From Indolivaga alginatilytica (GTDB lineage: Bacteria > Bacteroidota > Bacteroidia > Bacteroidales > Dysgonomonadaceae), in NCBI RefSeq assembly GCF_003201355.1, contig NZ_QICL01000033.1:1-46903 (forward strand): DNA of 46,903 nt, read 5' to 3'. The notes beneath the pieces were generated by a model. The model had not been told where the DNA came from. It did not search any database and worked only from the letters and a program-made list of their open reading frames with translations. A program made the position numbers and the translations under genes. Position 1 is the stretch's first letter; each line of letters starts with the position of its first letter. Positions 1 through 46,903 of the stretch are shown piece after piece.

Positions 1-109
1 CCCCTTGACTCAGGAGGGCTTTTTTAGTGAGAGTGCAACGGAGCGTTAAGAAAATGCCCTAATGAGCTATGGCTTTTCTTTAAAAGCCCGTTGGGGTAGC
101 TGACGGGAA
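1..109. other. Hairpin-rich sequence downstream of the primase-like gene; possible transfer origin
   Basis: About 110 bases contain a perfect hairpin, GGCTTTT (71-77) with AAAAGCC (82-88), and an imperfect outer pair, AGGGC near 16-20 with GCCCT at 56-60. They are followed by a G-rich stretch near 88-97. In related elements the mobilization region lies on this side of the primase gene, so a transfer origin or a terminator is possible. Neither can be told from sequence alone. Confidence 0.25.
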
Positions 110-1075
110 TTACCGCTTGAAACCTCTGGAGGGTTTGCGTATCTGCTCTTCTTTTTGTACTTGCTGTTCTTTCTCTTTTAGCTTGGTTTTACAGAGCCAC
201 TCGTTTAGGTCTTTGTAGTTGGCATCATAGTCCGTTGACTTGTCTATGTGTATACAGTTGTGTGTACTACTATATCTGTTGATCTGTTGTGTTGCGTTTT
301 TTCCTGCTTCGTCATTGTCAAGATAGGTATAGACTTTTTGATGGGATGTTATAAAATCGATGGCTTTGGACAGGTTGGATATGGAGTTTAACACGACAAC
401 GTCTACTTTTGAGTATTGGATATTTTTCATGGTCAGGTAAGAGAGGTAGTCCATAAAGCCTTCGAAGACTAAATAGGCTTCGGTATGGGTGTCGGCTTTT
501 TTGTAGGTGGTTATATGCTTCGGAGATACTGAGGCTTTGAAAGTAGATTCGTTATTGGATTTATGGCTCAATTCATATCCTCCTTTGTCATTAGGAAATC
601 CTACGGCGAAATAGTTCTTACCCTGTACTTGGTAGTGTATTTCCTTACAATAGAGCTGAGCCACCGCCAAATCAATATGGCGGGATTGGATATAGCCTAT
701 CAATGCCGGGTGTGAAATCGGTATTTCCTTTATTACCTGTATAGTTGCATCTTTCTGATCTTGTTTATCAGAACTACTTAAGATATCTTGCTGTTGAAAG
801 GAAAAAGAATTGCTTTCCTTACTTAGATGGCTTAGTACTGCTGATATATTGGGTAGGTTATGTATTGCCATAACAAGGTCTAGGATATTACCTCCTTTAC
901 CTGATCCGTGATCGTACCAGACATTTAGTAGGCAGTCCACTTTAAAAGATGGCGTTTCTTCTTTTCGTAAGGGTGAGCTATACCAGTAGTTATTCCCTTG
1001 TATCTTCTTTGGTTCAATTCCCTGTGAATAAAGGTAATCTACTATCTTGATTGTTTTTGCTTGTATTGAGTTCAT
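110..1075 (-). CDS. TOPRIM domain primase-like protein of a mobilizable element
   Basis: This protein resembles bacterial primases and probably helps start DNA synthesis when the element replicates or transfers. The N-terminal third looks like a CHC2-type primase zinc-finger region (conserved TPSFKV and GKGGNILDL motifs) but lacks the zinc-binding cysteines, which is usual in this Bacteroidota family. The C-terminal half carries TOPRIM motifs: the glutamate in FEGFMD and the DND acidic motif in YLDNDEAGK. The frame opens at a TTG at 1138. I prefer the ATG at 1075 (MNSIQAKTIK), giving about 321 residues, because it starts at the conserved N-terminal helix. It lies downstream of the RepA-like ATPase gene, separated by about 150 bases with an inverted repeat. 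Confidence 0.8.
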   Translation of the reverse strand: MNSIQAKTIKIVDYLYSQGIEPKKIQGNNYWYSSPLRKEETPSFKVDCLLNVWYDHGSGKGGNILDLVMAIHNLPNISAVLSHLSKESNSFSFQQQDILSSSDKQDQKDATIQVIKEIPISHPALIGYIQSRHIDLAVAQLYCKEIHYQVQGKNYFAVGFPNDKGGYELSHKSNNESTFKASVSPKHITTYKKADTHTEAYLVFEGFMDYLSYLTMKNIQYSKVDVVVLNSISNLSKAIDFITSHQKVYTYLDNDEAGKNATQQINRYSSTHNCIHIDKSTDYDANYKDLNEWLCKTKLKEKEQQVQKEEQIRKPSRGFKR

Positions 1076-1166
1076 AAATAATTTTGTATTTGAGTGAATA
1101 ATAGGATAATTGAATACTCTTTTTTCTTTCACCAGCAAAGAGTTTCCAGATGAAAGGACTAGGAAG

Positions 1167-1208
1167 TAGGTTAGTATGGTTTATTATATATATACCCAAA
1201 CTAACCTA
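1167..1208. repeat. Inverted repeat between ATPase and primase genes
   Basis: TAGGTTAGT (1167-1175) and ACTAACCTA (1200-1208) are perfect 9-bp inverted arms around a 24-base AT-rich centre with a TA run. The pair fills the gap between the ATPase and primase-like genes. It could be a transcript hairpin tuning primase expression or a protein-binding site. No clear T-tract marks it as a terminator. Confidence 0.45.
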
Positions 1209-1223
1209 AACCTGTGTTTGAGA

Positions 1224-2201
1224 TCAATAATAGAAGTTTGGATTGTAGCGATACTGTTTATCTTCGCCTTGAGTAACCATACGCTTATTGGTCAGAAACT
1301 GCTTCAGTTGTTTCGCCTTACTTACTCCGAAGGCATAACCTGCATCCGTATAGCATAACCGCAACCTGTCTATAAGCGAAGCATAGGAAAGACTTTCTCC
1401 GATAGAAAATACCGCTTCCAATGCTTCTCTGTGTTTTGCTTCCGATACTTCCTTATAATCGAATGCTTTCTTGTTCAGTGGTTGCTGCGGTTGGTCGTTT
1501 TCTATCAGTTCAGGCAAACTGTCTTCGTTGATGCGAAAAGCGAAAGGCTCAAAATCCCTGTCACGGATATACATAGAGGCAACAGAACTGATATCCTTGT
1601 CCATATCGTCTTTAGTGACTTGCAGAACGGTATGGATATGTATTTGCCGTTCATCCGTCCACTGCATCAGTTTGGTTATAAGGCTTGTCGATTCACTCGG
1701 ACTGTTAATATCATAGACCAAATCCCGGATACCATCTATAATAACTAACCCCAGATGAGGGATATTATAAATAGCATATTCGATTATAGATAGTCGGGTT
1801 TTAGGGTCGCTGCCTCTTAGGCACAGGAATTCCAGTGCATCAGGTTGTTTCTCGGTCGATAAGTCAGCCAATGATAGAATCCGCTTTAATACCCTTTGAC
1901 AGTGGAACGGGCTTTGTTCAGTATCCACATACAGGACTTTCCGCTTAGCATGGGGGAAATCGGAACGGTAATTCAATACCGTGCCATTTGTTAAAGCCGA
2001 AGCTACAATGGCACAGATATTGAATGTCTTTTTGCTCTTGGCTTTCCCTGTGGACGCACTGAAGTTACCCAGAGTACCGATGATTGAATCATCGACTCTA
2101 AGTACGACAGGCGGTTGCAAAAACTGATCTGTAACATACAAACGTGATTTTTGCCACAATTCGCAAACAGGGATTGCCTCATTGGCTTTTGACTGTTGCA
2201 T
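1224..2201 (-). CDS. RepA-like AAA ATPase (hexameric helicase type) of a mobilizable element
   Basis: This 325-residue protein belongs to the RecA-like/RepA AAA family found in mobile elements. It probably unwinds or remodels DNA for element replication or transfer. A Walker A-like loop lies near residues 46-60 (STGKAKSKKT) and a Walker B strand near 155 (LGLVIIDGIRDL). The C-terminal 90 residues look like a winged-helix tail. Its ATG (2199-2201) shares one base with the TAA of the upstream DUF3853-type gene (2201-2203), so the two are very likely translationally coupled. Confidence 0.82.
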   Translation of the reverse strand: MQQSKANEAIPVCELWQKSRLYVTDQFLQPPVVLRVDDSIIGTLGNFSASTGKAKSKKTFNICAIVASALTNGTVLNYRSDFPHAKRKVLYVDTEQSPFHCQRVLKRILSLADLSTEKQPDALEFLCLRGSDPKTRLSIIEYAIYNIPHLGLVIIDGIRDLVYDINSPSESTSLITKLMQWTDERQIHIHTVLQVTKDDMDKDISSVASMYIRDRDFEPFAFRINEDSLPELIENDQPQQPLNKKAFDYKEVSEAKHREALEAVFSIGESLSYASLIDRLRLCYTDAGYAFGVSKAKQLKQFLTNKRMVTQGEDKQYRYNPNFYY

Positions 2202-2503
2202 TACCTCCGTACTCCGCTCTTGCGTCCTGCCAGTTCAATAGCCAGTTCCGAATCGACAATAATCTTTCTGCCGATTTGTGTAATGGCTTTATCTATCTTC
2301 CCGCTTTTCTTGATACGGCAAGCGGTGGGAATACTACACCCAAATAGTTTAGAGATACCCGGTATCCCATATACATACTTTTTGGATGTGTCAATTACAG
2401 GAGATACAGGAGCATCTTTTACTCCTTCACTTTTTAACAGGCATAACAGTTCTTCTCCTGTCATTTGCCAGATTGGCTTTTCTTTTAACTCATTAATATT
2501 CAT
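2201..2503 (-). CDS. DUF3853-type small helix-turn-helix protein
   Basis: This is a 100-residue protein of the DUF3853 type, nearly always encoded just before a RepA-like ATPase in Bacteroidota mobile elements. The central part (about residues 45-90) reads as an excisionase/MerR-like DNA-binding helix-turn-helix (GISKLFGCSIPTACRIKKSG, then a wing with GRKIIV). The role is likely regulation of element replication or excision, inferred from fold and context. A GC-rich palindrome lies 32-50 bases upstream of the ATG and is a candidate binding site. Confidence 0.75.
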   Translation of the reverse strand: MNINELKEKPIWQMTGEELLCLLKSEGVKDAPVSPVIDTSKKYVYGIPGISKLFGCSIPTACRIKKSGKIDKAITQIGRKIIVDSELAIELAGRKSGVRR

Positions 2504-2534
2504 AACACCTGAAATTTAGAAATTCATGCAATAG

Positions 2535-2553
2535 GATAGCCGGCCGGTCTATC
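2535..2553. promoter_or_regulatory. GC-rich palindrome upstream of the helix-turn-helix/ATPase/primase genes
   Basis: GATAGCCGGCCGGTCTATC has GATAG/CTATC arms around a CCGGCCGG core, inside an otherwise AT-rich 200-base intergenic region. It sits 32-50 bases before the DUF3853-type start codon, where an operator would overlap the promoter or leader. Confidence 0.4.
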
Positions 2554-2702
2554 GTCATGCGATGTCACGAAGTTAATATGAGTTTTTAGGGTAGGTCGGA
2601 AATCGTAGTCAAGTCGATTTTCAATAAATGATAATGAGTGATTTACGATAATAATCCCTGATACGAATCCGTAATCTGGTCGTAGTTGAAGTAGTACTTT
2701 TG

Positions 2703-3770
2703 TTAAAATTTGTAATCATAGAACATAACAGGGTATTGATCCAATAGAGGGGTACGTCTGCTTCTCTCAAAGTTCTGACCGATCCTGACAGTGTAACGAG
2801 CCTCAAAGAATATTTTGATTTTAGGGTCTTTGTTTGGAAGGAAATACCTGTTTTCTACTAAACCGACTAGAAACGTAACAAGGCTTTTTATATCGACTGT
2901 CCTATTATCGTGTTTGGAAATCCAATTCAGATTCTCATCTAAATATTTGTCGGCAATTAGCTTTTGTTCTAATTTTTGGAATCTGAGATACATTTCATCC
3001 GACCTGAAAATCATATCGGGTTCTATGATGGGTTTTACTGTTATCGGTGGCTTATTATTTTCTTCCAACTGTTCAGTAATCGGCTTTTCTTCTGGTTCTA
3101 TATCAGGAGTAGGACTCTCAACCGTTTCTTGTTGTACGGGAAAGTAGCTGTTGATTATTGTCTGAAAGGTGGTGCTTAATTGGTGTATCTTGGCGAATAG
3201 ATTCTCGGCATACTTGGATGTGTTACTATCAGCTTTTTTCTTCTTCTGATAAAGGATATTAAGTTTCTTTTGTTCTGCTTTGTATCGTTTATTCAGTTCT
3301 TCTTCCTCTTTGAATAATCGATCTGTAGCTGCTTGGTTTCCCTTCCAGCTTTCTGCTTCTAAATTACCTCTTAGCTCTTTTAGTTTTTGCCATACGCTAT
3401 TTGTTTCTTGTAACTGTATTTTAATTTCATGTGGGAACGGATCGGGTCTTTCTGCACAGATATTTGATGTGTCCAATTTATTAAAGAAAGCATTGTTGTT
3501 GGTGTATGCTTCAATATTCCTGTCTATTTCTACTCTAAAGCTTTCTATAATCTGTAATTGTTTTTCTTTATCAGTTGTAAGGATAAAGTTTAGAATTGTT
3601 TTATCAAAGGTAAGGGTGTCTTTAAACCCGTTATAAAAATCTGTGATAAGACATTGATTATGAAAGTTCAATTTAGACTCATTTATTGTGTCCCAATATA
3701 AAGAGTTAACTAACCTGTATTGAGGTAACAGTTCTATCAATACGGATAAAGGTCTTTCAAGTTTTTCCAT
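2703..3770 (-). CDS. Conserved mobile-element protein with coiled coil, function unknown
   Basis: A 355-residue cytoplasmic protein with no signal peptide or membrane segment. Residues about 125-185 are rich in E, K, Q and L and should form a coiled coil. A proline/glutamate linker follows (about 215-245), then a C-terminal domain of about 110 residues ending in an aromatic-rich segment (RRTPLLDQYPVMF). I recognise it as the kind of protein often encoded between the integrase and DUF3853 genes in Bacteroides elements, but I cannot assign a function. It starts 21 bases after the nuclease stop codon, so they are probably cotranscribed. Confidence 0.7.
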   Translation of the reverse strand: MEKLERPLSVLIELLPQYRLVNSLYWDTINESKLNFHNQCLITDFYNGFKDTLTFDKTILNFILTTDKEKQLQIIESFRVEIDRNIEAYTNNNAFFNKLDTSNICAERPDPFPHEIKIQLQETNSVWQKLKELRGNLEAESWKGNQAATDRLFKEEEELNKRYKAEQKKLNILYQKKKKADSNTSKYAENLFAKIHQLSTTFQTIINSYFPVQQETVESPTPDIEPEEKPITEQLEENNKPPITVKPIIEPDMIFRSDEMYLRFQKLEQKLIADKYLDENLNWISKHDNRTVDIKSLVTFLVGLVENRYFLPNKDPKIKIFFEARYTVRIGQNFERSRRTPLLDQYPVMFYDYKF

Positions 3771-3791
3771 ACCTTATTGTATTATGGGATT

Positions 3792-4856
3792 TTACTTAAA
3801 TAGTTCATGTAATTTCCTTTGTAATAGCTTCTTGTCGGGTAGTTGTGTTTTGTACTCCGAAACCATTGTAGGGGATAAATAGCGGCTTAAAGAATATTCA
3901 ACAACCTCATTATCTTTGCCTTTACATAATAGTATCCCTATGCTCGGATTTTCATTTTCCTTTTTCACATCTCTGTCTAATGCTTCTAAGTAGAAATTCA
4001 ATTGTCCTAAATGTTCCGGTTTAAATTTCTCGGCTTTCAGCTCAAAGGCAACGAGGCATTGTAGCCCCCTATGATAAAAAAGCAAATCAATATAAAAATC
4101 GCTATTACCAACCTGAACCCTGTATTCATCTCCTATAAACAAAAAATCTTTTCCCAATTCGAGTATGAAATTTTTCATTTTGCTTATTAGCCCTTTTTGC
4201 AAATCTCCTTCATCGTGAGAGTCAGGCAAGCCTAAGAATTCAAAAACATAGTCGTCTTTAAGATTATTCCTAATATCAGGATATTCATTCTTTATCTTTT
4301 GGGGTATATTTGTATTACTTATCATTACCCGTTCAAATGTACTGCTGTCTATTTGGCGGTCTAATTCCTTTACCGTATATCTTTCTTTAATACAAAGCTG
4401 TAAGTAGAATTCTCTTTCTTCATCTGATTTTGCTCGGGAGATTAACGCTAAATGATGTGTCCAACTGACTTTTGTTAAAATAGTTTCTTTTATATTATCG
4501 AATTGTGTCATCGCCGATGACACAATTTTCACATCCTGATTTTCAGCGATTTGATTTTGTGTCATCGGCGATGTCACAAATGACATGGTACTATATGTTT
4601 CATAAAACTGTTTCATCCGATAAAGACCTCTCCGATTAAAGCCTTTTATTTCCGGGTGCTCTTTTTGTATAAAGGATGCTAACTCATCTACAGTTTTATC
4701 TCCCCAACTAGCATTGGTCAATTGTTTATTAATATACTTACCAACATTCCAATATAGATTAATCAATTCTGTATTTACAGCTATTAACGCATCGTTCCTA
4801 GATTGTTTAATCAACTGGATAATGTCGGAGAATTGTTTTTGCTTATCTAATTGCAT
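3792..4856 (-). CDS. DUF1016/YhcG-family PD-(D/E)XK nuclease-like protein
   Basis: The N-terminal half matches DUF1016_N (DNA-binding-like; motif LYWNVGKYI, and GFNRRGLYRMKQFYETY near residues 65-95). The C-terminal half is a PD-(D/E)XK nuclease fold, with catalytic Asp in the FYIDLLFYHR segment and ExK in FELKAEKF near residues 255-285. YhcG proteins are often carried by mobile elements and associated with restriction-like or defence roles; the exact substrate is unknown. The frame can open at a TTG at 4898, but I choose the ATG at 4856 (MQLDKQKQF), giving 354 residues. The linker between the domains contains a duplicated VTSPMTQ/VSSAMTQ segment encoded by two palindromic DNA units. Confidence 0.83.
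   Translation of the reverse strand: MQLDKQKQFSDIIQLIKQSRNDALIAVNTELINLYWNVGKYINKQLTNASWGDKTVDELASFIQKEHPEIKGFNRRGLYRMKQFYETYSTMSFVTSPMTQNQIAENQDVKIVSSAMTQFDNIKETILTKVSWTHHLALISRAKSDEEREFYLQLCIKERYTVKELDRQIDSSTFERVMISNTNIPQKIKNEYPDIRNNLKDDYVFEFLGLPDSHDEGDLQKGLISKMKNFILELGKDFLFIGDEYRVQVGNSDFYIDLLFYHRGLQCLVAFELKAEKFKPEHLGQLNFYLEALDRDVKKENENPSIGILLCKGKDNEVVEYSLSRYLSPTMVSEYKTQLPDKKLLQRKLHELFK
4501..4580. repeat. Two palindromic units inside the nuclease coding sequence
   Basis: Unit 1 (4501-4527) has perfect 13-bp arms, AATTGTGTCATCG and its complement, around one central base. Unit 2 (4556-4580) has 12-bp arms with one mismatch and the same core TGTGTCATCG. They are also near-identical direct repeats, both in frame, and encode VTSPMTQ and VSSAMTQ. 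Confidence 0.8.
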
Positions 4857-4873
4857 ATAGTTAAATTGGTTGG

Positions 4874-4900
4874 ATTTGGGCAAGAGCCTCTTGCCCAAAT
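4874..4900. terminator. Hairpin between integrase and nuclease genes
   Basis: The 13-bp perfect arms (4874-4886 and 4888-4900; core GGGCAAGAG/CTCTTGCCC) flank one central base. It lies 23 bases after the integrase stop codon and before the nuclease ATG. It can act as a transcription terminator or mRNA-stabilising hairpin for the integrase transcript. The T-rich side follows the plus-strand orientation, so terminator activity on the minus strand is uncertain. Confidence 0.5.
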
Positions 4901-4922
4901 TGTTCTTGTTTTACAAAAATAA

Positions 4923-5999
4923 TCACAATTGGTCGAATTTACTCATTGCATTGGCTTTTATATCATCTGCAATATCTATATAAGGCTTCATCGCCTTATA
5001 ATCACTATGTCCTGTCCATTTCATAACAACCTGTGCAGGAATACCCAATGATAAAGCATTACATATAAATGTCCTACGACCTGCATGGGTACTTAATAAA
5101 GCATATTTAGGAGTAACTTCATCAATTCGTCTGTTTCCTTTATAATAAGTTTCACGAACGGGTTCGTCTATTCCGGCTAGTTCTCCCAATTCTTTCAAAT
5201 AATCGTTTACTTTTTGAGTTGTAATTACCGGCAGAACTTTGTTGTGCTCGAAGTGAACATCCTTGTACTTTTCAAGTATACCTTTGCTATGGTTATTTAA
5301 TTCAATAATCAGACTATCTGCTGTTTTCACTGTTGTAACCTCAATATGATTTTCCTTTACATCCGTCCGTTTTAAGTTAAACACATCAGAATATCGAAGT
5401 CCGGTAAAACAGCAAAATAAAAATATATCGCGTACTCGCTCCAGATACTTCTTAGTTTCTGGAATAGGATATTCCCTCAGTTTAGAAAGTTCGTTCCATG
5501 TTAGGAAAATAACTTTCTTCTGGGTTGTTTTTAGTTTAGGTTTGAATGCATCAAAAGCATTGTTATTATTGTATTCTTTCTTTATAGACCATCGAAGAAA
5601 CCATTTAACAAATTTAAGTTGTTTCTCTATTGAACTGTTTCTAAAGTCTTTTTTATTTCTAAGATAATTGACATAATCTGTTAATCGGGATTCATCCAGA
5701 GATTCAAATGTGAGTTCTGCATCAAATTGGATTAAATGATTTTTTACAGTCTTAAATTTTTTATATGTAGATTCAGTCCAGTTATTTTGTATTCCACATT
5801 CTTTTACAAATTCATCAAAAATTGAGAAGAAAGTAAAAGTTGGTATATCCTCTTTTGATCCTTCTTCATTTTGATTCTTCTTATATTTTTTATTAAAAGC
5901 ATCTTTAATTTGTGTAGTTTCAGGGGTAATTTCTAAAACTTCAAACTCCTTACAGCATACTATGACATCACCCTCCTTATTTTTTGAATATGGACAAGA
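4923..5999 (-). pseudogene. int: Tyrosine recombinase (element integrase), N-terminally truncated
   Basis: The open frame runs 358 codons from 5999 to the stop at 4923-4925. It contains the SAM-like core-binding region and the complete catalytic domain: Arg in CCFTGLRYSD (codon 5394-5396), HAGRRT, the third-box His in KWTGHSDYK and a final Tyr in MKPYI. A GTG at 5384 opens a shorter reading of 153 codons, but that start would cut between the catalytic Arg and the rest and is not biological. Upstream, stops at 6000-6002 and 6021-6023 occur before any ATG, and no other frame restores the usual N-terminal arm-binding region (roughly 60-100 residues). I call it a 5'-truncated pseudogene. Use of a non-standard start cannot be excluded. 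Confidence 0.75.
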
Positions 6000-6126
6000 T
6001 CAATTGATAATTTGAATAAATCAACATAAATATACTGTATGGAATAATCTCGAGGAAAAGCGGACTAATTCTACTCTAGAATGTTGAAATTGGAAAAGCA
6101 GGTTATTTATTCTTGCTACTTCCCTA

Positions 6127-6146
6127 CTCTCTCTCTCTCTCTCTCT
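6127..6146. repeat. (CT)10 simple sequence repeat
   Basis: Ten uninterrupted CT dinucleotides in noncoding DNA next to the truncated end of the integrase. Such runs can change length by slippage, but here it does not lie in a recognisable gene or promoter. Confidence 0.85.
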
Positions 6147-6496
6147 TCTTTCACAATTAAAACAGATTCTTATATTTAAATACGGATTCTTAGTGCACAT
6201 TTTTCTCCTTAGTCGATATTTTTCCTGAAATATTGGTGGCAACCGATATAGTTTGTGGATAAAATAGTTTTACTGATTTTGTCTTTATAAAACATACCTC
6301 GCAAGTAATCCTTTTTCTCTTTCTTTTGTCTATCTACACGCAACACAATTCACTAACTACTTATCTAATAAGGAAATAAACAGTGTACATGTTTTAGGTG
6401 ATGAGAGTTTAGGTAATTGTAAGTTCAGATGGCTTTAAAAAAAATCTCTTTTATTTTTGATATCTGAAATATTATCACTTATTTTGCTTATCTCAT

Positions 6497-6513
6497 AAAT
6501 GTATGAACATACA
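6497..6513. promoter_or_regulatory. Candidate GntR operator upstream of GH92
   Basis: TGTATGAACATACA (6500-6513) is a perfect inverted repeat (TGTATG/CATACA, 2-base centre). The 14 bases AAATGTATGAACAT (6497-6510) recur exactly at 22844-22857 between the GntR and mannose-6-phosphate isomerase genes, and a TAGAAT follows in both places. It lies 54 bases before the GH92 start codon. Confidence 0.6.
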
Positions 6514-6566
6514 TAGAATGTTTACTCATTATCTAAAACTATAAAATCATTACTAAAATAAATACT

Positions 6567-9311
6567 ATGAAAAAACAAGCATTACTATTACTATTATTTA
6601 TAGGATGCTGCTTAAATCTACTTGCAGGACCATACAACATTGCTCCCAAAGCAAAAATAAGTGCATCCTCAGAAAAAGATAGTAATTTCGCAGCAAATAA
6701 AGCGATTGATGGCATAATAAGTGTCGATAATCAAAACGAGTGGGTATCTTCAAGCAAACAAACTTCATGGGGTGCAATTGACTATCCCTGGATAAAATTA
6801 GAATGGGATGCCGCTCAGAGCATTAATAAAGTTATATTATATGACCGTCCGACTGCAGATAGCCATATAGCCGGAGGAACTTTACACTTTAGCGACGGAA
6901 CAAGCATATTTGTAAACCAAATTCCTAATAACGGTCATGCAAAAGCAATAGATTTTCCAACAAAAAAAGTGGAGTGGATAAAGTTTGAAGTAACCGACGG
7001 AGATGGACTCAATCTGGGTTTGTCTGAAATCGAGGTCTACCCATCACCTGAGAACTATACAGATTATGTGTCGAAGGTAGATCCTTATGTAGAATCTGCA
7101 CGTGGTCGCTATTTCTTCTTCATTACCGGCAATCAGCCTTTTGGGATGATTAGTGCAGCACCACTCACACGTAACAAGAACCAATACGGAGGCGGATATA
7201 ATTACAATTCGCTCGAAGTACTGGGATTTCCACAAATACACTGCTGGATGTTATCGGGTATAAGCCTTATGCCTACAACAGGAGCTATTAACCCTACTTT
7301 GGGTGAACACAGGTGGAAATCACAATTCTCGCATGATGGTGAGATAGTACAACCCGGATATCACAGGTTATTTTTAGATGATTATGGAATATGGGTTGAA
7401 CAAACAGCTACCGACAGAGTTAGTTTCTATAAACTTCGTTATACGAAAGATGCTGTTTCGAACTTACTACTTAATTTGGGTGGATATTTAGGTGAGACAA
7501 CGATGAACGATTGCAGAGTAACAAAAGTAAGCAATACTGAAATCGAAGGATCTGTAAATACAACAGGACGTTTTTGGGGCGGCCCCGATAATGTAAGAAT
7601 ATTTTTTACCATGCGTTTTGATAAACCATTTGAGCAATTGAACGGATGGGATGACAAAGAAGTATCCTCTAATATCTCTACACATAAAGGCGTGAATGAA
7701 AAAACGGCAAGAAATGGAGGAGAGAGCTACTACGAAGCTCCAACATCGGGTGTAAGTGCTATTTACAATGTAAAAGCCGGAGACGAAATACAGGTAAAAT
7801 TCTCAATATCATATACCAGCATCGAAAATGCTCGTCTTAATATGGAAAAAGATGGTAACCAATGGGACTTCGAAGCTGTAAAGAATGCTTCTCAAAAAGA
7901 ATGGAACGAATGGTTAGGGCGAATTGATGTGAAAGGTGGCAGTAATGAGCAACAAATTAAATTCTACACAGATATTTGGCATACTTTACTTGGACGTCAT
8001 AAACTGGACGACTATTCGGGTGATTATCCTGATTATACTCAAGGCAAAAGAGTCGGTAATGCAACAATTGGAGCACAGTTAAAAGTACGTACACTTCCTA
8101 AAAATGAAGATGGTTCTGTAAAGTTCCACATGTATAATTCAGATGCATTTTGGTTAACTCAATGGAATTTAAACATTCTTTGGGGGTTGGCATGGCCTGA
8201 AGTATTGGACGATTTTGCTGCATGCCTTGTTCAATATAACGATAATGGAGGACTGCTGCCTCGTGGTCCTAATGCAGGAGGTTATTCTTACATTATGACT
8301 AGTTGTCCTGCAACTAATCTTATTACCAGTGCTTATCAAAAAAACTTACTTACTAAGGTTGATACTGAAAAAGCTTACCAAGCTATGGTGAGTAATCACC
8401 GTCCGGGAGGAATGCTAGGTCCTGAAAAAGAAATTCAATACTACATCAACAATGGCTATTATCCTGGAAATGCAGGTATTACACTGGAAGCGGCATTCCA
8501 AGATTGGTCATTGGCTCAGATGGCCTACAAAATGAAAAAAAAGAAGGATGCTGAATATTATATGAAACGCTCGCAGGGATGGAGGAAATTGTATAATACT
8601 GATCTTGAACTGGTAATCCCTAAAGATGCCAAAGGGAAATGGTTGCACCACGATCCGTTAAGTAATCAAGGATGGATAGAAGCCAATGCATGGCAAGCCA
8701 CATGGTCTGTTTCGCACGAAATACCTGAACTGGCAAAATTAATGGGTGGCTATGATGCTCTTTGCAAGAAACTAAATTATGCTTTTGAACAATCTGATAA
8801 AGATGACTTTGTTTTTGGATATGGAAGCGGATATGTGAGTTATGCAAATCAACCGGGATGTTCCAATGCCCACGTATTTAATCTGGCAAAACAGCCTTGG
8901 TTATCGCAGTATTGGGTAAGAAAGGTAGGAGCACAAGCTTATGGAGCTATAACTCCCGACAGAGGCTATGGAGGTCATGATGAAGATCAAGGGCAAATGG
9001 GTGGGGTGAGTGCATTAATGGCACTCGGAATATTCAGCCTGGATGGTACGGGTTCTCAAAATCCTGCTTACCAAATAACAAGTCCTGTTTTTGATGAAAT
9101 AACAATTAAGCTAGATCCGAAATATTATTCCGGCAAAGAATTCAAAATAAAAACTCACAACAACTCGAAAGAAAACTGCTATATCCAGAAAGCAGAGCTC
9201 AATACTCAACCATTAAATAAGTATTGGTTTGGACATGACGTATTTGCAGCAGGTGGAAATCTGGAAATCTGGCTTGGAAATAAACCGAATAAGAGCTGGG
9301 GGGTAGAATAA
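6567..9311 (+). CDS. GH92 family alpha-mannosidase with N-terminal F5/8-type carbohydrate-binding domain
   Basis: A secreted exo-acting glycosidase expected to release mannose from alpha-mannosides such as N-glycans or yeast mannan, using calcium as GH92 enzymes do. A signal sequence occupies about residues 1-21; LFIGCC could serve as a lipobox. A discoidin/F5-8C-like beta-sandwich (about 22-158) is followed by the GH92 beta-sandwich and (alpha/alpha)6 barrel (about 172-870). The segment with HDEDQGQM near residue 804 matches the GH92 catalytic-base region, and WNEWLGRIDV and NNGYYPGNAG match other family blocks. The family usually shows a more canonical GNDDxGQM, so this is a divergent member whose linkage preference may differ. 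It is the only plus-strand enzyme gene of the locus, is followed by a strong terminator and carries the candidate GntR operator. Confidence 0.82.
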   Translation: MKKQALLLLLFIGCCLNLLAGPYNIAPKAKISASSEKDSNFAANKAIDGIISVDNQNEWVSSSKQTSWGAIDYPWIKLEWDAAQSINKVILYDRPTADSHIAGGTLHFSDGTSIFVNQIPNNGHAKAIDFPTKKVEWIKFEVTDGDGLNLGLSEIEVYPSPENYTDYVSKVDPYVESARGRYFFFITGNQPFGMISAAPLTRNKNQYGGGYNYNSLEVLGFPQIHCWMLSGISLMPTTGAINPTLGEHRWKSQFSHDGEIVQPGYHRLFLDDYGIWVEQTATDRVSFYKLRYTKDAVSNLLLNLGGYLGETTMNDCRVTKVSNTEIEGSVNTTGRFWGGPDNVRIFFTMRFDKPFEQLNGWDDKEVSSNISTHKGVNEKTARNGGESYYEAPTSGVSAIYNVKAGDEIQVKFSISYTSIENARLNMEKDGNQWDFEAVKNASQKEWNEWLGRIDVKGGSNEQQIKFYTDIWHTLLGRHKLDDYSGDYPDYTQGKRVGNATIGAQLKVRTLPKNEDGSVKFHMYNSDAFWLTQWNLNILWGLAWPEVLDDFAACLVQYNDNGGLLPRGPNAGGYSYIMTSCPATNLITSAYQKNLLTKVDTEKAYQAMVSNHRPGGMLGPEKEIQYYINNGYYPGNAGITLEAAFQDWSLAQMAYKMKKKKDAEYYMKRSQGWRKLYNTDLELVIPKDAKGKWLHHDPLSNQGWIEANAWQATWSVSHEIPELAKLMGGYDALCKKLNYAFEQSDKDDFVFGYGSGYVSYANQPGCSNAHVFNLAKQPWLSQYWVRKVGAQAYGAITPDRGYGGHDEDQGQMGGVSALMALGIFSLDGTGSQNPAYQITSPVFDEITIKLDPKYYSGKEFKIKTHNNSKENCYIQKAELNTQPLNKYWFGHDVFAAGGNLEIWLGNKPNKSWGVE

Positions 9312-9398
9312 TAAAAAGATACATCAATCTAATACTATCATTTTTATTTTGTTAAGTCTGTGACGCTTATTTTAAAGTCAACAATTCGCGAACAACTT

Positions 9399-9452
9399 TT
9401 TCAACAAAAAGCAAAGCATCTGAAAAATCAGATGCTTTGCTTTTTGTTGAAA
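9399..9452 (+). terminator. Long intrinsic terminator after GH92
   Basis: Perfect 25-bp arms (9399-9423 and 9428-9452) with a 4-base A loop; the core is GCAAAGCATCTGA/TCAGATGCTTTGC. A T run follows shortly after. It ends the GH92 transcript and, being symmetrical, can also protect against the opposite strand. Confidence 0.85.
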
Positions 9453-9480
9453 TAACTTTTTATATTCGGATATTTTTCTC

Positions 9481-9837
9481 TTAATAACATTTTCTCTCGA
9501 ATTCATTCCATTCAAATTCAATGGGTTCAGGGTATTTAAGGACTAACTCAACTTCGATTTTTTTTATAATATCTTCAAAACTTGAGTTATAGATCTCGAC
9601 AAAATTATCCATTTTATCGACCCACAACTTTTTCATTTTTTCTATTCCGTAATTATTGATAAGGAACTGTACAATATAAGCAGATTGATTGTATCTTATT
9701 TTATCATGCTGTTTATCGAAATGATTGACAAGTTAGTCTGCATTTATAAGTTTCTCATTTTGTATAAAGTAAATATATTTTTCTTCAAAAGAAGAATAAT
9801 CACATTCTGCATCAGGATCAGCATAGGTTGCTAATCC
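9481..9837 (-). pseudogene. Remnant of a secreted metallopeptidase-like (peptidase MA type) protein
   Basis: About 119 codons read through on the minus strand with an in-frame TAA at 9733-9735, bounded upstream by TAA (9838-9840) and no start. The order ADPDAECDYSSF, then SAYIVQFLINNYGIEKMKKL, then a final EIYNSSFEDIIKK resembles the C-terminal helical part of gluzincin/peptidase MA proteins (pattern S-x-x-x-V-x-F-L-I-x-x-Y-G-x-E-K). The HExxH catalytic part is absent. It lies between two terminators and is most likely a decayed gene fragment. Confidence 0.5.
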
Positions 9838-9876
9838 TTAATTTATATAGAGTTATCTTATCGTGTAGATACAAAA

Positions 9877-9905
9877 AAGAGTTCTGATTTAAAATCAGAA
9901 CTCTT
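9877..9905 (-). terminator. Terminator of the mannoside operon
   Basis: AAGAGTTCTGATTT (9877-9890) pairs with 9892-9905. Read on the minus strand the hairpin is followed by six T residues, and it sits 20 bases after the last operon gene. It is a typical intrinsic terminator. Confidence 0.82.
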
Positions 9906-9925
9906 CATATTTAGAAGTTTCAGCT

Positions 9926-11032
9926 TTATTCTTTTGTCATATTAGTAATAGGCATCCAGAAAAAGCGAGGTTTATAAACAGATGCTTTTACCCAAACCTT
10001 TTCCATATCGTATGTATTGACGTTATAACACATTAATACTTTATCGTTTTTAATGTATTGAGGATGTACCATTGTATTATAAGTCATCATGCTGTCTGCT
10101 TCATAGTTTGGTTCATTCACCGTATAGATAAGCTTCTCATTGCCAAAGGGGCCTTGCGGTTTATCGGAAGTAAATGAGTATATATCTTTTACGTTTTTGA
10201 AACGATCCTGAGTTACCAGAATATATTTGTCATGTAGTTTTACTACGTTGAACTGTTCCGAAACCGCTTGAGTTACCCCTCCGATCTTTTGCGATTTTTT
10301 TGCATCGGTTTGCCAGTTAGTTCCATCCCAGAACTCAAAATTAGCCAGAGCTTTGTTATCCACTACACAACGTGCGACATGTACATCTGCTGCAAATGCT
10401 TTGTTATCCGAAAGCGTTCCATAGACATACACATATTTACCATCTTCTAAAACTGCATGCCCGTAATGTACACCATTCTCATTTGCTGCCGGAAAATTTG
10501 TCTTGGTTAATACCTTCAACGTTTTAGCATCCAATGTAAAATAATCACAACGCTCATATTCAAAGCCAAACGGTCCGTTTCCTTGTTTGTAAAACTTAGA
10601 CATGAACAAGTATAATATTCCGTCTTTAACAAATCCATGCCCGGGCCAATACCATGTTGGACCTTTACCTGTTGAGTCTGCCTCTATGTATGATCTTGGT
10701 TCTTGAGGTGTTCCTTGAAAATAATTTTTTATTTCTTTATCATCAATAGTCGTAAAGACATTACCCATCATAAATGCCACCGGCTGTTGGCGCACATCAT
10801 CTACCACATCTCCAAAAAACGAATCGCCCCACATAAACATCGATCTGCCGTCTTTCAAATCTATCGATATGGCTCCGTCGGCACCAGTGACTCCACCACC
10901 CAACGGCGGCAGTAATCTTTCACAAAACACAGAATCCATTTCAACTGTTGTATCAATAGCTACTTCTTGTTTGGGACTATTACAACCGACTAACAGGCTC
11001 AGTCCCATTGCAAATACAAATACTTGTTTCAT
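9926..11032 (-). CDS. Lipoprotein with beta-propeller-like fold (DUF4185/DUF5005-like), possible glycoside hydrolase
   Basis: A 368-residue exported lipoprotein: signal peptide with lipobox ending LLVGC (Cys17). The body repeats sheet-forming segments typical of glycosidase-like propellers: GADGAISIDLKDGRSMFMWG, DGILYLFMSKFY, GKYVYVYGTLSD, DKYILVTQDRF. This resembles DUF4185/DUF5005 proteins, which are related in fold to GH43-type propellers. The function is unproven; a role as accessory glycosidase or glycan-binding protein for mannoside-rich glycans is inferred from its place as last gene of the operon. It starts 26 bases after the esterase stop. Confidence 0.65.
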   Translation of the reverse strand: MKQVFVFAMGLSLLVGCNSPKQEVAIDTTVEMDSVFCERLLPPLGGGVTGADGAISIDLKDGRSMFMWGDSFFGDVVDDVRQQPVAFMMGNVFTTIDDKEIKNYFQGTPQEPRSYIEADSTGKGPTWYWPGHGFVKDGILYLFMSKFYKQGNGPFGFEYERCDYFTLDAKTLKVLTKTNFPAANENGVHYGHAVLEDGKYVYVYGTLSDNKAFAADVHVARCVVDNKALANFEFWDGTNWQTDAKKSQKIGGVTQAVSEQFNVVKLHDKYILVTQDRFKNVKDIYSFTSDKPQGPFGNEKLIYTVNEPNYEADSMMTYNTMVHPQYIKNDKVLMCYNVNTYDMEKVWVKASVYKPRFFWMPITNMTKE

Positions 11033-11058
11033 AGTTACTTTATTTAGATTTATAAGTA

Positions 11059-13038
11059 TTAAAAATAGACAATATCAGGATCATATACCCTATCGTCAGT
11101 TATGCCTTTCCAATTATCCGATCTGTAAGGTAAAACAGGTAAGCTATTTTTTCCATAAAGATTTAACTCTCCCGGATTTTTAGACCATGCATAACGTACC
11201 GCCTGAGGATTCTGAACCTTCTCTGAATAAACAGTAATCAGATTTCCATCCTTTTCAGCTATAGCCGGATAGAATTGCTCATCTGCTCCTGCAATAGAGA
11301 ACCCCTTAATGAATTGTTGGTCATTCAGAATAATAAAATCGCTATCTAATTGAACACTTGCTTTACCTTCAGTAAACCCAACAGTCTTAATTCTCGGATA
11401 TTCTTTCTCTTTTAGAACTCCATAACTATCGGCTAATGCAAGTTCAGCCAAGCGAAGACCTACATCTTGTTTGTTTTTGGGATGTATATCTTTTTCTTCT
11501 CCCAAATCGATAGCTGTTGCCATTTTTACATGAGGCAGTTTTGTTGCAAGGTCTTGCGATTCCCGAAGTTCAGACCAGTCGTTATTATTCCCTGAGGTAT
11601 CGATAGAATCGTAATTAGCCAATTGCACAAAGTAAAATGGCATTTCGGGTATATTAAACTTCCTTCTCCAATCGGTAATCATTTCAGGAAAGAGATAACG
11701 ATACTCATAACCTCTACCTGCGTTAGATTCACCCTGATACCAGATCACACCTCTGATCTTTACATTTTCGGCTAAGGGATTAATCATCGAATTATACAAA
11801 ATTGCAGGATGCGAGAATGGGTTTACATTCACAATATGAGGTACAACGAAATTATCTTTCAAAGGTTCGTCTTTCCTGCAATACCACTGCCCGTTCAATA
11901 TAGGGGTAGCCCAAAAAGGATGGAAGCTGAAACCGCCATTCCCTTCTACATTCAACACACGTACGACCAATACGTTGTCTTTCTTTTTTAATATATTTTG
12001 AGATACGTAGTAATCGCTCCAGTTTTTATCTCCAAAGACTTCTCCCACTGTTACACCATTTACCCAAGTGATATTATAATCTTTGATATAGCTCAAAAAA
12101 AGATGGAAATCTCCCTCTTTATAGTCATCGGGCAAATCGAAAGTGGTTTGAAACCAGACCACTCCATCAAACTTATCTAAACCTATATTTGCGTTCTCCC
12201 AATATCCTTCAGAGGGCTTGTATGGAGTCCAATCTGAAAAATCTGTCGATGGCAGATACCATTTTTCATCAAAGCCTTTTCCTGTCAGATAATATTCTTT
12301 GTCCCAAGTCTTTCTTAATTCTTTGAAATCGGCTTCTATCTGTTTGCGACTTTTATTGTGAGATGTAAACTCCTTATACTCTTTTTCGAACTGGGGGAAT
12401 TTCTTAATGGCATCGACAGACATCCACGGCTCTAAGCCTGTTCCGCTCCAATCGGAACAAATAATACCAATCGGCACATCAACCTCTTTTCTTATATTCT
12501 TCGCAAAGAAATAAGCTGTAGCAGAACATTGCCGTAAATCATTACCCAGAGCTTGTTTCCAATGCCCTCCTTCTACCAAATCCTTTGCAGGAATCATATC
12601 GATACTGTTCGGGACAGAATAGAAACGCAAATCCGGGTCTTTGGCATTTTTGATTTCTTCGTCACACCATGGAAAATTTGCCATTTGAAATTCCATATTC
12701 GACTGACCGGAACATAGCCAGACATCACCTGCTACCACCTCTTTCAGTTGAACGCTATCTTCTCCCGAATAAACAGATATAGTATAATTTTTATTTAGAG
12801 CAAATTCGGGCAGTGTTATCAACCACGAAGAATCTTTTTCGATTTTTGTCTGGAAACCAGCTCCTTCGAAATTGATTTCTACATTGTTTCCGGGTATGCC
12901 CTTTCCATATATCTTAACGGGAGCATCCCGTTGCACAATCATATAATCTGAAAACAGGGGAGATAATCTCAGATTGGCAGCAGTTACGGATATCGAAATA
13001 AATATGATATAAACTGATAGTATGATTTTTTCTTTCAT
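11059..13038 (-). CDS. Sialate O-acetylesterase-type SGNH carbohydrate esterase
   Basis: A 659-residue secreted esterase of the SASA/SGNH family that removes O-acetyl groups from glycans (sialic acid, or xylan/mannan-type acetyl groups in related families). It has a signal peptide (1-20), an N-terminal beta domain, then CSGQSNMEFQM with the catalytic Ser near 113. A galactose-binding-like insert with WFQTTFDLPDDY follows at about 250-360, then IWYQGESNAGRG near 434 and a DIHP motif near 514 that supplies Asp/His. That order (block I, inserted beta domain, remaining blocks) is normal for this family. It lies in the mannoside operon between SusD and the propeller-like lipoprotein, and may deacetylate glycans so that GH92 can proceed. 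Confidence 0.85.
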   Translation of the reverse strand: MKEKIILSVYIIFISISVTAANLRLSPLFSDYMIVQRDAPVKIYGKGIPGNNVEINFEGAGFQTKIEKDSSWLITLPEFALNKNYTISVYSGEDSVQLKEVVAGDVWLCSGQSNMEFQMANFPWCDEEIKNAKDPDLRFYSVPNSIDMIPAKDLVEGGHWKQALGNDLRQCSATAYFFAKNIRKEVDVPIGIICSDWSGTGLEPWMSVDAIKKFPQFEKEYKEFTSHNKSRKQIEADFKELRKTWDKEYYLTGKGFDEKWYLPSTDFSDWTPYKPSEGYWENANIGLDKFDGVVWFQTTFDLPDDYKEGDFHLFLSYIKDYNITWVNGVTVGEVFGDKNWSDYYVSQNILKKKDNVLVVRVLNVEGNGGFSFHPFWATPILNGQWYCRKDEPLKDNFVVPHIVNVNPFSHPAILYNSMINPLAENVKIRGVIWYQGESNAGRGYEYRYLFPEMITDWRRKFNIPEMPFYFVQLANYDSIDTSGNNNDWSELRESQDLATKLPHVKMATAIDLGEEKDIHPKNKQDVGLRLAELALADSYGVLKEKEYPRIKTVGFTEGKASVQLDSDFIILNDQQFIKGFSIAGADEQFYPAIAEKDGNLITVYSEKVQNPQAVRYAWSKNPGELNLYGKNSLPVLPYRSDNWKGITDDRVYDPDIVYF

Positions 13039-13090
13039 CTTATCTATACTGATTTTTACAATTCAGGTTTAAATCTGATGCCACTTATAG

Positions 13091-13125
13091 GAGACTTACA
13101 AACAAATTATTTATCTGCAAGTCTC
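13091..13125 (-). promoter_or_regulatory. Weak hairpin between SusD and the esterase gene
   Basis: GAGACTT (13091-13097) and AAGTCTC (13119-13125) are 7-bp inverted arms around an AT-rich loop in the 109-base gap. It may lower transcription downstream of SusD or stabilise its mRNA. The stem is short, so this is tentative. Confidence 0.3.
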
Positions 13126-13147
13126 ATATTTTGACATCTTCCAGTCA

Positions 13148-14644
13148 TTAATACCCTTCATTCTGAGTAAGAACTCCGTGCGAAAGTTCTCTGTCATACT
13201 GAGGTATCGGGAAAAGAAAATGAATACTCTTGGGGGTAGCTTCCGGTTTTGCTGTCTTTATTATATCTATAAACTCTTGCGGTGTACACATTCGGGTAAG
13301 ATCAAACCAACGACGTCCTTCCATCGAAAACTCAAGACGGTATTCGTTTAACAAGGCTTTCTTAAACCCTGCATAGTCTGACGGCAGTGCATTTGAAGAT
13401 AATCCTGCTCTGTCTCTTACTACTTTGACAGCAGCTAGAGCTTCGGCATTAGGAGCATGGTTTATCTCGTTCAATGCCTCGGCTTTTATCAAATACATTT
13501 CGGCTGTACGTATTGCAGGGAATATGGCATCAGAAGTATTTCCTTTTGGTTCAGCCTGACGATCCCAGTATTTAAAGAAATAAGGCTTTTTGAAGGTTTC
13601 GGTAGAGCCATCATCATATACAAAGCTTTTTCTAAGGGTTACATCTTTACGTTTGTCACTGTTAGAAAATGTACTGTACAAATTTTCGGTAGCCGATTCC
13701 CATCCTTGTGCATTGTCGGGACCTCCTTTACTTGTATCGAGCTTAGGCAACAGTCTTACCAGGAATTGACCGCCTTTCCAACCTGCACTCAAAGACCCGT
13801 TAAAATTTACGCCATAAATAATTTCAGAATTGAATCGGTTCGCAATCTTAAACAAATCGCCATACTCCGTTAACATAGGAAAGTGAGGAATAACCTCATC
13901 AGCTTTTTTAGCAGCTAACTGAAAATAGGTATTGTCTTTATGTAAAGCTCCATAAGTCAAATATACACGTGCAAGCAAAGCACTTGCTGATAAAGTATAT
14001 GGATGCCCACCTCCCATTCTTCCGGCATAGGTAAGATCTTGTTCGGCAATTTTCAAATCAGCAATAATAAACTCATACACCTCATCCCTCGGCGATCTCG
14101 GGATATTTTCTTCCTCGCTGGTTTCAACGTCTTTTTTGTGAAGTGGCACATCTCCAAACATACGTACCAAATCGAAATACATCATCGCTCTGAAAAATCG
14201 TGCTTCTGCCAAAAGATGTTTTTTCAGATTTGCATCCATTTCGATCGGCGGAACTCTGTCCAGAACCACATTACAGGCTTTGATTGTTTGGTAGAAATCT
14301 CGCCATAAACGTTGCACAGGCAGATTATACTGATCGATTTGCATATTATCTACCGATTGATAATCGACACTCGCCAGATTGGTCGTAGCATTGTCTGCAA
14401 ATAAATCCTGCAACACCCAATAATCGTTGTAAAATACTCCGCCATAATTGCTATCCCATAATCCGCCCGGAGCATATCCGATAATCAGAAAATCGTAGAT
14501 GGCATTGGTTGCAGATATGGCATGCTGCTGAGTCTTGTAATAACTTTCGGTAGTGATATTACCTTTGGGTTCTTCATCGAGGAAACCCGAACAAGAACTT
14601 AATGTGCCTATCAATAAGGCTATTGTAAATAGTATCTTTTTCAT
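13148..14644 (-). CDS. susD: SusD/RagB-type outer-membrane glycan-binding lipoprotein (mannoside locus)
   Basis: A 498-residue surface lipoprotein that binds glycans and acts as the lid of the SusC transporter. The signal peptide ends LSSC with lipidated Cys18, followed by SGFLDEEPKG, the usual SusD N-terminal signature. TPR helices occupy the middle (LLAEARFFRAMMYFDLVRMFGDVPL, shown here as the core ARFFRAMMYFDL). The C-terminal SusD_RagB segment ends RAEALNE-type/EFSMEGRRWFDL and FPIPQYDREL. It follows SusC after 134 bases that contain a 57-bp palindromic repeat. Confidence 0.93.
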   Translation of the reverse strand: MKKILFTIALLIGTLSSCSGFLDEEPKGNITTESYYKTQQHAISATNAIYDFLIIGYAPGGLWDSNYGGVFYNDYWVLQDLFADNATTNLASVDYQSVDNMQIDQYNLPVQRLWRDFYQTIKACNVVLDRVPPIEMDANLKKHLLAEARFFRAMMYFDLVRMFGDVPLHKKDVETSEEENIPRSPRDEVYEFIIADLKIAEQDLTYAGRMGGGHPYTLSASALLARVYLTYGALHKDNTYFQLAAKKADEVIPHFPMLTEYGDLFKIANRFNSEIIYGVNFNGSLSAGWKGGQFLVRLLPKLDTSKGGPDNAQGWESATENLYSTFSNSDKRKDVTLRKSFVYDDGSTETFKKPYFFKYWDRQAEPKGNTSDAIFPAIRTAEMYLIKAEALNEINHAPNAEALAAVKVVRDRAGLSSNALPSDYAGFKKALLNEYRLEFSMEGRRWFDLTRMCTPQEFIDIIKTAKPEATPKSIHFLFPIPQYDRELSHGVLTQNEGY

Positions 14645-14695
14645 AATTCTTTCCTATTAAGTAATTGAAAGTATTTAATGATAAATTCTTTATTT

Positions 14696-14752
14696 GTAGG
14701 GGCAGACCTATGTGTCTGTCCTCTGTGGGTGAACACATAGGTTCACCCCTAC
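14696..14752. repeat. 57-bp palindromic repeat, copy 1
   Basis: It begins GTAGGGGCAGACCTATGTGT and ends ACATAGGTTCACCCCTAC, so the two ends form an imperfect inverted repeat. It is 53/57 identical to the reverse complement of 35916-35972. It lies between susC and susD, where the hairpin would form in the operon mRNA. Confidence 0.85.
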
Positions 14753-14778
14753 ACCCTGTAATAAATAGCCCTGCAAGC

Positions 14779-17700
14779 TTAAAAATTAATTCTTGCTCCG
14801 AATTCGAATGATTTTGCCATCGGATAAGATCCGTAATCGGCTCCCATAGACAGGTTGTTGTTCGAGAAACGGCTTACTTCAGGGTCATATCCTGTATAGT
14901 TGGTCAATGTATATATATTCTGAACACTCACGTACACAGATAATCCTTCCATAAACAGTTTACGAGCCAATGGCTTAGAAAAATCATAAGTTAAAGCTAC
15001 ATTCTTAACACGCAGGTAAGAACCGTCTTCTACGTAATGATCAGAAAGTACATTTCCGTGAGATTTCATTGTCGCACGAGGATACTTATTAGTAGGATTA
15101 TCAGGTGTCCAACGATTTAATACTGCCTTAGAATTGTTCTTGTATCCGTCTAAACTCTCTAATGCAAACTTATTGAAGTTGACTATTTCGTTTCCTACTA
15201 CTCCCTGAAGAAATACAGAAAGATTTAATGCCGAATTATTAGGTAAATTGTATTTAAATGAATTCGTAAATCCAAAAGAAAAATCAGGGTTAGCATTGCC
15301 TAGTTCAAATAAATCATCTTCATTTAAAACATTGTCTGAAGTACGGTTTACATATTTACGATCGCCCACCTGTAAGGTTTTTCCGGGGAAAAATGGGATT
15401 TTACTTGGGTCTTCACCTTTTTGAACAATACCATCAGTTTTATATCCATAAATTGTACCGATAGGTTTACCTTTTGTTATTTTTGTCCAATAAGTAATAC
15501 CCAAAATAGGATCTCCTACCAGATTTTCTTTAGAATTAGCTAAATCAGTTATTTTATTCCTATTGAATCCCAATGTAAAATCAGAAGTCCATGTAAAACG
15601 CTGATTGGTAACAGGAACAAGATTCAAGGTGAATTCATAACCACTATTCTCCATACTGCCTACATTTTTCATGCTCATATCATATCCACTATGTAATAGA
15701 TCGGGCATGTAAAGCAATAGATCTTTTGTGTTTTTGTGGTAGTAATCGGCAGTGAATGCGATACGACCATCAAAGAAACCAATGTCAAATCCCAGATTCA
15801 TTTGAGAAGTAGTCTCCCATTTCAGATCTTTATTTGCTCGTGTAAAAGGAACTTTTCCTTTTATAATCTGAGAGTTACCTATATATGCTTCTGTAGAATA
15901 TAATAGTCCTTGAGAACTGTAAGGAGGTATACCCTCGTTACCTACAAGACCATAACTGGCTCTTACTTTCAAGTTATTTATAAGACTGATATCTTTCATG
16001 AATTTCTCTTCGGATGCTCTCCATGCAACAGCTGCCGATGGGAATGTTCCGAATTTATTATCTTTTCCGAATTTAGATGATCCGTCGATACGACCTGTTA
16101 ATGTCAAAAGATACCTATTATCATAGTTATAATTGATACGAGCCAGATACGAAAGCATTTGCCATTGAGATATTCCTGATATTGCCAACTGTTTCAATGC
16201 TGCTGCACCTAAATCGTGAAACCCGAGTGTTCCATCTTCAAAATCGGCTACGGCAACATTCGAATATTCGGATGTGAATGCTTGCGCTGTCATCCCTGCC
16301 AGAACATTGAACGAATGTTTATCGAACGATTTCAGATAAGTGGCTGTATTTTCTGACACCCATGTATACCCGTCTCTGTTAGCTATACTTGCATATCCGT
16401 TATTAGACTCAGCTCTTTTCAGCTCTTTAGATGCAAAAGCCTGATCTTTAACATTAAAATAATCTATACCAAAGGTACTTTTAAGAATCAGATCTTTGAA
16501 TGGTCTAACCTCCACATAGGCATTAGTCAGGAGTTTTAAAGATGTTGTTTTATTCATTGCTTCCAATGCATCTTGCACCGGATTTCCTACATTAGAGGTA
16601 GGCGAAGTATTGTTTTCGTAAGTAAATCTGCCGTTGCTGTCTCTTACAGGCAGAGCCGGATTCATTTCCAAAGCCCACGAAGTAACACTCGAAGCAAAAG
16701 CTCCTTCCGAATTAGTCACAACTCCGTTCGAACGGCTATAAGTCGTATTGGCATTCAATCCAACCTTTAGATACTTTCCTAATTTTTGTTCAAAGTTAAA
16801 ACGCAATGTTCCTTTGTCATAATTCGATCCTAAGATAATACCGTCTTGCTTAAGTATATTTGCCGAAGTAAAGTAGGTATTGGTTTCACCTCCACCCGAG
16901 ACAGAAACATCGTAGCTTTGCATAGGTGCTGTGCGGAATATCTCATCTTGCCAGTTTGTATTTTTCTTAGCCAGATTATTCAAATCCGCAAAAACAGGTC
17001 TGCGATCTACTCCGTCATTGTCCGCAGCCTCATTGGCCAGTTCTGCCAATTGTACGGAATTCAGCATATCCATTTTTTTACTCACTTGCTGCAACATATA
17101 TCTCATGCTAAGAGCAACTTTGGCTTTTCCGCTTTTTCCTTGTTTAGTTGTGATCAAGATTACTCCATTTGCTCCACGTGCTCCATAAATGGAAGTTGCC
17201 GATGCGTCTTTAAGTACTTCCAGCGATTCTATATCATTGGGGTTGATACTTGTTAATGGATTCGAGGCAGGATTTTTCAGTCCCCCAGCACTAGTTGCAT
17301 AGGGATCACTTATAATAGGGACACCATCAACTACATACAATGGTTCGTTGGTTCCATTGATGGAGCTTGTACCTCTGATACGGATTGAAGTAGCTCCTCC
17401 CGGTTGACCTGAAGTATTTAAAACTACTACACCAGCAGCTCTTCCTTGAAGCCCCTGATCTAAAGATGTGGTTGACGTGGTTGCCAATTCACTCGATTTA
17501 ACGCTGGAGATAGAAGCCGTTAAGTCACTTCTTCTTTGTACTCCATAGCCTATAACTACAATTTCATCTACTTCATTAATGTCTTCTTCCATCACTATTT
17601 TAAGTGTTGCTGACGACGTTATTTTTTGTTCGATCGATTTATAGCCGATATAGGAAATCTGTAACGTTTTTCCTATCTGTGTGTTTATTCTGAAATTTCC

Positions 17701-17901
17701 ATCTATATCACTCACAGTACCTTCTCTGGTATTCAATACCGATATAGAAGCTCCTATAATTGCCTCTCCGTCTGTATCAACTATAACTCCACTGATATTT
17801 ATTGTTTTATCTTGCGCGACCAGAATTGTATTAGATGATAAGATGATAGCAAATAGTAAGAACAGAAATTTGATATTCTTTGATAATTGATTGTTTTTCA
17901 T
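14779..17901 (-). CDS. susC: SusC/RagA-type TonB-dependent outer-membrane transporter (mannoside locus)
   Basis: A 1040-residue outer-membrane receptor that imports oligosaccharides with energy from TonB. Signal peptide about 1-29, then a carboxypeptidase-regulatory-like domain (ISGVIVDTDGEAIIGASISV, about 33-105). A TonB box-like segment with VVIGYGVQRRSDLT lies near 115, followed by the plug domain (RIRGTSSINGTNEPLYVVDG; SIYGARGANGVILITTKQG) and a 22-stranded barrel ending in an aromatic C-terminus (FEFGARINF). Its length and domain order are normal for the family. It starts 18 bases after the preceding lipoprotein gene. Confidence 0.95.
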   Translation of the reverse strand: MKNNQLSKNIKFLFLLFAIILSSNTILVAQDKTINISGVIVDTDGEAIIGASISVLNTREGTVSDIDGNFRINTQIGKTLQISYIGYKSIEQKITSSATLKIVMEEDINEVDEIVVIGYGVQRRSDLTASISSVKSSELATTSTTSLDQGLQGRAAGVVVLNTSGQPGGATSIRIRGTSSINGTNEPLYVVDGVPIISDPYATSAGGLKNPASNPLTSINPNDIESLEVLKDASATSIYGARGANGVILITTKQGKSGKAKVALSMRYMLQQVSKKMDMLNSVQLAELANEAADNDGVDRRPVFADLNNLAKKNTNWQDEIFRTAPMQSYDVSVSGGGETNTYFTSANILKQDGIILGSNYDKGTLRFNFEQKLGKYLKVGLNANTTYSRSNGVVTNSEGAFASSVTSWALEMNPALPVRDSNGRFTYENNTSPTSNVGNPVQDALEAMNKTTSLKLLTNAYVEVRPFKDLILKSTFGIDYFNVKDQAFASKELKRAESNNGYASIANRDGYTWVSENTATYLKSFDKHSFNVLAGMTAQAFTSEYSNVAVADFEDGTLGFHDLGAAALKQLAISGISQWQMLSYLARINYNYDNRYLLTLTGRIDGSSKFGKDNKFGTFPSAAVAWRASEEKFMKDISLINNLKVRASYGLVGNEGIPPYSSQGLLYSTEAYIGNSQIIKGKVPFTRANKDLKWETTSQMNLGFDIGFFDGRIAFTADYYHKNTKDLLLYMPDLLHSGYDMSMKNVGSMENSGYEFTLNLVPVTNQRFTWTSDFTLGFNRNKITDLANSKENLVGDPILGITYWTKITKGKPIGTIYGYKTDGIVQKGEDPSKIPFFPGKTLQVGDRKYVNRTSDNVLNEDDLFELGNANPDFSFGFTNSFKYNLPNNSALNLSVFLQGVVGNEIVNFNKFALESLDGYKNNSKAVLNRWTPDNPTNKYPRATMKSHGNVLSDHYVEDGSYLRVKNVALTYDFSKPLARKLFMEGLSVYVSVQNIYTLTNYTGYDPEVSRFSNNNLSMGADYGSYPMAKSFEFGARINF

Positions 17902-17919
17902 GTCTTTTCTGTTTTTAGA

Positions 17920-18786
17920 TTAATATGTCCCCGGTTTACAAGCTTCTACTTTGTAACTGTTAGGATCTGACCCTCTGTAAGGTTTAAAATCAGCTGACTT
18001 AGGTTCAGCAATATATGTCTCTTGAATAGGTTCTTGGTTACTGAATCCCGGTAAGAAAGATAAGTCCTGACGGCTTTCCAAAACTAATTCTTCATCCTGT
18101 AGTCTAATTACTTTATATTTAGTAACGACTGCATTTGACGGACTAAAGATGTTATATTTAATCATGTAGATCGAATCTATTTTCTCGTCCGTACCAATCA
18201 TTTTCCATCCGCAATATGAGTCAAGTGTTTCAAGAGCAGAAGTCGATAAAGTTGTTCCCCAATCCAGTTCCCAACTCCAATCCTCATTAAACCGATACAC
18301 GTCATCCTTCATATAAGCTTCTGCGTATTCTTCTTTTTGGATAATTTGAGAGGCTAATTTCCAATCATATTTCTGTAAGCGATACAATTGGGTAATGTTC
18401 ACACTAACGATTACATCGGAAGCGTCCAAACGAGCTCCATCAGCCCCTACCCCATAAAAAGAATAGACAACAACCCCTTTTTCATCTTCGGGAACTACCT
18501 CTTCTTTGAAAGTGTAAGGAAATTGCATTTCTGCAACATTTAAGGTTTTATGATACGTCTCAACCTTTTTTCCGCTGATTGATTTTTCTACGATTATTTT
18601 CTGAAAGCTTTCTTTGCGGCTGAGTGTTATATCAACGGAGAACTCTTCATTTACTTTTGCTGTAACCTTGGTTGTACTGAGATTAAGCATCTGTGTGTCT
18701 TGTTCATTATCATTATCGCATGAAACATTCAGTAAGATGAAACTGAAGCATGATAAGATGAACATACTTAATGTTTTAATTTTCAT
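17920..18786 (-). CDS. Surface lipoprotein with Ig-like and lipocalin-like domains, possible glycan-binding protein
   Basis: A 288-residue lipoprotein: signal peptide with Cys23 followed by DNDNEQD, an acidic surface-export signal used by Bacteroidota. Residues about 33-135 look like an Ig-type beta-sandwich (STTKVTAKVNEEFSVDITL). Residues about 140-265 look like a lipocalin-like (DUF5004-type) beta-barrel: YDWKLASQI, RFNEDWSWELDWG, CGWKMIGTDEKID, LQDEELVLES. I infer a SusE/F-like binding role from its place 18 bases before susC; no enzyme motif is visible. It may instead be a structural part of the SusCD complex. Confidence 0.65.
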   Translation of the reverse strand: MKIKTLSMFILSCFSFILLNVSCDNDNEQDTQMLNLSTTKVTAKVNEEFSVDITLSRKESFQKIIVEKSISGKKVETYHKTLNVAEMQFPYTFKEEVVPEDEKGVVVYSFYGVGADGARLDASDVIVSVNITQLYRLQKYDWKLASQIIQKEEYAEAYMKDDVYRFNEDWSWELDWGTTLSTSALETLDSYCGWKMIGTDEKIDSIYMIKYNIFSPSNAVVTKYKVIRLQDEELVLESRQDLSFLPGFSNQEPIQETYIAEPKSADFKPYRGSDPNSYKVEACKPGTY

Positions 18787-18804
18787 AGATTTATTATATT
18801 AAAG

Positions 18805-19905
18805 TTACTCTTTGTCCAACTGCTGCAATGCGAATGCATATGCACCATACATGACTGCCCGGTTGGTTCCTATTTGAGTTATAAGAACCCCTGCTTGTTT
18901 TTTGTTGTCATAGTTTATATACTCATCACTTTGAGGAACTTTCACTTTACATGATTTATTTTTTAGAAAATCCTCTTTTTCGGATGAGTCCATCAGATTA
19001 TAAATATCCATTTCCATACGCGGGAATACGGCTCCATTCAACATGGATGTATTTTGTCTCAATTCTTTGATTATAGCAGGTAAAATGTATTTTGATGCAC
19101 CTGTTAATCCTCCTCCTATAACTAAAAGACCATCTACCATAGTCAAAGCAGCGGCTAACGCATCGCCTGTCATCTCTCCTAATTCTTCGAAGCTGGCAAT
19201 AGCTGCTTCTTTATTACCTTCTAACTGACCTTCTGCAATGTCGAAAATATCTTTAGGCGTTAGGTTCGAAGTATCTGTGCCTGTCAATTTGCCGTACACT
19301 CTTTTTATGGCTCTGATGCTTACACTCTCTTCGATAATCAGGTCGGTATATTTTTTATTTCTTAAACACCACAGATCGCCGCCGCAACCATTATCGCCAG
19401 CAAGTAATATGTTGTCAATTACTACTCCTGCTCCAAATCCTGTGCCCAATGTTATGCCCAACAGATTTGTATATCGTTTGGGATTGTTGACATCCGCCAG
19501 CCATTTATTAACCATAGGTAATGCACCGTATAAGGCTTCACCGTATGCAAACAAGTTCCCGTCATTGTTGATGTACACGGGTATACCGAATCTTTTTTGC
19601 AGAAACGGTCCCAGAGCCACACCGCCGCGAAAGGCTTTAAGATTAGGAAGGTCGCCTATAATCCCATTTTTATAATCGGCAGGACCCGGAAAAGCAAAAC
19701 TGATTGCATGAGGATTTGTCGGCAAATAGCTTTTTATCTTGTCAAAACCTTCAGCTATCCTGTTCAGGCACTCATCCAGATTATCGGCAATAGCAGGCAA
19801 GGTCAAAGGCTCTACAATTTCATTATATCCTTGAACTGCTGAAAATACAAAGTTTGTACCTCCTGCATCGAGGGTCATTACTATGCGGTTGTCGTTATCA
19901 TACAT
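18805..19905 (-). CDS. ROK-family sugar kinase (probable mannose/hexose kinase)
   Basis: A 366-residue cytoplasmic kinase expected to phosphorylate mannose (or glucose/fructose) with ATP at C6, feeding the neighbouring isomerase. The ATP-binding loop is TLDAGGTNFVFSA (about 11-23). INNDGNLFAYGEAL (about 118-131) matches the catalytic DGN motif, LLGITLGTGFGAG is the second phosphate loop and LLVIGGGLTGAS is the adenosine motif. The usual ROK zinc site (CxCGxxGCxE) is reduced to GCGGDLWC, so metal binding may differ. It starts 4 bases after the permease stop, so the two are likely cotranslated. Mannose as substrate is inferred from GH92, the permease and ManA. Confidence 0.87.
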   Translation of the reverse strand: MYDNDNRIVMTLDAGGTNFVFSAVQGYNEIVEPLTLPAIADNLDECLNRIAEGFDKIKSYLPTNPHAISFAFPGPADYKNGIIGDLPNLKAFRGGVALGPFLQKRFGIPVYINNDGNLFAYGEALYGALPMVNKWLADVNNPKRYTNLLGITLGTGFGAGVVIDNILLAGDNGCGGDLWCLRNKKYTDLIIEESVSIRAIKRVYGKLTGTDTSNLTPKDIFDIAEGQLEGNKEAAIASFEELGEMTGDALAAALTMVDGLLVIGGGLTGASKYILPAIIKELRQNTSMLNGAVFPRMEMDIYNLMDSSEKEDFLKNKSCKVKVPQSDEYINYDNKKQAGVLITQIGTNRAVMYGAYAFALQQLDKE

Positions 19906-19909
19906 ATCT

Positions 19910-21064
19910 TTACTTTTTAGAGAATTTGAGAGATAATAAAAGAATGTAAATCACGCAAAGCAGAAGCAAACCAAAACCGGCTGCCAAGCCCATATTTTTC
20001 GATAATAATCCGGCAATAGGTGTTATTATCGCACCACCTGCTACTCCCATTATCATGAGAGATGAAATTTCATTCGTTTGTTGAGGTTTATATTGAAGTG
20101 CAACAGAAAATATAATAGAGAATACGTTTGCACATGTAAACCCGATAAGGGCTACAGACAGAAATAGCAACCATTGCTCTACTGCAAAAAAGATTATCGC
20201 AAAAGCAACAATAGCAACAATCATATTGATTCTTAAAAAGACAGCAGGCTTACATTTCATTAAAATAAAAGAACCGAGAAATGCACCCAGTGTTCTTGCT
20301 GCAAAATACAAACTCGAACCTAAAGCAGCATCGTCTGTTGTCATACCTAAGCGTTGCATCAAAAGTTGAGGAGTATTTGTATTCATACAAACATCTATAC
20401 CCACAATAAATACAATACCCAGAAATAGTTGTAATATCAGATTGTCTTTCAACAGGGTAAGAGTCGATCCGAAAGTGGTCTGATTATTCTCTCTTTCTTC
20501 ATCCGCTTTGATCGGGGTGATGTACAGCCACATAAATGCAAGAAGCGAAACGGCTACAAAGACTACGAATATGAGACGCCAGTCGCCGTATTGTTTGGCT
20601 GCCACGCTTGCAATAATAGGCCCTACGAATGACGCTATTGCTTTTACAAACTGACCGAATGTGAGTGTACTTGCCAATTTTTCGCCACTGACAATACTTG
20701 CGACTAATGGATTGAGCGATACTTGTAATATTGTATTTCCTATCCCTAAAAGGGCGAATGCAATAATTACAGCGTAAAAATTATAGAATAAGTAAGGCAG
20801 TAATAATGATAACAACGATATAATTATTGCAATGAGAACTGTTTTCTTCCGGCCTATGCGGTTCATCAACATTCCTGTAGGGATAGAGAATATTGCAAAC
20901 CAGAGGAAAACCATCATCGGGATGATACTTGCCGTGAGATCATCCAAAGAAAAGTCTTGCCTGATGTAATTGGTCGAAACCCCTACAACATCTACAATTC
21001 CCATTACAAAGAAGCTCAGCATAACAGGAATGAATACTTTTAAGCTATTGGATTTGTTATTCAT
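19910..21064 (-). CDS. MFS sugar permease (FucP/GlcP-like)
   Basis: A permease of about 384 residues with 12 hydrophobic segments that imports a hexose, probably mannose, across the inner membrane with protons. A typical MFS loop motif, GMLMNRIGRKKTVLI, follows helix 2, and a central basic/acidic loop (about 185-205) separates the two halves. The frame can open with a TTG at 21088 that overlaps the upstream gene. I prefer the ATG at 21064 (MNNKSNSLKVF) because it starts just before the first helix and leaves a 20-base gap with normal leader. Operon position between ManA and ROK kinase supports mannose uptake. Confidence 0.87.
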   Translation of the reverse strand: MNNKSNSLKVFIPVMLSFFVMGIVDVVGVSTNYIRQDFSLDDLTASIIPMMVFLWFAIFSIPTGMLMNRIGRKKTVLIAIIISLLSLLLPYLFYNFYAVIIAFALLGIGNTILQVSLNPLVASIVSGEKLASTLTFGQFVKAIASFVGPIIASVAAKQYGDWRLIFVVFVAVSLLAFMWLYITPIKADEERENNQTTFGSTLTLLKDNLILQLFLGIVFIVGIDVCMNTNTPQLLMQRLGMTTDDAALGSSLYFAARTLGAFLGSFILMKCKPAVFLRINMIVAIVAFAIIFFAVEQWLLFLSVALIGFTCANVFSIIFSVALQYKPQQTNEISSLMIMGVAGGAIITPIAGLLSKNMGLAAGFGLLLLCVIYILLLSLKFSKK

Positions 21065-21084
21065 AGTATTAGATTTTCTAGATT

Positions 21085-22815
21085 TCAAAAGCGTACGTTT
21101 GCTTTAATGGTAATGCATTCTTTTCCTTCGGATTTTCCATAAGGAGCAATAGAATACTTTCCGATTGACGCCGGAATAATAAACGTTTCAGCATAATGGA
21201 CTACAAAGGGTTCAAATTTGTTATCCGGACTTTCAACAATTACTTCTTCGCCTTCCAATAAGTTAAGTACATTCACACTGTTGTTCGTATTATGTACTAC
21301 TTTCGTGCAGAAACGGTGTCTGCGTGTTTCAATAAATTCATTGGGATGAAGACCTGTTTTTTCTTCTATCCAACCTTCGCCTTCTGCAACAACCGAGAAA
21401 GTATTGACCAGATTGGCATAAGTATAATCTGTATCTCTACTCCAATCGATAACTTCTTTACCTCTCTCTACATTTATTGGACGAGGTTTACCATCGAGCC
21501 CTAAGCGTTCCCAATCCCACAGTTTGAAAGTAAATAGATTAGGTGTAGAGCTTATCTCGAGGACTACGCCCTCCGAACCCGAACAGTGGATAGTTCCTCC
21601 GGGAATAAGGAAATGATCGTGTTTTTTTGCAGGTATTTTATTCACATATTTATCTGCATCAAATATAATTTCGCCACGCTCAGCCCTTTGCAGGTCATTA
21701 ATCATTTCATCTTGATCGATACCGTTTTTCAAGCCTAAATATACTGTTGCACCTTCTTTAACATCAACCATATAATAGCTTTCGTCCTGAGTATAGAACA
21801 TACCGAAACTATCGCGGATAAATTGCACTGTCGGATGCACTTGCAAACTGAGGTTTCCGCCACCAATAGTGTCAAGGAAATCGAATCGTATAGGAAATTC
21901 TTTTCCAAAACGTGATTCAACGGGTTCACCTAATAATTCACGGCTTTTCAGCAAAACCAAATTGATAGAAGGCATTTCGAATGAAGTACCATTCACATTC
22001 AGCAATAAGCTATTTTCTTCGGGGACACAATCAAAACACCATCCAAAATTGATTCGATCCTTATCTAAGCCACAAACTTCCTTCATCCATTGTCCACCCC
22101 ATGGCGCAGGATCAAAGAAAGGTACAACACGGAAAGGCCTTTCTATTGTTCTTTGAATACCATCCAAGAAAGTAGCCTTGTCTATCATTTTAGGACTTCC
22201 CTGAATATGCGTATCTATCCAATAAGAGACTTTTTGGAAAAGGGAATCTTTGTGACGATCCAATATTTTCCAGTCATTGAAATAGCCTCTTTTATATTGT
22301 ATAGAAACAGGCTCTTTGCGATCATCGATACCCAATGCCGATACTTCCTGGCAGCGAAAACGTTGGATTATTTCCCAGCGAGCCATATCTATATATATAA
22401 TGCATGCCGATTCGGGCACAACCAATGAAGAACCGCTGCCGATAACAATAACTGGGGTTTTACTACCGATGATCTCCTGTTTTGCTTTTTCCAATTTCCC
22501 TTTATCGAAATAATCGATAATCGATAGGTTGGTTACATACCCGAAAAGAACATCTTCCGTCATAAAGCGTTCTGTCATCTTCGATACTTCCGATTCGGGT
22601 TTAAACATATCTCTTGTATTATATAAGAGAGCAGGAGCAACTTCGTTGATTTTAGAGAAGATCTCTTCCTCTATTACACCAGAGTATAGCTCTATGGCTA
22701 TTGTGGGATAAGTTTTTATTAGCTCTTTTAAGTGGCACAGGATATCGTGCCATCCATTAATTAGTGTTCCATCCACCTTAGTCGATGGAAATTTTTCATA
22801 ATTAGATTTTCTCAT
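21085..22815 (-). CDS. manA: Class I mannose-6-phosphate isomerase with extra N-terminal region
   Basis: It converts mannose 6-phosphate to fructose 6-phosphate, linking released mannose to glycolysis. The zinc-dependent cupin core spans about residues 215-576: DPAPWGGQWM near 236, LQVHP near 323 (metal-binding Gln and His), IPGGTIHCSGSEG near 405 (His), and LEISSTPN. A usual short class I enzyme is about 320 residues; this one has about 210 extra at the N-terminus. That region looks like an alpha/beta fold with PVIVIGSGSSLVV but no Walker A motif. Longer ManA proteins of this kind exist in Bacteroidota. It is the first gene of the operon and faces the GntR gene. Confidence 0.88.
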   Translation of the reverse strand: MRKSNYEKFPSTKVDGTLINGWHDILCHLKELIKTYPTIAIELYSGVIEEEIFSKINEVAPALLYNTRDMFKPESEVSKMTERFMTEDVLFGYVTNLSIIDYFDKGKLEKAKQEIIGSKTPVIVIGSGSSLVVPESACIIYIDMARWEIIQRFRCQEVSALGIDDRKEPVSIQYKRGYFNDWKILDRHKDSLFQKVSYWIDTHIQGSPKMIDKATFLDGIQRTIERPFRVVPFFDPAPWGGQWMKEVCGLDKDRINFGWCFDCVPEENSLLLNVNGTSFEMPSINLVLLKSRELLGEPVESRFGKEFPIRFDFLDTIGGGNLSLQVHPTVQFIRDSFGMFYTQDESYYMVDVKEGATVYLGLKNGIDQDEMINDLQRAERGEIIFDADKYVNKIPAKKHDHFLIPGGTIHCSGSEGVVLEISSTPNLFTFKLWDWERLGLDGKPRPINVERGKEVIDWSRDTDYTYANLVNTFSVVAEGEGWIEEKTGLHPNEFIETRRHRFCTKVVHNTNNSVNVLNLLEGEEVIVESPDNKFEPFVVHYAETFIIPASIGKYSIAPYGKSEGKECITIKANVRF

Positions 22816-22843
22816 TTCTTAGTATATAAGTTTTACAATAGAC

Positions 22844-22868
22844 AAATGTATGAACATTTAGAATATGT
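22844..22868. promoter_or_regulatory. Candidate GntR operator in the manA/gntR intergenic region
   Basis: AAATGTATGAACAT (22844-22857) is identical to 6497-6510 upstream of GH92; TAGAATATGT follows. It lies just downstream of the predicted manA -7 box (22870-22877), overlapping the expected transcription start, so bound repressor would block the operon. Confidence 0.6.
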
Positions 22869-22869
22869 A

Positions 22870-22898
22870 CAAATATATTAATTATTTTTATTATCAAA
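22870..22898 (-). promoter_or_regulatory. Predicted manA operon promoter
   Basis: On the minus strand, TTTG (22895-22898), 17 bases, then TATATTTG (22870-22877) match the Bacteroidota -33 TTTG / -7 TAnnTTTG pattern. Spacing is slightly short. The start codon is about 55 bases downstream. Confidence 0.5.
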
Positions 22899-22903
22899 TA
22901 TGT

Positions 22904-22933
22904 TTTGTAATCTTTTTTTATTTATTAACTTTG
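22904..22933 (+). promoter_or_regulatory. Predicted gntR promoter
   Basis: TTTG (22904-22907), 18 bases, then TAACTTTG (22926-22933) closely matches the Bacteroidota sigma consensus. The start codon lies 20 bases after the -7 box. Confidence 0.6.
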
Positions 22934-22953
22934 AAGTCTAAAATCACAATACT

Positions 22954-23682
22954 ATGAAACTGGAAATTAACCATAAAAGCACAATACCGCTTCATCAACA
23001 GGCTGAAGAGCTTCTCCGGAAAATGATAGAACAGGAAGACTATAAGAATGGTAAACTACTTCCTAATGAAGTTCAATTGTCCGAACAATTGAAAATTTCG
23101 AGAAATACATTAAGACAAGCTATTAATAAACTTGTTTTTGAAGGTTCACTTTCCCGCAAAAAAGGATATGGAACCAAAGTTGTACGCAAGGGAGTTGCGA
23201 GCGGCATAAAAAACTGGCTCAGCTTTTCACAAGAAATGAAGATGCTCGGCATAGAAGTTCGAAATTTTGAGTTGCACTTAAGTTATAAAAAGGCTACCGA
23301 TGAAATAGCTAATTTCTTTGACATCACATCTAATGAGAGATGCCTTGCTTTAGAACGGGTGAGAGGAAATCAGGAGTATCCTTTTGTATATTTCGTATCT
23401 TACTTTAGTCCGGAGGTAGCACTTGACAGCGATTGCAATTTCAATCGTCCCTTATACGAGCTGCTTGAAAAAGACCTCAATATTATAGTAAAAACTTCGA
23501 AAGAGGAAATATCGGCATCATTGGCAAATGATTTTATTTCAGAAAAGCTTGATATCAAGTCGAGTGACCCCATACTTATCCGTAAACGATTTGTATACGA
23601 TGTAAATGATATACCGATTGAATACAATGTAGGCTACTACAGGGCTGATAGCTTTACATATACTATTGAAGCCCAAAGATAA
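22954..23682 (+). CDS. GntR-family transcriptional regulator with UTRA sensor domain
   Basis: A 242-residue regulator: N-terminal winged helix (residues about 10-75; LPNEVQLSEQLKISRNTLRQ is the recognition helix region) and a C-terminal UTRA effector domain (about 95-238; LERVRGNQEYPFVYFVSYF and IEYNVGYYRAD are family blocks). UTRA regulators bind sugars or sugar phosphates and usually repress until the ligand is present. It is divergently placed to manA with the candidate operator between them, so it probably controls the mannoside operon, itself and GH92. Confidence 0.9.
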   Translation: MKLEINHKSTIPLHQQAEELLRKMIEQEDYKNGKLLPNEVQLSEQLKISRNTLRQAINKLVFEGSLSRKKGYGTKVVRKGVASGIKNWLSFSQEMKMLGIEVRNFELHLSYKKATDEIANFFDITSNERCLALERVRGNQEYPFVYFVSYFSPEVALDSDCNFNRPLYELLEKDLNIIVKTSKEEISASLANDFISEKLDIKSSDPILIRKRFVYDVNDIPIEYNVGYYRADSFTYTIEAQR

Positions 23683-23868
23683 GTTTTACCTCAGACCGTT
23701 TTTTTAACTCTTACAAGGAAAAAAATGATTAACAACTTTATATAAATGTAGATACATAGAAGTAAAACATTACACATAACTTAAATAGAACTTCTACAGT
23801 ACCTATATTCCTCCTCTAATATCGTTTTTCATTTTATTAGTGCTATCGGCAGTAAAGACTATATATAT

Positions 23869-26800
23869 TTAGTCCCCTTTATTTTTGGTATAGTCTTTAG
23901 GAAGAATCTCAAATTGCTTATAAAAGCATTTTGTGAAATAGGAGGGTGAATTAAATCCAACCATATAACAGACTTCATTCACATGTGCTATATCTTCCTT
24001 AAGTAATCGGGCTGCTTTTTTCAAACGTTCGAGACGCAGGAATTCATTGGGACTAACTCCTACAATACCTTTAATCTTTCGGTAGAAGCTCGATCGGCTC
24101 ATAAAAAAAGTATCTGCCATATCGTCAATACTAAAATTGGGATTACTCAGATTCGACTGAATTATTTCGTTTAATTTAGTTAGAAATTCTTCATCGGGTT
24201 TTGTTATGGCCATTGTATCTGCTGCCACAAATGGCGACTTAGTAAAAGCTTCCCGTACCTTTTCTCTATTCTGCAATAAGTTTGAAACACTGGCTAAAAG
24301 ATATTCATTCGAAAATGGTTTTTCGATATAAGCATCTGCTCCGGTATCCATTGCTTCTATCTTCGATTGTAAATTTGTCTTGGCAGTAAGCAGTATAATA
24401 GGAACATGACTATAATTCAAATCCGATTTTATGGCTTTACATAACTCAAAGCCATCCATCTGCGGCATCATTATATCGCTAATTATCAGATTCACAGATA
24501 CATTATCAAGAATTTCTAATGCTTTAACCCCATTTTCAGCAGTAAGAACATCATAATCATTTGATAATACCCGACTGACAAACAGTAGCATCTCCTGATT
24601 ATCCTCAACAAGTAGTATTGATGGTTGATTGCTCTTTTCTTTATCAATCCGATTAAAGCTACTAATTGGCAAGTTATCCGCAATAGTTGAGTTCCCTGAT
24701 ATTTGAATAGTATTTTCTTGATAAACAGGAAGCGTCAGATAAAAACTATTTATATTCAATTGCTCATCCATATACAGATTACCATGATGCAACTCGGCTA
24801 ATGAACGGGACAAAGCTAAACCGATACCCGTACCTACAGTTGCTTTTTGTGATTCATCTACATTATACCTTACAAATGGTTTAAAAATCTCATTCCTCAT
24901 CTCCTTAGGTATAATAGGACCATCATTTACTATACTGATATGAAAGACATTGTCTTCACTATTACCAATCACCAGCGAAACATGAACATAAGTTTCTGAA
25001 TATTTGATAGCATTGTTAAACAAATTGCTGAGTATTTTGGTGAATGCCTCTTTATCGACATGAGCAAAAAAATCATGCTGAGGCATATTCAGTTTAAAAT
25101 CAAGCTCTTTTTGCTTTTCCAAGGGAATAAAACGTACTGATGTTTCTCTCAGGATTTCTGAAACATTGCATTCGATAAAATTCATGGTAATACCTTGTAT
25201 CTCTGTCTTTCTGAAATCGAGAAGCTGGTTTGTAAGATTAAGCAGACGAGATGTATTCTTACTCATTATATCGAGATCGAGACTAGTCTCATCATCTACG
25301 TTTCCTTTCTTTATTATATTGTCAAGAGGTCCTTTTATAAGAGTTAATGGGGTACGTATCTCGTGTGCTACATTCGTAAAGAATTCAATCTTCGTATTAT
25401 ATAACTCCCTTTCTTTCTTTTGATTAAATAAGTTTAGCAAACGACGTTGTTTTCTTTCATTCCTTTTTTTGATATATCTTATAAATAAGAAAACAGACCC
25501 CACAATAATCAGCAAATAAAGCATATATGCCCAAACAGACAGATAAAACGGAGGTAGTATTTTTATATACAATTGGGTTTCTGCCTCATTCCATATACCA
25601 TCGCTATTTGATCCGCGTACTTTAAATACATACTCACCATGCCCTATATTTGAATATGTAATCAATGAGCTTTCTGTTACAGGAAGCCAATCTTTATCGA
25701 AACCTTCGAGTTTATACATCAGCTTATTCATTTCGGGAGCCTGATAACTCATGGCTGCAATACGGAGAGAAAAGGAATTTTGCTTCGAGCTAAGTTCTAT
25801 TGAATCCGAAAATGTTATACTTTTTGTCAATGGAGAATTAGAGCCTCCAACTTCTACTTTCTGATTGAACAATAAAAAATCAGTAATCACAACCGGCGGA
25901 ATATATTTATTCTCGGAAAAGGAATTGGGATTAAAAGATATAAGCCCGTCAATACTTCCGAATAGGATCGTACCATCGTCTGACTTAAAGCCAGATTTAT
26001 AATTAAACTGATTACTTAACAGCCCATTGGCTACTGTAAAAACCCGTATGGATTTATCTTCGGGATTGAATTTCACTAGTCCATTGTTAGTCGTTATCCA
26101 AAAGAAACCATTATCGTCTTCTACTATCTGAAAAACGACATCGTTAGGCATTCCATTGGACGAATTATATTGTACGAAGGTTTCTTTCTCTGCATCAAAC
26201 CGGCAGAATCCTCGTCCTTGTGTTGTCAGCCATATCCGCTTTTTACTATCTTCAAAAATACTTAGAACCTTATTATAAGGCAGACTGTTTTCGGCTTTCT
26301 CGTTATGTGTGTAATGTGTCCACTTATTTTTATTTATATCGTATCTGAACGCTCCATTTACATAGGTCGCTAACCATAGATTTCCTTTCGAATCTTCTTT
26401 TATATCATAAACAAAGATATTTTTCAATTCGGGAATCTCTGTAAAGTCATTCGTAGCTTTGTTGTAACGCAGAAGGCCAAATAATGTACCTAAATATATA
26501 TCACCTGTACGTGTTTTGCATATTGTAAATACACTGTTGTCATTCAACGAATTACTTTGATCTCCTTTTATATATGATTTTAGAATCTGCTTCTTCGAAT
26601 CAATTACTTTTACTCCTTTCGAAAAAGTACCGACCCATAAATTGTCTCCGTCCATACATAAGCCATGCACATTGGTAAAGTCTTTACTGGGAGCGAAAAA
26701 ATCAAAGGTATTTGTTTTTGTATTGAAATTATATAATCCATTATCTTCGGTTCCAATCCATAAAGAGCCATCCGTACTCTCACATATTTCTCTAACCCTA

Positions 26801-27879
26801 CGCCCTTGCAGATCGGTGTTTCTACCCGTAGGATAATATTTCTTGAAATAGGTGTACTGTTTAGGCAGATAGTTAATACCATCAAAATAAGTTCCTATCC
26901 ACAACCCATCTTCTCTATCTACAAAAAGGCTGTACACCGCATTGTCTGACAAGGAATAAGGATCATAAGCCGAACTGCGGAGATGAGTACTTTTATCAGT
27001 CTTAAAATTATAAATATAGATTCCCGATTCAGTCCCGATCCACAGTTCATTATCCTGATATGGAATAAAATCCCTGACAAATACAAACTCCCCCGACTTA
27101 TCGGAGAGAGATAAATTTCTTATTTTATGAGTCGAAAGGTCGACCTCTTTCATTCCACTTTTTTCAGAGCCTACGTATAAACAATTATAAGGTCCAAGAT
27201 AGGTTTTCGATATAACTTCGTCTTTAAAAAGTTCTCTCCCGTCCTCAGTTTTCAATGGGTTTAATGTCTTTAAGTTATCCTTAGAGAAAAACAAACCTCC
27301 TTCATAAAAAGATACCCATACCGTTCCCGTTTTATCAATATTAAAACTCCTTATATTACTTTTCTTCAATTGATAATTAGTGAAACTCTGCGTCTGCGAA
27401 TTGTAGCAATATAAACCTTGCATTTCTGCAACAATCCAGATATTGCCTTCTTTGTCTCCTGTGATTATCGTTACTGTTTTTTCGACAACACTTCCATCAG
27501 TCGCTTTCAAGGTAAAAGGTCTGAAAATTTCTTCCTTTGGATAATAAATATAGATTCCGGCATCTGTACCCACCCATATATTACCCTCATTATCTTCGAA
27601 TAAAGTTGTGACAAAACTATTCCCCAGACTATTTTTCTTTTGTGGCGTATACTTAAATATCTGGAAAGATTGCCCGTCAAACCGATTGAGACCATCTTTA
27701 GTTCCAAACCACATAAAGCCATTACGATCCTGTATAATCGTATTGACCGTATTTTGAGATAAGCCATGTGTAATATTCAGTCTTTTAAAATAGTAGTTAT
27801 CCTTATTCTGAAAGGAATAAATTTTGATATAAAAAACTCCCAATAAAATAAGGATAAGGAGCACAACTGTTTTTTTCAT
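23869..27879 (-). CDS. Hybrid two-component system sensor/regulator (HTCS) of the second PUL
   Basis: One protein combines sensing and transcription control in the inner membrane. From the preferred ATG at 27879 (MKKTVVLLIL) it has 1336 residues. They comprise a signal/anchor helix, two beta-propellers of repeats such as FMWFGTKDGLNRFDG and LWIGTYFDGI (about 40-660), a Y_Y_Y Ig-like domain (about 690-770), a membrane helix near 786, HisKA (His near 838 in NVAHEIRTPLT), an HATPase_c domain, a receiver domain with phosphoacceptor Asp near 1134 (ISDIMMPQMDG) and an AraC-type DNA-binding tail. A longer frame opens at 28023 but its extra 48 residues translate a noncoding repeat. It most likely senses an oligosaccharide from the adjacent PUL and activates its genes. 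Confidence 0.93.
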   Translation of the reverse strand: MKKTVVLLILILLGVFYIKIYSFQNKDNYYFKRLNITHGLSQNTVNTIIQDRNGFMWFGTKDGLNRFDGQSFQIFKYTPQKKNSLGNSFVTTLFEDNEGNIWVGTDAGIYIYYPKEEIFRPFTLKATDGSVVEKTVTIITGDKEGNIWIVAEMQGLYCYNSQTQSFTNYQLKKSNIRSFNIDKTGTVWVSFYEGGLFFSKDNLKTLNPLKTEDGRELFKDEVISKTYLGPYNCLYVGSEKSGMKEVDLSTHKIRNLSLSDKSGEFVFVRDFIPYQDNELWIGTESGIYIYNFKTDKSTHLRSSAYDPYSLSDNAVYSLFVDREDGLWIGTYFDGINYLPKQYTYFKKYYPTGRNTDLQGRRVREICESTDGSLWIGTEDNGLYNFNTKTNTFDFFAPSKDFTNVHGLCMDGDNLWVGTFSKGVKVIDSKKQILKSYIKGDQSNSLNDNSVFTICKTRTGDIYLGTLFGLLRYNKATNDFTEIPELKNIFVYDIKEDSKGNLWLATYVNGAFRYDINKNKWTHYTHNEKAENSLPYNKVLSIFEDSKKRIWLTTQGRGFCRFDAEKETFVQYNSSNGMPNDVVFQIVEDDNGFFWITTNNGLVKFNPEDKSIRVFTVANGLLSNQFNYKSGFKSDDGTILFGSIDGLISFNPNSFSENKYIPPVVITDFLLFNQKVEVGGSNSPLTKSITFSDSIELSSKQNSFSLRIAAMSYQAPEMNKLMYKLEGFDKDWLPVTESSLITYSNIGHGEYVFKVRGSNSDGIWNEAETQLYIKILPPFYLSVWAYMLYLLIIVGSVFLFIRYIKKRNERKQRRLLNLFNQKKERELYNTKIEFFTNVAHEIRTPLTLIKGPLDNIIKKGNVDDETSLDLDIMSKNTSRLLNLTNQLLDFRKTEIQGITMNFIECNVSEILRETSVRFIPLEKQKELDFKLNMPQHDFFAHVDKEAFTKILSNLFNNAIKYSETYVHVSLVIGNSEDNVFHISIVNDGPIIPKEMRNEIFKPFVRYNVDESQKATVGTGIGLALSRSLAELHHGNLYMDEQLNINSFYLTLPVYQENTIQISGNSTIADNLPISSFNRIDKEKSNQPSILLVEDNQEMLLFVSRVLSNDYDVLTAENGVKALEILDNVSVNLIISDIMMPQMDGFELCKAIKSDLNYSHVPIILLTAKTNLQSKIEAMDTGADAYIEKPFSNEYLLASVSNLLQNREKVREAFTKSPFVAADTMAITKPDEEFLTKLNEIIQSNLSNPNFSIDDMADTFFMSRSSFYRKIKGIVGVSPNEFLRLERLKKAARLLKEDIAHVNEVCYMVGFNSPSYFTKCFYKQFEILPKDYTKNKGD

Positions 27880-27888
27880 ATTAATACT

Positions 27889-27990
27889 AATCAGAAGTTG
27901 AGAGCCTCCCCAACCCTCCCACCTCACCCAACCTTCTCCTGCCGGAGAGGGAGAAATGAGAAAGAGAATTTTTCTCCCTGTAAAGGAGAT
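27889..27990. repeat. C/G-rich hairpin cluster upstream of the HTCS gene
   Basis: A C-rich stretch is followed by the small stems TCTCC/GGAGA near 27934-27947 and 27972-27988. Their composition differs from neighbouring coding DNA, and a similar CTCCCCTTAGGGGA hairpin lies near 46558-46573. They look like dispersed repeat units of the genome. Confidence 0.4.
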
Positions 27991-28001
27991 TAAGAAAGCT
28001 A

Positions 28002-28127
28002 CAGGTGACAAATCAGGTGACAAAAGTAACAGATAAATGACTAAAAAGTGTCACTTTTGAGTATTTCACAAACAACTATAAATCAAACGATAAGAATTAA
28101 AAAAGTGACAAAAGTGACAAAAGTAAC
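28002..28127. promoter_or_regulatory. Iterated GTGAC repeats upstream of the HTCS gene
   Basis: CAGGTGACAAA occurs at 28002-28012 and 28014-28024. AAAAGTGAC repeats in tandem at 28101-28109 and 28110-28118, with AAAAGTAAC at 28119-28127. A 15-bp palindrome AAAAGTGTCACTTTT lies at 28044-28058. The cluster lies 123-248 bases before the HTCS start codon and could be a binding site for the HTCS itself or another AraC-type regulator. Confidence 0.5.
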
Positions 28128-28305
28128 ACTTTTTTTACTGCTTTCTTTTCTCTTATTTTTTGTTGTTACTTTTTCGGACAAAGCAAAGTCGCTACTATTC
28201 TCTGTTGACCAATAACCGTTGCCTGATAACTCTTTATTGATAGATAAAATCTGCTACCTGCTTAAAGATATAAAATCAGCCGGACGAATCAGCCGGAATG
28301 TAAAA
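28128..28305. other. Rest of the HTCS upstream region
   Basis: No gene is seen. A direct repeat AATCAGCCGGA occurs at 28274-28284 and 28287-28297, just after the preceding gene stop, but no strong terminator follows it. With 27880-28127 this completes the 426-base gap before the HTCS gene. Confidence 0.5.
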
Positions 28306-31116
28306 TTATTCGGGAATATGATACCTCATAATTCCATTATATACGGGAAGACATCCTTCTGAAAACAAACCTACCTGAGCAGGAGTTGCAGAAGTTCTTA
28401 AACGACAGATTTCTTTTCCATCCACATAAATGAGTAATGAGTCTTTTAACTTTACACATCTCAGATTGTATGAATCTTTAAGTAGCTCCTTTACTCGTAT
28501 CTTATACAAATAAGGGTTTTCATCTGTTGCCTCCTTATTGATAAAACGCAAAGCCTCAGCCTTTACCTTATCGAAAGTCATTTCATTATAAGCTGGATGT
28601 TCGGCTACTCCATTTTTTGCATTTGCGAACGAATGCCACTTTCCGTTTACTGAATATTCGGCTGAAACTTTATCAAACATATTATCTATAAAAAGATCGT
28701 CATTATTAAAAGCCTGCCTGCTTAACCGAATTGCATCTATCCACGTAGGTGTAGCAAATGAATATCCTTTCTCTATGAAATCGGTATATTTTATGTCGGC
28801 GTAGTGAGTCTGCCATTTATAAAGAGGATAATCATTTTCTGCTATTAGTTTACCTTTTGTCATAATAACTTCAACTAACTTTTTACGCTCATAATCGAAC
28901 ACTACTTTCACATAATTATCCTTATCAATAAAGATGGCATATACACCCATACTTCCAGAATCTGAAGAATTTGTTATTTGTGTGGAAAACTCATATTGAG
29001 AAAGGAAATCCCCTTTAAAAGCTTGAAAATTATCGTTCAACACTTCCAATCCTCTTTCCGTAACATTGTATTTACCTATTGCTTGCTCTCCTGATCGAGA
29101 ATTTCCCCAACCACAGATATTTGTATCAGATTCGTCCCAGCCAATTGTATAGATTAAACCATCGAAAGACGATTTTCCTTTTTCCGAAAACAAACCAGGA
29201 ACTCCTTTTTCTGATATAGTAGTTCTAAGAGCAGGCAACTCAGGTGCAGGAATTTCATCAATGCTTATTGAGAACACTCCGCTATTTCGTTGTACAGTAA
29301 TAGTATGATATACACCAAACTTAAAATCGGCAGATAATGAATACGATTTTGTATCTATTGATCCATTTGTATTCATCTGGTAATACCAACTCTTATTAGA
29401 TGAATCGAGTCCTATTTTCAGCCAATTATTCTGATCTTTATACCATGCAATTACACCTGCTTTACCGGTTGTATTTATGCCTGCTTCGAAATAATAATCT
29501 GCCGCCTCGAAACCCTTTTCTAATATTGCGGTTTGAGGCGTTTGTCCATTAGATGTAAATTCTCCATTCGCTACAACCCATTCGTTCCCCGAAAATATCC
29601 ATTTATTTTCGGATAGCTTGTTGTCTTCAAAAGTATCACCATAAGTCGGTTTAACAGGTTCCGGAAAATAGCCTTCGGTATTTACACTCGTTATACCATC
29701 GGAATGCATGGTTTTATCGAAAAAATGTATTCGATTGACATATTGGCTACGAAGTTCTTTATTCTTATTTGCCATATAAATCAACCACCATTCAAAACCA
29801 TTGGGTCCCCGTAATATATTAGGTTGTCCGGGTGAAAAAAGAATATCATCTGCTTTATCTAATTGCATATCAAAAAGCGAAGCATTTATATAACTATGCT
29901 TTCCTGCTTTGCTTTCAATAGCCAGACAGTTATCTCCATCTTTTAATGCTGCTTTTTCTTTTTCTGACAGATTAATTATGCGGTAATCTGCGCCCGACTT
30001 ATTATATATAAGATTACCATTCAGATATACTTTTGTATCTCCATCGTGAGTTACACGTAATGCTAGATTTCCTATATCCGATTTGTTGGCTGTAAATATT
30101 TTTCTCAGATAGATTTCTTTATCATTCCATTCTGTTCCTTGTTTTCGGGCTGTTGATCCTTTTATATTCTCAGAAGCAAAACCACCTTTGCCTCTTTGCC
30201 ATGAAGAATCATCAAAAGAAATAGCTTTCCAATCTTGTTGGGGTTGTGTGGTTGTATAAGAAAAAAGAGGATTATAGGTTTTACCGAATTGAAGCAAGTC
30301 TACATATTCTTCCTCTACATTTGTCTGATTAGATAATAGTAAAGGATACGAATATTTTGTCCCGTGATTAAATGTAGTCGGCGAATCGGCTTCAGCCACT
30401 CCCAACTGATAATTACCCCATTCGGTAGCTGTATGATTGGCATTGTACATCATATAATAACGATTCCTGTACTTCATCACCCAAGGACCTTCGGCAACAC
30501 GATTATCCATCGTTTCCCATGTCTGAGGTAAGGATGCAAACTGATAAAGCGGATGACCACTAAATGTATATGGATCTTTCATCGGGCGAACCCAAATTGT
30601 ATTACCATCCGTAAAACGAACCATATACATATAGAGTTTACCATCATCGTCTTTAAATACTTTCGGGTCTATTCTATTGTCCATCCAGGTACTTTTTACG
30701 GGTTCGGTATAAGGTCCCAGAATATTATCGGCATCAGCATGTGCAATGTGTACTATATGCTTATCTTTTCCCCAATAATTGACCGACCAATACATATGGA
30801 ATTTACCGTTTAAATAAATCATATCATTGGCGTGAATCTGATCGTTTCCTGCTCCCGTTCCTGCTGTCCATTCATTATTCATATCCAGCACATGAACAGG
30901 CCCTGTCAATTTTATCAGATCGTCGGATATATAATAACTGCCATCGGTAAACACACCACCTATATAATATTTGCCATTGTACTTTATAACACCTGCATCG
31001 GCAACATGTGGCAAAACGGGATTCTGAATATTTTGTGAAAAAAGCGAACTCATCTCAATAAAAAACAAGAGAGTAATTAATAGTATGTATCGTATATATA
31101 TTTCATATTTATTCAT
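28306..31116 (-). CDS. Multidomain GH43-type secreted protein with interrupted propeller
   Basis: A secreted protein of about 936 residues from the ATG at 31116 (MNKYEIYIRY); a TTG start at 31140 would add eight residues. A signal peptide is followed by a GH43-like five-bladed propeller: VADAGVIKYNGKYYIGG, DPKVFKDDDGKLYMY and AEGPWVMKYRNRYYMMYNA give candidate Asp, Asp and Glu catalytic positions. Around residues 290-430 a galactose-binding-like sandwich (SWQRGKGGFASE, LRVTHDGDTKVYLNG) is inserted. The last propeller segment follows (GQPNILRGPNGFEWWLIYMAN), then two concanavalin-like/DUF1080-type jelly rolls. I infer arabinosidase/xylosidase-like activity. It is the last structural gene of the PUL before the HTCS gene. 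Confidence 0.75.
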   Translation of the reverse strand: MNKYEIYIRYILLITLLFFIEMSSLFSQNIQNPVLPHVADAGVIKYNGKYYIGGVFTDGSYYISDDLIKLTGPVHVLDMNNEWTAGTGAGNDQIHANDMIYLNGKFHMYWSVNYWGKDKHIVHIAHADADNILGPYTEPVKSTWMDNRIDPKVFKDDDGKLYMYMVRFTDGNTIWVRPMKDPYTFSGHPLYQFASLPQTWETMDNRVAEGPWVMKYRNRYYMMYNANHTATEWGNYQLGVAEADSPTTFNHGTKYSYPLLLSNQTNVEEEYVDLLQFGKTYNPLFSYTTTQPQQDWKAISFDDSSWQRGKGGFASENIKGSTARKQGTEWNDKEIYLRKIFTANKSDIGNLALRVTHDGDTKVYLNGNLIYNKSGADYRIINLSEKEKAALKDGDNCLAIESKAGKHSYINASLFDMQLDKADDILFSPGQPNILRGPNGFEWWLIYMANKNKELRSQYVNRIHFFDKTMHSDGITSVNTEGYFPEPVKPTYGDTFEDNKLSENKWIFSGNEWVVANGEFTSNGQTPQTAILEKGFEAADYYFEAGINTTGKAGVIAWYKDQNNWLKIGLDSSNKSWYYQMNTNGSIDTKSYSLSADFKFGVYHTITVQRNSGVFSISIDEIPAPELPALRTTISEKGVPGLFSEKGKSSFDGLIYTIGWDESDTNICGWGNSRSGEQAIGKYNVTERGLEVLNDNFQAFKGDFLSQYEFSTQITNSSDSGSMGVYAIFIDKDNYVKVVFDYERKKLVEVIMTKGKLIAENDYPLYKWQTHYADIKYTDFIEKGYSFATPTWIDAIRLSRQAFNNDDLFIDNMFDKVSAEYSVNGKWHSFANAKNGVAEHPAYNEMTFDKVKAEALRFINKEATDENPYLYKIRVKELLKDSYNLRCVKLKDSLLIYVDGKEICRLRTSATPAQVGLFSEGCLPVYNGIMRYHIPE

Positions 31117-31142
31117 AACTCTGCTTTTTTTTAAGGTCAATA

Positions 31143-31169
31143 AACCTGATAACAGCCGGCTATCAGGTT
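31143..31169. promoter_or_regulatory. Hairpin upstream of the multidomain GH43 gene
   Basis: AACCTGATA (31143-31151) and TATCAGGTT (31161-31169) are perfect 9-bp arms with a 9-base loop, 27 bases before the gene start. No T run follows, so an attenuating or mRNA-stabilising hairpin after susD fits better than a full terminator. Confidence 0.45.
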
Positions 31170-31195
31170 CATTGAATCTTTATTGGAAAGGATTA

Positions 31196-31208
31196 AGGTC
31201 TAAGACCT
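31196..31208. repeat. Short palindrome AGGTCTAAGACCT
   Basis: A 13-bp palindrome of the AGGTCTnnGACCT type, lying between susD and the GH43 gene and preceded by GATTA as is the copy at 35888. Four such palindromes occur in intergenic or 5' DNA of this PUL and the esterase gene. Confidence 0.6.
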
Positions 31209-31219
31209 CTTTATAATAC

Positions 31220-32782
31220 TTAATAATTAGCGTTCTGCGTCAACTGACCTTCACTGTTATCGATCTCTATTTGAGGAATTGGTAATCTATTGTGTTTGCC
31301 TATCACAAAATTATTGAAATCTTCGTCGCGGCTTTTCAGTTCTGCCAGTCCTGCCTGATTATCAAGTAATCCCCAACGCTTAAGATCGGCCCATCTCCAT
31401 CCTTCGAAACAAAGTTCCAGGGATCTTTCCATTTGCAGGCGCTTCATGAAGCTTTCTTTCGAATTAAGTGAACTTGCGTACATACTGTCTGCCAGTTTGG
31501 CAAGCCCTACTCTGTTTCTTATCTTATCTACATATACAGCTGCCTGAGTTGTACTGCCGCCTGTTTCTACAATACATTCGGCATAATTCAGCAGAATATC
31601 TGCATAACGCATTATACGATAGTTATTCGGTGAAAAATAGTTTTCTCTTTCACGTAATTCAGGTCTGCTGTATTTACGGATATAGCAAGAGTTACCCCAT
31701 CCTAGTTCGTCCCACTGCGTAGTTGCATTTACCCAATAATACATCGGATCTCCATTCGGAAAATCCTTCATGTAATCACGATAAAGAATGCTATTGTATA
31801 AACGAAGGTCATTAGCTCCGTCCGTTCTTTTTTCTTTCAGAAACTCATCAACCAGCCATCTTCTGGCTTTTCCATCTGCCCAGCCAATATCTCCGGGTGC
31901 ATAAAACTGGGTACGCTGAAATCCGGTTGCCATACTTGCATCATTTCCTGTTAAGCCTTTATTTTTATCGTCAAACTGAATTTCAAAGATGCCTTCTTTA
32001 TTATTTTCATCCAAAGGAGTAAAGTTATTTACCCAATTATCTATCAAACCATACAGAGAGCCTTCTTTATTAATCAGCCATTCAAATTCGGTCTTTGCCT
32101 GATCATACTTTTTTTGTTGTAAATAAGCTTTACCAAGTAAAGCCTTTGCTGCACCCATTGTAGCTCTACCAAGATCGGCATCGCCCCATTTCTCAGGTAG
32201 AGGGTTTTCAGTTATTGCGGCTTTTAAGTCAATTTCTATCTGAGCCCAAATTTGTTCCTGAGTCGCATCTGAAGGTATATAATTTGCATCCGTAGGTTCC
32301 AGAACAAGTGTACCTTTTTCCCACAGAAGATTAATCTGAAAGTACCACAATGCTCTGAGGAAATGTGCCTGCCCCAGTATCTGTGCCTTTTTAGTAGCAT
32401 CCATATCTATATTAGGTACGTATTTCAGGACTTGGTTACAACGGAAAATGGCCATATAGAAATGTTCCCAATGTACATTATTTCCATCAAAGAAATTATA
32501 ATCGGTGTATGAGAACCGTGTCCAGTTGGCAAGTTCTATCCATGGTGAGCTGCTTAAACCTTCATCCGAAGTCAGGTCGTATCTGAACGAAAGCCAACGC
32601 ATCCATGTACCTTCTTTATAAAAAGCACTATAACAGGCATTTATTCCGGCTTCGGCATCCGCAGCTGTTGTCCCAAAAGCTATTGTAGTGCCTTGATTTG
32701 GGTTATCTATATCCAAAAGGCTTGAGTCGCATGCTGTAAATCCCAGCATCGCTCCGATTAGCAGTATATATATTTTTTTCAT
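31220..32782 (-). CDS. susD: SusD/RagB-type outer-membrane glycan-binding lipoprotein (second PUL)
   Basis: A 520-residue SusD-type lipoprotein: the signal peptide ends GFTAC (Cys18), followed by DSSLLDIDNPNQG. TPR-like helices include AHFLRALWYFQINLLWEKG, and the C-terminal SusD_RagB segment includes MRYADILLNYAECIVE and LQMERSLELCFEGWRWADL, ending IPQIEIDNSEGQ. It binds the oligosaccharide at the cell surface and delivers it to the SusC partner 26 bases upstream. Its sequence is clearly different from the first SusD, in line with a different substrate. Confidence 0.93.
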   Translation of the reverse strand: MKKIYILLIGAMLGFTACDSSLLDIDNPNQGTTIAFGTTAADAEAGINACYSAFYKEGTWMRWLSFRYDLTSDEGLSSSPWIELANWTRFSYTDYNFFDGNNVHWEHFYMAIFRCNQVLKYVPNIDMDATKKAQILGQAHFLRALWYFQINLLWEKGTLVLEPTDANYIPSDATQEQIWAQIEIDLKAAITENPLPEKWGDADLGRATMGAAKALLGKAYLQQKKYDQAKTEFEWLINKEGSLYGLIDNWVNNFTPLDENNKEGIFEIQFDDKNKGLTGNDASMATGFQRTQFYAPGDIGWADGKARRWLVDEFLKEKRTDGANDLRLYNSILYRDYMKDFPNGDPMYYWVNATTQWDELGWGNSCYIRKYSRPELRERENYFSPNNYRIMRYADILLNYAECIVETGGSTTQAAVYVDKIRNRVGLAKLADSMYASSLNSKESFMKRLQMERSLELCFEGWRWADLKRWGLLDNQAGLAELKSRDEDFNNFVIGKHNRLPIPQIEIDNSEGQLTQNANY

Positions 32783-32808
32783 CTTATTGTTAATTTTACT
32801 TTTTTTAC

Positions 32809-35799
32809 TTAAAATGTAAGATCGAGACCAAACATAACCGACCCCATATTCGGGAATGCGAAACTATCGGTTCCTCTATCCCATACATCATTATTGATAA
32901 ACTGAGGATCTAATCCGCTGTATTTAGTGAAGGTTATCAGGTTACTTCCTGTTGCATATACCCGAAGGGCTTCAATACCCAGATTTTTTATCAACTTCTT
33001 ATCGAAAGTATATCCCATTTGAATATATTGTGAGCGGAAAAACGAACCGTTCTCCAAATATCTGTCGCTGGCATAGGTATTACGTGCATCCCCGTAAATA
33101 ATCCGCGGTGTATTCGAGTTTGGATTTATTTGATAAGGCTCATCTCCTTTTTTGAAATTCAGGTAGTTCGAATTATCTGCAAAGTAAGTCCCCTGCCATT
33201 TAGTTACATTATATATATCATTTCCGAATTGACCATACCACATCATCGAGAAATCCCAATTTCTCCAATTACCGGTGAAAGTTAAAGCCAGTTGTACTTT
33301 TGCCCACGGATTACCTACTATCTGACGGTCATTGGCAGTGATAGCCGCATTGTCGTCGGTATCGACATAAATAACATCTCCAAGCTGAGGTCGTTTATCG
33401 CCGATAAGAATTGGTGTTCCGTTTGATGATACATAATTATCTATCTGTGCCTGTGTTTTAAAAATCCCTTCGGTTTTATACAAATAATACATCGATAAAG
33501 GTTCTCCTTCCTTTGATTTTGTCAGACCCGAGTAATTTACACCTCTGCCATAACCCAAATCTAATACCTTGTTATTAAGTGTCGTTAAATTAGTCACTAT
33601 CCCATAGTTAAACTCTCCGATTTTGTCTCTCCAGTTCGCTGTAAACTCGAAGCCTTTATTTCTTAAGCTGGCAGCATTAGCCATAGGTGCGCCTTCCTGA
33701 TTACCTGTTGAGATGGCAATAGGCATAGTGGTCAATATATCTCTGGATGTAGCATAATAGTATTCAACACTTGCTGTTAAGCGTTGATTCAGAAAAGCGG
33801 CATCAAACCCAACGTTTACGGTTTCTTTGGTTTCCCATTTCAAATCCGAATTGACTATTTTAACCTGAGCCGCTGCCGAAACTAATTTTCCTCCGATTAC
33901 CGTTACCATACTTTGATTGATTGTCCCCAAATAATCCCAGTTTCCGATAGCAGCATTACCCAAACGACCCCAGTTTCCACGAAGTTTGAAATCTTCGATC
34001 CACGATACATTGAAAAATTTCTCCTGAGATATTCTCCAAGCTCCCGATATAGACGGAAAATTCCCCCAACGATTTTCTTTCGATAAACGAGATGTACCAT
34101 CTCTACGCATTGTTCCTGTTAAATAATATTTATTGTCATAATTATAGTTGAATCTACCCAAATAGGAAATCATCGAATTTGCTCTGATACTGTTAAAGTT
34201 CTGTTGATTGCTTTGTCCGGCATCCAATACTGTTAAATAGCTTCCTCCCACCAATGGAAAGTTAAGACGCGAACCTCCTACAGTTTCCCATTTATAGGTT
34301 TGATAAGTAAGACCTGCCAATGCATCGATATGATGTTTTCCGAAATTTTTATTGAAGTTCACCGTATGTTCCAAAAGCCTGTTATATGTATTAGTTCTTT
34401 CTTTAAGACCTTCGGGGTTACGATGCTCCTGATTACGTTGCCAGTTACCTTCGCCCCTGAACCACGATTTTTCCCAGAAATAGTAATCGATACCGGCATT
34501 CAACTTATACGAAAGATAAGGAAGGGGTTTGAATTCTAACCAGACTGCACCATTGAGCCTGTGTTGAATTTCCCTTTGACGTTCGAGAGTTTCGCGGGCT
34601 ATAGGATTTACAGCGAATGTATTTGCATTAGTGTCTCCATAACCAAATCCACCGGGATTATTTTCATCATAAACCGGAATGGTAGGAAGCAGTCTCATAA
34701 CATCGTTATAAGGATTTGTTTGTAAAGGATCTTTGTCTGTAGCCGAGAATGCAAGGCTTTGTCCGAAAGAGAAAAGTCCTTTCTTTCCATCGGTATTTAC
34801 CCTGAAGCTATATCTATCGAAATCATTTCCAAACGAAACCCCTTTGTGGTTGAAGTAACCTCCCGATACAAAATAACCGCCATGCTCTCCTCCTCCCGAT
34901 AAGGATACATTATAATCCTGGATAACACCTGTTCTGAATACAGCATCCTGCCAGTTAGTATCATAGTTGGAATGTTGTTGCAGACCTTCATTCCAGCTTC
35001 CGTTAGCAATTCCTTCGGTATATGCCAAATCGTTATATTTCTTATAATTGGCTGCATCCATCAGGTCGTAGCGAGGAGTCCACTCCATGGTAGCTTTTGC
35101 ATTCACGCTTACTTTCATCGGACCCGATCTTCCTTTCTTTGTAGTTACTATAATTACACCATTGGCTGCACGCGAACCATAAATAGCCGCCGAGGAAGCA
35201 TCTTTCAATACCTGAATAGTTTCAATATCCGATGGATTAAAGTCTATTCCCGGATTCATGATCATACCATCTACAATCCAAAGCGGAGTGCGGTCGCTAA
35301 GCGTCCCTACCCCTCTGATCTCTATGGAAGCATCTTCTCCTGCTCTACCACTACTACGGACATTTACCCCCGTAGCCAGCCCTTGCATCTGAGTAGCAAT
35401 AGTTCCGGCTGCACTTTTTCTCATTTCCTTAGTATCCACTACTGAAACAGCACCTGTGAGGTCTGCCTTTCGGATTGTTTGATATCCGATAACGACTACT
35501 TCATCCAAGTCTGCCGCATTTTCTTTGAGAGTAATATTGAGAGGCGCTCCATTGTAGACTACCTCCTGAGTAGTAAGACCTAGAAAAGAAAAGACTAACG
35601 TTTGTCCTCTTTCTCCCGATAGACCGAACTTACCATCCATGTCTGTAACGGTTCCGGTCGTGGTACCTTTAATTTTCACATATACGCCGATGAGTGGATT
35701 GCTTTCTACGTCTACCACCTTTCCGGTAATGTTTACATTCTGAGCACAAACGGCTAGTGTAAACATACTTAGCATAAGAATTAATAATTTTTTCATCAT
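32809..35799 (-). CDS. susC: SusC/RagA-type TonB-dependent outer-membrane transporter (second PUL)
   Basis: A 996-residue transporter: signal peptide (1-19), carboxypeptidase-regulatory-like domain (NITGKVVDVESNPLIGVYVK), TonB box region DEVVVIGYQTIRKADLTG, plug (IRGVGTLSDRTPLWIVDG; AIYGSRAANGVIIVTTKKG) and a long barrel ending MFGLDLTF. The start is ATG 35799 or the next ATG at 35796. It pairs with the downstream SusD. Upstream 177 bases hold the second 57-bp repeat and a short palindrome. Confidence 0.95.
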   Translation of the reverse strand: MMKKLLILMLSMFTLAVCAQNVNITGKVVDVESNPLIGVYVKIKGTTTGTVTDMDGKFGLSGERGQTLVFSFLGLTTQEVVYNGAPLNITLKENAADLDEVVVIGYQTIRKADLTGAVSVVDTKEMRKSAAGTIATQMQGLATGVNVRSSGRAGEDASIEIRGVGTLSDRTPLWIVDGMIMNPGIDFNPSDIETIQVLKDASSAAIYGSRAANGVIIVTTKKGRSGPMKVSVNAKATMEWTPRYDLMDAANYKKYNDLAYTEGIANGSWNEGLQQHSNYDTNWQDAVFRTGVIQDYNVSLSGGGEHGGYFVSGGYFNHKGVSFGNDFDRYSFRVNTDGKKGLFSFGQSLAFSATDKDPLQTNPYNDVMRLLPTIPVYDENNPGGFGYGDTNANTFAVNPIARETLERQREIQHRLNGAVWLEFKPLPYLSYKLNAGIDYYFWEKSWFRGEGNWQRNQEHRNPEGLKERTNTYNRLLEHTVNFNKNFGKHHIDALAGLTYQTYKWETVGGSRLNFPLVGGSYLTVLDAGQSNQQNFNSIRANSMISYLGRFNYNYDNKYYLTGTMRRDGTSRLSKENRWGNFPSISGAWRISQEKFFNVSWIEDFKLRGNWGRLGNAAIGNWDYLGTINQSMVTVIGGKLVSAAAQVKIVNSDLKWETKETVNVGFDAAFLNQRLTASVEYYYATSRDILTTMPIAISTGNQEGAPMANAASLRNKGFEFTANWRDKIGEFNYGIVTNLTTLNNKVLDLGYGRGVNYSGLTKSKEGEPLSMYYLYKTEGIFKTQAQIDNYVSSNGTPILIGDKRPQLGDVIYVDTDDNAAITANDRQIVGNPWAKVQLALTFTGNWRNWDFSMMWYGQFGNDIYNVTKWQGTYFADNSNYLNFKKGDEPYQINPNSNTPRIIYGDARNTYASDRYLENGSFFRSQYIQMGYTFDKKLIKNLGIEALRVYATGSNLITFTKYSGLDPQFINNDVWDRGTDSFAFPNMGSVMFGLDLTF

Positions 35800-35887
35800 C
35801 TGATTAGATTTTATTAGATAAACAAAGGGTACTTACTGCCCAAATTATATGGGTAGCAAATCGTAATTAAAATAGAGATTAAGATTA

Positions 35888-35900
35888 AGGTCTATGACCT
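35888..35900. repeat. Short palindrome AGGTCTATGACCT
   Basis: A 13-bp near-palindrome, preceded by GATTA as at 31191, lying 89 bases upstream of susC and close to the 57-bp repeat. Confidence 0.55.
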
Positions 35901-35915
35901 ATTTGTTTCTTGGGT

Positions 35916-35972
35916 GTAGGGGCGAACCTATGTGTTCGCCCGCAGAGGACAGACACATAGGTCTGCTCCTAC
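35916..35972. repeat. 57-bp palindromic repeat, copy 2 (inverted relative to copy 1)
   Basis: It begins GTAGGGGCGAACCTATGTGT and ends ACATAGGTCTGCTCCTAC. Its reverse complement matches copy 1 at 53 of 57 positions. It lies between the GH2 stop and susC and may lower read-through or stabilise the upstream message. Confidence 0.85.
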
Positions 35973-35976
35973 AAAC

Positions 35977-37785
35977 TTACCTATCTAAAGAACTACATAT
36001 TTCTTGGTTAACTTTTCGGGTACGTGCTTCATCTAATTTAATAACCTTGCGGTCATAGGTCATCAATCCGTTTACTTCACCTTCCACATCAGTAGTTTGA
36101 GTATAAACAGCTGCAGAAAATCCTGCTTTTATCAATTTTTTCAGAGTTTCGCCATACTTTACATATTCATCAGTAACTTCTTTCGAATTCTTGAATTGCA
36201 CATATCCCCAATTTTTATCGGGCTGCCACAAGTGACCTTCGAGAGGAAGCCCAATACCACCATATTCACCTAACACCGTTGGTCTTTCGGCATCATATAA
36301 ATAAAGTTCGGGTCCCGGATAATTATGTAAATCGAGCATATCGCCTGTGCGGTAGTGATTACCTCCACTTGCAGGATTTACCAAACGTGAAGGGTCATAA
36401 TTTTTAGTCCATTCGGCAGTTTCAACTGTTTTGAACTGCCCCCAAGCCTCATTAAATGGAACCCATGTTACAATAGATGGGTATGAAACAAGATAGTCCA
36501 TAATATCTTTCCATTCTTTGTAATAGTTCGCTTCTGATTCGCCTGAACGGATCAATTCACTTCCATTAAAATACTGACGGTTTTGCCATTGTGGCGATTT
36601 ATCTCCATTAGGCATATCCTGCCAAACAAGTATCCCCAATCGGTCGCAATGGGTATACCAACGGGCAGGTTCTACTTTTACGTGTTTGCGGATCATATTA
36701 AACCCAAAGTCTTTTGTTTTTTGGATATCATATACCAAAGCCTCATCTGTTGGAGCGGTGTATAATCCGTCGGGCCACCAGCCTTGATCGAGTGGTCCAA
36801 ATTGGAAGTAGTCTTTATTGTTCAACTGTATACGTACAATTCCGTGATCGTCTCTTTTGGTCGAAATCTTACGCATAGCGGCGTAACTATTCACCTTATC
36901 TACCAATTGCCCATTGGCATACAAATTAATTTCAAGATTGTATAAGAAAGGAGATTCGGGTGACCATAGTTGCATATCGGGAAGAGGAATATTCAATTGT
37001 TGCCCTACTGCTCCTTTCGCTTTTGCTACAATGGATGAGCCATTTTTCACTACGACTTCTACAATATCAGCTGATACCGTTTTTTCGGTAGCAACATCTA
37101 TGGATAGTTTTTTAGTATCAATATTAGGAATCGTTTTTATTGAAGCTATATGTTGGGCATTAACCGGCTCTAACCAAACAGTTTGCCAAATGCCCGAAAC
37201 GGGAGTGTACCAGATACCTTCGGGTTTGGAGTTTTGTTTGCCTACAGGTTGAAAACCCTCGGTTGTAGGATCCCATACTTTGACTACTAATTTTTGATTG
37301 CCTGATGTTAAGAAGGGAGTTATATCAAACGAGAAAGGAGTATAACCACCCGTGTGGGTTCCTATTTTAACATCATTGAGATATACTTCTGTTTTCCAAT
37401 CTACTGCCCCAAAATGTAATAGAATCGTTTTGTTCTTCCAGTTCGAAGGAACAGTAAACGAACGTTTATACCAGAGTTCGTTATCTTTTCCGAGTTCTTT
37501 TTGAACTCCCGAAAGGCTCGATTCCACTGCAAACGGTACAAGTATTTTACCATCGTACTTTTGAGGCTCGTTTTGTCCATTGGGTAATATTGCATACTCC
37601 CACAAACCGTTGAGGTTTGTCCACTCCGAACGTTCCATTATAGGACGAGGATATTCAGGCAATACACTATTTACGTCAATGGTCTGTGCCCACTTCGTCT
37701 TTATTTTATCTCCCATCGGTTTCCACTGTGCAAACAGCCCGATGCAAGATATCATCATTGAGAATAATAAAAAGTTTCTTTTCAT
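35977..37785 (-). CDS. GH2-family glycoside hydrolase (beta-galactosidase type)
   Basis: A 602-residue secreted enzyme with signal peptide MKRNFLLFSMMISCIGLFAQ. It has a sugar-binding jelly roll (LWYKRSFTVP, VYLNDVKIGTHTGGYTPFSF), an Ig-like domain (WSPESPFLYNLEI) and a TIM barrel. The acid/base Glu is in WVPFNEAWG and the nucleophile Glu in TVLGEYGG. It lacks the extra C-terminal domains of large LacZ enzymes. Beta-galactosidase is most likely, but GH2 includes glucuronidases, mannosidases and arabinosidases, so the substrate is open. It lies between aldose 1-epimerase and SusC genes. Confidence 0.85.
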   Translation of the reverse strand: MKRNFLLFSMMISCIGLFAQWKPMGDKIKTKWAQTIDVNSVLPEYPRPIMERSEWTNLNGLWEYAILPNGQNEPQKYDGKILVPFAVESSLSGVQKELGKDNELWYKRSFTVPSNWKNKTILLHFGAVDWKTEVYLNDVKIGTHTGGYTPFSFDITPFLTSGNQKLVVKVWDPTTEGFQPVGKQNSKPEGIWYTPVSGIWQTVWLEPVNAQHIASIKTIPNIDTKKLSIDVATEKTVSADIVEVVVKNGSSIVAKAKGAVGQQLNIPLPDMQLWSPESPFLYNLEINLYANGQLVDKVNSYAAMRKISTKRDDHGIVRIQLNNKDYFQFGPLDQGWWPDGLYTAPTDEALVYDIQKTKDFGFNMIRKHVKVEPARWYTHCDRLGILVWQDMPNGDKSPQWQNRQYFNGSELIRSGESEANYYKEWKDIMDYLVSYPSIVTWVPFNEAWGQFKTVETAEWTKNYDPSRLVNPASGGNHYRTGDMLDLHNYPGPELYLYDAERPTVLGEYGGIGLPLEGHLWQPDKNWGYVQFKNSKEVTDEYVKYGETLKKLIKAGFSAAVYTQTTDVEGEVNGLMTYDRKVIKLDEARTRKVNQEICSSLDR

Positions 37786-37812
37786 GGTTATTATATTTCT
37801 AGCGTATAAGGT

Positions 37813-38955
37813 TTATTTATTTATCGAAAACTTATAGATACATGTTTGTGTATATGTTTCTCTCGGATTTAAACGTGTTGTAGGGAAATTAGCATGATTA
37901 GGGCTATCGGGGAAATGTTGCGTTTCAAGAGCAAAAGCCTCTCTATATTTCAATGGCTTGCCGGTTTTCCCTGCAACTTTTCCGTCAAAAAAGTTACCGC
38001 TATAAAATTGCAATCCGGGTTGATCCGACCATACTTCCATCTTTCTGCCGCTTGAAGGCTCATAGATAGAAGCTACAAGTTCTACATCTTTAGCCGTTTT
38101 CCGGTCTATCACCCAATTGTGATCATAACCTGCACCGTTTTTCAGTTGCTCATTTTCGGCATTTATTCTTTCGCCAATAACAGTTGGTTTTCTAAAATCG
38201 AAGGGAGTACCCTCTACGCTTGCTATTTCTCCTGATGGAATTAATACACTATCAACAGGAGTTGTATTGCTTGCATTAATCGTTAAGATATGATCTGTAA
38301 TAGTTCCGTTTCCTTCTCCTTTAAGATTGAAAAGGCCGTGATGAGACAGGTTGATTACAGTTGCTCTATCTGTAGTTGCAGCGTAAGTTATTTTAAATTC
38401 GTTTTCGGGTGTAAGCACATAAGTCAGACTTAATTTCATAGTTCCGGGAAAACCTTCTTCTCCGTTGGGCGAAACATACGACATCTGTATTTCGTTGTCA
38501 GTCACTTTATCCACATTCCACACAACCATATCGAGTCCTTTCAATCCTCCATGCAATGTTTGCCCATTGTTATTGATTGGTAGTTGATATGTGGTTCCAT
38601 CTAATTCGAATTGCCCTTTTGCGATACGATTGGCATAACGTCCGACAACAGGTCCCAAGAAACGCTCTCCTTTGTTGTTAATATATCTGTCGATAGTTTC
38701 GTAACCGAGTACAACATCTTCGTATTTTCCGTTCTTATCGGGAACCCAAAGTGTAACCACTCTGGCTCCTAAGTTGGTAACCTGCATAGTTAATCCACTT
38801 GATGATTTCAAGGTATATAGGGCAACTGCCTTACCATCTACCTCTGTTTTAAAAGCTGATTCGCTCAATAAAGGAAGTTCTTGATTTGGTTGTTTATTAC
38901 ATGATAACAAACCAATTAAGAGACTTAAGTAAATAAATGTTTTCATGTTTTTCAT
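37813..38955 (-). CDS. galM: Aldose 1-epimerase (mutarotase), exported lipoprotein
   Basis: A 380-residue mutarotase that interconverts alpha and beta anomers of free sugars such as galactose or arabinose. The lipobox ends LLSC (Cys19 from the first ATG), so it is exported. Family motifs are GRYANRIAKGQFELDGTTYQL, seen here as GRYANRIAKG, LHGG near 125, the catalytic His in LSHHGLFNL and Glu in FALETQHFPDSPN. The second ATG at 38946 is also possible. Its start overlaps the upstream GH43 stop by four bases, so the genes are translationally coupled. Confidence 0.92.
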   Translation of the reverse strand: MKNMKTFIYLSLLIGLLSCNKQPNQELPLLSESAFKTEVDGKAVALYTLKSSSGLTMQVTNLGARVVTLWVPDKNGKYEDVVLGYETIDRYINNKGERFLGPVVGRYANRIAKGQFELDGTTYQLPINNNGQTLHGGLKGLDMVVWNVDKVTDNEIQMSYVSPNGEEGFPGTMKLSLTYVLTPENEFKITYAATTDRATVINLSHHGLFNLKGEGNGTITDHILTINASNTTPVDSVLIPSGEIASVEGTPFDFRKPTVIGERINAENEQLKNGAGYDHNWVIDRKTAKDVELVASIYEPSSGRKMEVWSDQPGLQFYSGNFFDGKVAGKTGKPLKYREAFALETQHFPDSPNHANFPTTRLNPRETYTQTCIYKFSINK

Positions 38956-39965
38956 TGTTGAATTTCAAATACAGGTTTTGATGCAGATAGAGAAGGACTT
39001 CCGCCTTCAATATAAGGCCAGTTATTACTATCCCATTTCACTTGATCAAGCAATAGCACCCTACCCTGCGGATTTTTCACATCCACACCATGATAAAATA
39101 TCCAATCGTTGCCAGCCTGATCTTGTACTATTTCGGAACAGTGCCCATTGCCAACAAAACGGTTATTGCTATTGATTACTATGTTGTATCCATTATCGAG
39201 CATGCTTTTTCCATCCTTATCGACATAAGGTCCCATAAGAGATTCTGATCGTCCGACAACCAGTTTATAGGTACTGTTAACTCCCTCGCAACAAGTGCCG
39301 ATGGATGCAAACAGGTAATAGTAGTTGCCTTTTTTATGTATGTAAGTACCCTCGAAAGCTGTTCCTGCAATGTGTTTCTTTTCCGCACCTTCTTTTAAGG
39401 TAAGTCCGTCATTGCTTAATTCTATGCCATAGATACCTCTGAAACTACCCCAAAACAGGTATTTTTTTCCGCCATCTTCGATATAGAAAGGGTCGATTGA
39501 ATTTGTCACACCAATTTCATTACTTCTGAAAAGTTTACCTTTATCGGTAAAAGGTCCTGAAGGACTGTCGGCAACAGCGACTCCAATTCCGCAAGTTTCT
39601 TCACCTCCCCAAACCGACATGGAATAATACAGCACATATTTATCGTTTATATAATTAATATCAGGCGCCCAAAGGCCTCCTTTAGGTTCAAAATCGGGAC
39701 GGCTATTGTCGGTGAAAACTGTTCCTACAAAACTCCAGCTGGTTAAATCTTTTGATTTATAGATGGGCATATTGCGTACATCTTCTGTTGCATACAGGTA
39801 GAAATACCCGTCATTTGCTTTAATAATGGTAGGATCGGGCAAACTTCTTGCTATCACCGGATTCGAATATGTAGCAGTTTCAGGTGCAGGAGCGGAATCA
39901 TTATTATTCGCTGAACAAGCCGCTAAACTGACCAATGTAAACAGATATAAAAGAGTTTTTCTCAT
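38952..39965 (-). CDS. GH43-family glycoside hydrolase lipoprotein (arabinanase/arabinosidase type)
   Basis: A 337-residue lipoprotein (lipobox LAAC, Cys17, then SANNNDSAP). The five-bladed propeller shows DPTIIKANDGYFYLYAT with the general-base Asp, DPFYIEDGGKKYLFWGSF with the second Asp, FEGTYIHKKGNYYYLFAS with the acid Glu, and NGHCSEIVQDQAGNDWIFYH in the last blade. The closest type is arabinan-active GH43. It fits cleavage of arabinose-containing side chains, but the linkage is not proven. It is cotranscribed with the aldose epimerase gene. Confidence 0.88.
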   Translation of the reverse strand: MRKTLLYLFTLVSLAACSANNNDSAPAPETATYSNPVIARSLPDPTIIKANDGYFYLYATEDVRNMPIYKSKDLTSWSFVGTVFTDNSRPDFEPKGGLWAPDINYINDKYVLYYSMSVWGGEETCGIGVAVADSPSGPFTDKGKLFRSNEIGVTNSIDPFYIEDGGKKYLFWGSFRGIYGIELSNDGLTLKEGAEKKHIAGTAFEGTYIHKKGNYYYLFASIGTCCEGVNSTYKLVVGRSESLMGPYVDKDGKSMLDNGYNIVINSNNRFVGNGHCSEIVQDQAGNDWIFYHGVDVKNPQGRVLLLDQVKWDSNNWPYIEGGSPSLSASKPVFEIQQ

Positions 39966-39969
39966 AACA

Positions 39970-41988
39970 TTAGAATTTCTTTTTATTATTGAAATAATTT
40001 TCCACTCGATCGGGACTTAGCATTTGCCATAACGAAGCTACCGTCCAACCCGGTGCAAAGATATCATTGTAGAAGCCTTTTCCGTTTTTACCATAATCCC
40101 AATTGGTATGCTGTACAACTTCGGGATAATAGCCCACTTTAGCTATATCAAACATATGTCCTTTAACGGGCATTAATTGAAGCATTGAACTTTTGATAAT
40201 GGATGAAAATTCGGCGAATCGAGGCTCATTACGTTCCTTTGCCAACCAATCAAGAACGGTTGCAAATTCAAAGATAAAGACATCAATATGGTTGTTTTCG
40301 ACCGAAACATTTCCCCAACCTCTCGATTTGAAACCTACATCGCCCAACATTTGTCCTTGTGCAAAAGGCACATCCCACATGTAGTACCACGAAAGGCTGA
40401 AATAGGCAGCTTGTTTACTCAGGTCAATATAATGCTGTTGCTCTTTTCCTTTCGATACCATTGCCAGATAATACATGGCAGTAGAGGCATATAGTGATGC
40501 TTCCTTATCTTCACAATTAGCATCTAAGGTTGACGAAAAGTAGTCTGCTTTAGAAACCAGTTCTTCTTCAAGATAAAGAGCTGTCTTTTTTGCACTTTCC
40601 AAATATAATTTATTGTTAAAATAGGCATAAGCCATTGTTAACGGTAGAGTTGCCGATGGTGTACTGCCTCCCGATTCATCTACGATTTTGAAATCGTCTT
40701 CAAATTTACGAGGAAAACTTCCGTTTGCTTCCTGTAATTTGAGGAAATTATTCAGCAACGTTTTAATTTTAGCTTCCCATTCGGTATGTTTGCGACCTTT
40801 TCTTTTTTCGTATTCCAAATAATTTAACAAAGCAAAAGCTCCTTCCGATTGACGACGTATGCTGTATACTTTTGTCTCGTCATTATCATCATAATTCACA
40901 AATTCTCTAAAGAATCCCGAAGGGGTAAATCCATATTGCAGATAGCTATCAAATATCGAATTTGCTTTTTCAACCAAATCAGGTTTGTTATTTGCTTCTC
41001 CATATTCCAACGCATTGAATGCATTCAATAAAACACGACCCACAAAACCAACTTCTACCGAGCCTGTACTTTTGCAATCATCGGTACGCATATGTACTCC
41101 CGAGAAATATTTCAGATCGTACTTATCCACATAGCTTTCGTGAAAAAAGTTAGAAAGTATTTCTTTTGCATCGGCTGTCGATAAATGATCTTTTAATTCG
41201 TGAGGTTTTAAGGTATCATATGAGTAATTCCAAACAGAAGCCACAAATTTAGAAAAATCGGCTGCTTTACTCTTTTTGATCACCCAAACTAATTGGCGTG
41301 TTTCACCTTTTTCCAGTTTTTCGAAAGTCTGCACAGCAGGAGCCAGAGTTAGTTTACGGATATATGTTTTAGGTGCTTCACTATACGGAAAACCAAATAC
41401 GAGAGATGATTTACCGCCTTGATTACGAAATCCTGTAAATCCTAAAGATGTTTTACCGGATAGAATAACTTCTCCTTGACTATGGCAAGCCAAACTTTCG
41501 TTCTTAAAATCATCTAAACGCAAAACTGTATAATAAGTTCCTGTTTTCTCGTTGAATATACCGGTTAGAGGTGTGCTTAAACGATCTTCTCTCACCTGCC
41601 AGCTATCGCTTGTATAAAACGATGGTGCTTCTTTAGGTGATCTTAAGTTGCGTCTATACCAAAATCCGGGCATATAGAATTGACAGTCATCGTGATTCAT
41701 CGTTGTATTATAGCTTTCTTCGAAATTATAATACACCAAATCTGTTGCTTTGAGATTAATTATCAACTGTAAGACAGAATCATTCTCGATAATCTGTTCT
41801 TTTATCTCAACAGGTATATTTGCTGTTGAAGTCAGCATACCGTTTTTAGCTTTCAACGGATAAGCTATTGCCGGATTTCCGGGAGATTTTAAGGTTATTT
41901 GAGGTCTCAGGTTATCAGCCATATCGGCTGCATGATTCAATCCGATAGAGGAAATAAATAATGCAATCAGTAATAGTTTCTTTTTCAT
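39970..41988 (-). CDS. Secreted helical-toroid protein, probable new glycosidase-like enzyme
   Basis: A secreted protein of about 672 residues from ATG 41988 (MKKKLLLIAL); the longer frame to 42051 adds 21 residues across a palindrome and is rejected. After a beta-sandwich N-terminal part (about 25-260), paired helices continue to the end: HESYVDKYDLKYFSGVHM, SIRRQSEGAFALLNYLEY, LPLTMAYAYFNN, ASLYASTAMYYLAM, ENNHIDVFIFEFATVLDWL. This alternation looks like an (alpha/alpha)6 toroid, common in glycosidases and lyases. I do not recognise a family with confidence. Its place between two GH43 genes, spaced 4 bases from the downstream one, suggests a glycan-active enzyme. Confidence 0.6.
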   Translation of the reverse strand: MKKKLLLIALFISSIGLNHAADMADNLRPQITLKSPGNPAIAYPLKAKNGMLTSTANIPVEIKEQIIENDSVLQLIINLKATDLVYYNFEESYNTTMNHDDCQFYMPGFWYRRNLRSPKEAPSFYTSDSWQVREDRLSTPLTGIFNEKTGTYYTVLRLDDFKNESLACHSQGEVILSGKTSLGFTGFRNQGGKSSLVFGFPYSEAPKTYIRKLTLAPAVQTFEKLEKGETRQLVWVIKKSKAADFSKFVASVWNYSYDTLKPHELKDHLSTADAKEILSNFFHESYVDKYDLKYFSGVHMRTDDCKSTGSVEVGFVGRVLLNAFNALEYGEANNKPDLVEKANSIFDSYLQYGFTPSGFFREFVNYDDNDETKVYSIRRQSEGAFALLNYLEYEKRKGRKHTEWEAKIKTLLNNFLKLQEANGSFPRKFEDDFKIVDESGGSTPSATLPLTMAYAYFNNKLYLESAKKTALYLEEELVSKADYFSSTLDANCEDKEASLYASTAMYYLAMVSKGKEQQHYIDLSKQAAYFSLSWYYMWDVPFAQGQMLGDVGFKSRGWGNVSVENNHIDVFIFEFATVLDWLAKERNEPRFAEFSSIIKSSMLQLMPVKGHMFDIAKVGYYPEVVQHTNWDYGKNGKGFYNDIFAPGWTVASLWQMLSPDRVENYFNNKKKF

Positions 41989-42011
41989 GTTCTGTATATC
42001 TTCTTTTATTG

Positions 42012-42024
42012 AGGTCTCAGACCT
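42012..42024. repeat. Short palindrome AGGTCTCAGACCT
   Basis: A 13-bp palindrome 24 bases upstream of the helical-toroid gene ATG (41988). It is identical in sequence and nearly identical in spacing to the copy upstream of the large esterase gene. Confidence 0.7.
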
Positions 42025-42086
42025 GTTATTATTTCGGTATCGGGCAGCCACATAAGTCTACCCTTACTTACCATTATTTAATTACT

Positions 42087-43052
42087 TTATTTAAGATGAG
42101 TTGCTACAATATTACCTCCTATTTTCATTATTGGTTTTTCATCATCCGAGAATGAAACGTCTGTAATATACATCAATCGTGGGTGTATATTGTTTTTGTC
42201 ATGATGGGCATGAAATACCATGCGAAGTTTGCCTCCTTTATCCTTAAAGATGGCACTGTGACCAACCCCTACCAGATCATCAGGTTTCTGAAAAATAGGG
42301 TTCTTATCATATTTAGTCCATGGTCCCATTGGAGAAGAAGCGGTTGCATACCCCACTCCATAATTCTGACTTTGATAGTCATTTGCGGAATATATCATGT
42401 AGTAAATACCTTTATGCTTAACGATAAAAGAACCTTCGGTTACACGCCCTAAATCGTTTTCCCATGCTTCTGTAACATGAATACAGGGCTTCATTGTTTC
42501 TTTCTTCATCGTTTTCAGATCAGATTCCATTTCTGCAATCCAGATATTATTACCATCTGTGAAGCGTACAAAAGAGAGGTAAGCTTTACCATCATCATCT
42601 ATGAAAAGTGAATTATCGATACACTTCTCATCTTCTATAATCGGCTTTTGAATGTCCTGACGAAATGGTCCTGTGGGAGAATCGGATGTAGCAACACTTA
42701 TATGCTCATCAACCGAATAATACATGTAGAATTTTTTATTTTGTGGTATGTAGTACACTTCGGGCGCCCAAAACCAACGATCGCCCCACGAGTTATTTTT
42801 ATGCAGTGCTAAAGTTGCTTGTTTTTCCCAACTTATAAGGTCGTCTGATGTATATACGAGGATACCGTTTTCATCATTAGTGCCATACGCATAATAGGTG
42901 TTATCGTACAACATTATAAATGGGTCGGCTAAAGCAACTGGCTGTTTTAAGGTATTATCAGGCTCTTCTTTTTGAGTTGTTGAACTCTTATCATTACAAG
43001 AGGTTATGAGCAGACTTACTAGAATAAGAATTGTGTTCTTAAATATTCTCAT
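42087..43052 (-). CDS. GH43-family glycoside hydrolase lipoprotein
   Basis: A 321-residue lipoprotein (lipobox LITSC, Cys19, then NDKSSTTQKEEPD). The GH43 propeller has ADPFIMLYDNTYYAYGTND (base Asp), WAPEVYYIPQNKKFYMYYS, DNSLFIDDDGKAYLSFVRF (second Asp), TEGSFIVKHKGIYYMIYSA (acid Glu) and VGHSAIFKDKGGKLRMVFHA (last blade His). It is close in style to the GH43 part of the multidomain protein in this PUL, suggesting related substrates such as arabinofuranosyl or xylosyl linkages. It is the first gene of the enzyme run. Confidence 0.9.
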   Translation of the reverse strand: MRIFKNTILILVSLLITSCNDKSSTTQKEEPDNTLKQPVALADPFIMLYDNTYYAYGTNDENGILVYTSDDLISWEKQATLALHKNNSWGDRWFWAPEVYYIPQNKKFYMYYSVDEHISVATSDSPTGPFRQDIQKPIIEDEKCIDNSLFIDDDGKAYLSFVRFTDGNNIWIAEMESDLKTMKKETMKPCIHVTEAWENDLGRVTEGSFIVKHKGIYYMIYSANDYQSQNYGVGYATASSPMGPWTKYDKNPIFQKPDDLVGVGHSAIFKDKGGKLRMVFHAHHDKNNIHPRLMYITDVSFSDDEKPIMKIGGNIVATHLK

Positions 43053-43371
43053 GATTTCAGGTTTATTTTTCCGGTTCGATTCATTTGGTTAATCAAACAT
43101 ATTAAAAAAATAAACTAAAAAACATAGTCCTTTCTATTCTGAATAGTATGTGCTATGCTTTGACATGATTGTGCTATTTTATCTACCAATAGAATATTGT
43201 ATTGAGTGTCCGACCTTGAAATCAGACATGATTAGAATATAATTAAAATATTTAACCGTCTCGTTCGTCTTAGATAATAGAGGGGGACTTTCTAAGTTTC
43301 GTTAAAACAACATTAATAAAATTAATATAGTGATTACTCAAAAAACATTTCGACTGATATTACGTATATAT
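43053..43371. other. Intergenic stretch upstream of the GH43 gene
   Basis: About 320 AT-rich bases hold the presumed start region for the minus-strand PUL genes and the leader of the plus-strand small genes. I see no strong TAnnTTTG promoter, tRNA or conserved RNA. Confidence 0.5.
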
Positions 43372-43506
43372 ATGTATAGAGTGAGTGTTGTATTCAAAAA
43401 ACTCCATTCTGGCAAGGTCATCAGAAATGATACTAAGAAATACATAGGACATGGATTAGCAAATGAGAGGTACGAATTAAAAACCTTAGAACTCACATTC
43501 CCTTAA
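43372..43506 (+). CDS. Small hypothetical protein of 44 residues
   Basis: A short frame from ATG 43372 to TAA 43504-43506. The predicted peptide is basic in its middle (FKKLHSGKVIRNDTKKY) and ends ELKTLELTFP. It ends 17 bases before the next small gene, with which it may be cotranscribed. No family is recognised and the short length leaves real doubt. Confidence 0.35.
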   Translation: MYRVSVVFKKLHSGKVIRNDTKKYIGHGLANERYELKTLELTFP

Positions 43507-43523
43507 ATATAAAATATGAAATT

Positions 43524-43826
43524 ATGAATAAGATTATCGCTATTTTGACTAAAAAAGGGCTTTTAAGTAATGACATTCAAGAAGATGCAGATTTAAATAT
43601 ATTTAAATTGGAGGAAGACAAAGTTGTCGGATACGAAAAAGTAAAAATAGAAAATAAAGAACATAGCCATTTCTTTACATTATTAAGGAATAAGAAAATC
43701 AATCTATTATATATTGATACGTTGGCTAATGATTTACAACATTTAATTGAAAAATTTGGTATTACAATCAGATTCAAAGAAGAGTGTGATGATGACAAAT
43801 TTTTAAATGCTTTTATATTCTCTTGA
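43524..43826 (+). CDS. Small protein of 100 residues, possibly NifX/NifB-like fold
   Basis: A soluble protein with alternating strands and helices: MNKIIAILTKKGLLS, an acidic region, then EKVKIENKEHSHFFTLLRNK, KINLLYIDTLANDLQHLIEK and GITIRFKEECDDD. The order resembles small iron-molybdenum-cofactor-binding (NifX-type) domains, but the typical His and Cys metal motifs are missing, so the match is weak. It has a plausible start and ends at a hairpin shared with the opposite-strand esterase gene. It is a real gene in my view, of unknown function. Confidence 0.6.
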   Translation: MNKIIAILTKKGLLSNDIQEDADLNIFKLEEDKVVGYEKVKIENKEHSHFFTLLRNKKINLLYIDTLANDLQHLIEKFGITIRFKEECDDDKFLNAFIFS

Positions 43827-43860
43827 TAGTGGAGTACACAAGACTTTATACCGATTAAAA

Positions 43861-43892
43861 TATATAGGGGCGTATTGCGTACACCCCTATAT
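43861..43892. terminator. Bidirectional hairpin between converging genes
   Basis: TATATAGGGGCGTA (43861-43874) pairs with TACACCCCTATAT (43880-43892) with one mismatch, between the 3' ends of the small plus-strand gene and the minus-strand esterase gene. The GGGGCGTA arms resemble the outer arms of the 57-bp repeats. Confidence 0.6.
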
Positions 43893-43903
43893 GTTCTTAT
43901 TCT

Positions 43904-46486
43904 TTAGAAATCCTGACTTGTCAAAGTCCAGTCATTATCAAAATATCCTGCAGCCTCCATACCTGTTAATCCATCTTTCAGCATATCTGCACGATATATC
44001 ATCAGATCAGGAAAACCTGTGATACCCGATATGTAATTGTTAGGAGAGGTAGCAAGCATACCTGCATCACCTGTTCCGGCAACAACTCCCACAGAAGCAG
44101 TGTTACTGCCCGGATGAGGATAGATAAAATAAGTCCCAAGATCATCGCCACTAAAAGTTTTTCCGCCAATAGTAATTACACCTTTAGCCACTTGAATCGG
44201 ACTATTCTTAAGTAATAAAGGCCATACACGGTTATTATCTTTATTTCCGTAAACGATTACATTACGATCCGGAAACTTAGCAATTGAATATTCTGTGTCG
44301 GGAATTACATCAATCGATCCGTTTCCTCTATAATAGAAAGTCTCGGCATCGAAACGAGCTTTATTTTGATACCATTCGTTTTCTTTTACTGTTCCTTTTG
44401 TCGGATATACAAACACTACATTATTATCGTAAGCATTCTTAAATCCGCCATAACGTCCCGAATATTTATGTTTTAAATTTACTTCATTTTTTATCTGCCA
44501 TTTATCATTTTCAAGAGCCAAAATCGCTTTTCTATTGGAAGGAACAGGTAATGCTTGTCCTGAGATATTCACTGTAACCTGCTCGTTTCCTAACATCAAT
44601 GAAGGAATATCAAGAACCAACATAGCTACATTATCTATTTTCAGAACATGAATCGTATCATTATTCAAGCGTACCTGCACATTACTCAAATCGAAAGGTT
44701 TGATTTGTTGTTCTACCTTTAACCAATAATCTGTCGGGGAAATTGCAGGAGATGCTGTATAAAAATCCATCTCTTTCACATCCTTAGCCTGTGGAATCGA
44801 ATGGCGTGAGAAGAACTCAAAGATCGGATGCCAGTCTACACTGTGATCACCAAACCAATGCTCTCCTCCCGGATACTCGTAATAACAAAAATCGGGATGA
44901 AATTTACCCAATACCTCACGCATACGGCGGGCGTTAGATGGAGAGACAACGCTATCGGCATCTCCGTGAAAAATATATACACCCGATTGTTTCAGGTTTT
45001 TGGCTAATGAGATTACACGCCCTCCGTTACCCCCACGTTTGAAAGCATTGTAAGTCGAATTTTTATCGTGCATATCATCACCCCGTCCTCTGCCATAACT
45101 TGCAATATCAGGATAACCGGCAGATGGTGCAACTGCTGCGAATTTATCAGGGTAAGTGGTGCCTAAGAACCACGATCCATGCCCTCCCATAGAATGGCCG
45201 GTCAGATATATTTTTGATTCATCAGGCTTAAATATACGTTTAGCTTCTTCTAAGACCTCTAAGCCATCGATACGTCCCCATTCTTCCCAGTTAAATCCAT
45301 ATGGACGACGGTTAGTTGCTGCAATAATATCCGTCCAGTCTTTCGACTTGTATGCTCTGGCCTGATTGCGGGCTTCTACTCCTGCCCCGTGAACAGTCAA
45401 TACCATTGCTTTTGTTTCCTCCGGATTTTTACGTATTGCAGGAGCAACACTATAATATTGTACACTTCCATCTATACGGCTTACAAAAGTACGCTCGTGA
45501 TGAACCGATGGTAAAACCTGACGTACTTCAACGTTTGTCTGATCAATTACCTTTCCCGATTTATCAAGTAATTCGATCTTTACAATAACCTTTCCCTCGC
45601 TACCGCTATTGCCGATAGCAGGAATTTTATATCTCAGTTTTCTTACACTCAGAGCCATTATATCCTGAGTTTTATACTCTTCCTGCTTCCCATCGGGAAG
45701 TGTAGCCCGTATTGTTAATCCTTGCAATGGCTTTTCCTGTGCATTTATTACACGGATGGCAGCCCATTTAGAATTATCCTCGCCGATAATAATATCGGGA
45801 ATAGTCATGTCACGTTTTGTAAACATGATTGCTTTTTCAGGTTTCACCAGTTTAGAAGTAACCTTACCAAAACGCCCGGGTGTATAAACGAATTCATTAA
45901 GACCTTTTTTCAGTTTTACAGGCGTCAGAGTATAGCCAAAATCGTAATGATCACCCTCGCGAGGCATCCCGTTCACATACGTACGTGTTCCACCCGTTGT
46001 CTCTAACAATGCGATTTGTTCTTTAGGAGATTCATATGATGTGTACAGGAAAGCTGAGCGCATTTCAGGACGCTTAAACAGACCTGCAGAATCGGCTTCC
46101 ATGACAGCCCATGTCCATTGAGGAAGTAACTCCATTGATTTTTCACCCTTACTGCCGGCCAGCCATTTCAGATAAGCATCTTCTACCTGACTATCCATAT
46201 TGGGATAAGAATACCCGATCACGGCTCCGGCTTTAGGTGTAATAAAATTACCTGTAGCATACATCCAGGCAATCATATCTTGTCCATTGAACAATGTTCC
46301 CGGATTTGTACCACCGGGTAGCAAAAAGCCGTTACGGAAATTGTAAAATACCTCACCCTCGTCTGTTTTTTCAATCTTTTCTTGTCCGAAGATTGTTACA
46401 ATGTTTTGCGTCAAGATATCCTGCGTAGGAAGAATTGACAGAAGCAATAATCCTGCAATCTTTGCGCATAGATTTCGTTTTATCAT
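43904..46486 (-). CDS. Large secreted alpha/beta-hydrolase (prolyl-oligopeptidase/esterase type)
   Basis: An 860-residue secreted hydrolase with a signal peptide (1-27), an N-terminal beta-rich region (about 30-320) and a hydrolase domain around residues 345-570. The nucleophile Ser is in YLTGHSMGGHGSW, the acid Asp in YIFHGDADSVVSP and the His in YPGGEHWFGDHS. About 280 further residues follow. The catalytic order is that of prolyl-oligopeptidase-like carbohydrate esterases (feruloyl/acetyl-esterase neighbours). Its place next to GH43 genes suggests removal of ester groups from plant glycans. It has its own upstream palindrome 23 bases before the ATG, like the helical-toroid gene. Confidence 0.82.
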   Translation of the reverse strand: MIKRNLCAKIAGLLLLSILPTQDILTQNIVTIFGQEKIEKTDEGEVFYNFRNGFLLPGGTNPGTLFNGQDMIAWMYATGNFITPKAGAVIGYSYPNMDSQVEDAYLKWLAGSKGEKSMELLPQWTWAVMEADSAGLFKRPEMRSAFLYTSYESPKEQIALLETTGGTRTYVNGMPREGDHYDFGYTLTPVKLKKGLNEFVYTPGRFGKVTSKLVKPEKAIMFTKRDMTIPDIIIGEDNSKWAAIRVINAQEKPLQGLTIRATLPDGKQEEYKTQDIMALSVRKLRYKIPAIGNSGSEGKVIVKIELLDKSGKVIDQTNVEVRQVLPSVHHERTFVSRIDGSVQYYSVAPAIRKNPEETKAMVLTVHGAGVEARNQARAYKSKDWTDIIAATNRRPYGFNWEEWGRIDGLEVLEEAKRIFKPDESKIYLTGHSMGGHGSWFLGTTYPDKFAAVAPSAGYPDIASYGRGRGDDMHDKNSTYNAFKRGGNGGRVISLAKNLKQSGVYIFHGDADSVVSPSNARRMREVLGKFHPDFCYYEYPGGEHWFGDHSVDWHPIFEFFSRHSIPQAKDVKEMDFYTASPAISPTDYWLKVEQQIKPFDLSNVQVRLNNDTIHVLKIDNVAMLVLDIPSLMLGNEQVTVNISGQALPVPSNRKAILALENDKWQIKNEVNLKHKYSGRYGGFKNAYDNNVVFVYPTKGTVKENEWYQNKARFDAETFYYRGNGSIDVIPDTEYSIAKFPDRNVIVYGNKDNNRVWPLLLKNSPIQVAKGVITIGGKTFSGDDLGTYFIYPHPGSNTASVGVVAGTGDAGMLATSPNNYISGITGFPDLMIYRADMLKDGLTGMEAAGYFDNDWTLTSQDF

Positions 46487-46903
46487 AATCTTTATTTAAA
46501 AAAGTTTAAGGTCTCAGACCTATTCATTACTTTGGTAAGCATAACACCCCCTTTTAATCTCCCCTTAGGGGAAAGGCAGCAGGCTTTAAAGACTTACTGT
46601 TACTTAAATTATTGTAAAAATAATCATTTACTATATTTAACCTATTATTAAGATGATTAAACTTACTCCCTTTTTTTTGTATTCATGATATTTCGTACAG
46701 AACCATTTAAAATCTGACTGACATCATATCTATGCGAATCAGTAGTTGAACTTTTCCGCTGATTTGTTTAGTTAAAATGTTTATAATCAATAAAATAAGC
46801 GATTGACCATTTGCTCAATCTCTTGAAAATCATTAACTTAAAAGAATAATCCCCATTATTTTTCAGTTATGATTCCCAAGAAGAAAGAGCTTAAACTGAT
46901 AAA
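46487..46903. other. Right edge, mostly noncoding
   Basis: It holds a palindrome (46509-46521), a CTCCCCTTAGGGGA hairpin (46558-46573), an inverted pair GATTGA/TCAATC (46801-46820) and AATAATCCCCATTATT (46845-46860). An ATG at 46869 opens 11 codons (MIPKKKEL and on) that run off the end and could be the start of a plus-strand gene; a minus-strand tail is equally possible. Confidence 0.4.
46509..46521. repeat. Short palindrome AGGTCTCAGACCT
   Basis: Same 13-bp palindrome as 42012-42024. Similarity continues past the palindrome (GACCT, then TT, TTA and GGTA at matching spacing). Confidence 0.7.

Follow-up and report, generated by a model that had tools for sequence, protein, structure and literature searches.

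Putative ManR-type operators before a GH92 gene and a manA gene run in Indolivaga alginatilytica

RESULTS

Gene content of the region

The stretch of DNA analysed here (the window) comprises 46,903 nucleotides of Indolivaga alginatilytica (contig NZ_QICL01000033.1, assembly GCF_003201355.1). A gene for a GH92 family glycoside hydrolase, a putative alpha-mannosidase, lies on the plus strand at 6567..9311; its product matched PF07971 (E = 1.7e-116) and PF17678 (1.1e-48) and has an N-terminal DUF7402 domain (PF24135, 6.1e-32). On the minus strand is a run of eight genes, in the order manA (21085..22815), MFS transporter (19910..21088; PF07690), ROK-family sugar kinase (18805..19905; PF00480), a 288-aa protein (17920..18786), SusC-like TonB-dependent transporter (14779..17901; PF07715, PF13715), SusD-like lipoprotein (13148..14644; PF07980, PF14322), SASA-domain carbohydrate esterase (11059..13038; PF03629) and a DUF4185 protein (9926..11032; PF13810), the last gene of this presumed manA operon. 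The 288-aa protein gave no Pfam match and has relatives in the same gene run of three other loci (L097, L108 and L167).

The manA product is a mannose-6-phosphate isomerase-like protein. It found no match in a Pfam search; its residues 225-450 matched solved mannose-6-phosphate isomerases (1qwr, E = 4.7e-10; 1zx5, E = 1.2e-9), and ten relatives from other loci share 60-72% identity with it. A ∼220-residue N-terminal part, without a Pfam family, is kept in the ten aligned relatives. Next to manA, on the plus strand at 22954..23682, is a ManR-like regulator gene (gntR). Its product has the features of the HutC subfamily, an N-terminal GntR winged helix-turn-helix DNA-binding domain (PF00392, 2.7e-15) and a C-terminal UTRA effector domain (PF07702, 3.9e-27), and its best named match was from Dysgonomonas sp. 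Marseille-P4677 (82%).

Some further features were noted. A long inverted repeat at 9399-9452, between the convergent GH92 and DUF4185 gene ends, is perhaps a two-way terminator. Beside the GH92 gene, positions 110-5384 hold Toprim/zinc-ribbon primase-like, AAA ATPase, DUF1016/YhcG nuclease and integrase-like genes, a set that suggests a mobile element or what is left of one. A REP-like element, forming hairpins around CCTATGTGT/ACACATAGG, is present in two inverted copies that adjoin the two SusC genes (14700-14757 and 35917-35973); a 26-base form of its core occurred eight times in the assembly at up to three mismatches, 35920-35945 among them, and a 22-letter search for the core gave no match.

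A 14-bp sequence shared by two sites

The sequence AAATGTATGAACAT occurs on the plus strand at 6497-6510, before the GH92 gene (site 1), and at 22844-22857, between the regulator gene and the eight-gene run (site 2). A preliminary description of the window had pointed out this pair, and its coordinates were borne out; the two are the sole exact copies in the assembly (73 contigs, 5.12 Mb), with one-mismatch matches at two further places. The repeat is weak evidence by itself, since 65 different 14-mers are present more than once in the window, on either strand.

The same description had read site 1 as a perfect inverted repeat. TGTATG-AA-CATACA is present there; it is missing from site 2, which reads TGTATG-AA-CATTTA, and the point about which it is symmetric (6506/6507) is shifted by 2 bp from the axis of the ATGT-N4-ACAT arrangement conserved in other genomes (6504/6505), so the proposed axis was rejected. 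About the conserved axis, site 2 is more symmetric than site 1 (AAATGT-ATGA-ACATTT). TAGAAT was also found behind both 14-mers as described, at 6514-6519, 3 nt behind the 14-mer and on the gene side of the operator, and at 22859-22864, 1 nt behind it and on the promoter side for manA. Because both the offset and the side relative to the gene differ, TAGAAT was rejected as part of a single shared element and is taken to be incidental.

A conserved motif upstream of gntR

DNA upstream of gntR was compared across 80 named loci carrying the regulator (the best 80 of 93 relatives; L003 and L042 are one contig), 78 of which were usable, two having too little upstream DNA. The motif TATGTATGAACATA was present with at most two mismatches within 250 bp upstream of gntR at 65 of the 78 loci, the best match having no mismatch at 30, one at 22 and two at 13. 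At the 13 loci without such a site, the best match had three mismatches in five cases and four or more in eight. The same threshold was reached by 0.4% of 758 random 250-bp stretches and by 21 of 1820 Markov-shuffled stretches, the latter drawn from 91 upstream stretches of which five (L005, L006, L007, L008 and L010) came from the wrong side of gntR. These five fall outside the 78 loci; L006 and L007 have perfect motifs, the match in L008 has two mismatches, and those in L005 and L010 have five.

Contexts upstream of gntR in other Bacteroidota, 69 of them distinct, were used to build a matrix, with no window sequence included. Each of its 14 positions carries 0.83-2.37 bits and the flanks at most 0.52. 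The core is GT and AC separated by 4 nt, a nearly invariant TG standing midway between them, and among 70 sites with up to three mismatches the motif points one way in 37 and the other way in 33. In a scan of the window with this matrix, 6496-6513 ranked first (23.5 bits) and 22843-22860 second (18.0 bits); the third score was 14.1, and the best of 20 shuffled windows reached 14.5. At a threshold of 15 bits, 116 sites were found in the 1,485,447 bases of the loci and the window, and none in 438,787 bases of shuffled sequence. The two top-scoring sites are annotated here as putative ManR-type operators: operator 1, AATGTATGAACATA, at 6498..6511 on the plus strand, with one mismatch to the cross-genome consensus, and operator 2, AATGTATGAACATT when read on the plus strand, at 22845..22858 on the minus strand.

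According to PMC4494728, GT and AC are separated by 4 nt in most sites of the HutC subfamily, with the consensus GTMTAKAC. Both window sites, with GT-ATGA-AC, and the cross-genome matrix follow this spacing, and the central TG of the window sites differs from the TA of that consensus.

Three other groups of matches were seen. A weaker operator-like sequence on the minus strand at 22862-22879 (14.1, a score also reached in 2 of 20 shuffles of the window) lies partly over the manA −7 box and is possibly a second ManR site. In the more distant ManR-type loci L142 (2799-2816 and 3012-3029) and L104 (2733-2750), the motif has TATA at its centre (TATGTATATACATA or AATGTATATACATA), which is nearer the general HutC consensus. 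At four Bacteroides and Prevotella loci (L033, L034, L073 and L107), a site of at least 21 bits lies directly behind the gntR stop codon, near 10730-10755.

Position of the sites relative to predicted promoters

PMC7366714 describes the phylum's primary promoter as a TTTG around −33 together with TAnnTTTG at −7. Before the GH92 gene, a plus-strand TTTG (6456..6459) and TTATTTTG (6479..6486), one mismatch from TAnnTTTG, form a predicted promoter with the layout TTTG-N19-TTATTTTG-N11-operator. Before manA, the minus-strand TTTG (22895..22898) and TATATTTG (22870..22877), separated by a 17-nt spacer, give TTTG-N17-TATATTTG-N11-operator. Both window sites therefore stand 11 nt behind a predicted promoter of the TTTG/TAnnTTTG type. 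Taking the transcription start to be 4 nt behind the −7 box, each operator would occupy about +9 to +22 of the predicted GH92 or manA transcript. The preliminary description had placed site 2 over the expected manA start; it is indeed close to the predicted start, and lies just behind it. A promoter pair at 9-14 nt was found in 0.24% of 20,000 shuffled sequences and at 48 of 9130 intergenic position-strands, with tolerances that were set after the window sites had been seen.

A similar layout was common at gntR in other genomes. CAAAnnTA, the manA-side −7 box, was found on the gntR side of the motif at 59 of 70 gntR-upstream sites of the named loci, at a distance of 10-14 nt in all 59 and of 11-12 nt in 47. 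A site just behind a promoter fits repression through blocking of the polymerase. Among nine GH92-upstream sites elsewhere, the full −33/−7 pair was seen only in L038, and a −7-like box at 9-14 nt in six: at 10 nt in L038 (with the −33 TTTG), at 11 nt in L053 and L066, and at 14 nt in L050 and at the farther sites of L045 and L055. At the second site of L038, and at whichever site was nearer in L045 and L055, the box was 3 nt away. None of seven MFS-upstream sites had a box at 9-14 nt.

The motif at manA in other genomes

Where manA lies apart from gntR, it was found with its own site in L036, in L039, in the Dysgonomonas genome behind L031 and in the D. macrotermitis genome. L036 has sites both at the separate manA and by gntR. 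Several loci whose best match before gntR had four or more mismatches have a site elsewhere: just before the distant manA in L039; at the manA start in L069, where gntR and manA are neighbours and the site is beyond the 250 bp scanned; and before the MFS gene in L074. The L031 genome, also in this group, has a single WWGTATGAACAWW match, ∼10 nt before manA on the contig that carries gntR. The other four of these eight loci, L071, L072, L079 and L081, had no site of at least 15 bits in the locus stretch scanned, which nonetheless contains a manA-like gene in L071, L079 and L081.

In D. macrotermitis, a close GH92 relative (1730 bits) is part of the manA-like operon, whose site scores 27.3; gntR stands at the opposite end of the cluster, with a site scoring 23.5. 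Neither the regulator nor the long manA was found in two genomes of the same genus, G004 and G005. The sister genome G001 (L002, 763-1495), of the same genus and with a 95% identical gntR, has only an altered operator-like sequence. Near its gntR there is only a broken manA remnant, and a 41-bp piece ∼60 bp from this remnant matches window positions 6442-6482, before GH92. The sequence looks as if a single deletion of ∼15.8 kb had removed GH92 and the operon.

The link to GH92 genes

Sites of at least 15 bits were sought within 300 bp upstream of the lead genes of transcription units, gene starts in other loci being the first start codons of open frames. Such a site was present at 12 of 21 GH92 lead genes and at 12 of 311 other genes, at 39/56 for manA, 64/77 for GntR, 9/33 for SusC, 6/9 for MFS and 1/5 for ROK, where the labels GH92, SusC, MFS, ROK and manA denote phmmer homologs rather than orthologs; there was none for SusD (0/4), DUF4185 (0/1) or SASA (0/1). 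The preliminary description had proposed a search of this kind near manA and GH92 genes of related genomes. Six of the 12 GH92 cases adjoin gntR and six are separate second sites. Counting only separate second sites gave 6/21 for GH92 against 10/311 for other genes (P = 1.6e-4). With loci thinned to one per 85% gntR cluster (45 of the 80), GH92 genes had sites in 5/8 cases against 9/180 (P = 5e-5), and in 2/8 against 7/180 when gntR-adjacent sites were excluded (P = 0.049). Given these last counts, the independent link to GH92 is modest.

Within its own genome, the window's GH92 gene is the only one of nine with a near upstream site (at most two mismatches). The next closest case, with a weak score of 11.5, is ∼1.6 kb away from a GH92 domain of contig C1. 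Of 91 own-genome matches 37 were scored, and the context was inspected for the five best outside the window; three are within genes and two between genes, and one of the latter follows another GH92 gene instead of preceding it, ∼2 kb past the 3' end. With one of nine GH92 genes concerned, a genome-wide mannoside regulon was rejected, and the single regulon for mannoside use that had been suggested does not hold in that wider scope. A search for WATGTATGAACAWA in 61 genomes from the same genus, family and order gave 19 exact matches, in 16 genomes. Five are in gntR clusters and 14 elsewhere, against nine for a reversed control pattern; thus, stray copies exist.

DISCUSSION

Relation to known systems

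ManR (BT2103), a GntR-family regulator of Bacteroides thetaiotaomicron, was predicted by Ravcheev et al. (2013; PMC3878776) to control mannose and mannoside use, mannosidases and SusCD included, so the idea of a ManR-type regulon is already known. The operator sequence, its position and its reach are results of the present analysis, and the published ManR motif, given as a logo figure, may be the same. As in that regulon, genes assigned by family to mannose-6-phosphate isomerase, sugar kinase and transporter functions are linked, and a conserved operator-like motif stands before manA and before mannosidase/SusCD genes. Unlike the system described for BT2103, the present one is in another genus with another gene order, and its GH92 gene stands alone, with a putative operator to itself. 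The identity of the motifs and the orthology of the regulators are presumed. A proxy for ManR, L104 of B. faecis, has a 61% identical GntR protein, with sites before a manA-like gene and before a SusC gene (17.1). A literature search for a GntR-type mannoside regulator in Bacteroides gave only PMC3878776 among the papers listed, subscription papers being mostly outside its reach, and one for Dysgonomonas, mannose and GntR gave only a review on bifidobacteria.

NagR (YvoA) of Bacillus subtilis, as described in PMC4333415, likewise has HutC architecture, represses sugar-use genes and binds imperfect natural palindromes, but it serves the N-acetylglucosamine pathway, recognizes another operator sequence and belongs to another phylum.

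The preferred reading and its alternatives

We put at roughly 0.86 the probability that both 14-bp sequences are operators of the GntR/HutC regulator encoded at 22954-23682, acting as a ManR-like repressor of the manA run and GH92. The GntR operator common to GH92 and the manA operon, as put forward in the preliminary description, gains support from cross-genome footprinting, recurrence at GH92 genes, the 11-nt spacing and the GT-N4-AC core. A regulator dimer would sit on the pseudo-palindrome ATGT-N4-ACAT just behind both transcription starts, blocking RNA polymerase at the eight-gene manA-MFS-ROK-X-SusC-SusD-SASA-DUF4185 run and at the single GH92 gene. On mannoside breakdown the UTRA domain would take up an effector and the regulator would let go of the DNA, turning on uptake, phosphorylation, isomerisation and GH92 trimming together; judging from NagR and its response to amino-sugar phosphates, the most likely effector is mannose-6-phosphate or mannose. 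The conservation of the motif, its association with gntR, manA and GH92 and the promoter-like geometry can be read directly from the DNA; we further infer that the regulator binds, that it represses and does not activate, which effector it answers to, and that the eight genes share a single transcript. Counting against this reading are the 13 of 78 loci that lack a site of at most two mismatches before gntR, the manA-like genes of L071, L079 and L081 with no site of 15 bits nearby, the modest GH92 link after thinning, the mismatch in the GH92 −7 box, the mixed geometry at GH92 and MFS sites elsewhere, and the altered sequence in G001.

One alternative is that the manA site alone acts as an operator, the GH92 14-mer being a chance repeat in AT-rich DNA. 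The many recurrent 14-mers in the window, the stray WATGTATGAACAWA matches away from gntR clusters (14, against 9 for the control) and the few separate GH92 sites after thinning (2/8) all leave room for this. However, the GH92 site, at 23.5, scores above the manA site on an independent matrix, both sites have an equal 11-nt offset behind a promoter-like pair, and sites stand before GH92 genes in other genomes, which makes a chance repeat improbable. Many Bacteroidota sugar operons need activators, which counts in favour of the regulator binding both sites as an activator, or with mixed effect, instead of as a simple repressor. The position of the manA-side −7 box 10-14 nt off at 59 of 70 gntR-upstream sites, which puts the site behind the promoter, fits blocking, and we regard activation as distinctly improbable.

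A third possibility is that the motif is a site for a Crp-like global sugar regulator of the BT4338 type (wwwTATGTTnTAnAACATAwww) that activates both units. TATGT and ACATA half-sites are common to the two motifs, going by PMC3878776, but the gap between them is 4 nt here against 6 nt in the Crp-like motif. The window has six matches to the Crp-like motif at up to three mismatches, where seven are expected by chance, and these six include neither site; moreover, the sites are behind the −7 boxes, not in front of them, and associated with gntR and manA. The sites do not conform to TATGTTnTAnAACATA with its 6-nt spacing, so membership of the BT4338 regulon was discarded, and we consider this explanation extremely unlikely.

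Scope and implications

Beyond the ManR-like repressor of the window, we think it somewhat probable that the sites belong to a Bacteroidota-wide ManR repressor system, found across Bacteroidales, Sphingobacterium, Draconibacterium and Maribellus. Its operator would be characteristically asymmetric, with a near-invariant ATGA centre, used in either orientation and always set shortly behind the manA promoter, at an almost constant distance. Despite gene rearrangement, control of GH92 would have been kept, with GH92 inside the manA run in two other Dysgonomonas genomes and stand-alone, with its own promoter-operator geometry, here. For ManR, a predicted regulator, this would supply a concrete operator seen in several orders of the phylum, its sequence, spacing and targets all defined. 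The arrangement suggests that a mannosidase gene outside an operon can stay under the operon's switch, and it may provide a compact model for designing repressible promoters in Bacteroidota.
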